A program made the position numbers and the translations under genes. Shown one piece after another: positions 1 to 46,866 of a stretch of DNA of 46,866 nt. This stretch comes from Saccharicrinis sp. GTDB taxonomy: Bacteria; Bacteroidota; Bacteroidia; Bacteroidales; Marinilabiliaceae. The notes beneath the pieces were generated by a model that saw nothing but the letters and a program-made list of their open reading frames with translations, was not told the DNA's origin and made no database searches. The DNA is taken from NCBI GenBank assembly GCA_024635555.1, contig JAGXIO010000221.1, forward strand, positions 1-46,866, read 5' to 3'. Within the stretch, counting starts at the first letter, position 1; every line of letters starts with the position of its first letter.

Positions 1-327
1 CTCCGACTTGGCTAGTTTATAATCACCCTGTTTTGACAAACCGTAGCCTAAATCCAGCGTGTTGTCCCAGGCCAGTTTATCCTTTTTGTGGTTTAAAAAG
101 GCCTTGAACAAAAAGGTACCTGCAATGGAGTTGTTGCCTCCGCCTGCCCAATTGGTGAGCGATACTTGCGAAAAATTAAGGGAGGTACTGCCGCCACCTT
201 GCCAGCTTGGTATGCTATCTTTTTCTTGTTGCTGTGCCCAAAGTGCAGAAGTGCAAAGGCTCAGAAGTAAAATTACCGTAATGCGAAATGTGTTGGGTAG
301 TTTAGTTTTAAATTTAGTTTGTTTCAT
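1..327 (-). CDS. DUF3078 family protein, 3' end outside window
   Basis: This reads leftward from ATG at 327 and is open to base 1, so only the first 109 residues are present. Residues 1-31 form a signal peptide: a Lys-rich start, a hydrophobic stretch VILLLSLCTSALWA, then a run of Gln. The mature start carries WQGGGSTSLNFSQVSLTNWA followed by GGGNNS. This Gly/Asn-rich pattern is what I recall for DUF3078 proteins of Bacteroidota, which are predicted outer-membrane beta-barrels of unknown function. The alternating pattern that follows suits a barrel strand. It lies 131 bases downstream of the mscS remnant on the same strand. The family call is from recall of the N-terminus only. Confidence 0.72.
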   Translation of the reverse strand, partial: MKQTKFKTKLPNTFRITVILLLSLCTSALWAQQQEKDSIPSWQGGGSTSLNFSQVSLTNWAGGGNNSIAGTFLFKAFLNHKKDKLAWDNTLDLGYGLSKQGDYKLAKSE

Positions 328-458
328 GATTTTTTTTTAAAAAATGTTTGATATATACATAAAAAGAGAGCTTTGGATTAAAATAATTTAAAAGTTCGTT
401 TTAATTAGTTTCAAACCAAAACCATAAATCAGCGGTTTTGTTCGGCAAAATTTGTGTG

Positions 459-1131
459 TTACTCCTTGATTAAATGAATGTCGGTTTGTGGGAACGGGAT
501 GGAAACACCTTGTTTGTCAAATTCCTTTTTAACATTCTCATTCATGTAAAAGAAAATACTCCAGTAATCTTCGGCATTAGCCCATAATCTGGTGGTTAGA
601 TTAACTGAGCTGTCGGCTAGTTCGCCCACTACAATAAAAGGTTCTGGATCGTTGTGTACTTTTCCGTGCAAATCAGCCACCTGACGGATAATTGCTTTGG
701 CTTTGTCTATATCATCGCCATAGCCAATGCCAAATGTAAAATCGACTCTTCGAGTAGCCTCGCGTGAGTAGTTAATCAGGCTGTTGGTCGACAATCCTTC
801 ATTGGGTATGTAGATTATTTTGTTGTCGGGTGTACGTAAAATAGTGATGAAAATTTGCACTTCGTCCACTGTTCCCGAATGACCCTGTGCTGTGATGTAA
901 TCGCCTTTTACAAATGGTTTTTAAGATGAGAATCATAACACCACCGGCAAAATTTTGCAGTGTGCCCGATAGCGCTATACCTATAGCTAAACCTGCGGCA
1001 CCCATAATGGCAATAAAGGAGGTCATTTCAATACCCACCATGCCCATTACGCTGATAACCAATAATATTTTAAGCAAATAACCCATCATCCCGATCAAGA
1101 ACGGTTGTAGGGTTTCATCTATGTACAGAAT
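459..1131 (-). pseudogene. mscS: mscS small-conductance mechanosensitive channel, truncated and frameshifted
   Basis: Two overlapping minus-strand frames together encode the end of an MscS channel. The upstream frame (from about 1131) has [20 protein letters not shown], then the pore helix with [20 protein letters not shown]. The downstream frame (869-459) has the cytoplasmic beta domain ([25 protein letters not shown]) and a normal C-terminus ending PFPQTDIHL. They join if one base is removed from a five-T run at 918-922; the restored sequence reads [20 protein letters not shown] across the gap. The first two membrane helices, about 80 residues, are missing: a stop lies at 1132-1134 and no MscS-like coding is seen upstream. 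The frameshift alone could be a sequencing error, but the missing 5' end argues for real decay. Confidence 0.82.
918..922 (-). other. Frameshift site in the mscS remnant
   Basis: This is a run of five T on the plus strand (five A in the gene). Four would restore the reading frame from the pore helix into the KPFVKGDY segment that normally follows it. A homopolymer slip is the simplest explanation, either in the genome or in the read data. Confidence 0.75.
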
Positions 1132-1150
1132 TTAAAACGATGAAATCGTA

Positions 1151-1174
1151 TTTTATTTGAATATTCAAATAAAA
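1151..1174. repeat. 24-bp perfect palindrome upstream of the mscS remnant
   Basis: The left half TTTTATTTGAAT is followed directly by its reverse complement ATTCAAATAAAA with no loop. It lies about 20 bases beyond the point where MscS coding similarity stops. It could be an operator, a DNA-level inverted repeat, or a scar of the deletion that removed the mscS start. Most of the sequence is A/T, so chance is not excluded. Confidence 0.6.
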
Positions 1175-1320
1175 GAATTCATTCTGATAAAATCAATTAG
1201 GAGATAAAATAAGGTGCAATAATCAAAATTTCCAGATCGGGGTAATTCGATGTTTAGATCCACAGCTCAGTGCAGTCACCAAATAAAAAAGAACGCAATA
1301 ATATAGCATTATATCCGGTT

Positions 1321-2412
1321 TTACTCTTCCGTTTTAGCGATAGCATCGCTCAATGGTACGCGTTTATCATTTTCGAAAGCGATGATAAAACAATCTTTAA
1401 ACTCTTTACGGATCTGAGGCAGTATTTTGCTTATTTCGCTAAATGTTTTGGTCTCGCCTGTAGTATATTTAAACAAGTTACCATCCTGATACTCATAAAT
1501 ATCGTCTAGTTTACGATAAACGGAAGAGCCTTGTTTAATCTTTTTCCTACTGGATGCAATTTGGATGCGATATTTAATTGGAGAAGTATTTTTAGCAATC
1601 CCTGCTGTTTGGGTTGGCCTATTAAACTTGTTTTTATCGTCAAAATTCTGCTTGTAATCTTTAAAAGCTCTAAAAAGTCCCGATGCCAATAAAGACTGAC
1701 CTTCGTTTGATGTCAGATATTTTTCTTCGTCCGAATTACTTAAAAAGCCAAGCTCTACCAATACACCTGGCATAGCTATTTCGCGCAGCACCAAAAAACC
1801 GGCTTGTTTAACACCTCTGCTATAGCGACCCACTCTTTGTTCAAACTGGTTTTCTACCAAACTGGCCATTTCAAGGCTTTGATCCAGATAAGAGTTCTGA
1901 TACAGCTCAAAAATAATGTAGGATTCTGATAGGTTAGGGTCAAATCCTTCAAAGGTGGTGGTATAGTCGTCCTCCAACAAAATAACCGAGTTTTCCTTTT
2001 TGGCAACCTCAAGGTTTTCCTGACTTCGGTGCAAACCGAGAGCAAATGTTTCGGTACCTCTAACCCTTGAATTGCTGATATAATTAGCATGAATGGAAAT
2101 AAATAGGTCGGCTTTTGATTTGTTGGCTATTCCTGCTCTTTCCATCAATGGAATAAATTCATCATTTTTTCGGGTATATATAACTTCTACATCTGGAAGG
2201 TACTTTTCGATATAATTGCCCAGCTTAAGTGCTACGGCAAGCACCACGTCTTTTTCTTTGGAGTACTGGCCATGTGCCCCGGGGTCTTTTCCTCCGTGGC
2301 CGGCATCAATTACCACTCTTTTAAGTTTTCCGGTCGATTGGGCTTCTACAGAAATAAAAAATCCAAACAGCACAACCAATACTATACTAAATACAAATAA
2401 TTTCATTTTCAA
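1321..2412 (-). CDS. N-acetylmuramoyl-L-alanine amidase with C-terminal SPOR-like region
   Basis: This is a zinc amidase (Amidase_3 family) that cuts the bond between MurNAc and the stem peptide, so it acts in the periplasm on peptidoglycan. Residues 1-25 are a signal peptide ending in EAQ. The catalytic domain spans about 31-255, with likely zinc ligands H39 (DAGHGG), E53 (SKEKDV) and H108 (SIHAN), and the catalytic Glu E220 (VELGFLSN). Residues about 278-355 (YRIQIASSRK onward) look like a SPOR-type peptidoglycan-binding domain. At 363 residues the length is normal for Bacteroidota amidases. A second Met at residue 3 is an alternative start. It is divergent from lptD, an arrangement I recall as common in this phylum. 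Confidence 0.9.
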   Translation of the reverse strand: MKMKLFVFSIVLVVLFGFFISVEAQSTGKLKRVVIDAGHGGKDPGAHGQYSKEKDVVLAVALKLGNYIEKYLPDVEVIYTRKNDEFIPLMERAGIANKSKADLFISIHANYISNSRVRGTETFALGLHRSQENLEVAKKENSVILLEDDYTTTFEGFDPNLSESYIIFELYQNSYLDQSLEMASLVENQFEQRVGRYSRGVKQAGFLVLREIAMPGVLVELGFLSNSDEEKYLTSNEGQSLLASGLFRAFKDYKQNFDDKNKFNRPTQTAGIAKNTSPIKYRIQIASSRKKIKQGSSVYRKLDDIYEYQDGNLFKYTTGETKTFSEISKILPQIRKEFKDCFIIAFENDKRVPLSDAIAKTEE

Positions 2413-2459
2413 CTTTTTTTAAATCAATTAACCGCCCTGTCACACAAGTTTATTGTGCT

Positions 2460-2467
2460 CAAAAATA
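2460..2467 (-). promoter_or_regulatory. Candidate -7 element of the amidase gene
   Basis: Read on the minus strand this is TATTTTTG, a full match to the Bacteroidota -7 consensus TAnnTTTG, placed 48 bases before the amidase ATG. No TTTG was found at the usual -33 spacing, so the call is tentative. Confidence 0.35.
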
Positions 2468-2618
2468 GCTTTAATTACACTCTTATCCATTTTTGCACAT
2501 CAATAAATATAACTATTTCAATAATCTTCAAAGTCAATTGGAATTGTTTTTGTAAGCCGCTATCACACTATACAAAAAACATTGTTCATAACCTTGGTTA
2601 ATTTTATACAATAAACCC

Positions 2619-5477
2619 ATGCTGTCATCAATTTTTACTTATTTTTGTGGCAATTTGAATAATCTAAAGCCTGTTTCGTTGATTACTCTCATACATAAAA
2701 TATACCAAGGTTTAAAACCATATTTGCGTAGCTTGGCCATCTTATTGGTTTTTTGTTTGGTGTATGGATTTTCTAAAGCGCAAAACAACCCAACTGGTAG
2801 TATAATGGTGCCGGATTCCTTACTTGCCCTGCCCAAGGATACGAGTTCATTAGCCATGCCCGTGGATACCTTACAATCTGCCATAGATAGTACTGCCCAC
2901 AAAGCACCCGGATTAGGAATTGAAGCCGAGGTAAAATATGGAGCCAAAGATTCGATTTTGATGATGGGAAGCAATAAAGTGTTTTTATATGGCGAGGCCG
3001 AAGTTACTTACTTGGATATAAAACTTACAGCTGCTATTATCGAACTTGATTTGGACAGTAGCCTAACCTATGCCTATGGTGTAGAGGATTCTTTGGGTGT
3101 TGCGACGGGACTACCTGTTTTTACAGACAAACAGGGTTCGTACGAAATGAAGACTATTCGGTATAATTTTAAAAGTAAAAAAGCACTTATCGAACATGTG
3201 GTTACAGAGCAGGGTGAAGGTTACGTGGTAAGTAGCCGGGCCAAGAAGTTGCCCGACGATTCTTTTTTCATTGAAGATGGGCATTACAGTACCTGCGACA
3301 ACCACGAGCATCCGCATTTTTATTTAAATATGACCAAGGCCAAAGTTATCCCCGGTAAAAAAATTATAACAGGGCCGGCCTATTTGGTTATCGAAGATGT
3401 CCCTATTTATCCTATTGGTATTCCCTTTGGATTTGTTCCTTCTACCTCAAGTTATAGCTCTGGTATTATTATGCCATCGTATGGTGAAGAGCAAAATAGG
3501 GGTATCTTTTTGCGCGATGGTGGATATTACTGGGCCGCCAGTGATTATTTTGACCTGGCTCTCTCGGGCGATCTATATGCCAATACTTCGTGGGGTACCC
3601 GAGCTACAACCAAATATAAAAAGCGCTACAAATATAGTGGTAACTTAAATGCCAATTATATCGTCAATGTTTTTAGTGAAAAAGATCTGCCTGATTACCG
3701 TAAGACAAAGGATTTTTCGCTTACCTGGTCGCACCGACAGGATACCAAGGCCAATCCTTTTCAGACTTTATCGGCCAGTGTAAATTATTCAAGCAGCTCT
3801 TACGATAGAAATAATGTGAGCAGCATCATTAATCCTACATTGCTAGCCACCAACACCAAACGTTCCAGTGTTTCGTACAGCCGTAGGTTTCCGGATTTGC
3901 CCATTAATTTTTCGGCTAACCTGCTGGCTTCGCAAAATACCCGCGATACCACCGTAAGCCTTACTGCTCCTGATTTAACTATAACGATGAACCGTATATT
4001 TCCTTTTAAGAACAAAAATAAGATAGGAAGTAAGGAAGCCTGGTACGAAAAGATGAGTCTGTCCTATACCGGTAATGTGAAAAATTATATTACGGCTAAG
4101 GAGTATGAGCTGGGCGAAAAATCGTTTCCAAGTCAGTGGCAAAATGGCATGAAACATAGTGTTCCGGTATCGTTGAACCTGAAGATGTTAAAGTATTTTA
4201 CCCTTACCCCTTCGTTTAATTATACCGAACGATGGTACACTAATTCCATTTCGAAAAGATGGGACGAAGATTTAAATCGTGTGGTGATAGCCGATACTTC
4301 ATCGGGGTTTAAACGGGTATATGATTATAGTTATTCGGCAAGTACCTCCACAAAGTTTTATACCATGTATACACCTTGGGAGAAATTGTTTGGAAAAAAG
4401 GTACAAAAGATTCGACATGTGATGACACCCTCTGCCAGTTTATCTTATCGACCGGATTTTGGAGCCGAAAAATATGGTTATTACGATTGGTTTGAATATT
4501 ACGATCCTAATCAGGATTCTATCATACGTAACGAATATTCTTTGTACGAAGGTGCACTATTCGGCTCACCGGGCAGGGGCGAATCGGGTTCTCTTGGCTT
4601 ATCGGTGAGCAATACAATTGAAATGAAGGTGAAGAGCGATAGGGATACTTTGGGTTATAAAAAGATAAAGATATTGGATGGGCTTAACTTTTCTACTTCG
4701 CATAATTTTATGGCCGACTCGCTCAAATGGTCGCGTATTAGCATGAGTGGACGTACAAAATTACTGGGTACCAACATTAACTTTGGAGCCACCTTCGACC
4801 CTTATGCAATAGATACAACCAGCAGAGGAGTGCCCATACGTATTAATCAGTCGCATTTTAAGTCCACTGGAAAGTTGGCCAGGCTGGAGTCGGCCAACCT
4901 GAATTTTGGTGTTTCTATAGGTTCCGATAAAATAAAAAAATGGCTTGAGAAACGTAGAGGCGAAACCGGAACGGACGATCAGGAAGGCGATGAGATGCCC
5001 GAAGAAGAATATGAAAACCCTTTGGAACGGATAGACCGTGTAGAAGATGAATTTGCCGACACCAGAGGTACCTCTGAAGGCAAAGTGGCGGTGACCGATG
5101 ATGGATATACGAAATTTGAGTTTCCATGGAATTTGTCGCTCAATTACAGTTTTAGGTTAATTAATGGTGATTTTGATAAAGAAAAGATGGCATTTAAGCG
5201 AAAAGTGACTTCTGATATCAATCTAAATGGTGATTTTTCGCTTACGCCAAAATGGAAGTTCTCTTTTTCCTCGGGATATAATTTCGATACAAAAGCACTA
5301 TCGCATACCAACCTGAGGATTTCACGCGATTTACACTGTTGGGGTATGAGCTTTAACCTAGTTCCGGTGGGAAGATATAAATCGTATTTCTTCTCCCTTC
5401 GGGTAAATTCTTCTATGTTGCAAGATTTAAAGTATGATAAACGCAGCAGTGCCAGAGATAATGCCAACTTTTTTTGA
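2619..5477 (+). CDS. lptD: LPS-assembly outer membrane protein LptD-like
   Basis: This is a 952-residue outer-membrane protein of the Bacteroidota LptD type, which inserts lipopolysaccharide into the outer leaflet. A hydrophobic segment (about 38-50) ends in KAQ at 55 and serves as signal sequence after an unusually long, 37-residue N-terminal stretch. Residues about 95-250 form the OstA/LptA-like beta-jellyroll (AEVKYGAKDSILMMG, VFLYGEAEVTYLD, FIEDGHYSTCDNH). The rest is a Tyr/Ser/Asn-rich barrel with short polar turns. An acidic insertion (about 790-835, DDQEGDEMPEEEYE) sits in one loop. The two Cys typical of LptD disulphides are not arranged as in E. coli. No nearer ATG fits the signal peptide better. 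Confidence 0.87.
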   Translation: MLSSIFTYFCGNLNNLKPVSLITLIHKIYQGLKPYLRSLAILLVFCLVYGFSKAQNNPTGSIMVPDSLLALPKDTSSLAMPVDTLQSAIDSTAHKAPGLGIEAEVKYGAKDSILMMGSNKVFLYGEAEVTYLDIKLTAAIIELDLDSSLTYAYGVEDSLGVATGLPVFTDKQGSYEMKTIRYNFKSKKALIEHVVTEQGEGYVVSSRAKKLPDDSFFIEDGHYSTCDNHEHPHFYLNMTKAKVIPGKKIITGPAYLVIEDVPIYPIGIPFGFVPSTSSYSSGIIMPSYGEEQNRGIFLRDGGYYWAASDYFDLALSGDLYANTSWGTRATTKYKKRYKYSGNLNANYIVNVFSEKDLPDYRKTKDFSLTWSHRQDTKANPFQTLSASVNYSSSSYDRNNVSSIINPTLLATNTKRSSVSYSRRFPDLPINFSANLLASQNTRDTTVSLTAPDLTITMNRIFPFKNKNKIGSKEAWYEKMSLSYTGNVKNYITAKEYELGEKSFPSQWQNGMKHSVPVSLNLKMLKYFTLTPSFNYTERWYTNSISKRWDEDLNRVVIADTSSGFKRVYDYSYSASTSTKFYTMYTPWEKLFGKKVQKIRHVMTPSASLSYRPDFGAEKYGYYDWFEYYDPNQDSIIRNEYSLYEGALFGSPGRGESGSLGLSVSNTIEMKVKSDRDTLGYKKIKILDGLNFSTSHNFMADSLKWSRISMSGRTKLLGTNINFGATFDPYAIDTTSRGVPIRINQSHFKSTGKLARLESANLNFGVSIGSDKIKKWLEKRRGETGTDDQEGDEMPEEEYENPLERIDRVEDEFADTRGTSEGKVAVTDDGYTKFEFPWNLSLNYSFRLINGDFDKEKMAFKRKVTSDINLNGDFSLTPKWKFSFSSGYNFDTKALSHTNLRISRDLHCWGMSFNLVPVGRYKSYFFSLRVNSSMLQDLKYDKRSSARDNANFF

Positions 5478-5479
5478 TG

Positions 5480-5646
5480 CATGGGGCAACGAGCGTGGGG
5501 CGTAGGGCAAGGGACATACAGCGGATGGCGTAAAGCGTAAAGAAAACAGCCTAAAACGTAAAGAAGCTTGGAGCGTGGGGCAGAGGGCAATTAGCGTACA
5601 GCGCAAAGAAAAAAAGCGTACAGAGCTTAAAGCGTACAGTAAATAG
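5480..5646. repeat. Degenerate short direct repeats in the lptD-ridA gap
   Basis: The 452 bases between lptD and ridA hold no convincing gene. The first part is built from variants of AGCGTAAAG and AGCGTACAG (about 5528-5542, 5555-5562, 5593-5608, 5615-5640; another at about 5787). GAGCGTGGGGC occurs twice, at 5491-5501 and 5571-5581. The variants are purine-rich on the plus strand and keep no constant spacing, so this is not a CRISPR. From 5650 to 5929 I see only weak similarities, such as a repeated cCGACAG-GT around 5851-5882. Confidence 0.65.
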
Positions 5647-5929
5647 CTCCTCGCAGTGCGACTATATACAAGCTGTAAATGTCGCGCCCTGAGTGTAAGA
5701 ATAAGCAGAGATTGAACAGAATGAAATCCCGATCCCTAAAATTTAATTTCTTCGGGAGCGGACAGCCTGCAGCCGAAAGGAAAATAGCGTAAAGACAATA
5801 GGATGCTATTTAAAGATTTGCATCCTCCTAGACTTGTTGGCGTCCTTAGATCCGACAGCGTCGTATATAGACCCGACAGTGTAGTTGATGTAATAAAACC
5901 GACTTATAGTTTTAACCCCAAAAATAATA

Positions 5930-6316
5930 ATGATGAAAACAATTATTAACACATCAAAAGCACCAGCTGCTTTGGGCCCTTATAGTCAGGCAGTAGAAGT
6001 TAATGGGATGTTGTTTATATCCGGACAAGTGCCTATAAATCCCAAAACGGGTAAGGTAGAGGCAGAATCAATATCAGAGCAAACGGTGCAGGTTATGAAA
6101 AACATAGCAGCCATACTTACCGAGGCCGGCTATACCTTTGCCGACGTTGTTAAATCGACATGTCTGTTATCGGATATGGCTGATTTTAAAGCCATGAACG
6201 AAGTGTATGGTAGTTATTATAAGGAGAATGCACCCGCCAGAGCTGCCTTTGCCGTAAAAGAACTGCCATTGGGTGTTAAGGTGGAGATAGAAACTATCGC
6301 AGTAAAGTCAGTATAA
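5930..6316 (+). CDS. ridA: RidA family reactive enamine/imine deaminase
   Basis: RidA hydrolyses reactive 2-aminoacrylate and related imines released by PLP enzymes such as threonine dehydratase; it is cytoplasmic and trimeric. The 128-residue product has the family marks: GPYSQAV (16-22), FISGQVPINPKTG (29-41), the substrate-binding Arg in NAPARAAF (R104) and the C-terminal Glu in VKVEIETIAV (E119). The length is typical. Two ATGs stand in tandem at 5930 and 5933 and either could start the protein. It follows lptD after a repeat-filled gap and ends just before a strong hairpin, so it is probably its own transcription unit. Confidence 0.93.
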   Translation: MMKTIINTSKAPAALGPYSQAVEVNGMLFISGQVPINPKTGKVEAESISEQTVQVMKNIAAILTEAGYTFADVVKSTCLLSDMADFKAMNEVYGSYYKENAPARAAFAVKELPLGVKVEIETIAVKSV

Positions 6317-6334
6317 AAGAGTTTATTATTTAGC

Positions 6335-6366
6335 GAGGGTTTCGCTTGTAGCGAAGCCCTCTCTTT
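6335..6366 (+). terminator. Rho-independent terminator after ridA
   Basis: A 12-bp stem (GAGGGTTTCGCT with AGCGAAGCCCTC, one G-T pair) encloses the loop TGT and is followed by TCTTTCT. It lies between convergent ridA and the PRiA4_ORF3-like gene and may serve both directions. Confidence 0.8.
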
Positions 6367-6406
6367 CTAAGCTATTTGAGGAAATAATTTTGTTAGGCAC
6401 TTCACC

Positions 6407-7090
6407 TTATTCCTCCAAAAAAGCATATTTCCACCGTTTATACGGATCGTAAAAAGAAACTTTGCTTTTATCGAATTTATCCCCATCCCAATTTTCTCCT
6501 ACCCATATTCGCATGTCTCGATGGTCGGGATGGAAAGGATTGTTTAGCGTTTCAATCACGTTGTGATATCCCGATATTCCGCCGCAATCTTCGGGTGGGC
6601 AGGCTCTTTGGCCACCAATACATATGGGATACTTCACTTTTTTTTCGCGAAACATGTAGCCTTCTAGCTTCACAGTATGTTCCCATCCGTCGCCATAATC
6701 GTAAAGATATTTGGCCTGTACGCCCAGATCATTAAAATATCTGAACATCGGAATCTCCCAACCGGGGAATACCTCTGGTAATTCGCCTGTTCCATAAAAG
6801 TCGGGCATGCCCACCAACGCTGCTTCCCTTTTTCCTTTCCCCTTTATCTCAAAATGATGCAAATGGGAATCCATCCAGCCCATGGCATCCTGAATGGCCA
6901 CATGGAGGTCCCAAAAATTATAGTCGGCAGGCACTAATATCCTCCGCCATATGGTTGGGAATATATCCAACAGCTCAATTTTAAATTGATAAACCTGGTT
7001 GGAATAAATGGATTGTTTGGGCGGCTTCTCATAGTTCATGAGATACGCGTTTTCGGTGTAATTTTTATGGTAAATGCTTTTTTTGCTCAT
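6407..7090 (-). CDS. Plasmid pRiA4b ORF-3-like protein
   Basis: This 227-residue cytoplasmic protein belongs to the PRiA4_ORF3 / IS1096 TnpR-like family (PF07929 by recall), whose function is unknown. It shows the usual order: VYQFKIELLDIFPTIWRRIL near 33-52, then FWDLHVAIQDAMGW and HLHHFEI, a central YLYDYGDGWEHTV, and a late GGQRACPPEDCGG followed by YHNVIETLNNP. The GDGW-H motif and the Cys/Pro/Glu segment are the strongest marks. It starts 3 bases after the stop of the SLC13-type permease, so the two are probably co-transcribed and translationally coupled. The family name does not make this a plasmid or transposon gene; nothing mobile is seen nearby. Confidence 0.85.
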   Translation of the reverse strand: MSKKSIYHKNYTENAYLMNYEKPPKQSIYSNQVYQFKIELLDIFPTIWRRILVPADYNFWDLHVAIQDAMGWMDSHLHHFEIKGKGKREAALVGMPDFYGTGELPEVFPGWEIPMFRYFNDLGVQAKYLYDYGDGWEHTVKLEGYMFREKKVKYPICIGGQRACPPEDCGGISGYHNVIETLNNPFHPDHRDMRIWVGENWDGDKFDKSKVSFYDPYKRWKYAFLEE

Positions 7091-7093
7091 AGT

Positions 7094-8872
7094 TTAAAAA
7101 TACATAAAACTCAAAATAGACACCGTAACTACCATATATATGAGTGTCAGCGGCCACCCTATCCTAAAAAAATCTTTAAAGTTATAGCCTCCCGGACCAT
7201 AAACCATAAGGTTGGTTTGGTAACCGATGGGCGTTAAAAAGTTGGCCGCCGCCGCAAATGATACAACCAAAGCAAAGGGTAGAGGAGGCAAGCCCAAGGT
7301 GTGCGCTGCCGTTAGCGAAATAGGAAAAACAATGGCTACTGCTGCTTTATTGGTAATGTAGGCCGCCAGTATGGAGGTAACAAAGTAAATAGCCGCCAAA
7401 ACAGCCACACTGCCCATAGGAAAAAATACGGATATCATTACATCGGCTATCATATTGGCTACGCCTGTTTTAATCATGGCTGTGCCCAAAGCTAGCGAAA
7501 GAGCAATAATAACAGCCAGGTTGTAATCAATGTTTTTGGGTAAGTCTTTAGCATTAACCACTTTTAAAATGTTGATAACCACAAGCACTACCAATAGCCC
7601 CATAAATAAGGGTATGACGTTAATTGCCGATAAAAATATGGCCAACAGTGTACCGCCAAAAAGAGTCCATACTTTGTATCGCTCCGGTTTTCGTACTTCT
7701 TTAACCTTTGATATCAGATAAAAGTCGATGTCGTCCTGCGAGCGCGACATAAAGGCATCGCCAGCCAGTAAAAGTAATACGTCGCCGGCTTTTAATTTTA
7801 TCTCTTCCAGCTTGCCGGTTACCCTTTCGCCATTGCGGTGCATGGCCAGAAGTACTGAGTCGTATTTACCCCTAAAATTTACTTCGCCCACCGTTTTGGA
7901 TATCAATGACGAGTTATGGGAGATAACAATTTCCAATACATCGGCTCTTTTTAGTCTACTCATCATGCCCACAGAGGGTAAGGTAAGTCCACTACCATCC
8001 GAAAGCAGGTTAGCAATTTCTTCCGATTCGCCGGCAAAGCGCAATAAATCGCCCTGTTTTAGCACAAATTCTTTATCAAAAGCGCGCAGCGTCTTATTTC
8101 CGCGGACTACCTCGGCCAAAAAAAGTCCTTGCTCACTACCCAACCCCGATTCGTGAATTGTTTTGTCAATGAGTTTTGATTTTTTTCGGATAACAGCTTC
8201 TACCAAATATTTTCTTTCGGCTCCTACAATGCCCTTCGTTAAAGGGTTGCGGTTAGGCAAAAGCTTGTCGGCAAAAAAGAAAAGGTATAAAAAACCTATG
8301 ATTAACATAGGAAAACCCACCCAAAAAAAATCGAACATACCAAGAGGTTCCATATCCGGGAATATAGACTGATCGATTACCATCCCGTTTACTATCAGGT
8401 TAGTAGAGGTGCCAATTAGCGTTACGCAACCTCCCAGAATGGCAGCATAAGATAAGGGTAGCAATAATTTTGACGGAGCTATGTTGTTTCGCTTGCTCCA
8501 GTTGTGCACGTAGGGCATCATCACGGCCACCAGCGGGGTATTGTTCAAAAAAGCTGAAAAACCGCCGATCCAGAACATGATGCGCGAGAGGAAGCCCTTG
8601 TATCCGCTAGTGCGGGGGAATATGCGGCTGAAAAATATTTCGATAACTGATATTTGCCTGATAGCATCGCCCAAAAGTAACAGCATCATAATAACAGCTA
8701 TTTGCTCGTTGGCAAAACCGGCCAAAATTTCAGCGGGGGTAAGAACACCAAAAAAGCCCAGTACCATTACTGCTACTAAAAAAGTAAAGGCAGCGCCTAA
8801 AAGTTCTTTATATAACGATATCAGTATAAATGCCAGAACGGCAAATACAACGATCACATCAAAATGCTGCAT
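7094..8872 (-). CDS. SLC13/DASS-family permease with two RCK-C (TrkA_C) domains
   Basis: This is a 592-residue inner-membrane anion or dicarboxylate transporter of the SLC13 type. The N-terminal half has about five helices (residues 7-190) with FSAFLNNTPLVAVMMPY and LIGTSTNLIVNGM, matching the SNT substrate motif region of the family. Residues about 215-290 and 305-375 are two TrkA_C regulatory domains (LLRFAGESEEIANLL and VLLLLAGDAF end their strands). The C-terminal half repeats the fold, with AAYITNKAAVAIVFPI and NFLTPIGYQTNLMVYGPGGY. This layout occurs in proteins annotated as sulfate or dicarboxylate permeases; the substrate cannot be read from sequence. The next gene downstream lies 3 bases away. 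Confidence 0.87.
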   Translation of the reverse strand: MQHFDVIVVFAVLAFILISLYKELLGAAFTFLVAVMVLGFFGVLTPAEILAGFANEQIAVIMMLLLLGDAIRQISVIEIFFSRIFPRTSGYKGFLSRIMFWIGGFSAFLNNTPLVAVMMPYVHNWSKRNNIAPSKLLLPLSYAAILGGCVTLIGTSTNLIVNGMVIDQSIFPDMEPLGMFDFFWVGFPMLIIGFLYLFFFADKLLPNRNPLTKGIVGAERKYLVEAVIRKKSKLIDKTIHESGLGSEQGLFLAEVVRGNKTLRAFDKEFVLKQGDLLRFAGESEEIANLLSDGSGLTLPSVGMMSRLKRADVLEIVISHNSSLISKTVGEVNFRGKYDSVLLAMHRNGERVTGKLEEIKLKAGDVLLLLAGDAFMSRSQDDIDFYLISKVKEVRKPERYKVWTLFGGTLLAIFLSAINVIPLFMGLLVVLVVINILKVVNAKDLPKNIDYNLAVIIALSLALGTAMIKTGVANMIADVMISVFFPMGSVAVLAAIYFVTSILAAYITNKAAVAIVFPISLTAAHTLGLPPLPFALVVSFAAAANFLTPIGYQTNLMVYGPGGYNFKDFFRIGWPLTLIYMVVTVSILSFMYF

Positions 8873-9208
8873 ACGGTTTTATAAGTTTCTGTGATAGGAC
8901 ACAAAAATAGAAAAATCAAAATAGTTAAGCTATCAAAAAAAAATATCTTTGAAAAAAAGCCAATGAAATGTTAGAATAGCAGAAACTGTTTTGGGAAATA
9001 GATTATAAAAAAGTAAAATTACGTCTTACAAATGCATAGGTAGGGTACAATAAATAAAATGGCATGGTAATATTACGGAAAAATTTCTTTATTATATCAA
9101 ATGATGTTATATAATAGGTTTAAACTATGATTAATGTCTATTTTTATCAGGTAGTATTGACTATTTTTGTGTCAAAATAATTCAGTAGTAACGTAGCAAA
9201 CCAACAGC
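8873..9208. other. 336-bp AT-rich divergent intergenic region
   Basis: This lies between the divergent permease and carboxyltransferase genes. It contains TATTTTTG-type boxes for both directions (8902-8909 on the minus strand, 9162-9169 on the plus strand) and an extra TATCTTTG on the plus strand at 8944-8951. No ORF, RNA gene or repeat could be supported. Confidence 0.5.
9162..9169 (+). promoter_or_regulatory. Candidate -7 element of the biotin-dependent carboxyltransferase gene
   Basis: TATTTTTG matches the Bacteroidota -7 consensus TAnnTTTG and lies 39 bases before the ATG at 9209. A TTTG at the expected upstream spacing was not found, so the -33 element is weak or absent. Confidence 0.4.
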
Positions 9209-11362
9209 ATGACAAAAAAACTATTAATACGAGACCTAACGCTCAGAGACGGCCAGCAGTCGTTATTTGCAACAAGGATGCGTCAAGAACAAATTGATCG
9301 CGTACTGCCTTTTTATAAGGATGCCAACTTTTATGCCATGGAAGTATGGGGTGGCGCCGTACCCGACTCGGTAATGCGCTATTTAAACGAAAATCCTTGG
9401 TATCGTTTGCAATCCATAAAAAAGGAAGTAGGAGAGGTAAGCAAGCTCACCGCATTGTCGCGTGGAAGAAACCTTTTTGGTTATACTCCATATACCGACG
9501 AGATAATTGATGGTTTTTGTAAAAATGCCATAAGCTCCGGTTTGGGGATTATGCGTATTTTTGATGCACTCAACGACATTAATAACGTAAAATCTACCAT
9601 TAAATATGTAAAAGCGCATGGCGGAATAGCCGATTGTGCGGTTTGCTACACTATTGACCCAGAATACAAAAAAGCGGCACGTTATAAGGCTTTGCTAAAA
9701 GGCAAACCACTTCCCAAGCCTGTTTTTACCGATGAGTACTTTGTGAACATGGCAAAAGAACTCGAAAAATTGGGTGCCGACATGATAACCATCAAGGATA
9801 TGAGTGGACTTATCCCTCCGTCTCGTGTTATTAAATTAATAAAGGCCTTTAAAAAGGCGGTTAAAGTACCTATTGATTTTCATACACATTGTACTCCCGG
9901 TTACGGTTTGGCCGCAGTGTTAGCCTCCATAATGAGTGGTGTTGATATTGTAGATACAAATATTTGGAACTTTGCCGGCGGACCTGCTGCACCTGCCATT
10001 GAGCTTATCTATATCTTTACCAAAAAATTAGGTATTGAGATGGATGTAAATATGGAAGCAGTAGCTAAAATTAACAAAGAGCTGTTCGATATACGTCATG
10101 AGTTAGCCGATGTGGATGAAGGCAAACATTTCCCGAAACCATTTAACCCACTTACCGATACCCTACCAGCCGAAATTGATGCGGAATTCGACAAAGCTAT
10201 CAAAGCCGTTAAAGCAGATGACGAGCAGGAGTTAGTGCGTGCATGTCATGCCATCGAAAAGCATTTTGGATTCCCCAAACCCAACGAAATGGTTAAGAAG
10301 GCACAGATTCCAGGTGGTATGTACACCAACATGGTAGCACAGCTCAAAGCACTTAAATCGGAAGATATTTTGGAAGATGCCATGAAACTGATTCCTCAGG
10401 TTCGTTTGGATGCCGGACTACCTCCATTGGTTACGCCAACCAGCCAAATTGTTGGTGCACAGGCGGTAAATTGTGCCATGGATGCCAAAAAAGGATTGCC
10501 CATGTACAGCAACACATCCAACCAATTTATAAGCTTGGTAAAAGGAGAATATGGCAAAACCCCTTTCCCCATCAAGCCTGAGTTTAGGGAACAAATTTGT
10601 GGTCATAAAGATGAGCGTCCGTTTGACACTTCTAAGTATAAAATGCAGCCTAATCCTGTGCTCGAAGACTGTGGTGGCGTAAAGCTGGCCGAAAATGAAG
10701 AGGAAGTATTACTATTGGAATTGTTTCCATTGGTGGCCAAAGGTTATTTAACTGGTGTTAAAAAAGCAGCGTGGGAAGCTAAAAAAGCGGGTGCACCTAA
10801 AGCCTCTGCTGCTGCGGTTGCTGAAACTCCCAAGGTTGAGGCAAAAAAGCTAAATGCAAAAAAAATTACTGTGCCTATGCCAGGTCGTATTTTAGAGTTT
10901 TTGGTAAAGCCGGGCGACAAAGTAGAAAAAGACCAACCAGTGGCCGTATTAGAAGCCATGAAAATGGAAAATAGTATTCATTCACATTTTGCAGGGTATG
11001 TAAATAACCTTTTAGTACAGGAAGGCGATACCGTGTCTGCTGATACAGCTATTATGGATGTGGTGGACGAAGCACCAAAAACCGCAGCTGCGACTAAAGT
11101 TGAGGCCAAAGTTGCGCCAAGCGCTCAAAAGGCAACAGGCCCAACAAAGGCGATTACGGTTCCTATGCCAGGCAAGATACTTGATATTCAAGTGAGTGTT
11201 GGTGATGATGTTAAAAAAGATCAGATAGTAATTATACTTGAAGCCATGAAAATGGAAAATAGTATTACCAGTGATTTTGCAGGTACCGTTAACGAGATAT
11301 TTGTAAATGTAGGCGATACCGTTGCAGCAGATACAAAAGTGTTAGACTTGATTATGGCCTAA
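9209..11362 (+). CDS. Oxaloacetate decarboxylase alpha / pyruvate carboxylase subunit B-like, with two biotinyl domains
   Basis: A carboxyltransferase that moves CO2 between biotin and pyruvate/oxaloacetate. Residues 1-300 are the HMGL-like TIM barrel: LRDGQQSL (12-19), the likely carbamylated Lys K196 in MITIKDMSG, and metal-binding H225/H227 in DFHTHCTPG. Residues about 300-500 are the PYC_OADA conserved domain. Two complete biotinyl domains follow, each with AMKMENS; the biotin-accepting lysines are K585 and K681. Linkers rich in Ala, Lys and Pro precede each. At 717 residues it exceeds the usual 590-620, and the excess equals the second domain plus its linker. No biotin carboxylase, oadB or oadG gene lies nearby, so membrane pump versus soluble carboxylase is undecided. 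Confidence 0.9.
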   Translation: MTKKLLIRDLTLRDGQQSLFATRMRQEQIDRVLPFYKDANFYAMEVWGGAVPDSVMRYLNENPWYRLQSIKKEVGEVSKLTALSRGRNLFGYTPYTDEIIDGFCKNAISSGLGIMRIFDALNDINNVKSTIKYVKAHGGIADCAVCYTIDPEYKKAARYKALLKGKPLPKPVFTDEYFVNMAKELEKLGADMITIKDMSGLIPPSRVIKLIKAFKKAVKVPIDFHTHCTPGYGLAAVLASIMSGVDIVDTNIWNFAGGPAAPAIELIYIFTKKLGIEMDVNMEAVAKINKELFDIRHELADVDEGKHFPKPFNPLTDTLPAEIDAEFDKAIKAVKADDEQELVRACHAIEKHFGFPKPNEMVKKAQIPGGMYTNMVAQLKALKSEDILEDAMKLIPQVRLDAGLPPLVTPTSQIVGAQAVNCAMDAKKGLPMYSNTSNQFISLVKGEYGKTPFPIKPEFREQICGHKDERPFDTSKYKMQPNPVLEDCGGVKLAENEEEVLLLELFPLVAKGYLTGVKKAAWEAKKAGAPKASAAAVAETPKVEAKKLNAKKITVPMPGRILEFLVKPGDKVEKDQPVAVLEAMKMENSIHSHFAGYVNNLLVQEGDTVSADTAIMDVVDEAPKTAAATKVEAKVAPSAQKATGPTKAITVPMPGKILDIQVSVGDDVKKDQIVIILEAMKMENSITSDFAGTVNEIFVNVGDTVAADTKVLDLIMA

Positions 11363-11382
11363 GTAAGTCGTTATTTTATATT

Positions 11383-11420
11383 AAAAAGCCACTGTTCATT
11401 ATTTGAGCAGTGGCTTTTTC
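11383..11420 (+). terminator. Bidirectional terminator between convergent genes
   Basis: A 16-bp stem starting AAAAAGCCACTG and closing CAGTGGCTTTTT has a 5-base loop (TTATT) and one T-G pair. The A-run on the left and T-run on the right let it act for both the carboxyltransferase gene and the EamA gene facing it. Confidence 0.85.
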
Positions 11421-11500
11421 GTGTTTGAGGCATATTTATTCAGTTGAGTATCCATCCTTTGACTAATTAAAAAGTGCAACGGAAAGGTATTTTTGTCAAA

Positions 11501-12397
11501 TCAAAAAACAAAAAACATCACCACCCCGCCAAAGGCTACTAAAGCGCCAGTTACTTCCTTAAGGCTGATTTTTTCTTTAAAAATAATGATGGCGGGGATA
11601 ATAATTAAAACTGGTACGATAGACATAATAGTAGATACAATGCCTGTGGTGGTATGCTGAATGGCTAATAACGAGAACGACACACCTAAAAATGGACCAA
11701 ATATAGCACCTGCAGAAATACCCATCATGGCTTTTTTGTGCGATAAGGCCACAAATACAGATTTCCATTTGCCTAAAACAAAAAATAAGGCCACATAACC
11801 AATTAAGCCTGCAATAATCCTTATCTGGGTAGATAGGAAGGGATCATAATCCTTCATTCCTAGTTTTGAAACTACAAGTCCTAATCCTTGCCCAACAGCG
11901 CCTCCAACGGCCATTAAAATTCCCTTGAGGGGATAACGCATCTTTACACTTTTCTGGTTTTTTTCTTTGGACAAAATAACCATCGCTATGCCTAATATTG
12001 TTACGGCCATACCAATAAGGTTGCTGGCGGTCATATGTTCGTTAAGGATGAGCCAGCCAAAAAATGCGGCTATTGGCGGGGTTAGGGCCATAATGAGCAT
12101 AGAAACGCGCGCACCAATAAGCACAAAAGCCTGAAAAAGCAATAAATCGCCTATAAAAAAACCAATAATCCCACTTAGGGTCAGCCAGCTCCACGTTTCC
12201 ATGGAAGCATCGGAGGCGAAAAATAAACCTGATCGGAAATAGGAAAATATGGAGATAAAAATAAGTGCCAGAACCAGCCTAATCAGATTAAGTGGAAGTG
12301 AGCCTACTTTTTTGCCGGCCCATTCAAAAGATATTGAAGTTATTGTCCAACAAAAGGCGGTGGCTAGGGCAGTAATTTCGCCAAAGTACGCAGTCAT
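11501..12397 (-). CDS. EamA/DMT-family permease
   Basis: This inner-membrane protein of 298 residues has ten predicted helices arranged as two EamA repeats (about 5-140 and 155-295). The first repeat ends with GMAVTILGIAMVIL and the second with GALVAFGGVVMFFVF; this helix pattern closing each half is typical of the drug/metabolite transporter superfamily. The short charged linker SKEKNQKSVKMR separates the halves. The substrate is unknown; relatives export amino acids or other metabolites. It starts 8 bases after the stop of the glycosyltransferase gene, suggesting one transcript. Confidence 0.88.
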   Translation of the reverse strand: MTAYFGEITALATAFCWTITSISFEWAGKKVGSLPLNLIRLVLALIFISIFSYFRSGLFFASDASMETWSWLTLSGIIGFFIGDLLLFQAFVLIGARVSMLIMALTPPIAAFFGWLILNEHMTASNLIGMAVTILGIAMVILSKEKNQKSVKMRYPLKGILMAVGGAVGQGLGLVVSKLGMKDYDPFLSTQIRIIAGLIGYVALFFVLGKWKSVFVALSHKKAMMGISAGAIFGPFLGVSFSLLAIQHTTTGIVSTIMSIVPVLIIIPAIIIFKEKISLKEVTGALVAFGGVVMFFVF

Positions 12398-12405
12398 GTT
12401 TACGA

Positions 12406-13503
12406 TTAAGAATTATGTTTTGATTTTAGCATCTTCTTTTTTTTGCGGGCAATAAAAAAAGCGGGCAGATAAGCAAAGCCCAATCCCAATGCTAAAATTA
12501 GTACCGATAAACGCAAGGTGCCCATATTGCGAAGGCTAAAGGCGAGCACAATAAACCCAATATTGATGGCGCCTATAATGACTGATGTTTGCAAATGTGT
12601 GAATCCTAGGGTGAGCATTCGGTGATGAATATGGTTTTTATCGGCAGCAAAAGGTGAGTTACCCTTGGATATTCTAAAAATAAAAACACGTAGCGTATCA
12701 ATTATCGGAACAATTAAAACACCTAGCACAACAGCAGGTGCCGAGGTCATTTGGTATGGCAGGTCAATGGCATGAATTGGTTTATTGAATTCGGCAAACT
12801 TAATGGCTACAACAGCCAATAAAAAACCGAGTAGGAGGGAGCCCGTGTCGCCCATAAATATTTTTTGCCGTTTGGCAAAAACATTGAAATAGGAAAACGC
12901 CAGCAAGGCACCTATCAGTGCTGCCGAAAAAACAGGGATGTGATAGTTACCATTGATGTAGAACCAAATAGAAAATGCTGTAATAGACAACATGCCTGTT
13001 ATGGAGGCCAAACCATCGATGCCGTCGATTAAATTAAAACCGTTTAAAATAAAAACAAAAAGTACCACAGTGATAGTAATACTGGCAAGATAATTAGGCT
13101 CCAGCCCAAAGAATCCGTGAAAAGAAGTAACACGAAGATCGCCCCAGCCAACAATAATAAATGCGGCCAAAATTTGCCCAAATAGTTTTACCATAGGCGA
13201 GGTTATCATGATGTCGTCCTTTATGCCGATAGAAAAAATTATGAGCAACGCAGGAATCAGAAACGGAATTTGCGTAAAGCTAAACCAATCGGAAAAAAGC
13301 GAATAGGTAAATAAAAAACTTAAAAAAATAGCCAGTCCCCCCAAGGTTGGAACCCTTATTTTATGTGCCGTTCTTTTGTTGGGTTCAGCGAACAGATTCT
13401 TCGACTGGGCAACACGCAAAATAGTGGGTATCGAAAAAAATGTAATAGCAAACGACAGCAGCCCGGCAAATGGGATAAGCAGTTTGATTAAAAAGTCACT
13501 CAT
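12406..13503 (-). CDS. WecA/MraY-family undecaprenyl-phosphate sugar-1-phosphate transferase
   Basis: This multi-pass membrane enzyme (365 residues, about 10-11 helices) transfers a sugar-1-phosphate, usually GlcNAc-1-P, onto undecaprenyl phosphate to start a surface polysaccharide. Family motifs are in order: GLAIFLSFLF near 56, KDDIMITSP (about 94-102) with the Asp pair, NGFNLIDGIDGLAS (about 154-167), FMGDTGSLLLGF (about 216-227) and the cytoplasmic HIHHRML (about 286-292). The DD and D-D-G motifs bind metal and substrate. It resembles WecA/TagO more than MraY because of the FMGDTGS and HHRM loop. No polysaccharide cluster is adjacent. The C-terminus is Lys-rich. Confidence 0.88.
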   Translation of the reverse strand: MSDFLIKLLIPFAGLLSFAITFFSIPTILRVAQSKNLFAEPNKRTAHKIRVPTLGGLAIFLSFLFTYSLFSDWFSFTQIPFLIPALLIIFSIGIKDDIMITSPMVKLFGQILAAFIIVGWGDLRVTSFHGFFGLEPNYLASITITVVLFVFILNGFNLIDGIDGLASITGMLSITAFSIWFYINGNYHIPVFSAALIGALLAFSYFNVFAKRQKIFMGDTGSLLLGFLLAVVAIKFAEFNKPIHAIDLPYQMTSAPAVVLGVLIVPIIDTLRVFIFRISKGNSPFAADKNHIHHRMLTLGFTHLQTSVIIGAINIGFIVLAFSLRNMGTLRLSVLILALGLGFAYLPAFFIARKKKKMLKSKHNS

Positions 13504-13573
13504 ATCTACATTAAATATCCTGTAAAAGTATAAAAAAATATGTTGTTATGGTATGGAGAAAACAATATCTTAA

Positions 13574-16258
13574 TTAATTATCTTTTAAGGTTTCATTGTG
13601 GTAGGTGTTTTCAATTATTGAGCAAAACTCCGACAATGCATCTAAATCTTTGTCAATTCCTTCAATATCAAAGTTAATCGAATTTTGGGATATGTCAGAC
13701 GCGATAGTTGTTAGGTAGTCCAAATTGAATTGCTCCGCAACAAGCTCCAAATTTTTAATAAGTAGCTTAATTTTTAATGAGGAGTGCAGTTCTTTTATTT
13801 CTCGTATCAATGGTAGCACCGATTGTTTTACCTCATTATATACAGCTTCCACTTTTTGTGGTGGCTTAATTTCGAACTTTATAGACGATTGTTTTCTCTG
13901 TATAGACTTGATTTTTTTGTGTTTGAGGTGCCAGGATAAAACAATAAGTAGTTCGTTTAAGTATACGGGCTTTGATATGGAAAAACTGAAGCCATCGATG
14001 TTTGTTTTGATGTTTTGTATATCGGAAGTGGCAGTGAGTGCAATAACGGGAATGTGTTTTATATGCACATCCGATTTTAATATTTGCATGGCTTCGTGCC
14101 CTCCCATAATGGGCATTTTAATGTCCATTATAATAAGATCGGGGTGTATTTTAGTTGCCATTTCAACCGCTTGAATACCGTTTTCGGCTTCGTACATTTC
14201 AAACCCATAGGGCATTAAAAGCCCTTTTATTACCTGTCTGTCTATCTCTCTGTCGTCCACTAATAATATCTTAGAGGGATAAAATTCAATTCTGTTCGTA
14301 TCAAACTGTACCTCCTTCGGCAATCCCGTTTCACTGTCTACAATGCTTATATTGGGTATCCTGATGGAGAAAATGCTACCCTCGTTTTGCTTACTCTTTA
14401 CATGTATATGGCCACCCATAAGGTTAACCAACCTGTTGCTAATAGAAAGCCCCAGCCCAGTGCCTTCGTACAACCTATTGTCCTGGTCGTCGCGTTGTCT
14501 AAAATCGTCAAAAATAACGCCCAGTTGATCTGCTTCTATCCCTATGCCCGAGTCGCTTACCGATATCATAAGGCTGTTCGAATTGTTAGTGGATTTTTCA
14601 ATTTGATAGGCCACCTGTACAAAGCCGGTGGAAGTAAATTTAATGGCGTTGCCAATAATGTTGATAAGCACTTGTTTTAAGCGCATATCGTCGATTAATA
14701 TAGTTTTAGGAGTGGGTTGTTTTTCTATGATTTCAAACACCAGACCTTTTTCCTGTGCTTGCACCTGAAATATTTTGGTAGTTTCTGCAAGCAAATCTTT
14801 AATGTTTACCTCTGATAGCTGGAGCTTTAGTTTTCCCGCTTCAATTTTCGACAAGTCCAATACCTCGTTAAGCAAGGTTAGCAATGTTTTGCCACTTTTG
14901 GTAATAGATGAAAGGTAATTGAGCAAACTTTTATCTGTGATTTTTTTCTCTAATATCTCCGAAAAACCCAGTATTGCGTTTAAAGGTGTACGTATTTCGT
15001 GGCTCATATTGGCTAGGAAGGCACTTTTTGTTTTATTGGCTGCTTCGGCTAGTTCCTTGGATCTATGGAGTTCTATCTCGGATATCTTACGCACCGTAAT
15101 ATCCCTGAAACTCCAAATACGCCCTATAATTTTATCGTCCATCATCTGAGGACCCGAAAAGCAGTCGAGATACCTTCCGTCTTTCAATAAAATTTCGGAA
15201 TTAACTTGGTTATCGTGTATGTTTACTGTCTCTTCTTTAAGTTGTTGGTACAAGCAATTATTGCTTGTTTTTTCATGTACATAGTTTTCAAAATCGGCTT
15301 TTGTGAGCAGGGGAGCGGTGGGCGCGATATTCCATACTTTGTATAGATTTTGATTTATGAGCACCACCTTGTTTTTGTTGTCGATAACAATTAAGCCCGA
15401 TGTGGTAGATTCAATGGTGGCCTTAAGTAACGATTGCTGCTTAAGAATTTTTAACTCTTTATTTTTACTTTCAGTAACATCCTGAAAATAACCTACCATG
15501 GTTACAGGGTTGCCGTCGATGTCCCATTCGGAGAAGATACCGGTACTTAAAATCCATTTAACACTATGGGTATTTATTTGAATTATAAAGGTCGATTCAT
15601 AGCTGGCATTCTTCCCATTAATAAAATTGGTAAAATCTTTTTCAGCTTTTTCTTTTTGCGAGGAATGAATATAATTGAGCAGCCACGAAAGGTTAAAATT
15701 TTGTGTGTCGATGTTGGAGTTTTCGATAATGGTTTTAAAAAAGGGGTCTATTCTAAATTGCTGCCTGCTAAGATCAAATTTCCAGCTAGCAATTTTGCCA
15801 TTTTTTGTGGCCAAGGATAACATATACTCCGTATCGGCATTGTCGGAATCGGAAGAGAAATGGTTGGTTTGGTTTTTTATACTTAATAAGTACCCCGAAA
15901 ATCCTGTTTTACTGTCCTGAGCAGGATCTAATTGTACGGAAACGCTATATTCAATTCCTTTTTCGGATATGAAAGAAAAAAAATTTACGTTGTTTTTTAT
16001 GTCAGCATGTTCTTGTTCCGAATAAAATGTGAAATGAATTTTTTTGCCGCTGGTACTGTCGTAAAAATTGAGCACATCATCAATTTGCTTACCCACCAAC
16101 TCTTTTTTGGTGAGGTCGGCATACAAACAAAGTTGTGTGTTTACTGCATGTATTACTCCATTCTTATCATAGGCCACAAAGGCCATGTCGGACGAGTTGA
16201 AAATTTCAAAACTCAAATCCAACTCTTCTCTATGGTTTATTCGATGCTTGTTCCACAT
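13574..16258 (-). CDS. Soluble PAS-rich hybrid histidine kinase / response regulator
   Basis: This 894-residue protein has no membrane helix or signal peptide and should be cytoplasmic. PAS-like domains lie at about 18-125, 145-265 (ending GYFQDVTES) and 275-395 (ending SFRDITVRK). HisKA follows, with phospho-acceptor H420 in MSHEIRTPLN. The ATPase domain (about 520-640) has the N box (IGNAIKFTSTG), DSGIGIEADQ and GTGLGLSIS. The receiver (about 658-775) has DD pairs, D712 in IIMDIKMP, and K in FSISKPV. The last 100 residues are helical and look like a phosphotransfer bundle, but no HxxKGSS motif is present. It closes the left arm of the divergent locus, 41 bases after the small secreted gene. 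Confidence 0.9.
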   Translation of the reverse strand: MWNKHRINHREELDLSFEIFNSSDMAFVAYDKNGVIHAVNTQLCLYADLTKKELVGKQIDDVLNFYDSTSGKKIHFTFYSEQEHADIKNNVNFFSFISEKGIEYSVSVQLDPAQDSKTGFSGYLLSIKNQTNHFSSDSDNADTEYMLSLATKNGKIASWKFDLSRQQFRIDPFFKTIIENSNIDTQNFNLSWLLNYIHSSQKEKAEKDFTNFINGKNASYESTFIIQINTHSVKWILSTGIFSEWDIDGNPVTMVGYFQDVTESKNKELKILKQQSLLKATIESTTSGLIVIDNKNKVVLINQNLYKVWNIAPTAPLLTKADFENYVHEKTSNNCLYQQLKEETVNIHDNQVNSEILLKDGRYLDCFSGPQMMDDKIIGRIWSFRDITVRKISEIELHRSKELAEAANKTKSAFLANMSHEIRTPLNAILGFSEILEKKITDKSLLNYLSSITKSGKTLLTLLNEVLDLSKIEAGKLKLQLSEVNIKDLLAETTKIFQVQAQEKGLVFEIIEKQPTPKTILIDDMRLKQVLINIIGNAIKFTSTGFVQVAYQIEKSTNNSNSLMISVSDSGIGIEADQLGVIFDDFRQRDDQDNRLYEGTGLGLSISNRLVNLMGGHIHVKSKQNEGSIFSIRIPNISIVDSETGLPKEVQFDTNRIEFYPSKILLVDDREIDRQVIKGLLMPYGFEMYEAENGIQAVEMATKIHPDLIIMDIKMPIMGGHEAMQILKSDVHIKHIPVIALTATSDIQNIKTNIDGFSFSISKPVYLNELLIVLSWHLKHKKIKSIQRKQSSIKFEIKPPQKVEAVYNEVKQSVLPLIREIKELHSSLKIKLLIKNLELVAEQFNLDYLTTIASDISQNSINFDIEGIDKDLDALSEFCSIIENTYHNETLKDN

Positions 16259-16299
16259 GGCTAATAATACGTGGGGATGATAAAATGGTTGCAGAAAAA

Positions 16300-16734
16300 T
16301 TATTTATAAGCAATTTTAAAGCCTGCGCATTCATAGGTGTTAGGACTTTGCCAATTGGGTGCCGAAACTTCAATTAAAAGCTTTTGTGTGTTATCTACCT
16401 TAAATACTTTAGAATCGCAAAGGCCTTCGGCAGCATTATCGTACAACACCTTATTGTTTGTTGGACTGATAATTTTAAATTGTAGTACACCCACCTTGGG
16501 TTTTGAATACGTAGAGAAAAAATATTCCTTACCACCGAAAACGTTGAGCATTACCGCAATTTTTTTACCCCTTCGCAATTTTATAGACCGCGATGAGGTA
16601 CTTAGGGTGTACGATTTATCGGGTGATTTGCATTTTTTATAGGTGTTGGAGCAGTCGTTGGCATACGCTATGGCACTTGCAAAACCAACTATGCTCAGGA
16701 AAATTATCCAGGATATTTTCTTCTTCATATTCAA
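16300..16734 (-). CDS. Small secreted protein, paralogue of the gene at 29494
   Basis: I do not recognise the family. The 144-residue product has a clear signal peptide (KKKISWIIFLSIVGFASA, cleavage near residue 25) and a mature part of about 119 residues. It has four Cys, in CSNTYKKC near the N-terminus, GLCDSK in the middle and ECAGFKI near the end. Landmarks are VFGGKEYFF, the segment ending LYDNAAEG, LLIEVSAPNW and C-GF-I-Y. The same landmarks in the same order recur in the gene at 29494, on the other arm. A small beta-sandwich is likely. A Met at residue 3 is an alternative start. No terminator separates it from its neighbours on this arm. Confidence 0.78.
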   Translation of the reverse strand: MNMKKKISWIIFLSIVGFASAIAYANDCSNTYKKCKSPDKSYTLSTSSRSIKLRRGKKIAVMLNVFGGKEYFFSTYSKPKVGVLQFKIISPTNNKVLYDNAAEGLCDSKVFKVDNTQKLLIEVSAPNWQSPNTYECAGFKIAYK

Positions 16735-16870
16735 ATTAATATCAGGATTAACTTTTTATTTGGATTTTACTCCGGTAGAATAAAATTTACTTCATGCTAT
16801 TCTTGATCTCAATATAATAAATTAACACCACATATCCGATTTTATTTTCCGCATGCAAATTGCTCGCGAA

Positions 16871-17767
16871 TTACTGCCTAATCATCCTGGTTCTAAAATC
16901 TTTTACATTATCGGAGAATATAAAATAATTTTCTTCGGTTAAGGTAATGTCATTTTTACTTTCGATGTGCAGTGTTCCATTGGGCTGCATGTTGGCTTCG
17001 GCGTCGCCAAAATTTACGTTTAGGTCTTTGTACGATTTTTCGAGTACGTTTAAATCATTGATTAAACCGTTAAGGCTAGCATCGGTTTGATAGGTTTTAA
17101 CCATGGTAAATATATCTTCGAACAATAGTTTTTGTTCGGCAATGCGGTCTATGGCTTCTTTTTGCTTGTCAAAATCGCTATGCAAACTTGTGGTTATATA
17201 CAAACTCTCCACAAAAGCGCCAGCAGAGAGTAAGGATAAAGTTTTTCCCTGATCATATTCCTGTAGGTAGCTAATAACAGTGTCGTACAATTCGCGCGAA
17301 ACGGCATATATCGAATCAGGTACTACGGAGGCATTTACAATTCTTTTTTGTTGTTCTTTTGTGAAACTGGGATTTATGTTCAGTTCTTTTAAAAGATAAT
17401 CTATCGTTGCAAGATATTCGCCCGAAAAATCGGATTTGTTAAATGCAGATATATAGGCCAAGTCTGCAAAATATATTCCACAAGCAATAGCCTTTTTCTC
17501 GTAGCCCTCATATAGTTTTGCCTCTTTGTAGTTGTGCATCAATTTGGCATCAAAAGTAACTTTGTTATCGTTTATGTACGTAATGATTTCTTCGGGTGAG
17601 GGCAACGCATAAAAAATTGCATCAATCGAATCGATAACACTTATGGATTCAAAGTTTAACGATGGTTCTATGTTATCTTTACTTTGTTTGGTACTGCTGC
17701 ATCCGTTACAGGCATTTAAAAGTAGGGCGAGTGCTGCAATTGTGGGTAAAATTATTTTTCTCATCAT
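16871..17767 (-). CDS. Predicted lipoprotein of unknown function
   Basis: This is a 298-residue lipoprotein: ALALLLNAC gives a lipobox with C20, followed by NGCSSTKQS. The mature part is largely helical and acidic, with heptad-like stretches at 90-130 (LYEGYEKKAIACGIYFADLA) and 195-250 (FDKQKEAIDRIAEQKLLFED). The last 40 residues are beta-like (GTLHIESKNDITLTEENYF). I recognise no domain or active site. It sits 43 bases after the receiver gene and 136 bases before the small secreted gene, in the same direction, so it is probably part of the left-arm operon. Whether it faces the periplasm or the surface cannot be decided. Confidence 0.72.
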   Translation of the reverse strand: MMRKIILPTIAALALLLNACNGCSSTKQSKDNIEPSLNFESISVIDSIDAIFYALPSPEEIITYINDNKVTFDAKLMHNYKEAKLYEGYEKKAIACGIYFADLAYISAFNKSDFSGEYLATIDYLLKELNINPSFTKEQQKRIVNASVVPDSIYAVSRELYDTVISYLQEYDQGKTLSLLSAGAFVESLYITTSLHSDFDKQKEAIDRIAEQKLLFEDIFTMVKTYQTDASLNGLINDLNVLEKSYKDLNVNFGDAEANMQPNGTLHIESKNDITLTEENYFIFSDNVKDFRTRMIRQ

Positions 17768-17810
17768 AAAATATGTGTTAAAAATCTTCCTTTCGATTAA
17801 ATGTTAATTC

Positions 17811-18932
17811 TTAATTACTTGCAATTGAATTCAATCCAAAATTCCATATAAATGACATCAATTCTTTGGTGTCTTGTTTTATTTCAAATTGCCCATGATG
17901 AAAATTCATCACTATATCGGCATACGAAAAATAGAGCAATGTTTCTTCGGGCATGGTATCCGCATCGGCATAGTTCCAGCCCGGGGGATTAAAAGAAATA
18001 ATGAGCTCTTTTTTTTCCGGAGATTCATGAAACCTAATATTGATACGAGAGTCAGGGGCATTATGTTTGAAAATTGCGTCTAAAACTCCAAAAATAGAGT
18101 TTTTTATTAATTCTTTGTTGCCTTTTATGGTAATCTTATCATCCACTTCACACTGAATATCCAGATTTTTACTTTCTATCAGTTCATCCTGTTGTATCAT
18201 CAAGAGTTCAATAACTCCATTAAGGTAAAATTCCTGAAATTCTATGTCATCCTTGTTATTTATCTGTGTAATTTGACTGGCCATTTTTACTATTAAACTA
18301 AGGTTTACCACCGAGCGCTCTAACAAACCAATCATTTCGGACATGCGCGACGATTCGGCGGAATGCTTAATTAGGGTAACCGCCATATTAATATCGTTTA
18401 AGGGGGTTGTTATCTCCCTACCGATAAAAGCTAGAAATTTATCTTTGGTTTGGGTCAGTGCCTGCAAGCGCTTGTTCGATTCTTCCAATTGTAGGGTTCG
18501 CTCAAGCACCTTTTGTTCCAGCACCAAATTTGCATTCTGTATTTCTTCTTTGCTCTTTTTTAGTTCGATATGTGTGCTTACTCTGGCCAGCAACTCAGAG
18601 GTGTCAAAGGGTTTCGATATAAAATCCTGTCCACCAACTGCAAAACCGTGTACCGTACTTTCTTTATCGTTTTTGGCCGTAAGATATATAATGGGCAAGA
18701 TATCTAAGGTGGGTATTTTACGGACAGCCTCACAAACTTCGAACCCGTTTTTTTCGGGCATCATAATGTCCAATAACATTAAATCGAAAGTTTGCTCTTC
18801 AACCCATTGTAAGGCTTCTTTGCCTCCAAGTGCCATCTCAACCTCGTATCCATTGTCGCTTAATATATTTGCTATTACCTGAATGTTTTTAGGATTGTCG
18901 TCTACCACCAATATTCTGCCTCTGTTGTTCAT
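17811..18932 (-). CDS. Receiver domain fused to a histidine-kinase-like half lacking the phospho-His
   Basis: Residues 7-120 are a standard receiver: the acidic pair at D11/D12, phospho-acceptor D55 in LMLLDIMMP, and K107 in FISKPFD. A coiled coil (about 123-160) follows. Next comes a HisKA-like helix, but its H box reads FLAFIGREITTPLN: R172 stands where the phospho-His should be. The ATPase-like half (about 225-365) also lacks clear signatures: the N box is LIKNSIFGVLDAIF, and no DxGxG or GxGLGL loop is found. It should receive phosphate but not autophosphorylate, and may act by binding or dimerisation. Its stop is 43 bases before the lipoprotein gene, and it starts 4 bases after the PKD gene's stop. 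Confidence 0.86.
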   Translation of the reverse strand: MNNRGRILVVDDNPKNIQVIANILSDNGYEVEMALGGKEALQWVEEQTFDLMLLDIMMPEKNGFEVCEAVRKIPTLDILPIIYLTAKNDKESTVHGFAVGGQDFISKPFDTSELLARVSTHIELKKSKEEIQNANLVLEQKVLERTLQLEESNKRLQALTQTKDKFLAFIGREITTPLNDINMAVTLIKHSAESSRMSEMIGLLERSVVNLSLIVKMASQITQINNKDDIEFQEFYLNGVIELLMIQQDELIESKNLDIQCEVDDKITIKGNKELIKNSIFGVLDAIFKHNAPDSRINIRFHESPEKKELIISFNPPGWNYADADTMPEETLLYFSYADIVMNFHHGQFEIKQDTKELMSFIWNFGLNSIASN

Positions 18933-18936
18933 GTAA

Positions 18937-21900
18937 TTATCTTAATAAATTTATAGAACCTTTTTTCTCCAACACCTCATCATTATAGGTGATTACTTTT
19001 ACTACGTAATTATAAGTATCCGCTATTTGTGGGTTGCCTCTAAAATTACCATCCCAACCGTTGACTAAATTGTCCGTTTCAAACACTATTTGCCCCAAGC
19101 GGTTGAACACCCTAAAATAGATTAACTTTTTCAATCCCCATCCCTTTACGTAAATTATATCGTTTGTGTTATCATTATTTGGGGTAAAAGCAGTGGGAAC
19201 ATCTACCGAGTACTTTTTTTCTACGCTTACTTTAGCTTCGTAATCTACAGTAAAACAATTACTTGTGTCGGTAACGCTTACGATATAATTGGTGTTTTGC
19301 AAAGGTAATAAAATTGGATTTGGGCAATCTGTACACGATATTCCAGGCAAATTTTCCCAAATGTATGATTTAATGTCGGCGCGAGCCAAATTTATTTGAA
19401 CCGATTCGCCAATAATAATGGTGGTGTCAACAACATCAACTACGGGCTTTTGCTGAACGGTGATATGCACTGAATCCTCATTTACGCAGGAATTTTCGTC
19501 CGTTACGCTCACTGTAAACGTGGTGTTAGTGTCGGGACTGGCAATAGGGTCATTTATGTTGAAAAAATCTAGGTATTCTGTATGATTCCACTGGTACGAA
19601 ACTCCTCCACTGGCCAAGAGCATTAAGTTGTTACCCTTACAAATAAAGGTGTCAGAGCTGTCAGACAAGATGGTAACCGTGGGTAGAGGATAGGCAGTTA
19701 CAACATCCACCACCGTATCGCTGCAACCAAAACTATCCTGCGCAATAAGTTTAAGATTATATGTTCCATCATTTTCATAAAGAAACGAAGGATTTTCTGC
19801 CAAGCTCTCTATTCCATTGCCGCTTTGCCATTGGAAGTTCCCGGCATTTTCAGATTGGTTTATAACAGCCATATTAAAAGGAACACACCCATTTTTAACA
19901 TTGTCTTGATAAGTAAATTTGGCTTTTACTTCCTTATGTACAAAAAGCGTGTCTGTTATATAAATGTTCGGGCAACCAAATATGGGATCTGATTCAAGTA
20001 TTAATGAGGGGTTTATAATGCCCGCGCCGTAGTATCGATGCTTGCTTTCCAAATCGGTAGAAGTACTGCCATCTGTAAAGTCCCAAACTATTGATGAAAG
20101 GTTTTGTTCATTTTTAAATGAAAAAGAGACCTCGCTTCCAAAGCAAGCGGTATCTGGAAGCACCATTTCGGCATATGGTCCGTTTAGGCGAATAAACTCT
20201 GGTTTGGTAAGAGTGTCCGCACATCCATTGGCCGAATAGGCAATAAGCGATACATCGTAATCGCCTGGTTTACTATAGATATGCTTGGGGTGTTTTAAAA
20301 CAGATTCGTTTAGGTTGTCGCCAAATATCCATTTTTGCGATCCTGATCCGGTATATTCTGTTTCGTTATTGAAGTAAATTGGGAGGGTATAACAATTAGA
20401 TTCATTCTTATTGCTGGTAAATTTGGCCACCGGCGGCTCCTCGATACTGATATACGATGGTACGGTGTGATTAAGTTCGCATCCGTGATCGTCGATAATT
20501 TTAAGTGATACATCGTAAGAGCCTGGTGAATGATATACATGTTTGACATTCCGCAGCGTACTTTGGTTTCCGTCGCCAAAATCCCATAAAAAGTCGGTAA
20601 CGTTACTTTTAGAGCGATCCCAAAAAAACAATGAATCGTTAATGCATGCATCGGCATCCGAAACAATAAAGGCGGCATGTGGGTCTATCACCTTTATTTC
20701 ATTTTTAAGCAACATGGTTGATGTACAACCTTTTTGGTTGGTAAGCGAAAGGCGCACGTTGTAGGTGCCAAAAGCCTGGTACTCGTGAACCGGGTTTTCC
20801 TGATCTGAGGTGGCATCATCGCCAAAATCCCAGTCCCATTGGGTGATAGGCAGCTCATGCTCGCTTACATTATTAAACTGGTATTTAACGGGCATACAAC
20901 CGTCCACATAATCGATTGTAAATTTGCTCAGCGGCTTAAAAATTTTTATTTCTTTGCGCAGGGTGTCGGTGCAATTGTTTCGGTCCTTCACCACCAGTTG
21001 GGCTATAAAAGTACCATTATTGTTATATTTATGCGTAGTAGGTTCGTCGGTAAACTGCACGGGGGTATTGTCGCCAAAATCCCATAAATACTTTTTATAA
21101 AGTCCGTTGAAATCAAAAGAGGAGGCATCTTGGCTCTGACCCGCATCGAATAAGAGGGAGGTATTGGCACAGGGGCCAGTACCCGTGGTATCGAAAACCG
21201 TTATAGGTTCAGATATTATTATATTGTTTGAATAGGAATAGGAACACTCACTGCCACTTTTTTGGGCTTTTAAAACGAGCGAATACTTACCTTTTTGGGA
21301 ATAGGTATGCGAAAAATTAGTGCCGGCATTTACAATGGAATCACCATCATCAAAGTAGAAAGTATAAGTGTCTGCATCAATTAGGTCAATTGAGAAATCG
21401 GCTTTGTAGGGCGAATCGCAATTTTGTATCCGGTTGTATTTGGCAATGGGGCCTTTAATGTACAAGGCCTTTGCCTTGGTAACGGAGCTTACGCATCCGT
21501 TGTGCGTTACTTTTAATTTCACATCCATATATCCCGTATCGGTATATTGATGCATGGATATTCCCATTTCGCTTTGCATTCCATCCCCAAAATCCCAAGT
21601 TACATCGTCAAAAATAGGAGCATTGTTTGTTATGTCCTCAAATTCAACCTCTTCGCTTGCGCAAAAAACACTTTTGTCCTTGACGGCAAAGTCAGGCTGC
21701 ACTTTTTGTCCTACCGAAATATTTACACTGCTGCTGGCGACACATCCCAATTCTGTTTCCACAGTTAAATTCACCTTGTATTTGCCCACATCAGCATAGG
21801 TTCGTTGAAAGGTGTCTTGGTTGGTATAACTCTCCTGTTCTGTTTTCCATGTGAGCCCGGTAATATGATCCAACGGGGTGTCGTAAGTTATTGTGTGCCC

Positions 21901-23331
21901 AAAATTTAGATCAATAGGCTGACATCCCGAGGTAGGATTGTCGCTTGTAATGTTTACTTGCGGCAGCACAATTTGTAACACATCTATTTTTTCTACCTTG
22001 AGCTTACAGCCATAAATGCTGGTGACCTCAAGCGTAGTAGTATAATTTTGTTTTTTATTATCGGCAAGTTCTTTGGTAGAGGGGTAGGTGTGCGTAGGTA
22101 TCATCTCCGAAGAAGTTTCATCTTTACCAAAATTCCAACTGTAGCTTTCTATATTGTTGCCAGCAGGAGTGTAGGTAATATTAACAGGTACCTGGCAAGC
22201 AAAGCTGTCGGATATAGTAAAGTCCACCTTCACATCTTCAACATGTATAAGAGTGGTAGTGGTGCTCACGCATTCATAGTTTTCAATCATTAGCTCAACC
22301 ACATAATCGCCCGGCTTGGTAAAAATATGCGATGGACTAACTTCAGCAGAGCTTGTGCCATCGCCAAAATCCCAGCTGTTGGTGCGGTTGTTTACCGAAG
22401 TATTGGTAAATTTTATGGGCGTGTTGGGGCAAACTGTATCTTTCAACATGGAAAACGCTGCCATTGTATTGCTTACCTCTATTATTTCCTCAAAGGTGAT
22501 GGAATCCGTGCATCCCAAATTGTCGCTTAGGGTTAAAGAAACATCGTAAACTCCGGTTTGGAGGTAGGTATGTAAAGGATGTTTCAATAGGGAGCTTTGC
22601 TGATCGCCAAAATCCCATTTGTAACTTAAGTTTCCTAAGCCATCAGATTGGTTGGTAAACTGTGTATTTAAGCTGCCGTTGCATGAATAGCGATCCGCGA
22701 CCTGAAAATCTGCGGTAGGTTTTTGAACGGTAATTAATTCTTCACGAGTAGCTTTACCAACACAACCATTTTCATCTTGATAAATTAACGTAATATTATA
22801 CACTCCGGGTTGTTGAAACAAATGTACTGGGTTTTTATCATTGCTGAAATTTCCGTCTCCAAAATCCCAGGTGTAATTGCCATTGGGTGAGCTTGACGAA
22901 ACACCGCTCATGAAATTCACATCAAATGGAGCACATTGTTCGGTTGGTATATCGGGCGTAAAACTTACAGAAGGCAAATCATAAACACGGATAAAATTAT
23001 TCTTAACCAGAATTTCACTTTTATCTGCATCAAAAATGGTAAGACTAACGTTATAACTTCCAAGAGTGTTGTAGATGTGAGAAGCATTTCTAAATGTGGA
23101 GATATTACCGTCACCAAAATCCCATAAATAAGTGTAGTTCTCGTTGCTTGGGCTTTGATTAACAAAATAAACTTGCAGCGGAGCGCAACCTTCTTGTTTT
23201 TCCGACGTAAAATTCAAATCAATTTGTGATTTTACAGGAGTAAAAGAAAATAAGGTAATAATAAAAAGAAACATTAAAAATTGTAGATACTTATGCATGA
23301 TACTAATATTTTTACCTAAATTATGAATCAT
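18937..23331 (-). CDS. Giant PKD-repeat surface protein with type B T9SS sorting domain
   Basis: This 1464-residue protein is predicted to be secreted by type IX secretion and displayed on the surface. A signal peptide (YLQFLMFLFIITLF, ending PVKSQ) is followed by about 14 PKD-type repeats, most with a WDFGDG-like motif and a later H-Y...G-Y-V-L pattern; several end in GC. Two Ig-like segments follow (about 1220-1370). The last 90 residues (PTAFTPNNDNTNDIIYVKGW, then FNRLGQIVFE and NGWDG) are a CHU_C/gliding-type C-terminal domain. A second ATG at residue 12 (23298) gives a tidier signal peptide and more room for the divergent promoter. A role in adhesion is inference. The PorP and PorE-like genes diverge from it. 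Confidence 0.92.
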   Translation of the reverse strand: MIHNLGKNISIMHKYLQFLMFLFIITLFSFTPVKSQIDLNFTSEKQEGCAPLQVYFVNQSPSNENYTYLWDFGDGNISTFRNASHIYNTLGSYNVSLTIFDADKSEILVKNNFIRVYDLPSVSFTPDIPTEQCAPFDVNFMSGVSSSSPNGNYTWDFGDGNFSNDKNPVHLFQQPGVYNITLIYQDENGCVGKATREELITVQKPTADFQVADRYSCNGSLNTQFTNQSDGLGNLSYKWDFGDQQSSLLKHPLHTYLQTGVYDVSLTLSDNLGCTDSITFEEIIEVSNTMAAFSMLKDTVCPNTPIKFTNTSVNNRTNSWDFGDGTSSAEVSPSHIFTKPGDYVVELMIENYECVSTTTTLIHVEDVKVDFTISDSFACQVPVNITYTPAGNNIESYSWNFGKDETSSEMIPTHTYPSTKELADNKKQNYTTTLEVTSIYGCKLKVEKIDVLQIVLPQVNITSDNPTSGCQPIDLNFGHTITYDTPLDHITGLTWKTEQESYTNQDTFQRTYADVGKYKVNLTVETELGCVASSSVNISVGQKVQPDFAVKDKSVFCASEEVEFEDITNNAPIFDDVTWDFGDGMQSEMGISMHQYTDTGYMDVKLKVTHNGCVSSVTKAKALYIKGPIAKYNRIQNCDSPYKADFSIDLIDADTYTFYFDDGDSIVNAGTNFSHTYSQKGKYSLVLKAQKSGSECSYSYSNNIIISEPITVFDTTGTGPCANTSLLFDAGQSQDASSFDFNGLYKKYLWDFGDNTPVQFTDEPTTHKYNNNGTFIAQLVVKDRNNCTDTLRKEIKIFKPLSKFTIDYVDGCMPVKYQFNNVSEHELPITQWDWDFGDDATSDQENPVHEYQAFGTYNVRLSLTNQKGCTSTMLLKNEIKVIDPHAAFIVSDADACINDSLFFWDRSKSNVTDFLWDFGDGNQSTLRNVKHVYHSPGSYDVSLKIIDDHGCELNHTVPSYISIEEPPVAKFTSNKNESNCYTLPIYFNNETEYTGSGSQKWIFGDNLNESVLKHPKHIYSKPGDYDVSLIAYSANGCADTLTKPEFIRLNGPYAEMVLPDTACFGSEVSFSFKNEQNLSSIVWDFTDGSTSTDLESKHRYYGAGIINPSLILESDPIFGCPNIYITDTLFVHKEVKAKFTYQDNVKNGCVPFNMAVINQSENAGNFQWQSGNGIESLAENPSFLYENDGTYNLKLIAQDSFGCSDTVVDVVTAYPLPTVTILSDSSDTFICKGNNLMLLASGGVSYQWNHTEYLDFFNINDPIASPDTNTTFTVSVTDENSCVNEDSVHITVQQKPVVDVVDTTIIIGESVQINLARADIKSYIWENLPGISCTDCPNPILLPLQNTNYIVSVTDTSNCFTVDYEAKVSVEKKYSVDVPTAFTPNNDNTNDIIYVKGWGLKKLIYFRVFNRLGQIVFETDNLVNGWDGNFRGNPQIADTYNYVVKVITYNDEVLEKKGSINLLR

Positions 23332-23356
23332 TAAGTGTGTTAAGTTAGATTAATGT

Positions 23357-23386
23357 TTTGTACGGGTAAGTTAACGAATAGTTTCT
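23357..23386 (+). promoter_or_regulatory. Possible promoter of the right arm (PorP operon)
   Basis: TTTG at 23357-23360 is followed after 18 bases by TAGTTTCT at 23379-23386. The spacing fits Bacteroidota promoters, but the -7 box departs from TAnnTTTG at its last two bases. It lies in the 83-base centre shared with the leftward PKD operon. Confidence 0.35.
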
Positions 23387-23414
23387 AGCTATTAATAAGA
23401 AAAAATATATTACT

Positions 23415-24431
23415 GTGAAATTTTTTTACCTAAGTATATATCTGATTATAATTACAACCTTTCTGGATGTAAATGGTCAGACCTTACACTATTCGCAATT
23501 TTTTTCATCGCCTTTACATTTAAACCCTGCCTTAACAGGTGTTATCGATGCGCAGTGGCGGTTCATCAATAATAACCGAACACAGGGTATGTATTTTGGC
23601 GATCCATTGAATACAATAAGTGTTTCGTATGATAGGTCGATGAATTTTTATAAAAGTACGGTGGGTCTTGGTGCATTATATAGCTATGATAATGCTTCGG
23701 GACCATCCTTGCCCACCAATAAGTTTTACCTGTCGGGTAGCAGTAACGTGCAAGTATCGGAGCGCTCATACATTGGCGCAGGCTTGCAGGTAGGTTGGGT
23801 GATGCGTAGGCTGCAGTTGGGAAATTATACCTATCCTGAGCAGTACGACCGGGAAACAGGAGGCTTTAATGAATTATTGCCCAATTCAGAAAATTTTTCG
23901 AGGGAATACTCAAATTATATGGATGTTAATATGGGTGTATTATGGAATTATAGAGGAGAGGGTTATGTGCTGAGTACCGGTGTGGCCATGTACCATGTAA
24001 ACCGGGCAAAAGATTATTTTTTAAATGAAAATAAGCCCCTTGCGGTTCGCACCAACTGGCATGGCTCGATAAAAATAAAGTTGAATGAGCAATTTTACGT
24101 TCTGCCACAATCGTATTATACCTTTTATAACAAAACATCCGAGTTTTTGGTAGGATCCAATGTGGGCATGGAGCTTAATGCGGCCAACCAGGATTATAAA
24201 AGTTTGAGCGTGGGTGCTTATATCCGCAATGGCTTTAACCGCGAATTTGAATCGGCCATACTGTTGCTGGGCTTAAACTATCGTAACTGGACAGCCATAA
24301 CCAGTGTCGATGTGGATATATCGGGGTTAAAAACAACAAATATTTTTACCCATGCCTTCGAGCTCACCTTAATATATCAGAGGCCTTGGGCTATTCTTAA
24401 AAAAACAACCATCCCATGCATAAGATATTAA
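23415..24431 (+). CDS. PorP/SprF-family type IX secretion membrane protein
   Basis: This is a 338-residue outer-membrane beta-barrel of the PorP/SprF family. The family hallmark follows the signal peptide (residues 1-21): YSQFFSSPLHLNPALTGV. Later marks are WRFINNNRTQ, SYDRSM, a Gly-rich strand GLGALYSYD and repeated aromatic-ended strands. In Flavobacterium johnsoniae the relative SprF is needed to deliver the type B cargo SprB. By analogy this copy should serve the PKD protein encoded divergently. The start is GTG at 23415, chosen because it gives a full signal peptide. The end overlaps the next gene by 16 bases, so the two are translationally coupled. Confidence 0.88.
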   Translation: MKFFYLSIYLIIITTFLDVNGQTLHYSQFFSSPLHLNPALTGVIDAQWRFINNNRTQGMYFGDPLNTISVSYDRSMNFYKSTVGLGALYSYDNASGPSLPTNKFYLSGSSNVQVSERSYIGAGLQVGWVMRRLQLGNYTYPEQYDRETGGFNELLPNSENFSREYSNYMDVNMGVLWNYRGEGYVLSTGVAMYHVNRAKDYFLNENKPLAVRTNWHGSIKIKLNEQFYVLPQSYYTFYNKTSEFLVGSNVGMELNAANQDYKSLSVGAYIRNGFNREFESAILLLGLNYRNWTAITSVDVDISGLKTTNIFTHAFELTLIYQRPWAILKKTTIPCIRY

Positions 24432-26482
24432 TCCTCTTAGTTTTTTTTGTGTCGATTTGTAAAAATCACAACCAACTGCATGCTCAGCCCTATGATGTTA
24501 AGGATTTGAAGCAATGGCAAATAAAGGGTTATGCAAAAAGTGCAGAGGTACAAGGCGATTATATTTCGGCCATTTATTACTACAGTAATCTTTACAAAAA
24601 AAATCCGCGCAAAACAAAATATCTATGGAAGCTGGCCTACCAGTATCAGCAATCCAGAGATTATTTAAGTGCTTATGAAGCATTCGACAAGTTGGTAACG
24701 AAGTGTCCTAAAAGGGAGATGCTGGCCAATTATTACAAAGCAATAAATGCCAAGTCTTTGGGTTATAATGATGAGGCTTATGAATTGTTAAAAAAAATAA
24801 GGGTCAGAAAGCAAAAAAAATGGATGCCCAATTATTTCGAGATGTTGGTGGAAAGCCAAATGCGAGGTTGCGAACTGGCTATGGAGATGAAGGACTCCAT
24901 CAACCAAAAGAAAATGGTGGAGCTGGCACCCGGTATCAATCGGCCACATATCGAGTTCAACCCTTTTTATCTTTCCGATACTGTTTTTGCGTATTCGTCG
25001 GCGGCCGTGGATACTATAGCGTATTACGAAGTGGATAGTATTAGACCGAAACGAAAATTTTATTTAGCCACGAAAGATAGTTTGGGTTGGACGGGCGGCC
25101 ACCAGCCGGGGAAGCCATTTTTTAACTCGCCCAAATATGATACCGGCGATGGTGTTTTTTCGATGGATGGCCAGCGCTTTTATTTTACCCGTTGCAGCCG
25201 CAATTGGCAAAATAAAATGATATGTAATTTATATGTTAGCGAAAAGTTTAAGGACGAATGGTTGAAACCATATGAACTGGGTAGCGAAATAAATTTGAGA
25301 AATTTTTCATCTACCGAACCGGCTGTGGGAACCTGCTATGATCCTAATTTAGAGGTAGTTTATTTTGTTTCGACACGTCCTGGGGGGTACGGCCAAACAG
25401 ATATTTGGTACACTATTTACGATTTAGTAAAACAAACTTATCAAAAACCCGTAAACGCAGGTATTTACATTAACACATCGGGAGCTGAGGCAACACCGTA
25501 TTTCGATAGATTGAGCCATAATATGTACTTTAGTTCCGATGGTTGGCCTAATTTTGGGGGCTTAGATGTGTTTAGTGCGTACGGTGAACTGGTGAGTTGG
25601 GACGAGCCCGTGAACATGGGTTATCCTATTAATTCTAATTGCGATGATTTATATTACTCTGAGGATGAATTTGGAGAAAAAGGTTTTATAACGTCAAACA
25701 GAGGGGGAGGGCTATCGTTGACACATGAAAATTGTTGCGATGATATTTACCCATGGAAATCCACCTTTGCCGAAAAAATAGCCGTGAGTGCTGTGTTGGT
25801 AGGTGTTAATGCGGATTTTAAAAAAATGGGTATTATAAACCTTATATCATCGGGTAAAACAGGGACACAAGGTATTTTAAAAAATACTAAAGTTGATATT
25901 TACATACAAAAAGATAGCACCAACTTGGTTTATATTAACAGTACAACAACAGATAGTTTTGGGAATCTTAATTTTTTAAGTCCTATTGATATGGATTTCC
26001 GGATGGTGATTGCAGATAAAAGGGTTATCCGCAAAAATATAGAATTTTCAACTCGTGGCTTATCGTCTGAAGAGTTAAACATGGGGCAGGTAAGTTTGCA
26101 AACGATGGATACAGTAACGCATGTATTGCCTCAGGTTTTTGGTCCCGGCAACCAAACAAAGTTAAGTGCTGATGAATATGCTATTATAGATGGAGGATTG
26201 CTAAAAATGATGCTATTATATCAGGATGTAAGTGTTGAAATAGGTTCGCATACAGACAGCCGAGGTAATGATAAATATAATATTAGGCTCTCGGATAGGA
26301 GGGCTCGCGAAGTGCTTAGATATTTAATAAGTAAAGGTGTAAATGAGGATAGGTTAAAAGCTGTTGGTTATGGTGGAAGCAAACCAATTGCACCCAATAA
26401 AAAAGACGATGGTACCGACAATCCTGAGGGTAGGCTTTTAAATTGGAGAACAGAGTTTATGCTAATAGATAGTAATAATTAG
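24416..26482 (+). CDS. PorE-like TPR - PD40 propeller - CRD - OmpA protein
   Basis: This 688-residue envelope protein has the order known from the T9SS protein PorE. TPR-like helices lie at about 30-150 (SAEVQGDYISAIYYYSNLYK onward). A PD40/WD40-type propeller spans about 200-450 (FSMDGQRFYFTRCS; YFDRLSHNMYFSSDGW; SNRGGG). A carboxypeptidase-regulatory-like beta domain covers about 488-555. The OmpA C-terminal domain is at about 570-688, with IGSHTDSRGNDKYNIRLSDR and GVNEDRLKAVGYG. The OmpA domain should grip peptidoglycan and anchor the PorP partner. The N-terminal signal contains VSIC, but Ile before Cys makes a lipobox doubtful; cleavage after HAQ is the alternative. It overlaps PorP by 16 bases, and the ABC gene starts 2 bases after its stop. 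Confidence 0.88.
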   Translation: MHKILILLVFFVSICKNHNQLHAQPYDVKDLKQWQIKGYAKSAEVQGDYISAIYYYSNLYKKNPRKTKYLWKLAYQYQQSRDYLSAYEAFDKLVTKCPKREMLANYYKAINAKSLGYNDEAYELLKKIRVRKQKKWMPNYFEMLVESQMRGCELAMEMKDSINQKKMVELAPGINRPHIEFNPFYLSDTVFAYSSAAVDTIAYYEVDSIRPKRKFYLATKDSLGWTGGHQPGKPFFNSPKYDTGDGVFSMDGQRFYFTRCSRNWQNKMICNLYVSEKFKDEWLKPYELGSEINLRNFSSTEPAVGTCYDPNLEVVYFVSTRPGGYGQTDIWYTIYDLVKQTYQKPVNAGIYINTSGAEATPYFDRLSHNMYFSSDGWPNFGGLDVFSAYGELVSWDEPVNMGYPINSNCDDLYYSEDEFGEKGFITSNRGGGLSLTHENCCDDIYPWKSTFAEKIAVSAVLVGVNADFKKMGIINLISSGKTGTQGILKNTKVDIYIQKDSTNLVYINSTTTDSFGNLNFLSPIDMDFRMVIADKRVIRKNIEFSTRGLSSEELNMGQVSLQTMDTVTHVLPQVFGPGNQTKLSADEYAIIDGGLLKMMLLYQDVSVEIGSHTDSRGNDKYNIRLSDRRAREVLRYLISKGVNEDRLKAVGYGGSKPIAPNKKDDGTDNPEGRLLNWRTEFMLIDSNN

Positions 26483-26484
26483 GT

Positions 26485-29448
26485 ATGGAATTATACTTTA
26501 AATATAATACATTAAAAAGTGTAACTGAGCTGTTTGGACTCTTCAGGAATACAGGTTCTGAAGTCTTTGACGGCTTGGACTATTCGTATCTGGATCAATT
26601 CCTGAGCACTCGTTTTTCGCAAAAGGTACGAATGCAGATGCTCGATTATTACAAAGATTACGTACTATCCTGCAAAGCTATCAATGAGGATGAATATGAG
26701 CTTCGCATTATCCAACATCTGAAGCAATTATTTGGCGAACTATCTGAAAACCAAAAAGTAGAGCTTTATGTTGCTCTGCTTATTTATGTTGTAGATTCCG
26801 AAAAAGTGGCCGGAGGTAATAAAGCCCTGCCCAGATTAGTAAACCAACTAAAATTGGTGAGCAATGTTTTTGAGCTTGATGAGTCAAGAATCAAAAGCGT
26901 GACCCATTTTATCCGTAATGATTTGGCCTTGGAGCAGCATCCAAAAGGCTTGATAATGGTAGGCAACTTTGCAAGAGTAAAGCTCCGTTCGTTCCGTATG
27001 TACCATAAAGCTGATCTGAAAGGGAAAATAATGGCCTTTTATGTGCCTTCGATGTCTTCCTTTCTAATTAAATATATCGGTAACGGGCAACTCCAATTGA
27101 ACAAGCAGGTAATGTTTCCCGAAAGGATATATCAGTTTACCTTGGGAGGTATTATCGAAGGGGAGGATATGCAGCCTTTGTATTTTGCCGACCTGAACGC
27201 CACCTATCAAAATTCAGAAAAAGAAGGGCTGGAGCTGATTGCCCATAATGTGGAAAAAACTTTTAAGGAAACCGATTTGGGTATTCACGAGCTTTCGTTT
27301 AAGGTGGGAGGCGGACAGCTGATGGCAGTAATGGGTGGAAGCGGAACAGGTAAAACAACCCTGTTTAACGTGCTCAGCGGAATTACCTTGCCCGATAAAG
27401 GGAGTGTTTATTTGAATGGCTACAATTTACACGATAACATCCTTAAACTAAAAAAACACCTCGGCTATGTGCCACAGGAAGATTTGTTGATAGAGGAGCT
27501 TACCGTATTGCAAAACTTAATGTATAGTGCCAGGTTTTGCCGTAACGATTTGTCAAAAAAAGAGTTAGAGCAGTTGGTTAACGATACCTTGAGCGATTTT
27601 GCCCTAAGCGGTATTGGTAATTTAAAGGTAGGCAGTCGCTTGGATAAGGTTATAAGCGGCGGACAGCGTAAGCGCTTGAATATTGCGCTGGAGCTCATTC
27701 GTCAACCCGATGTGTTGTTTGTGGATGAGCCTACATCTGGTTTGTCGTCGTCGGATGCTTTGTTGGTGATAAGGCTTTTAAAGAAAATAGCCAATATGGG
27801 CAATATAATAATTGTGAATATTCACCAGCCCACATCCGATTTGTTCGTGCTTTTCGATAAACTTCTTATCCTAGATGATAAAGGGTATGCTGCTTATTAT
27901 GGCAATCCTTTTTCGGCCAGTTCGTATTTTAAAAAGCAATTGGAGTTTGTTGATTCTATAAACGATGACAGTATAAAGCACGGACAGTGCAACCCCGAAC
28001 AGGTTATCAATTTACTTCAATATCAAAAGCATTCCGATAAAGGCGAGCTTATAGGACAAAGGGAGTTCGATAGCATTCACTGGAATAAGCTGTTTAAAGA
28101 AAATACCAAAGAAGAGCTAATTGTAGAAACCGGTATTTTAGGTCATCCACTCACCTGTATTCCCCCAAAAGTTAAACAGTTTTGGATTTATTTACAACGT
28201 AATGTGGCTATTCGAAAATCCGACACGCAATATTTAACACTTATTTTTTTAGGAGCCCCACTTTTGGCCTTTATGATGGCCTTTTTTTTAAAGTCAACCG
28301 ATTTGCTTACCCACGAGTATCGGTTTATTGATAACGATAATATACCTGCTTATTTATTTATAAGTGTTGTGGTGGCACTTTTCCTGGGGCTTATTTTAAG
28401 CTCCGGCGAAATTCATCGCGACCTTAAGGTAATCAAACGCGAGAGTTTTTTGAGCTTAAGCCCTTTTTCCTATATAAACTCAAAATTAGTATATGTAGCC
28501 TTAGTAAATGCAGTTCAAATCATGCTGTTTGTATTGGTGGGCAACAGTATCCTCGAAATAAAAGGTTTGTATTTCGAATACGTGCTTATATTATGGCTTG
28601 CAGCCATGAGCAGCAGTATGATGGGTCTATACATATCCGCCAAGCTTAAATCCATCTTGTCCATATATATAACCATACCTTTTTTGTTGATACCTCAAAT
28701 ATTGCTGGCTGGAGCGATACTCGATTTTGATAAGATGCACCATACGTTGGCATCCGAAAAGTACGTGCCTATATACGCCAATGTTGCCATTTCGCGATGG
28801 GCCTACGAAGCATTGATGGTGCTACAATTTACTGAAAATAAATACGACGAAGGCTTAACGGATCTGCTTATCGAACAAAGCACCATGAGCTATTATGCCA
28901 ACTTTTTTGTCCCCAAACTTGAAACCTTACTCACCGAAATGGGTAAAAACGAAGAGCAACATTCCGAGGAGGCGATAAACGTATTGTTAGTCCAAATGGT
29001 GAAACAATTTCCCCAATTAACAAACGAGATGGAAACACTTGATAAAGCACCTCTCGACCGATTAAAATTGCAAAGCATATTAACAAGGGTTAAAAAGTGG
29101 CTCCGTTCCAATTTGAATCTGCTTTACCAAAGAGTAGAGGAGGAAAGATTGGAGAAAGGAATCCAATTTCCTAAAAAAGATTTTTATAATCAAAAACTAT
29201 CGGAGTTTATATTAAAAAGTAACGATTACAACAAGTATGTTTACCGAAATGGCCGAATGGTGCGAAAATATCAGCCGGGATACCAGGTTGCCAATGACAA
29301 ATTGGGGAGGGCTCATTACTATGCACCTATAAAAACTATAGGCTCGTTTAAAATAAAAACCTGGCTGTTTAATGTTTACTTAATGATAGCATTGTCGGCT
29401 ATATTTTACATCATGGTTTATATACATCTAACACGAAAAAAGTTTTAA
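26485..29448 (+). CDS. ABCG-like ABC transporter (ATPase and permease fused) with extra N-terminal region
   Basis: This 987-residue inner-membrane protein combines an ATPase and an ABC-2 permease in ABCG order. Walker A is GGSGTGKTT (about 284-292), the signature ISGGQRKRLNIA (about 389-400), Walker B DVLFVDEPTSGL (about 409-420) and the switch His in NIHQPTSD. Five helices lie at about 585-760 and one at the very C-terminus (about 965-982). A soluble insert of about 200 residues separates them. Ahead of the ATPase lie about 250 residues: a helical part (60-150, EYELRIIQHLKQLFGELSEN) resembling TerB-like bundles, then a beta-rich part (160-235). Substrate unknown. It starts 2 bases after the PorE-like stop. 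The extra regions could tie it to its partners. Confidence 0.9.
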   Translation: MELYFKYNTLKSVTELFGLFRNTGSEVFDGLDYSYLDQFLSTRFSQKVRMQMLDYYKDYVLSCKAINEDEYELRIIQHLKQLFGELSENQKVELYVALLIYVVDSEKVAGGNKALPRLVNQLKLVSNVFELDESRIKSVTHFIRNDLALEQHPKGLIMVGNFARVKLRSFRMYHKADLKGKIMAFYVPSMSSFLIKYIGNGQLQLNKQVMFPERIYQFTLGGIIEGEDMQPLYFADLNATYQNSEKEGLELIAHNVEKTFKETDLGIHELSFKVGGGQLMAVMGGSGTGKTTLFNVLSGITLPDKGSVYLNGYNLHDNILKLKKHLGYVPQEDLLIEELTVLQNLMYSARFCRNDLSKKELEQLVNDTLSDFALSGIGNLKVGSRLDKVISGGQRKRLNIALELIRQPDVLFVDEPTSGLSSSDALLVIRLLKKIANMGNIIIVNIHQPTSDLFVLFDKLLILDDKGYAAYYGNPFSASSYFKKQLEFVDSINDDSIKHGQCNPEQVINLLQYQKHSDKGELIGQREFDSIHWNKLFKENTKEELIVETGILGHPLTCIPPKVKQFWIYLQRNVAIRKSDTQYLTLIFLGAPLLAFMMAFFLKSTDLLTHEYRFIDNDNIPAYLFISVVVALFLGLILSSGEIHRDLKVIKRESFLSLSPFSYINSKLVYVALVNAVQIMLFVLVGNSILEIKGLYFEYVLILWLAAMSSSMMGLYISAKLKSILSIYITIPFLLIPQILLAGAILDFDKMHHTLASEKYVPIYANVAISRWAYEALMVLQFTENKYDEGLTDLLIEQSTMSYYANFFVPKLETLLTEMGKNEEQHSEEAINVLLVQMVKQFPQLTNEMETLDKAPLDRLKLQSILTRVKKWLRSNLNLLYQRVEEERLEKGIQFPKKDFYNQKLSEFILKSNDYNKYVYRNGRMVRKYQPGYQVANDKLGRAHYYAPIKTIGSFKIKTWLFNVYLMIALSAIFYIMVYIHLTRKKF

Positions 29449-29493
29449 AGCGCCAGATCCAATGTTATATTTAATTTTAAAAACATAAATAAG

Positions 29494-30006
29494 ATGCAAA
29501 ATTTCGTCTCCAAATTTTTAACAATTACAGTTATACTAGGTTTGCTAGTATTAAGTAATACTAACGCCCAGTCCTGTACTGAGGTGCTTAAGCTATGTGC
29601 GCCGGCAGATAACCTTTACAATAAGCAATCGATGGCCCGCACCTTTAAAATGAATCCTTCTCAAAAATTAAAAATTATACATGTTTTTTACGGGGGAACT
29701 GCCTATCATATCGATATATGCAAACCAGAAAGCTTGGGTAATTTTCATTTAACGGTGGTAGATGTCGAAACAGGTGCTATTTTTTGGGATAATGCTGCCG
29801 ATGATTTCGAGAGCCAAATTAATATAAGTTTTGGATCTACCAAGCGTATCATTATTGAAGTAGAAGCAGTAAATCCCGAAAACTTTAATAAGCAACAGAA
29901 TTGTTTGGGATTGATAATCAAATATCATCGCGAAGAGCAAGTTGCCAAAACTAAAGAATTAGAATTACCCGAATCACCTGAATCGCCTGGATCACCAATT
30001 TTTTAA
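29494..30006 (+). CDS. Small secreted protein, paralogue of the gene at 16300
   Basis: Family not recognised. The 170-residue product has a signal peptide (TVILGLLVLSNTNAQ, cleavage near 26) and a mature domain with the same landmarks as the product at 16300: an N-terminal Cys pair (SCTEVLKLC), FYGGTAYHI, FWDNAADD, RIIIEVEAVNP and NCLGLIIKYH. Both therefore share one fold and probably two disulphides. This copy adds an extra Cys (DICKPE) and a 25-residue tail of Glu, Pro and Ser (ELPESPESPGSP) absent from the other. It lies 45 bases after the ABC gene on the right arm. A role as paired extracellular subunits or cargo of the locus is inference. Confidence 0.78.
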   Translation: MQNFVSKFLTITVILGLLVLSNTNAQSCTEVLKLCAPADNLYNKQSMARTFKMNPSQKLKIIHVFYGGTAYHIDICKPESLGNFHLTVVDVETGAIFWDNAADDFESQINISFGSTKRIIIEVEAVNPENFNKQQNCLGLIIKYHREEQVAKTKELELPESPESPGSPIF

Positions 30007-30052
30007 TCGGCTGACTTCTACGTGTTGCATTAGTAATATTGAATAAAGTAAT

Positions 30053-30059
30053 AAGGAGG
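30053..30059 (+). promoter_or_regulatory. Strong Shine-Dalgarno sequence of the SpoIID-like gene
   Basis: AAGGAGG ends 6 bases before ATG at 30066. A full anti-16S match is uncommon in Bacteroidota, where most genes start without a clear Shine-Dalgarno, and it fixes this start. It suggests either unusually strong translation or a different history for this gene. Confidence 0.7.
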
Positions 30060-30065
30060 TTTTAA

Positions 30066-31001
30066 ATGGTAACCAATCAAAGAATAAAAGTGGAATTAGG
30101 TTGCGGCCGTTGCGTTTCGCTGGATATGCAAGGTGACTATTTTTTTGGCGAATCACAAAGAAAATTATCGGGTAAATGGCAACTGAATGTAGTGGATAAT
30201 AAGATTTTTTTAGAGGATGAAATAGAAATTATTATTGCTTCGGAACGGGTTTTTTTAATGCCTATAAAGGAGGATGTCAATAAATGTGCGGTTGAGTTAA
30301 ACGAACTAAGCATAGATGAATATAACGGGGATGAGTTATGTAGCATAATGAATTTCAGCGGTAATATTATTATCGAAAAGCAAGAACAATATTTAATAGT
30401 ATTAAATGTGGTTGATGTAGAGCCTTTTGTGATGACCGTATTGAATAATTGTTGTCCTAAAGCTACCCAGTTAGAATATTTGAAAGTGCAGGCTTTGGTT
30501 ATTCGTAATGCGGCCATTTTATTGGTTATGGACAAGTTTGATAATGATCAAACGTTGGATTCATTGCAGGCTTCGGACTATAACAGCGTGTTAAGAACTG
30601 CTGCGGATAATCTTTCGGAATTATATGTAATAACACCGGAAGAAACGAATGATATGGTGCGAAAAGCTGTAGAAGCAACCCATGGTATGGCACTGGTTTA
30701 CAACGATAAAATAATGTACGTGCAACAAACCATGCACAATGAAGAAGAGTGTGGCCTGATTGCGGAAAAAGCAGTTGAATGTGTTACCGAGCTATCCAAC
30801 AACACAGAATTTAAAGACATGAATAATTTCATGGGGAATGAGATGACCCATAAAGATAGTATTGCGTTTCAGGACCGGGATAAAGGAGATGTATTTGAAC
30901 TTAGTAGAAAGGGAGCTTTAGAGATGGCAAAACAAGGAAAAACAATGGAGCAGATTGTTGAACATTACCTACCCGGGTTTGAAATTCAAAAACAGTATTA
31001 A
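30066..31001 (+). CDS. SpoIID/LytB-fold protein without signal peptide or catalytic residues
   Basis: The 311-residue product follows the SpoIID plan. The core VVDVEPFVMTVLNNCCPKAT (115-134) leads into EYLKVQALVIRNAAIL, matching the family's NVEdYL-GVVpsEMP...EALKAQAVAARTYAL. Next comes VRKAVEATHGMALVYNDKIM, and the end GALEMAKQGKTMEQIVEHYL matches GA--MA--G-sy--IL-hYy. Yet the catalytic Glu is replaced (NNCCP for psEMP), the SSGG region is gone, and the H-GxG-SQ motif reads DKGDVFELSRKG. No signal peptide or membrane segment is present. Genuine SpoIID enzymes cut denuded glycan in the envelope; this one is probably a cytoplasmic non-enzyme. It ends the right arm of the locus, 59 bases after the secreted gene. 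Confidence 0.75.
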   Translation: MVTNQRIKVELGCGRCVSLDMQGDYFFGESQRKLSGKWQLNVVDNKIFLEDEIEIIIASERVFLMPIKEDVNKCAVELNELSIDEYNGDELCSIMNFSGNIIIEKQEQYLIVLNVVDVEPFVMTVLNNCCPKATQLEYLKVQALVIRNAAILLVMDKFDNDQTLDSLQASDYNSVLRTAADNLSELYVITPEETNDMVRKAVEATHGMALVYNDKIMYVQQTMHNEEECGLIAEKAVECVTELSNNTEFKDMNNFMGNEMTHKDSIAFQDRDKGDVFELSRKGALEMAKQGKTMEQIVEHYLPGFEIQKQY

Positions 31002-31033
31002 AAAAAAGGCGATCCGAGGATCGCCTTTTTTTT
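31001..31033 (+). terminator. Bidirectional terminator between the SpoIID-like gene and spt
   Basis: GGCGATCC pairs with GGATCGCC around a minimal loop (about CGAG), flanked by seven A on the left and eight T on the right. It overlaps the stop codon at 30999-31001 and serves the two convergent genes. Confidence 0.88.
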
Positions 31034-31119
31034 AGAGTATAATTTCAACATTTTGTTGCATTCTATAAACCATCCAAATAATAGGCTTTTGGTATTGATA
31101 ATCTGACATCTGTAAATGA

Positions 31120-31163
31120 GTCTAATGTCTATTATCTAATAATCTATTATCTAACAGTCTATC
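31120..31163. repeat. TCTA-type iterated repeat, copy 1
   Basis: This holds six staggered variants of TCTAATG/TCTATTA/TCTAACA. A related array occurs at 39966-40006 upstream of cysN, and ATTATCTAATAATC here (31131-31144) is repeated inverted at 39897-39910. No coding or hairpin with a T-run is seen. Confidence 0.6.
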
Positions 31164-31172
31164 ATACAAGCC

Positions 31173-32426
31173 TTAAATAATATTGGCAATTTTATCGCTT
31201 TGATATTTACCGGCAAGCAATTTTTCATTTATTTCGGCAAATGCCTTAATAGTATATTCAACATCTTCGAGCGTATGCACCGCTGTTGGTATAATTCGGA
31301 GCATCAACTTGTCTTTAGGTATTACCGGATATACCACAATAGAACAGAATATGTTGTAGTTTTCTCTCAAGTCCATGGTTAGCTGCATGGCTTCAGGTAC
31401 CGACCCGTTTAAGAATACCGGAGTTACGGGCGATTCCGTTACACCCAGGTCAAAACCTTGTTCTCTTAATCCTTTTTGCAAGGCGTTAACAATAGTCCAA
31501 AGATTCTGTTTAAGTTCGGGTTTGGTTTGTAACAGCTCAAGCCTTTTTAAAGCTCCCACAACCAAAGGCATAGGGAGTGATTTGGCATATATTTGCGAAC
31601 GCATATTGTAACGAAGATAATTTACCACATCCTCATCGGCTGCAACAAAAGCGCCTATGCTGGCCATTGATTTGGCAAAAGTGCAAAAAAGTACGTCTAC
31701 CTTATCCGTTACGTCAAAATGCTCAGCGGTACCTGCACCTGTTTTTCCCATGGTACCAAAACCGTGCGCATCATCAACGAGCAAACGAAAGTTATATTTT
31801 TCTTTTAAGGCGACTATTTTATCCAAAGAACCCAAGTCGCCGGCCATGCCAAAAACACCTTCGGTTATCACCATGATACCGCCACCTGTTTCTTCTGTTC
31901 TTTTGCTTGCAAAATCAAGCATTTTTGCGCAACGTTGCATGTCATTGTGCGGAAAAACAAAGCTTTTACCACCTTTGGCTTTATGCAAGAATATGCCGTC
32001 CATGATACAGGCATGTGATTCCGAATCGTACACGATAACGTCATTTCTCGAGCACAAAGTATCAATAATAGATACCATTCCTTGGTAACCAAAATTAAGA
32101 AGGTAAGAATCATCCTTGCCTACAAAATCGGCCAGTTTAGATTCCAATTCTTCATGTATGCTGGTGTGGCCCGACATCATTCGAGCTCCCATAGGGTAAC
32201 CAAGACCGTACTCCGCTGCAGCATCGGCATCGGCTTTTCGTACTTCGGGATGGTTGGCCAAACCCAAATAGTTGTTTAAACTCCAGGTAAGTACCTCTTT
32301 GCCTCTAAATTTCATTTTAGAATCAATTTCTCCTTCTAATTTTGGGAATATAAAATAACCATGTGCAGCTTTTCCATATCGACCCAAAGGTCCCATCGTT
32401 TTCTTTATTTTATCAAAAATATCCAC
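31173..32426 (-). CDS. spt: Alpha-oxoamine synthase, probable serine palmitoyltransferase
   Basis: This PLP-dependent enzyme condenses an acyl-CoA with an amino acid; in Bacteroidota this subgroup makes 3-ketosphinganine from serine and palmitoyl-CoA, the first step of sphingolipid synthesis. The 417-residue protein shows SLNNYLGLANHP (49-60), GARMMSGHTSIHEELE (80-95), the PLP-phosphate region NFGYQGM, DDAHGFGTMGKTG (218-230) and the Schiff-base lysine K252 in TFAKSMASIG. The N-terminus DIFDKIKKTMGPLGRYG and Tyr/Met-rich first 100 residues match the bacterial SPT group rather than KBL or BioF. No ketosphinganine reductase or ceramide synthase gene is nearby. Its promoter mirrors that of the divergent bamD. 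Confidence 0.78.
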   Translation of the reverse strand: MDIFDKIKKTMGPLGRYGKAAHGYFIFPKLEGEIDSKMKFRGKEVLTWSLNNYLGLANHPEVRKADADAAAEYGLGYPMGARMMSGHTSIHEELESKLADFVGKDDSYLLNFGYQGMVSIIDTLCSRNDVIVYDSESHACIMDGIFLHKAKGGKSFVFPHNDMQRCAKMLDFASKRTEETGGGIMVITEGVFGMAGDLGSLDKIVALKEKYNFRLLVDDAHGFGTMGKTGAGTAEHFDVTDKVDVLFCTFAKSMASIGAFVAADEDVVNYLRYNMRSQIYAKSLPMPLVVGALKRLELLQTKPELKQNLWTIVNALQKGLREQGFDLGVTESPVTPVFLNGSVPEAMQLTMDLRENYNIFCSIVVYPVIPKDKLMLRIIPTAVHTLEDVEYTIKAFAEINEKLLAGKYQSDKIANII

Positions 32427-32455
32427 GTTGTATATATTTTATGAATTAATGGCCG

Positions 32456-32482
32456 CAAAGATAAGCTTTTTTAATAATCAAA
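32456..32482 (-). promoter_or_regulatory. Candidate promoter of spt
   Basis: On the minus strand the -7 box is TATCTTTG (32463-32456), a full match to TAnnTTTG, 30 bases before the spt ATG. A TTTG lies 15 bases further upstream (32482-32479), shorter than the usual 17-19. Confidence 0.5.
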
Positions 32483-32593
32483 AAATCTAAACGTAACAAA
32501 AAGATAGTGAAGCAAAAATTATTGAGTCGTTGTAACCCTGGCTAATGTCAAATTAATTATTTTGTCACAGTGTTTCGCAAGTGTATAATTACT

Positions 32594-32623
32594 TTTGTAT
32601 TTGATATTAAAAGCTTATCTTTG
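32594..32623 (+). promoter_or_regulatory. Promoter of bamD-rpoZ
   Basis: TTTG at 32594-32597, an 18-base spacer and TATCTTTG at 32616-32623 fit the Bacteroidota consensus fully. Transcription should start near 32630, which rules out an N-terminal extension of BamD beginning at 32595. Confidence 0.72.
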
Positions 32624-32732
32624 CACGTTGTATAAAACAAAAGCGTATGCTGAGATTGTTGATTCAGGATATCAGTGTGTTTTATTACAGTGTATTACGT
32701 GTGTTTTAATCTTAAAAATAACCATTCCTTTG

Positions 32733-33545
32733 ATGAGAAAATTTTTTGTTGCCATAATCCTCGTCCCGCTCTTAATTAGTTGTAGTAATTATCAAAAGGT
32801 GTTAAAAAGTACCGATTACGAGTTCAAATATACCAAAGCGATGGAATATTTTGAAAAGGAAGATTATATGAGGGCCGCAACACTGTTGAATGAATTGCAA
32901 GGTGTTTTCAGAGGTACCGACAAAGCCGAAACCATCAATTACACCTATGCCAGTAGTCTCTATGGCTTAAGTGATTACATCATGGCCGGACATTATTATC
33001 GCCAGTTTGTAAAAACCTTCCCCGCAAGTAAGCTTAACGAAGAGTGCCAGTTTATGAGTGCTTATTGTTATTATATGACATCGCCTAAAGCCCGTTTAGA
33101 TCAAACGGATACCAATAATGCCCTTAACGAATTTCAGCTTTTTGTAAATCTTTATCCTTCCAGTGAAAGAGTGGCCGAAGCAAATAGGTTGATGGACGAA
33201 CTCAGGGATAAATTGGTGTACAAATCATATCTTAGTGCCAAGTTATATTTCGACCTAGGAGATTATATGGGCAATAACTATTTGTCGGCAGTAATTGCCG
33301 CTCAAAACAGTTTAAAGGAATTTCCGGATACTAAATATCGTGAGGAGCTGTCGTTCCTGATTTTGGAATCAAAATATATTCAGGCGGTCAACAGTGTTCC
33401 TGCAAAAAAGGAGGATAGAATGCGTGAAGCCATCGATGAGTATTTTTCGTTTATCAATGAGTTTCCCGAAAGCCAATATTTAAGCAAAGCGGTTAAAATA
33501 TATAACAGTGCATCCAAAAACATTAAGTTTGAAGATGTAAATTAA
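32733..33545 (+). CDS. bamD: Outer membrane assembly lipoprotein BamD
   Basis: BamD is the essential TPR lipoprotein of the BAM complex that folds beta-barrels into the outer membrane. The 270-residue form starts MRKFFVAIILVPLLISC, with lipobox LISC and lipidated C17. TPR-like helix pairs cover about 30-250: YTKAMEYFEKEDYMRAATLL, YASSLYGLSDYIMAGHYYRQ, then ALNEFQLFVNLYPSS and AIDEYFSFINEFPES. The frame is open upstream to 32595, but that would bury the lipobox and lie inside the promoter at 32594-32623, so ATG 32733 is chosen. The length fits Bacteroidota BamD. It is followed by rpoZ after 28 bases and probably co-transcribed. Confidence 0.9.
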   Translation: MRKFFVAIILVPLLISCSNYQKVLKSTDYEFKYTKAMEYFEKEDYMRAATLLNELQGVFRGTDKAETINYTYASSLYGLSDYIMAGHYYRQFVKTFPASKLNEECQFMSAYCYYMTSPKARLDQTDTNNALNEFQLFVNLYPSSERVAEANRLMDELRDKLVYKSYLSAKLYFDLGDYMGNNYLSAVIAAQNSLKEFPDTKYREELSFLILESKYIQAVNSVPAKKEDRMREAIDEYFSFINEFPESQYLSKAVKIYNSASKNIKFEDVN

Positions 33546-33573
33546 AAACGGATACATATAATAGATATAAATT

Positions 33574-33900
33574 ATGGATTATAAAAAATCAATTGCTCCG
33601 AGCACTACCATTACTTGGGACACAAAAAAATTGTCGGATGATACCGGAAATATTTACGAGTCGGTAAATATTATTGCTAAAAGGGCAAATCAAATTAGTG
33701 TAGAAATGAAAGAGGAGTTGAATAAAAAACTTCTGGAGTTTGCTTCTTATACAGATAATCTTGAAGAAGTATTTGAAAATCGCGAACAAATTGAAATTTC
33801 AAGATTCTACGAAAGATTACCAAAGGCATCTTCTATTGCTACGCAGGAGTTTGTTGATAATAATGTGTATCATCGCAATCCTAACAAAGAGGAAGTATAG
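33574..33900 (+). CDS. rpoZ: RNA polymerase omega subunit, Bacteroidota type
   Basis: This 108-residue cytoplasmic protein is the Rpb6/omega homologue that helps beta-prime fold and assemble. The key segment is NIYESVNIIAKRANQISVEM (28-47), corresponding to the omega motif in which a helix with R-AR-Q follows a short N-terminal arm. The next helices (KEELNKKLLEFASYT, LEEVFENREQIEISRFYERL) fit the longer Bacteroidota form. It lies between bamD and coaBC, the position I recall for rpoZ in this phylum. It starts 28 bases after bamD. Confidence 0.88.
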   Translation: MDYKKSIAPSTTITWDTKKLSDDTGNIYESVNIIAKRANQISVEMKEELNKKLLEFASYTDNLEEVFENREQIEISRFYERLPKASSIATQEFVDNNVYHRNPNKEEV

Positions 33901-33969
33901 GATATATTCCGGTACTCGGTAATTTTAAGCTTGGCAAACCTAAAGAAGCCGGGTGCTTGCGTTAAAAAC

Positions 33970-34010
33970 AAAAAGATAAAGGAGGTTTTTCATATTTCTT
34001 TTATCTTTTT
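33970..34010 (+). other. Hairpin between rpoZ and coaBC with a Shine-Dalgarno-like loop
   Basis: AAAAAGATAAA (33970-33980) can pair with TTTATCTTTTT (34000-34010), leaving a 19-base loop that begins with GGAGG. The downstream arm runs into a T-rich stretch, so it may be a weak terminator or attenuator. It ends 15 bases before the coaBC ATG. Confidence 0.45.
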
Positions 34011-34025
34011 TTATTTTTAGGCATT

Positions 34026-35258
34026 ATGATATTAAAAGATAAAAAAATAATTTTAGGTGTTACCGGCAGTATTGCTGCATATAAATCGGCTTATCTGTTG
34101 CGTTTCTTAGTTAAAGAAGGAGCTGATGTGCAGGTTATTATGACCCGTTCCGCCAAAGAGTTCATTTCGCCCGTTACTATGTCGGCCTTATCGGGGAAGC
34201 CGGTGCTAGGTTCGTTTTTCGAAACCACTGATGGCACTTGGCACAGCCATGTCGATTTGGGATTATGGGCTGATTTGATGCTCATAGCCCCGGCTTCGGC
34301 AAATAGCATGGGCAAAATGGCATCGGCCATATGCGATAATCTTTTGCTCACCACCTATTTGTCGGCCAAATGCCCGGTTTTTATTGCCCCAGCCATGGAT
34401 TTAGATATGTACCGGCATCCGGCTAATCTAAAGAACATCGAAACACTAACCGCCTACGGTGCACATGTTATTGAGCCCGGCGTAGGCGAACTGGCCAGTG
34501 GACTCCATGGTAAAGGAAGGATGGAGGAGCCTGAAAATATTGTAAAAATCATAAAGGCTTTTTTTAGTGGTCAAATAGAGCACACTAAAGGAGAACTCAC
34601 CGGACAAAAATTCCTGGTAAATGCAGGGCCCACTTACGAAAGAATTGACCCGGTGCGATACATCGGTAATTTTTCCAGTGGTAAAATGGGCTACCAAATT
34701 GCAGAGGTCCTTGCCGAAAAGGGTGCCGAGGTCATCTTAATCTCGGGGCCCGTAAGCATTAAAACAGAACATCCAAGAATTCACATCGTTCCGGTGGTTT
34801 CGGCACAGGAAATGAACGATGAATGCTTAAAACACTTCCCGGCATGTAATGGAGCTGTGCTAAGTGCCGCCGTTGCCGATTATACGCCTTTAATAACAGC
34901 CGATAAAAAAATAAAAAGCAGCAAGCATGAACTTACCTTGCAGTTGCACGCCACCGAGGATATTGCCAAAAATTTGGGCAGCATAAAAACTAAAGCACAA
35001 TTGCTGGTTGGTTTTGCACTGGAAACGGATAATGCGGCCCAAAATGCGACGAAAAAACTAGCACAAAAAAATCTTGATTTCATCGTATTAAATTCTCTGG
35101 AAAACAAGGGAGCGGGTTTTGGGGTAGATACAAACCAGGTAACTATCATCGACAAAAATAATAATATACAAGAGTTTGCGTTAAAAAGTAAACGCCAAGT
35201 GGCCGAGGATATCGTGGATAAGCTGATATCGATTTCATTAAAACAATCAACAACGTGA
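34026..35258 (+). CDS. coaBC: Bifunctional phosphopantothenoylcysteine decarboxylase / phosphopantothenate-cysteine ligase
   Basis: The enzyme catalyses two steps of coenzyme A synthesis: ligation of cysteine to 4'-phosphopantothenate, then decarboxylation to 4'-phosphopantetheine. Residues 1-185 are the flavin-dependent CoaC half: GVTGSIAAYKSAYLL, catalytic H75 in TWHSHVDLG, IAPASANSMGKMA and the substrate motif APAMDLDMY. Residues about 190-405 are CoaB: NAGPTYERIDPVRYIGNFSS, GKMGYQIAEVLAEKGAEV, then SAAVADYTP and the KIKSSK segment. The 410-residue length is normal. A hairpin lies just upstream. Its TGA overlaps the GTG of the next gene by four bases, so translation is coupled. Confidence 0.94.
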   Translation: MILKDKKIILGVTGSIAAYKSAYLLRFLVKEGADVQVIMTRSAKEFISPVTMSALSGKPVLGSFFETTDGTWHSHVDLGLWADLMLIAPASANSMGKMASAICDNLLLTTYLSAKCPVFIAPAMDLDMYRHPANLKNIETLTAYGAHVIEPGVGELASGLHGKGRMEEPENIVKIIKAFFSGQIEHTKGELTGQKFLVNAGPTYERIDPVRYIGNFSSGKMGYQIAEVLAEKGAEVILISGPVSIKTEHPRIHIVPVVSAQEMNDECLKHFPACNGAVLSAAVADYTPLITADKKIKSSKHELTLQLHATEDIAKNLGSIKTKAQLLVGFALETDNAAQNATKKLAQKNLDFIVLNSLENKGAGFGVDTNQVTIIDKNNNIQEFALKSKRQVAEDIVDKLISISLKQSTT

Positions 35259-36157
35259 AAAATTTTGCACTCTTAGTTTTACTTTTATCGCTGACCCGGC
35301 TTGCTGGTGGGCAGGAATTGCAGTGTTCCGTTTCGGTAGTTGCGCCCAGCGTGCAGGGTACCAATAAACAGGTTTTTGAAACTATGCAAACGGCCATTAT
35401 CGAGTTTATGAATGGCCAAAAATGGACCGAAAATGTGTATAGCCCTGAAGAACGGATTGAGTGCAGTATCCTGATCAATATCAAAGAAATAAAATCGGTG
35501 GATGATTTTTCGGGCACCGTTCAGGTACAAGCGAGGAGGCCAATTTATAATTCGGCTTACAGCTCGGTGACATTAAATTATCTCGATCAGGATTTCGATT
35601 TTCGTTATGCCGAATTTGAACCTTTAATATATAATCCTAATTCGTACGAGAGCAACTTAGTAGGGGTATTGGCCTATTATGCCTATGTGATATTGGGTTT
35701 CGATTATGATTCATTTTCAAAAATGGGCGGTACTAAATATATGGAAAAGGCCCAAGATATTGTAAATCAGGCTCAAAATTCGCCACAAAAGGGATGGCGT
35801 TCCTTCGAGAGTACTCGCAACCGTTACTGGTTGGTAGAGAACTACCTTAACGAACAGCACCGCCCACTGCGTGAATGTATGTACGAATACCATCGGAAAG
35901 GTCTGGATGCCATGAGCGATAAACCCGAAGAAGGCCGTAAGGAGGTGCTATCTGCCATCGAAAAGCTGCAAAAGGTGCATCGTTCCAAGCCAGGTTCGTT
36001 TGCCGTTCAAGTGTTCTTCGACGCTAAATCGGAAGAGTTAATCAATATTTTTTCCGAATCGTTTTCCATGGAAAAAGGAAGAGCAATAGAAATTCTTTCA
36101 GAAGTTGATCCGGCCAATGCCACCAAATACAATAAATCAATTTCGGGTAACCAATAA
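35255..36157 (+). CDS. DUF4835 family envelope protein
   Basis: This 300-residue protein has a signal peptide (NFALLVLLLSLTRLAGGQ, cleaved near 20). The mature part has the family's marks as I recall them: an N-terminal segment (ELQCSVSVVAP), VFETMQTAIIEFMNGQKWTE, IECSILINI, then QVQARRPIYNSAYSSVTLNY and the mid-region LVGVLAYYAYVILGFDYDSF. Some databases label the family PorD and link it to type IX secretion; I cannot confirm that from sequence. Start is GTG at 35255, overlapping the coaBC stop by four bases. The recN gene begins 14 bases after its stop, and this position between coaBC and recN is a common Bacteroidota order. Confidence 0.85.
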   Translation: MKNFALLVLLLSLTRLAGGQELQCSVSVVAPSVQGTNKQVFETMQTAIIEFMNGQKWTENVYSPEERIECSILINIKEIKSVDDFSGTVQVQARRPIYNSAYSSVTLNYLDQDFDFRYAEFEPLIYNPNSYESNLVGVLAYYAYVILGFDYDSFSKMGGTKYMEKAQDIVNQAQNSPQKGWRSFESTRNRYWLVENYLNEQHRPLRECMYEYHRKGLDAMSDKPEEGRKEVLSAIEKLQKVHRSKPGSFAVQVFFDAKSEELINIFSESFSMEKGRAIEILSEVDPANATKYNKSISGNQ

Positions 36158-36171
36158 TTAGGAAGTACAAT

Positions 36172-37833
36172 ATGCTCAAATCATTATTTGTTTCAAACTA
36201 TGCTTTAATAGATCAAGTAGAGATAGACTTCGAAAATGGTTTTTCGGTAATAACCGGCGAAACGGGAGCAGGAAAATCTATTATTTTGGGTGCACTGTCT
36301 CTTGTGCTAGGCCAACGCAGCGATGTATCTGTATTAAAAGATAAGGATAAAAAAAGTGTGGTAGAGGCCATCTTCAACGTTACTGGTTATGGTTTTAAAA
36401 CCTTGTTTGAACAGGAAGACGTGGACTACGCCGAAGAAACAACCATACGTCGCGAGGTACTGGCAAGCGGTAAATCAAGGGCTTTTATCAACGATACCCC
36501 TGTAAATCTTGGTTTTTTAAAAGATATATCACTTAAACTTATTGATATACACTCACAGCATCAAAATTTGCTTTTGGGCGAAAGTGGTTTTCAGCTTAAC
36601 GTGATTGACACCGTGGCCAATAACACGCAACTCCGGGATAAATATGCCATAGATTATAAGGCATACAACTCCTTGGTGAAGAGAAAAAATCAATTGGCCG
36701 ATCAAAATGCCCAATTAAAGCAAGAGGCCGATTATATGCAGTTTCAGTTTGACGAGTTAGACAGGCTTAAACTCATCAATGGCGAGCAGGAAGAGCTAGA
36801 GCAAGAAAGAGAAATGTTGGCCCATGCCGAAGAAATAAAAGGACATCTTTTTGATAGTGCGCAGATACTTAACGGCGAAGAAACCCCATTACTGGCAAGC
36901 TTAAAAGAAGTGACCCGTAACATTGAGAAAATTGCGACTTTCTTTCCGCAAGGAGAGGAGTGGGCCAAAAGAGCCGAATCGGCGTATATTGATCTGGATG
37001 AGCTGGCCAAGGAACTCGAGGATAAAATGGAACGTATCGATCACGATCCCGAACGGCTCCAATTGGTTAGTTTCAGGCTCGATCAGATATATGCGCTTCA
37101 GCAAAAGCACCGAGTAGATAGCTTGCACGCTCTAATTGACATCAGGGAGAATCTGTCTGGGCAACTCACAAAAATATCGTCCTTCGATGAGGATTTGCAG
37201 CAGTTGAAAAAGGAGATTGATACAGCACTGAAAACACTCGAAGTGTCGAGCAAATCACTGACCGACTCACGCAAAAAAGTAATATCAGCCATCGAAAAGC
37301 AAATTGTAGCGCAGTTGATAGAGCTCGGTATGCCCAACGCCCGTTTGGTAGTGGAGTGCAGCCCCCTTAAAGAATTTACTGCGCATGGGCGCGATTATAT
37401 CGACTTCCAATTTTCTGCCAATAAAAAAGGCGACCTATCGGCTATACCCAAGGTAGCGTCAGGGGGCGAAATGTCAAGAGTAATGCTTTGCATCAAATCT
37501 TTGTTATCAGAATCTAAAGGTTTGCCAACCATCATATTTGATGAAATTGATACCGGTGTATCAGGCGAGGTAGCTGATAAGATGGGCAGCATCATGCAGC
37601 AGATAGCTCAAAACATACAGGTAATCAGCATTACCCACCTGCCACAAATAGCAGTTAAAGGAAAGCATCATTACAGGGTATATAAAACTGATAGCGCCAC
37701 CGATACAGAAACAAGTATCCAAAAACTCGATTATGACGCAAGGATTACCGAAATAGCAAAAATGTTAAGCGGGAGTAATCTTACGGAGGCTGCGCTGGTA
37801 AATGCCAAAGAGCTCTTGGGAGCCTCGATGTAA
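36172..37833 (+). CDS. recN: DNA repair protein RecN
   Basis: RecN is an SMC-like ATPase that acts in double-strand-break repair. Walker A GETGAGKS lies at 29-36, after the N-terminal strand LFVSNYALIDQVEIDFENGF. The middle (about 150-370) is two coiled-coil stretches (QLKQEADYMQFQFDELDRL; LQQLKKEIDTALKTLEVSS) folding back on a short tip. The C-terminal lobe has the signature SGGEMSRVMLCIKS and Walker B PTIIFDEIDTGVSG, then ISITHLPQIA. At 553 residues it is full length. It is the last gene of the run coaBC-DUF4835-recN. No SOS-type operator was recognisable upstream, since it is read from the operon. Confidence 0.95.
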   Translation: MLKSLFVSNYALIDQVEIDFENGFSVITGETGAGKSIILGALSLVLGQRSDVSVLKDKDKKSVVEAIFNVTGYGFKTLFEQEDVDYAEETTIRREVLASGKSRAFINDTPVNLGFLKDISLKLIDIHSQHQNLLLGESGFQLNVIDTVANNTQLRDKYAIDYKAYNSLVKRKNQLADQNAQLKQEADYMQFQFDELDRLKLINGEQEELEQEREMLAHAEEIKGHLFDSAQILNGEETPLLASLKEVTRNIEKIATFFPQGEEWAKRAESAYIDLDELAKELEDKMERIDHDPERLQLVSFRLDQIYALQQKHRVDSLHALIDIRENLSGQLTKISSFDEDLQQLKKEIDTALKTLEVSSKSLTDSRKKVISAIEKQIVAQLIELGMPNARLVVECSPLKEFTAHGRDYIDFQFSANKKGDLSAIPKVASGGEMSRVMLCIKSLLSESKGLPTIIFDEIDTGVSGEVADKMGSIMQQIAQNIQVISITHLPQIAVKGKHHYRVYKTDSATDTETSIQKLDYDARITEIAKMLSGSNLTEAALVNAKELLGASM

Positions 37834-37909
37834 AAACTACTTCTGAACAATATTGTTTGATACTTTGTTGAGGTTGTGGATTTATTTTACTTTAATTTGA
37901 ACACCATAG

Positions 37910-37940
37910 TTTCGCCGAATGGCTTAAATATCTATATTTG
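37910..37940 (+). promoter_or_regulatory. Candidate promoter of fabI
   Basis: TATATTTG at 37933-37940 fits TAnnTTTG exactly. TTTC at 37910-37913, 19 bases upstream, is one base off the -33 TTTG. The -7 box lies 23 bases before the fabI ATG. Confidence 0.5.
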
Positions 37941-37963
37941 TACGCTCAAAACAGATTATAAAA

Positions 37964-38809
37964 ATGGAATATAATTTATTAAAAGGAAAAAGAGGGATTA
38001 TTTTTGGTGCACTGAACGAAATGTCTATTGCATGGAAAGTGGCAGAAATGGCTCATGAACAAGGTGCTATTTTTACACTGACCAATACTCCTGTTGCTTG
38101 TAGAATGGGGACATTAAACGACCTTTCGGAAAAATGTAATGCCCCGGTGATACCTGCCGACGCTACAAATGTTAAAGATTTGGAGGAAGTATTTTCTAAA
38201 TCCATAGAATTGCTTGGTGGTAAAATCGATTTTGTTTTACACTCCATTGGCATGTCGCTCAATGTTCGTAAAAAAAGAGTTTATCACGATTTAGATTATA
38301 ACTATCTGAACAAAACACTGGATATATCCGCTATATCTTTTCATAAAATGCTACAGGTTGCTTTTAAATCGAATGCAATAAGCGAGTGGGGTTCGGTAGT
38401 AGGCTTGTCGTATGTGGCCGCCCAGCGTTCGTTTTATGGATATAACGATATGGCCGATGCAAAGGCTTTGTTAGAGTCCATAGCTCGTAGTTTTGGTTAT
38501 ATTTACGGTCGTGAGAAAAAGGTGAGAATCAATACGATTTCCCAATCACCTACCTTAACAACTGCCGGAAGCGGCGTAAAAGGATTCGATGGTCTGTTGG
38601 ATTTCTCGGAGCGGATGTCGCCTCTGGGCAATGCCACGGCAGAAGAATGTGCCGGATATTGTATTACCATGTTTAGCGACCTTACCCGAAAAGTGACCAT
38701 GCAAAACCTTTTCCACGATGGTGGATTCTCTAATGTGGGAATGAGTTTGAAAGCGATGACCCAATACAATAAAAGCTTTGATACCGACGAGATTGATACA
38801 ATGGATTAA
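37964..38809 (+). CDS. fabI: Enoyl-[acyl-carrier-protein] reductase (NADH) FabI
   Basis: FabI carries out the last reduction in each cycle of fatty-acid elongation, in the cytoplasm. The N-terminal NAD-binding part reads RGIIFGALNEMSIAWKVAEM in place of the usual GVAN--SIAWGIA. The catalytic pair Y150...Y160 with K167 (YNDMADAK) keeps the family spacing, ten residues between the two Tyr and Y-x6-K. Later SQSPTLTTAGSGVKGFDGLL and GNATAEECAGY match the substrate-loop region. The product is 281 residues, slightly longer than E. coli FabI. It stands alone between recN and cysD, with its own promoter and a terminator hairpin after it. Confidence 0.9.
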   Translation: MEYNLLKGKRGIIFGALNEMSIAWKVAEMAHEQGAIFTLTNTPVACRMGTLNDLSEKCNAPVIPADATNVKDLEEVFSKSIELLGGKIDFVLHSIGMSLNVRKKRVYHDLDYNYLNKTLDISAISFHKMLQVAFKSNAISEWGSVVGLSYVAAQRSFYGYNDMADAKALLESIARSFGYIYGREKKVRINTISQSPTLTTAGSGVKGFDGLLDFSERMSPLGNATAEECAGYCITMFSDLTRKVTMQNLFHDGGFSNVGMSLKAMTQYNKSFDTDEIDTMD

Positions 38810-38839
38810 TTATTCGGAGACAGCATAAGAAAACGAAAT

Positions 38840-38874
38840 AAAGTCCTGCCGTAATGGCGGGACTTTTGTTTTTG
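38840..38874 (+). terminator. Terminator after fabI
   Basis: AAAGTCCTGCC pairs with GGCGGGACTTT (one T-G pair) around loop GTAAT, followed by TGTTTTT. It lies 31 bases past the fabI stop. Confidence 0.8.
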
Positions 38875-38890
38875 GTAGCGGCTGCATAAT

Positions 38891-38920
38891 TTTAAAGTAT
38901 CATTAAAAACATTAACTTTG
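38891..38920 (+). promoter_or_regulatory. Candidate promoter of cysD
   Basis: TAACTTTG at 38913-38920 fits the -7 consensus. TTTA at 38891-38894, 18 bases upstream, is one base off TTTG. The -7 box is 39 bases before the cysD ATG. Confidence 0.5.
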
Positions 38921-38959
38921 GCAGCGTTTTTCAGTAAGTAAAAAAATCATAGAATAATT

Positions 38960-39865
38960 ATGAATAAATACCAAATTAATCACCTGAGAGAACTTGAGGC
39001 CGAATCTATCTTTGTGATTCGTGAAGTGGCCGCACAGTTCGAGAAACCGGTGATGCTTTTTTCCGGAGGGAAAGATTCAATTGTAATGTTTCACCTGGCT
39101 CGCAAAGCCTTTTATCCGGCTAAAGTACCATTTGCACTTTTACATATCGATACCGGACATAACTTTCAGGAAACGTTGGATTATCGCGATGATTTAATGA
39201 ACCGAACAGGCGCAAAATGCATTGTGAAATACGTGCAGGATTCAATAGATAAGGGTAGGGCGGTAGAAGAAAAGGGCGTGAACGCCTCGAGAAATAAACT
39301 TCAAACGGTAACATTGCTCGATGCATTGGAAGAGTTAAAAACGGATGCAGCCATGGGTGGCGGCCGCCGCGATGAAGAGAAAGCCAGAGCTAAAGAACGC
39401 TTTTTTTCGCACAGGGACGAGTTTGGCCAGTGGGATCCTAAAAACCAGCGTCCAGAACTATGGAACATCTTTAATGGCCGTAAAAATATGGGCGAGCACT
39501 TCCGGATATTCCCCATCAGTAACTGGACCGAGATGGACGTATGGCAATATATTTATATGGAAAACATCGATCTTCCAAATCTATATTTTACCCATAAGCG
39601 TAAAGTATTCAACCGCGACGGAGTGTGGATGTTTAAAGCTCCTTTTATGCAGCTCAAACCCAGCGAAGAGTTGATAGAAATGGATGTGCGATGCCGAACT
39701 ATCGGCGATATAACCTGTACCGGCTTAACCCTCTCTACGGCTAATAATCTGGAAGATATTATACAAGAAGTAGCCGCAACCCGCACAACCGAACGGGGTG
39801 GACGTGCCGATGATAAGCGATCGGAAACGGCCATGGAAGACCGAAAAAAAGAAGGGTATTTTTAA
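38960..39865 (+). CDS. cysD: Sulfate adenylyltransferase subunit 2
   Basis: CysD forms adenosine 5'-phosphosulfate from ATP and sulfate, driven by the GTPase partner CysN; it is the first step of sulfate assimilation. The PP-loop SGGKDS is at 35-40, followed by FHLARKAFYPAKVPFALLHI and DTGHNFQETLDYRD. Further family marks are GGGRRDEEKARAKERFFSHR, WNIFNGRKNMGEHFRIFPIS and NWTEMDVWQYI. The product is 301 residues, full length. cysN follows 173 bases later, with a repeat between them. No cysH, cysI or cysJ is in the window, so whether the pathway is assimilatory here is not shown. Confidence 0.95.
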   Translation: MNKYQINHLRELEAESIFVIREVAAQFEKPVMLFSGGKDSIVMFHLARKAFYPAKVPFALLHIDTGHNFQETLDYRDDLMNRTGAKCIVKYVQDSIDKGRAVEEKGVNASRNKLQTVTLLDALEELKTDAAMGGGRRDEEKARAKERFFSHRDEFGQWDPKNQRPELWNIFNGRKNMGEHFRIFPISNWTEMDVWQYIYMENIDLPNLYFTHKRKVFNRDGVWMFKAPFMQLKPSEELIEMDVRCRTIGDITCTGLTLSTANNLEDIIQEVAATRTTERGGRADDKRSETAMEDRKKEGYF

Positions 39866-39965
39866 TTCATAGTTTGTTAAATCTGTATTACATGGTGATT
39901 ATTAGATAATTGACAACTTTATTTCGGAGGTTTTATATTATTTATATAGAGCATCTTGCAAATAA

Positions 39966-40006
39966 GTCTATTGTCTAGCGATCTAATGTCTAACAATCTA
40001 TTATTA
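39966..40006. repeat. TCTA-type iterated repeat, copy 2
   Basis: This is a related array to that at 31120-31163: units such as GTCTATTGTCTA, TCTAATGTC and TAACAATCTATTATTA. It sits in the 173-base gap between cysD and cysN, an unusual place for an insertion within a presumed operon. A further element at 39897-39910 is the exact reverse complement of 14 bases in copy 1. Confidence 0.6.
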
Positions 40007-40038
40007 ACCCTAGTATTCCATTAAGAACTAAAATTAAA

Positions 40039-41310
40039 ATGAGCGATAAAAATTCAGGATATTTAGATATGGAGCTTTTACGCTTCACCACCGCAGGTAG
40101 TGTTGATGACGGTAAAAGTACTTTGATAGGTAGGTTACTGTACGACAGTAAAGCTATTTTCGAGGATCAAATGGAAGCAATTGAAATAGCTAGTCAGCGT
40201 GTGGGCAACGAGGAAGTTAACCTGGCTTTGTTAACCGATGGGCTTCGTGCCGAACGCGAGCAGGGCATAACCATCGATGTGGCCTATCGTTATTTTGCTA
40301 CGCCAAAACGTAAGTTTATCATTGCCGATACACCCGGGCATATCCAATACACCCGTAACATGGTTACCGGAGCCAGTACGGCCAACGTAGCAATTATACT
40401 GATCGATGCCCGATTGGGGGTGTTGGAGCAAACATTGCGTCATGCTTATATTGCTTCGCAACTGCAGATACCTCATGTGATATTTTGTGTAAATAAAATG
40501 GATCTGGTAGCGTACAAGCAGGAAACTTTTGAAAAAATAAAGAACGAAATAGACGGCCTTTCTTCCAAGCTTAGCGTTAAAGACATACGCTTTGTGCCCA
40601 TCAGTGCCCTTAAAGGCGATAACGTGGTGGATAGGTCGGAGAGGATGGATTGGTATCAGGGGCCAACCTTGCTGCATTTGTTGGAGAACATACACATAAG
40701 CAGTGATGTGAACCGTACTGATTTTCGTTTTCCAGTTCAATATGTAGTGCGTCCACAATCTGCTGATTTTCCGGATTATCGTGGATATGGAGGTCGTATC
40801 ATGAGTGGTGCAGTAAAAGTGGGCGATGCAATTACTGTGCTGCCATCAGGCTTTAATTCAAAAGTAAAAACCATCGATTTGTTTACCGATACGATGGACG
40901 AAGCTTTTGCCCCCCAATCGGTAACCATAACCTTAGAGGATGATATTGATATCAGCCGAGGAGATATGTTGGTGAAATCGGACGATTTACCCATCACAAC
41001 CCAGGATTTGGAACTGATGATCTGCTGGTTTAACGAGCGTAACTTAGTTTTAAAAGGTAAATATGTAATCCGTCACACCTCGGCCGAAGCACGTTGCATG
41101 GTTACTGCTATTCAGCATAAAATGAACATCAATACCTTAGAAAAGGATACGGATGATTTAACGGTTGGAATGAACGATATTGCCAAAATAAACCTACGCG
41201 TAACTAAACCTTTACATGTGGATCCTTATTTTAGAAATCGTTATACTGGTAGTATAATTTTAATAGATGAAGCAACCAACGAAACGGTAGCTGCCGGTAT
41301 GATAGTGTGA
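40039..41310 (+). CDS. cysN: Sulfate adenylyltransferase subunit 1 (GTPase)
   Basis: CysN is an EF-Tu-like GTPase whose GTP hydrolysis drives APS formation by CysD. The G1 motif GSVDDGKST is at 20-28, GITIDVAYRYF at 76-86 (switch I), DTPGHIQY at 97-104 (G3) and NKMD at 152-155 (G4). EF-Tu-like beta-barrel domains 2 and 3 follow: FRFPVQYVVRPQSADFPDYR and the C-terminal RYTGSIILIDEATNETVAAG. At 423 residues there is no C-terminal APS kinase (CysC) domain, and no separate cysC gene is seen here. Its transcript probably ends in the hairpins at 41327-41468. Confidence 0.94.
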   Translation: MSDKNSGYLDMELLRFTTAGSVDDGKSTLIGRLLYDSKAIFEDQMEAIEIASQRVGNEEVNLALLTDGLRAEREQGITIDVAYRYFATPKRKFIIADTPGHIQYTRNMVTGASTANVAIILIDARLGVLEQTLRHAYIASQLQIPHVIFCVNKMDLVAYKQETFEKIKNEIDGLSSKLSVKDIRFVPISALKGDNVVDRSERMDWYQGPTLLHLLENIHISSDVNRTDFRFPVQYVVRPQSADFPDYRGYGGRIMSGAVKVGDAITVLPSGFNSKVKTIDLFTDTMDEAFAPQSVTITLEDDIDISRGDMLVKSDDLPITTQDLELMICWFNERNLVLKGKYVIRHTSAEARCMVTAIQHKMNINTLEKDTDDLTVGMNDIAKINLRVTKPLHVDPYFRNRYTGSIILIDEATNETVAAGMIV

Positions 41311-41326
41311 TGAAGGCTAATTATAT

Positions 41327-41405
41327 GGAGGTTACTCACGGGGTGAATATTTACGTCACGTTTATATTCACCCCGTGAGTATTTCACCCCGTGAGTAACC
41401 CCTCC
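41327..41405 (+). repeat. Three-copy CACCCCGTGAG element able to form alternative hairpins
   Basis: One inverted copy (ACTCACGGGGTGAA, 41334-41347) is followed by two direct copies of TTCACCCCGTGAGT (41367-41380 and 41383-41396). The first arm can pair with the near copy (17 bp, 41334-41350 with 41364-41380) or with the far copy (17 bp, 41331-41347 with 41383-41399, extended by GGAG/CTCC past a bulge), but not both. It precedes a clear terminator. Confidence 0.75.
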
Positions 41406-41420
41406 TAAGTATTTACAAAA

Positions 41421-41468
41421 CAAAAACACCCGATGCTCAATCTCTGAGCATCGGGTGTTTTTGTTTTT
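41421..41468 (+). terminator. Bidirectional terminator between cysN and the FadL-like gene
   Basis: A 19-bp perfect stem (41421-41439 with 41445-41463; core ACACCCGATGCTCA) has loop ATCTC and a T-run on the right and A-run on the left. It separates the two convergent units. Confidence 0.88.
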
Positions 41469-41480
41469 AATAAGTATCCT

Positions 41481-43028
41481 TTAAAACTTCCAGCCTAAAG
41501 TTAAGGTGGCGTAATGGTCTGTGGATTCAACTTTGGTTTGGGGTGGGGTACCAATGCTAGAATCAGTCCAAAAATAATTATAATAATTGATGTCGTAGGA
41601 TGAATTTCTATAAGCTAAGTCGATAAAGTAATTTTTATTGCGATACCCTAAGCCTCCGCTTACACTAGTAATTTCAAAATCTTTAGGTGCTTTATTGTAG
41701 GGAGAGCCTTGTAATGAATACCCGCCTCTTAAACTAAAGTAATCGTTAAGCCTGAATTCAACACCGGCTCTAATATTATTAGAGCTGGTCAGCACACGTT
41801 TAATATCATTGTTTTTGAAATTGAAATCGTTTATTTCATTAATATTATTGCTGGAGCTTTTAAATTTTCCGCTACCGTAGTTTATGTGTTCATAATCTAC
41901 ACTTAAAATTGCCTTTTTACCAATTATATACGAAATGCTACCAATCAGCTTTTCAGGAGTATTCAATTGATAGTCGTATTCACCAACATAATTTAATCCA
42001 GTTTTGTCGTTGTTAATTTCTGGCACAGGATTAAAAAAATCTACATTGAGTATCGTTTCATAATCTTCTTCTATTTTGTACCAAGTGGGCGAATGATAGG
42101 CAGCACCAATTCTTAAATTTTCGAGGGGTTTTACTATGGCACCAAGTTTTAAACTAATGCCGTTACCCGATACATTAAGTCTGTCCTCTACGCTGAAGTG
42201 TTTAAAAGTCCGCTCATTATATGGATTGCTGTTGCTAAATTGTTCTAGATAATACGAACGTTGCTCGTAGTTTAGCGAATGGAAATTTAAGCTTGCACCC
42301 AACAATAAAATGTGACTGATGTTAACACCTCCGGTGAGACTCAGTTCCCCAGCATAACCATTTTTTTCTATCAACCTGTTCTGATCCACTACATCGCCTG
42401 TCTCAAGAAATGAACTATAGGTTTGCTTACCATCACCATCTGTTCCATCTTTATCTATCAAAAACGTGCCATAAGCCAATCCGGTTTTGTAATCATAAAC
42501 ATCCCACTCATTTGGATATTCTTCATCAAAAAATCCAGGATCTAATCCATAAGCATTGGTTCTAAACATATCAGTCATTGAAGTGCCAAGTTCAAATGAT
42601 GACGCCATCGACTTATAATTAAAATTGTTATTTCTATTATAACCAACCCCAAAATGAGTGCTCACTACCCCTTTACTTACCTCTCGCATGGGTCGGTAGG
42701 TGCCCACGTAACCAACTTGGTTCAAGGAAAAGGAGGTTTTGTTGTCTTTCATCATATTACCCTCAAAATTACTTTCGGTGGAGTTAAAGATGAGTGATGG
42801 CGTAAAAGTAAATTCTGAGATGCGATAAACAGCAATTCCTGCTGGATTAATGCCCAGTGCACTAAAGTCGCCTCCCAGCGAACCAAAGGCGCCTCCCATG
42901 GCCATGGAGCGGGCGGTACCCATATAATTTGGTTGTGAGTACCGAATAATGTCTTCGTAATTTTGAGCACTGAGGCTAATCGTAGCAAAGAACAGAACTA
43001 TTGCTGTCAGCAATTTATAGCGAGTCAT
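41481..43028 (-). CDS. OmpP1/FadL/TodX-family outer membrane protein
   Basis: This 515-residue outer-membrane beta-barrel is related to FadL-type hydrophobic-compound channels. The signal peptide is TAIVLFFATISLSAQ (to about 22). The hatch region has YSQPNYMGTARSMAMGGAFG, then GGDFSALGINPAGIAVYRIS, the family's N-terminal signature with Gly/Asn/Pro spacing. The barrel shows alternating strands, for example LRIGAAYHSPTWYKIE and FSLRGGYSLQGSPYNK, and ends in an aromatic residue (TLTLGWKF), as BAM substrates do. It does not resemble the T9SS protein PorV closely. It starts 66 bases after the lipoprotein gene and shares its direction; one operon is likely. Confidence 0.86.
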   Translation of the reverse strand: MTRYKLLTAIVLFFATISLSAQNYEDIIRYSQPNYMGTARSMAMGGAFGSLGGDFSALGINPAGIAVYRISEFTFTPSLIFNSTESNFEGNMMKDNKTSFSLNQVGYVGTYRPMREVSKGVVSTHFGVGYNRNNNFNYKSMASSFELGTSMTDMFRTNAYGLDPGFFDEEYPNEWDVYDYKTGLAYGTFLIDKDGTDGDGKQTYSSFLETGDVVDQNRLIEKNGYAGELSLTGGVNISHILLLGASLNFHSLNYEQRSYYLEQFSNSNPYNERTFKHFSVEDRLNVSGNGISLKLGAIVKPLENLRIGAAYHSPTWYKIEEDYETILNVDFFNPVPEINNDKTGLNYVGEYDYQLNTPEKLIGSISYIIGKKAILSVDYEHINYGSGKFKSSSNNINEINDFNFKNNDIKRVLTSSNNIRAGVEFRLNDYFSLRGGYSLQGSPYNKAPKDFEITSVSGGLGYRNKNYFIDLAYRNSSYDINYYNYFWTDSSIGTPPQTKVESTDHYATLTLGWKF

Positions 43029-43094
43029 AATTATTGTTTTATGTGTAAGATTTAGGTTCCAGAATAAATATATATCAACAAGACATCGTGTAGA

Positions 43095-44591
43095 TTATCT
43101 ACTTCCGCGGCTTGATCTGCCACTACTACTGCTTCCACTGCTTGAACTCCCGCTGCTTCCCGAACTGGATCTACTGCTCGAACCCGAAGAAACACCTGAT
43201 GATGAAGGCGATGACGATGATGAGCTGGACGATCTGGGACTCGAGTTGTAAGAAGGAGAAGTGCTTGACCTAGTAGGGGCACTGCTGCTACTGTTGTAAT
43301 TTGAACTTCTGCTACTTGAGCTGCCTGTATTATAGCTTCTGCTAGTACTGCTGCGGCTCGATGAACTGTTATTAGTAGAGCTTTTTACACTTGTTCCACT
43401 TGTATTCGATGAGCTAGAACTTCTGTTTACGTATGAACTATTTGAGCTTCTGCTTGGTGCAGAAGATGGTGTTTCACTTGAGCGGTTGTAACTGCTGCGC
43501 GTAGTTGTTTTGTACTGTGAGCTTTTATCATAAGTAGGGGTGTACGCACTCCGCGAACTTCTGGTTGAGGTACCAGACGTAGTGCCGGCACTTTTGGTGT
43601 TCGGAACATACGATGCTCTGGTCGATCTTGTGCTTTGTGTATTACTTGATCTAACCGTGCTGCCCGACATAGTGGAGCTTGCTCTGCTGCTACGTGCAGA
43701 ACTTCCGTTTACTGCACTACCAGTTCTGTTTGCGCCTGTATTTTGGCCAACAGAACCTCGCGAACCTCTATAGTTTGTTGTATTTCGTGGCGCCCTGTTT
43801 GTAGCATAGGAATCATTGCCATAGTAAGGGTAATTATTGCTGTAGTGATGGTTGTTATAGCCATGATGTCCACCATAACCCCAGCCATAACCCATGCCAT
43901 AACCCCAACCAGAATAGGGGTATCCCCATGACGAATAGTATGGGTATCCCATGCCGTACCAACTGTTGTAGCCGAAACCACCATAAAAACCACCATGAAA
44001 GCCACTGTTAAACCCTCTGCCGTAACGCCAATCCCAATAGTATGGACTGTTCCACTCAGGTACTACAATGGCATAGTTGCCATCGATGTACACATTGTAA
44101 TCGAACCCGCTATTAAAAATCACGTCTTGATACAAGGGCGACCAATAAGGAACACCTTTGAAAGGACCGTGGAAACGAGCCAAGCGCTCAGCGTAATCCC
44201 TATCCATTTGTGAACCCTGAAACTCATTTACCCAATAACCAGTTTCGTCATCGTAATAAAGCATGGTGTCCACTTCCTCCACGTTCTCGTCTGTCAACAA
44301 AGTGGTGTATTCTTGTTGAATTTGAGAAAAATCTCTCAAATCACCTTGCTCTTTGGCTCTGGACGATGTATTGTACTCACGCTGCAAATTCGAGTAAGTG
44401 GCATTTTCTTCCTTTTGAATCATCTTGTCCGGTTTGGGCAAGGCCGAATAGTTCTCGGCTATTGAAATAGGCTTGTCCGAAGGGGTGAAATATAAATCAT
44501 CAGCATAAACAGCTGTGCTGTAAGGCTGATGTGTTGCGCATCCTGCTAAAGTCAGAATGGCTGCGGTTAAAATATAGATTTGTTTTTTCAT
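43095..44591 (-). CDS. Large Ser/Arg-rich low-complexity lipoprotein
   Basis: I recognise no enzyme domain. Start ATG 44591 gives MKKQIYILTAAILTLAGC, a lipoprotein signal with lipidated C18; a further eight codons upstream would only extend it. Residues about 20-170 are an ordinary acidic, soluble segment (DDETGYWVNEFQGS). Residues about 180-260 are Tyr/Gly/Trp-rich, with YYWDWRYGRGFNS and many GYG/YGG motifs. The last roughly 230 residues are almost only Ser, Arg, Thr and Asn (SSSSSRSSSGSSGS style), with no Cys, highly basic and predicted disordered. The tail is unlike other genes here. A role as a surface glue or scaffold is possible, not shown. The FadL-like gene follows after 66 bases. 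Confidence 0.75.
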   Translation of the reverse strand: MKKQIYILTAAILTLAGCATHQPYSTAVYADDLYFTPSDKPISIAENYSALPKPDKMIQKEENATYSNLQREYNTSSRAKEQGDLRDFSQIQQEYTTLLTDENVEEVDTMLYYDDETGYWVNEFQGSQMDRDYAERLARFHGPFKGVPYWSPLYQDVIFNSGFDYNVYIDGNYAIVVPEWNSPYYWDWRYGRGFNSGFHGGFYGGFGYNSWYGMGYPYYSSWGYPYSGWGYGMGYGWGYGGHHGYNNHHYSNNYPYYGNDSYATNRAPRNTTNYRGSRGSVGQNTGANRTGSAVNGSSARSSRASSTMSGSTVRSSNTQSTRSTRASYVPNTKSAGTTSGTSTRSSRSAYTPTYDKSSQYKTTTRSSYNRSSETPSSAPSRSSNSSYVNRSSSSSNTSGTSVKSSTNNSSSSRSSTSRSYNTGSSSSRSSNYNSSSSAPTRSSTSPSYNSSPRSSSSSSSSPSSSGVSSGSSSRSSSGSSGSSSSGSSSSGRSSRGSR

Positions 44592-44615
44592 GGTGCAAGC
44601 TTTTAATATGGTCAA

Positions 44616-45070
44616 TCAATCTTTCGATTTTTCAAAAATTAGCAGTATTGATAAATAGCTATTTAGTTTTATGTAGGTGTTGCTTATTATCTATTTAGGC
44701 CAATTATAAATTTTTAATCAAACCGTGTAATACAATAAACGTACCATTCTTTATGTTTTGATGGGTGAGTATTTACAAAAATTAACTTAAATGGTTTTAT
44801 TTTTTCATATAAGCTTTGGTGTTTGCCCAATATAGTCAATACATCTCTTTGCAAGTAAAACATTTTCTTTGTGCTTAGCTAAAAAATGTGAGCTATTTTT
44901 TGTTATTTTGGACTCTCAAAATTTCATATTAAAATTCGCTGTTAGATGGGCTTTGCATTTTTTATACCTCTATTGAAATTGAACTGATTTTTTGCAGTTT
45001 CTCAAAGAATTTTAAAAGGTTTACAACTAATATTTACGCTTGGGCGAAGATTATTAATACTTAAAAATAA
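44616..45070. other. 455-bp AT-rich gap upstream of proS
   Basis: This divergent gap between the Ser/Arg-rich lipoprotein and proS has no plausible gene. It contains AAATAGCTATTT (44653-44664, a 12-bp palindrome) and A/T-rich stretches. I could not fix a promoter for either gene, and I saw no T-box or other leader structure ahead of proS. Confidence 0.5.
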
Positions 45071-46543
45071 ATGGCAAAATTAACAAAAAGGAGTGATGAT
45101 TACTCACAATGGTATAATGAGCTGGTAATTACAGCCGATTTGGCTGAAAACTCCGCCGTGCGCGGCTGCATGGTCATTAAACCTTATGGCTATGCGATAT
45201 GGGAGAAAATGCAGCAGGAACTGGATAGGATGTTCAAGGAAACCGGACATGTCAATGCTTATTTTCCATTGTTTATACCTAAATCATTCTTCAGCAAGGA
45301 GGCCAGTCATGTGGATGGTTTTGCTAAGGAATGCGCGGTGGTAACGCATTATCGCCTTAAAAATGATCCGGACGGTAACGGTGTAATCGTTGATCCAGAC
45401 GCGAAACTCGAAGAGGAGTTGATTGTTAGGCCTACCTCCGAAACTATTATATGGAGCACTTATAAAAACTGGATTCAATCGTATCGTGACCTACCTATCA
45501 AATGCAACCAATGGGCTAATGTGGTGCGTTGGGAAATGCGTACACGTTTATTTTTGCGTACTACTGAGTTTCTTTGGCAAGAAGGACATACAGCCCACGA
45601 AACCAAGCAAGAGGCCATAGATGAAACAGAAACAATGGTGCAGGTGTATGCCAACTTTGCAGAGCAATTTATGGCCATGCCTGTGTTGCAGGGAGTAAAA
45701 ACTGCCAACGAACGCTTTGCAGGTGCTTTAGAAACCTACACCATCGAAGCCCTGATGCAGGATGGAAAAGCTTTGCAATCGGGAACTTCCCACTTTTTAG
45801 GGCAAAATTTTGCTAAAGCATTTGATGTTAAATTTGCCACCAAAGAGGGAACCGAAGAATATGTTTGGGCTAGCTCGTGGGGCGTGTCAACACGTTTGAT
45901 GGGGGCTCTAGTGATGGCTCATTCCGACGATTTCGGACTCGTTCTGCCTCCTAAATTGGCACCTATACAGGTTGCCATTGTACCTATTTATAAGAGTGAG
46001 GAGGAGTTGAATAAAATTTCGGTAGTAGTAAATGAAATCGTGGCCAAGCTAAAGAAGCGCGGTATATCTGTTAAGTACGATAATAGCGACAATCGCAAGC
46101 CCGGATGGAAGTTTGCCCAATATGAACTGCAAGGCGTGCCCCTAAGGTTGGCAGTGGGTCCTCGCGATATTGCCAATAACACGGTTGAAGTAGCCCGTAG
46201 GGATACACTTACCAAAGAGGTGGTTTCGATAGATGGGGTAGATGCTTATGTGGCCGATTTGTTGGAAACCATACAGGAAAATATTTATAAAAAGGCATTG
46301 GATTTTAGAACTGAAAATACAACTGAAGTAAATAGCTACGAAGAATTTAAAGAAGTGCTGAATAATAAAGGCGGCTTTGTTATGGCACATTGGAACGGTT
46401 CGGCCGAGATTGAACAAAAAATAAAGGATGAAACTAAGGCCACCATACGATGCATTCTACTAAACGGCGATAAAACGCCCGGAAAATGTATGGTTACCGG
46501 CGAACCTTCGGCACAAAGGGTAGTTTTTGCAAGAGCTTATTAA
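45071..46543 (+). CDS. proS: Prolyl-tRNA synthetase, short (archaeal/eukaryal-type)
   Basis: This class II synthetase charges tRNA-Pro with proline in the cytoplasm. The 490-residue protein is of the shorter type without the bacterial editing insertion. It starts [20 protein letters not shown] and has the class II motifs: [20 protein letters not shown] (motif 1), then [13 protein letters not shown] and [20 protein letters not shown] (motif 2). Motif 3 is GASS-like, near [20 protein letters not shown]. The anticodon-binding domain is at about 295-400 ([39 protein letters not shown]) and the C-terminal region ends [19 protein letters not shown]. It is monocistronic, followed by a terminator about 95 bases later. 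Confidence 0.95.
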
Positions 46544-46638
46544 ACAGAATTATTTTTGAAGCAATTATAGTCGTAGCCAATTATTTAGGTTTATCTTTAG
46601 CGGTGGTTATCATCGCCTTTGAATATGATATTTATCAG

Positions 46639-46667
46639 GGGAGGTCATTTGATGGCTTCCCTTTTTT
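46639..46667 (+). terminator. Terminator after proS
   Basis: GGGAGGTCA pairs with TGGCTTCCC (two G-T pairs) around loop TTTGA and is followed by six T. It stands about 95 bases downstream of the proS stop. Confidence 0.65.
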
Positions 46668-46767
46668 GTTTTATCGCGATTTACAGTTACTTTTAGATGG
46701 TTGTAAATTATGTATAAATCATTATTAATACCTTAAAAACGCAAACTCCTAACCGATTAAAAGAAGT

Positions 46768-46802
46768 AAAACACTGTGCAAAAGAATATTGCACAGTGTT
46801 TT
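46768..46802. terminator. Second hairpin near the window end
   Basis: AAAACACTGTGCAA pairs perfectly with TTGCACAGTGTTTT around loop AAGAATA. The A-run and T-run suit a bidirectional terminator, perhaps for a minus-strand gene ending just outside the window. The rest of 46544-46866 has no supported gene. Confidence 0.6.
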
Positions 46803-46866
46803 GATAGTAAAGTTTTATCACTTATTTTTATGGTGCAAAACAATAAAACAGGATAAAACCTTATGA

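Follow-up and report, generated by a model that had tools for sequence, protein, structure and literature searches.

Type-B proteins of the T9SS that are linked to PorE have been proposed to be anchored statically to the cell wall, according to the relevant parts of PMC9143113 and PMC12618676. Described gene sets of this kind are PG1035-PorP-PorE of Porphyromonas gingivalis and Fjoh_3952-3950 of Flavobacterium johnsoniae. The locus considered here lies on contig 60 of genome G000; this stretch of 46,866 nucleotides is referred to below as the window. At positions 18937–26482, genes for a protein with a type-B C-terminal domain, a PorP/SprF family protein and a PorE-like OmpA protein likewise stand side by side. 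In contrast with the described sets, the window adds a two-component pair, an ABC/ABC-2 gene (ABC), a lipoprotein gene (LIPO) and genes for small secreted proteins (SMALL), none of which is named as part of the complex in the portions of the two papers drawn on here. The window ABC gene is also comparable to the GldA-GldFG gliding transporter in being of the ABC-2 type and lying beside T9SS-type genes, but its ATPase matches the GldA model at 84.9 bits, far under the cutoff of 402.6, and its ATPase and permease are fused. PMC9950754 presents a different tandem gene pair, pep25 and lbp26. The features of the window that are discussed below are as follows.

13574–16258, minus strand: hybrid histidine kinase with PAS domains, a recurrent neighbor
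16300–16734, minus strand: SMALL-A, a small secreted protein, predicted to be a beta-sandwich, with cysteines 26, 33, 104 and 134 counted from the ATG at 16728
16871–17767, minus strand: LIPO, a lipoprotein of about 300 residues, mostly helical, the usual operon partner of SMALL, with no Pfam or NCBIfam match
17811–18932, minus strand: RR-HKx, a response regulator with a weak histidine-kinase-like part, a recurrent neighbor
18937–23331, minus strand: PKD-repeat protein (14 matched stretches) with a CHU_C / T9SS type-B sorting domain
23415–24431, plus strand: PorP/SprF family protein with a single cysteine, fourth from the C terminus (..PCIRY)
24416–26482, plus strand: PorE-like / CHU_0125-like protein with an OmpA C-terminal domain, under the cutoffs of both NCBIfam models
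26485–29448, plus strand: ABC, with the ATPase (ABC_tran) and the ABC-2 permease fused in one protein
29494–30006, plus strand: SMALL-B, a paralogue of SMALL-A that looks divergent, with cysteines 28, 35, 76 and 137, a Q-rule context and an acidic/Pro/Ser C-terminal tail
30066–31001, plus strand: SpoIID-domain protein, the final gene of the right arm
30998–31035, no strand assigned: terminator-like hairpin that follows the right arm, with 17 pairs on the plus strand and 16 on the minus strand

Layout of the Window and the Adhesin Genes

The left arm runs PKD, RR-HK, LIPO and SMALL-A, and the right arm PorP, PorE, ABC and SMALL-B. Both small open reading frames stand as they had been described in a preliminary description of this DNA, and each does occupy the fourth place on its arm. 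For SMALL-A, the ATG at 16728 is the likelier start, giving a protein of 142 residues. Taken overall, the terminator scan found 14 sites as compared with 12.8 in shuffled sequences, which is no excess. A gene for an LptD-family protein is also present in the window, at 2619–5477 (LptD_2, 4.4e-172).

The PKD protein matches CHU_C at 6.5e-14 (52.3 bits, cutoff 27) and TIGR04131 at 5.5e-13 (48.9 bits, cutoff 35), and the PorP gene beside it matches TIGR03519 at 4e-35 (121.7 bits, cutoff 90.55). The PorE-like protein has full-length matches to the CHU_0125 and PorE models at 226 and 213 bits, under their cutoffs of 620 and 600, and its OmpA domain is over the cutoff. The SMALL/LIPO/ABC set is merged here with a T9SS type-B adhesin set. 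The lone cysteine of PorP lies in its C-terminal end (..TIPCIRY, window 24417–24431), and the P-C-x-x-Y pattern is kept in five of five PorP homologues of adhesin loci, the G143 homologue being excluded. SprF depends on its C-tail cysteines (CxC) for linkage to the gliding track, according to the part of PMC12635249 drawn on here, and, by analogy, the cysteine of the window PorP is a candidate for a disulfide link.

Relationship of SMALL-A and SMALL-B

The claim that the two small proteins are related is upheld by BLASTP (50.1 bits, E = 3e-13, 23% identity over 121 columns) and by whole-genome searches, in which SMALL-A and SMALL-B recover each other with E values of 1.6e-9 and 1.8e-9. An independent profile of 133 relatives, made without SMALL-A, SMALL-B and their two same-genus orthologues, matches SMALL-A at 6e-32 and SMALL-B at 1.1e-29; with this profile, the next best of the 89 open reading frames of the window scores 0.057 and the best of 89 reversed frames 0.69. 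Profile-profile comparison also supports the relationship, with a probability of 99.9%, but adds little because its profile contains SMALL-B. The landmarks that had been noted are in order and in register: a cysteine pair at 26/33 in SMALL-A and 28/35 in SMALL-B, GG at 65 and 67, DNAA at 97 and 99, IEV at 119 and 121, and C-G at 134 and 137. By the look of their N termini, read by eye, with a hydrophobic stretch and a cleavage-like site, both products would be secreted, as had been proposed. The Glu/Pro/Ser tail, read from the sequence, is indeed confined to SMALL-B; the tail of its same-genus orthologue differs, yet is also acidic and contains proline.

No T9SS C-terminal sorting domain of type A or B was matched in SMALL-A or SMALL-B with Pfam or NCBIfam. 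With a profile of 46 relatives, a third, weaker SMALL copy (53 bits) is recovered in G000; it lies on contig 193 and adjoins another ABC gene. Like SMALL-B, 25 of 137 relatives have a C-terminal Phe. A connection of this residue with ABC adjacency was considered and rejected, Phe being among the last three residues in 11 of 17 copies near ABC and 14 of 33 elsewhere (Fisher p = 0.23).

Distribution and Export of the SMALL Family

As judged from sequence, SMALL is a widespread, uncatalogued Bacteroidota family with no Pfam or NCBIfam model. When 77 members (SMALL-A, SMALL-B and 75 relatives) were searched against Pfam at an E value of 0.01, four families were matched by one member each, the best value, 0.0015, being that of one CHU_C match. 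Within the order, a two-sequence profile finds SMALL in at least 94 of 295 genomes. It is rare phylum-wide: in a sample of 392 genomes with a completeness of at least 90, SMALL is present in at least six and LIPO in at least nine. The order searches scored no more than 12 (SMALL) and 8 (LIPO) candidates per genome and the phylum searches no more than 9 and 6, so absences and copy numbers are lower bounds. Named carriers, in which SMALL adjoins LIPO, include Carboxylicivirga, Alkaliflexus, Anaerophaga, Breznakibacter and Cryomorpha. No mention of the SMALL family turned up in the literature listings surveyed.

In Bacteroidetes, signal peptidase I exposes a glutamine at the new N terminus, the Q-rule (PMC5837995, as far as the section used here). 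A Q-rule context, defined here as a small residue followed by Gln no more than two residues ahead of the first family cysteine (C1), is found in 124 of 137 SMALL rows, among them SMALL-B; SMALL-A lacks it.

Cysteines and Probable Disulfides

All four family cysteines (C1 to C4) are present in 102 of the 137 rows, including SMALL-B, which keeps the usual third cysteine as Cys76. SMALL-A and its orthologue in G238 keep C2, have lost C3 and have a new cysteine, residue 104 in SMALL-A. C1 and C4 are jointly absent from nine rows and discordant in two; C2 and C3 are jointly absent from 19 and discordant in eight, the discordant rows including one that is truncated (L139). In a thinned set of 109 rows the Fisher values for co-loss are 2.7e-10 (C1/C4) and 1.0e-12 (C2/C3). 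When only well supported, independent events on the tree are counted, three of three (C1/C4) and about three of four (C2/C3) agree, too few for significance. These paired losses, from few independent events, suggest disulfides C1–C4 and C2–C3, which are likely in the SMALL family. If this pairing holds, the disulfide pattern of SMALL-A would be unlike that of SMALL-B. In the SMALL proteins of L183, L186, L189 and L192, which lie beside ABC with no adjoining LIPO, C1 and C4 are absent, C2 and C3 are kept and there is an extra cysteine at another column.

Predicted Folds of SMALL-A and LIPO

The model of SMALL-A (mean pLDDT 91.9) has eight strands and two short helices in addition to a signal peptide that is helical. 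Its best matches among solved structures are the GOLD domains of p24 proteins (Foldseek E = 2.6e-5 and TMt 0.73 with 5azw_B; Z = 9.9 and rmsd 2.5 over 92 residues with 5azw_A by VIA); channel, collagen-binding, PPC, PliG and further sandwich domains match equally well. SMALL-A is therefore predicted to be a GOLD/PPC-like beta-sandwich, an assignment of fold class only, not of function. By this model it shares its broad fold with the GOLD (p24/TMED, SEC14-like), PPC and collagen-binding sandwiches but, in contrast to these, SMALL is bacterial, secreted and free-standing, with a four-cysteine pattern of its own, and no sequence relation to them was found. A sequence search of solved chains with SMALL returned only BspA, at an E value of 0.22, and the curated GOLD and PPC models of Pfam are absent among the matches of the 77 members at 0.01.

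The structural match to the periplasmic lysozyme inhibitor PliG (4dzg; E = 1.3e-4, Z = 9.2) is among the top ones, and would fit a SMALL that acts as a soluble inhibitor or as a lectin-like, PliG-like binder of envelope glycans with LIPO as its anchor. The gene that follows SMALL-B is also in keeping with such a role, the SpoIID domain being known elsewhere for peptidoglycan cleavage. We consider this reading quite improbable, however, because PliG is tied with the GOLD, collagen-binding, PPC and channel domains, because BspA is the sole solved chain reached by sequence and because SpoIID is labeled in no other examined stretch save that of G238.

LIPO is modeled (pLDDT 82.8) as a helical protein with a C-terminal hairpin. 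No solved structure matched it at an E value of 0.001 by Foldseek; the best Z score by VIA was 7.6, below the level quoted for helical proteins, and the best value in a sequence search against solved chains was 0.044, for an occludin chain. None of these is a convincing relative of LIPO, and an absence of this kind is not evidence in itself.

LIPO as the Usual Partner of SMALL

In the window, SMALL-A lies directly downstream of LIPO, and SMALL-B follows ABC, not LIPO. When 80 loci were fetched with ten LIPO relatives, a SMALL gene was found immediately downstream in 75, with a gap of –14 to 191 bp and one SMALL per LIPO; this proportion comes from one LIPO subclade. The exceptions are L094 and L124, in which the sequence ends right after LIPO, and L106, L111 and L115. 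These last three have two LIPO genes in tandem with no SMALL adjoining, and in L106 and L111 an ABC gene follows. In 41 stretches fetched with SMALL, 40 hand-picked from the match list plus the window, LIPO is directly upstream of 31 of 50 SMALL genes; the other 19 include SMALL-B and the second copies of tandem pairs. Loci entered each of the two sets because they had one of the partners, and the raw counts ignore relatedness. At the level of genomes, 93 of the 94 with SMALL also carry LIPO, as compared with 123 of 295 in the order overall. The one SMALL genome with no LIPO match is G280, and 30 of the 123 LIPO genomes have no match to the two-sequence SMALL profile. LIPO and SMALL matches lie side by side in the phylum sample also, twice in G339 and once in G440. 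The usual partner of SMALL is, by this tight operon pairing, the lipoprotein LIPO.

Association with the ABC Transporter

Of the 41 SMALL stretches, 17 contain an ABC homologue, which in 16 of them is within 1.5 kb. Among 17 ABC matches in G000, G238, G143 and G029, four genomes of one family, 12 have a LIPO or SMALL match no more than about 460 bp away. Another, on contig 4 of G143, is 8 kb away, still in the same cluster. One on contig 11 of G000 runs to the end of its contig, and its partner may be the LIPO that lies close to an edge of contig 258; for the other three, neither gene occurs close by. Only five of the 80 LIPO loci, several of which are on short contigs, have a strong ABC homologue within four genes. 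ABC is therefore not obligatory, and the association applies to a portion of the family. In L091, L105 and L112, three of the remaining LIPO loci, the neighbors identified are housekeeping genes (among them DNA polymerase I, DUF1015 and UvrA) and one secreted peptidase. The ABC homologues of L184 and, weakly, L137 have a recognizable TerB domain, which is not seen in the window copy; no paper was found in a literature search on the TerB domain, ABC transporters and Bacteroidetes.

L184 (219–10805 of contig 73 of G000) is a single run of genes for CheR, CheB, GAF, PAS-SpoIIE, a SiaB-family kinase, a SiaC-family phosphoprotein, TerB-ABC-ABC2, LIPO and a 151-residue secreted protein. The last is possibly a very distant SMALL (E = 0.043) and was left out of the counts. 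The SiaB- and SiaC-family genes that this paralogous ABC-LIPO unit adjoins recall the SiaABC partner-switching system of Pseudomonas (PMC8457831, in the portion considered here); the SiaC protein is above the Pfam cutoff but below that of the NCBIfam equivalog. Unlike L184, the window locus shows none of these signaling genes labeled, its neighbors being the hybrid histidine kinase and the RR-HK protein. A literature search for SiaB, SiaC and Bacteroidota together returned no paper.

Divergence of SMALL-B

In the best tree (31 rows), SMALL-A groups with LIPO-linked copies of G143 (94/82, just below the level starred by the tool), and SMALL-B branches outside them with a length of 1.85; the separating forks are weak (89/77 and 63/92). 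A tree in which SMALL-A and SMALL-B are forced to be sisters is worse by 6.9 log units, which falls short of rejection (p-AU 0.125). With their orthologues in G238, SMALL-A has 82% identity and a dN/dS of about 0.05 and SMALL-B 60% and about 0.17, ratios that are rough because dS is near saturation. Taken together, the tree and this comparison indicate that SMALL-A looks like an ordinary LIPO partner and that SMALL-B looks like a divergent extra copy, constrained but faster evolving. The long branch and lower identity of SMALL-B could also be those of a decaying, functionless duplicate; this is very improbable, however, since SMALL-B retains an open frame, the four family cysteines, the Q-rule context and its low dN/dS in both genomes of the genus.

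Gene Orders in Adhesin Loci

PKD-PorP-PorE and SMALL are found in one cluster at six loci of five genomes (G000, G238, G143, G192 and, twice, G090). The mirror-arm layout is restricted among these to the window and G238, which are of one genus. In G090, one locus (C58) is a single run, HK-RR-RR-ABC-LIPO-SMALL-SMALL-PKD-PorP-PorE, and the other (C88) has SMALL ahead of PKD-PorP-PorE with no labeled ABC. In G192 the order is LIPO-SMALL-PKD-PorP-PorE up to the contig end, and in G143 PKD, on the minus strand, is divergent from PorP-PorE-HK-ABC, with RR-HK-LIPO-SMALL further to the right. L073, which is outside the six-locus count, encodes a PKD protein (213 bits) with no labeled PorP or PorE.

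The symmetric placement of the paralogues had been taken in the preliminary description as suggesting a heteromer or two alternative ligands. This reading is not supported, because the mirror layout occurs in one genus only and the same genes are otherwise ordered in G090 and G143; the two-arm symmetry looks like a rearrangement of one gene set, a quirk of the genus rather than a sign of pairing. A heteromer of SMALL-A and SMALL-B that bridges the products of both arms can also be considered apart from the symmetry. Each of the two genomes of the genus has retained SMALL-A and SMALL-B, which look constrained by the rough dN/dS values given above, and adjacent SMALL pairs recur in six of the 41 stretches, one of them at an adhesin locus (L039). 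We nevertheless regard a heteromer as unlikely: LIPO-fetched units carry a single SMALL per LIPO, three of the four adhesin loci of other genera have a single SMALL within the stretches fetched (including G143 and G192, the latter cut by the contig end) and the best tree, albeit with weak forks, does not place the two proteins as each other's nearest relatives.

SMALL immediately precedes the PKD adhesin gene in L038, L039 and L065. This order, the signal-peptide-like N termini of both proteins and a fold class that is common to many binding domains would all suit proteins that work outside the cell, whether as ligands, secreted or on the surface, or as adaptor domains for the adhesin. Such a role is nonetheless unlikely, as SMALL-A and SMALL-B show no T9SS sorting domain with Pfam or NCBIfam, CHU_C is matched by just one of the 77 members, as noted above, and the SMALL family is far wider than the adhesin.

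Proposed Role of the SMALL Proteins

In the explanation that we favor, and for which the balance is about even, SMALL-A and SMALL-B are disulfide-stapled partners in an envelope module with LIPO and ABC that serves the static adhesin, SMALL-B being an altered extra copy. The parts of this explanation that were computed are the homology, the fold class of SMALL-A, the operon pairing with LIPO and the frequent adjacency of ABC. SMALL would be exported by Sec and processed by signal peptidase I to give a beta-sandwich with two probable disulfides and, from its gene context, would bind LIPO in the periplasm. The SMALL-LIPO pair and, where present, the inner-membrane ABC protein may form one envelope-spanning unit for export or the transmission of force, which would be under two-component control. 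At the window locus, the unit would be coupled to the PKD adhesin, a T9SS type-B protein that PorP and PorE would hold, and would on that basis serve its assembly, release or regulation. SMALL-A would act as an ordinary LIPO partner, and SMALL-B, beside the ABC gene and evolving faster, may differ in role or specificity.

A broader version of this explanation, which we hold to be rather doubtful, is that ABC-LIPO-SMALL is an unrecognized Bacteroidota envelope machine in which the ABC-2 ATPase, TerB-tagged in homologues, would drive LIPO and the stapled SMALL. The machine would be plugged into varied signal pathways (SiaB/SiaC and CheB/CheR by one paralogue, histidine kinases here) and, in this clade, a T9SS type-B adhesin would have captured it as a switch for adhesin display; SMALL-B would be a specialized second adaptor.

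Of 295 genomes sampled from the order, 93 contain both of these families, neither of which has a Pfam or NCBIfam model; they form an operon pair that has no name in the literature surveyed. The lineages that tie SMALL-LIPO to a T9SS type-B adhesin would provide a genetic handle on the assembly or control of static adhesins.
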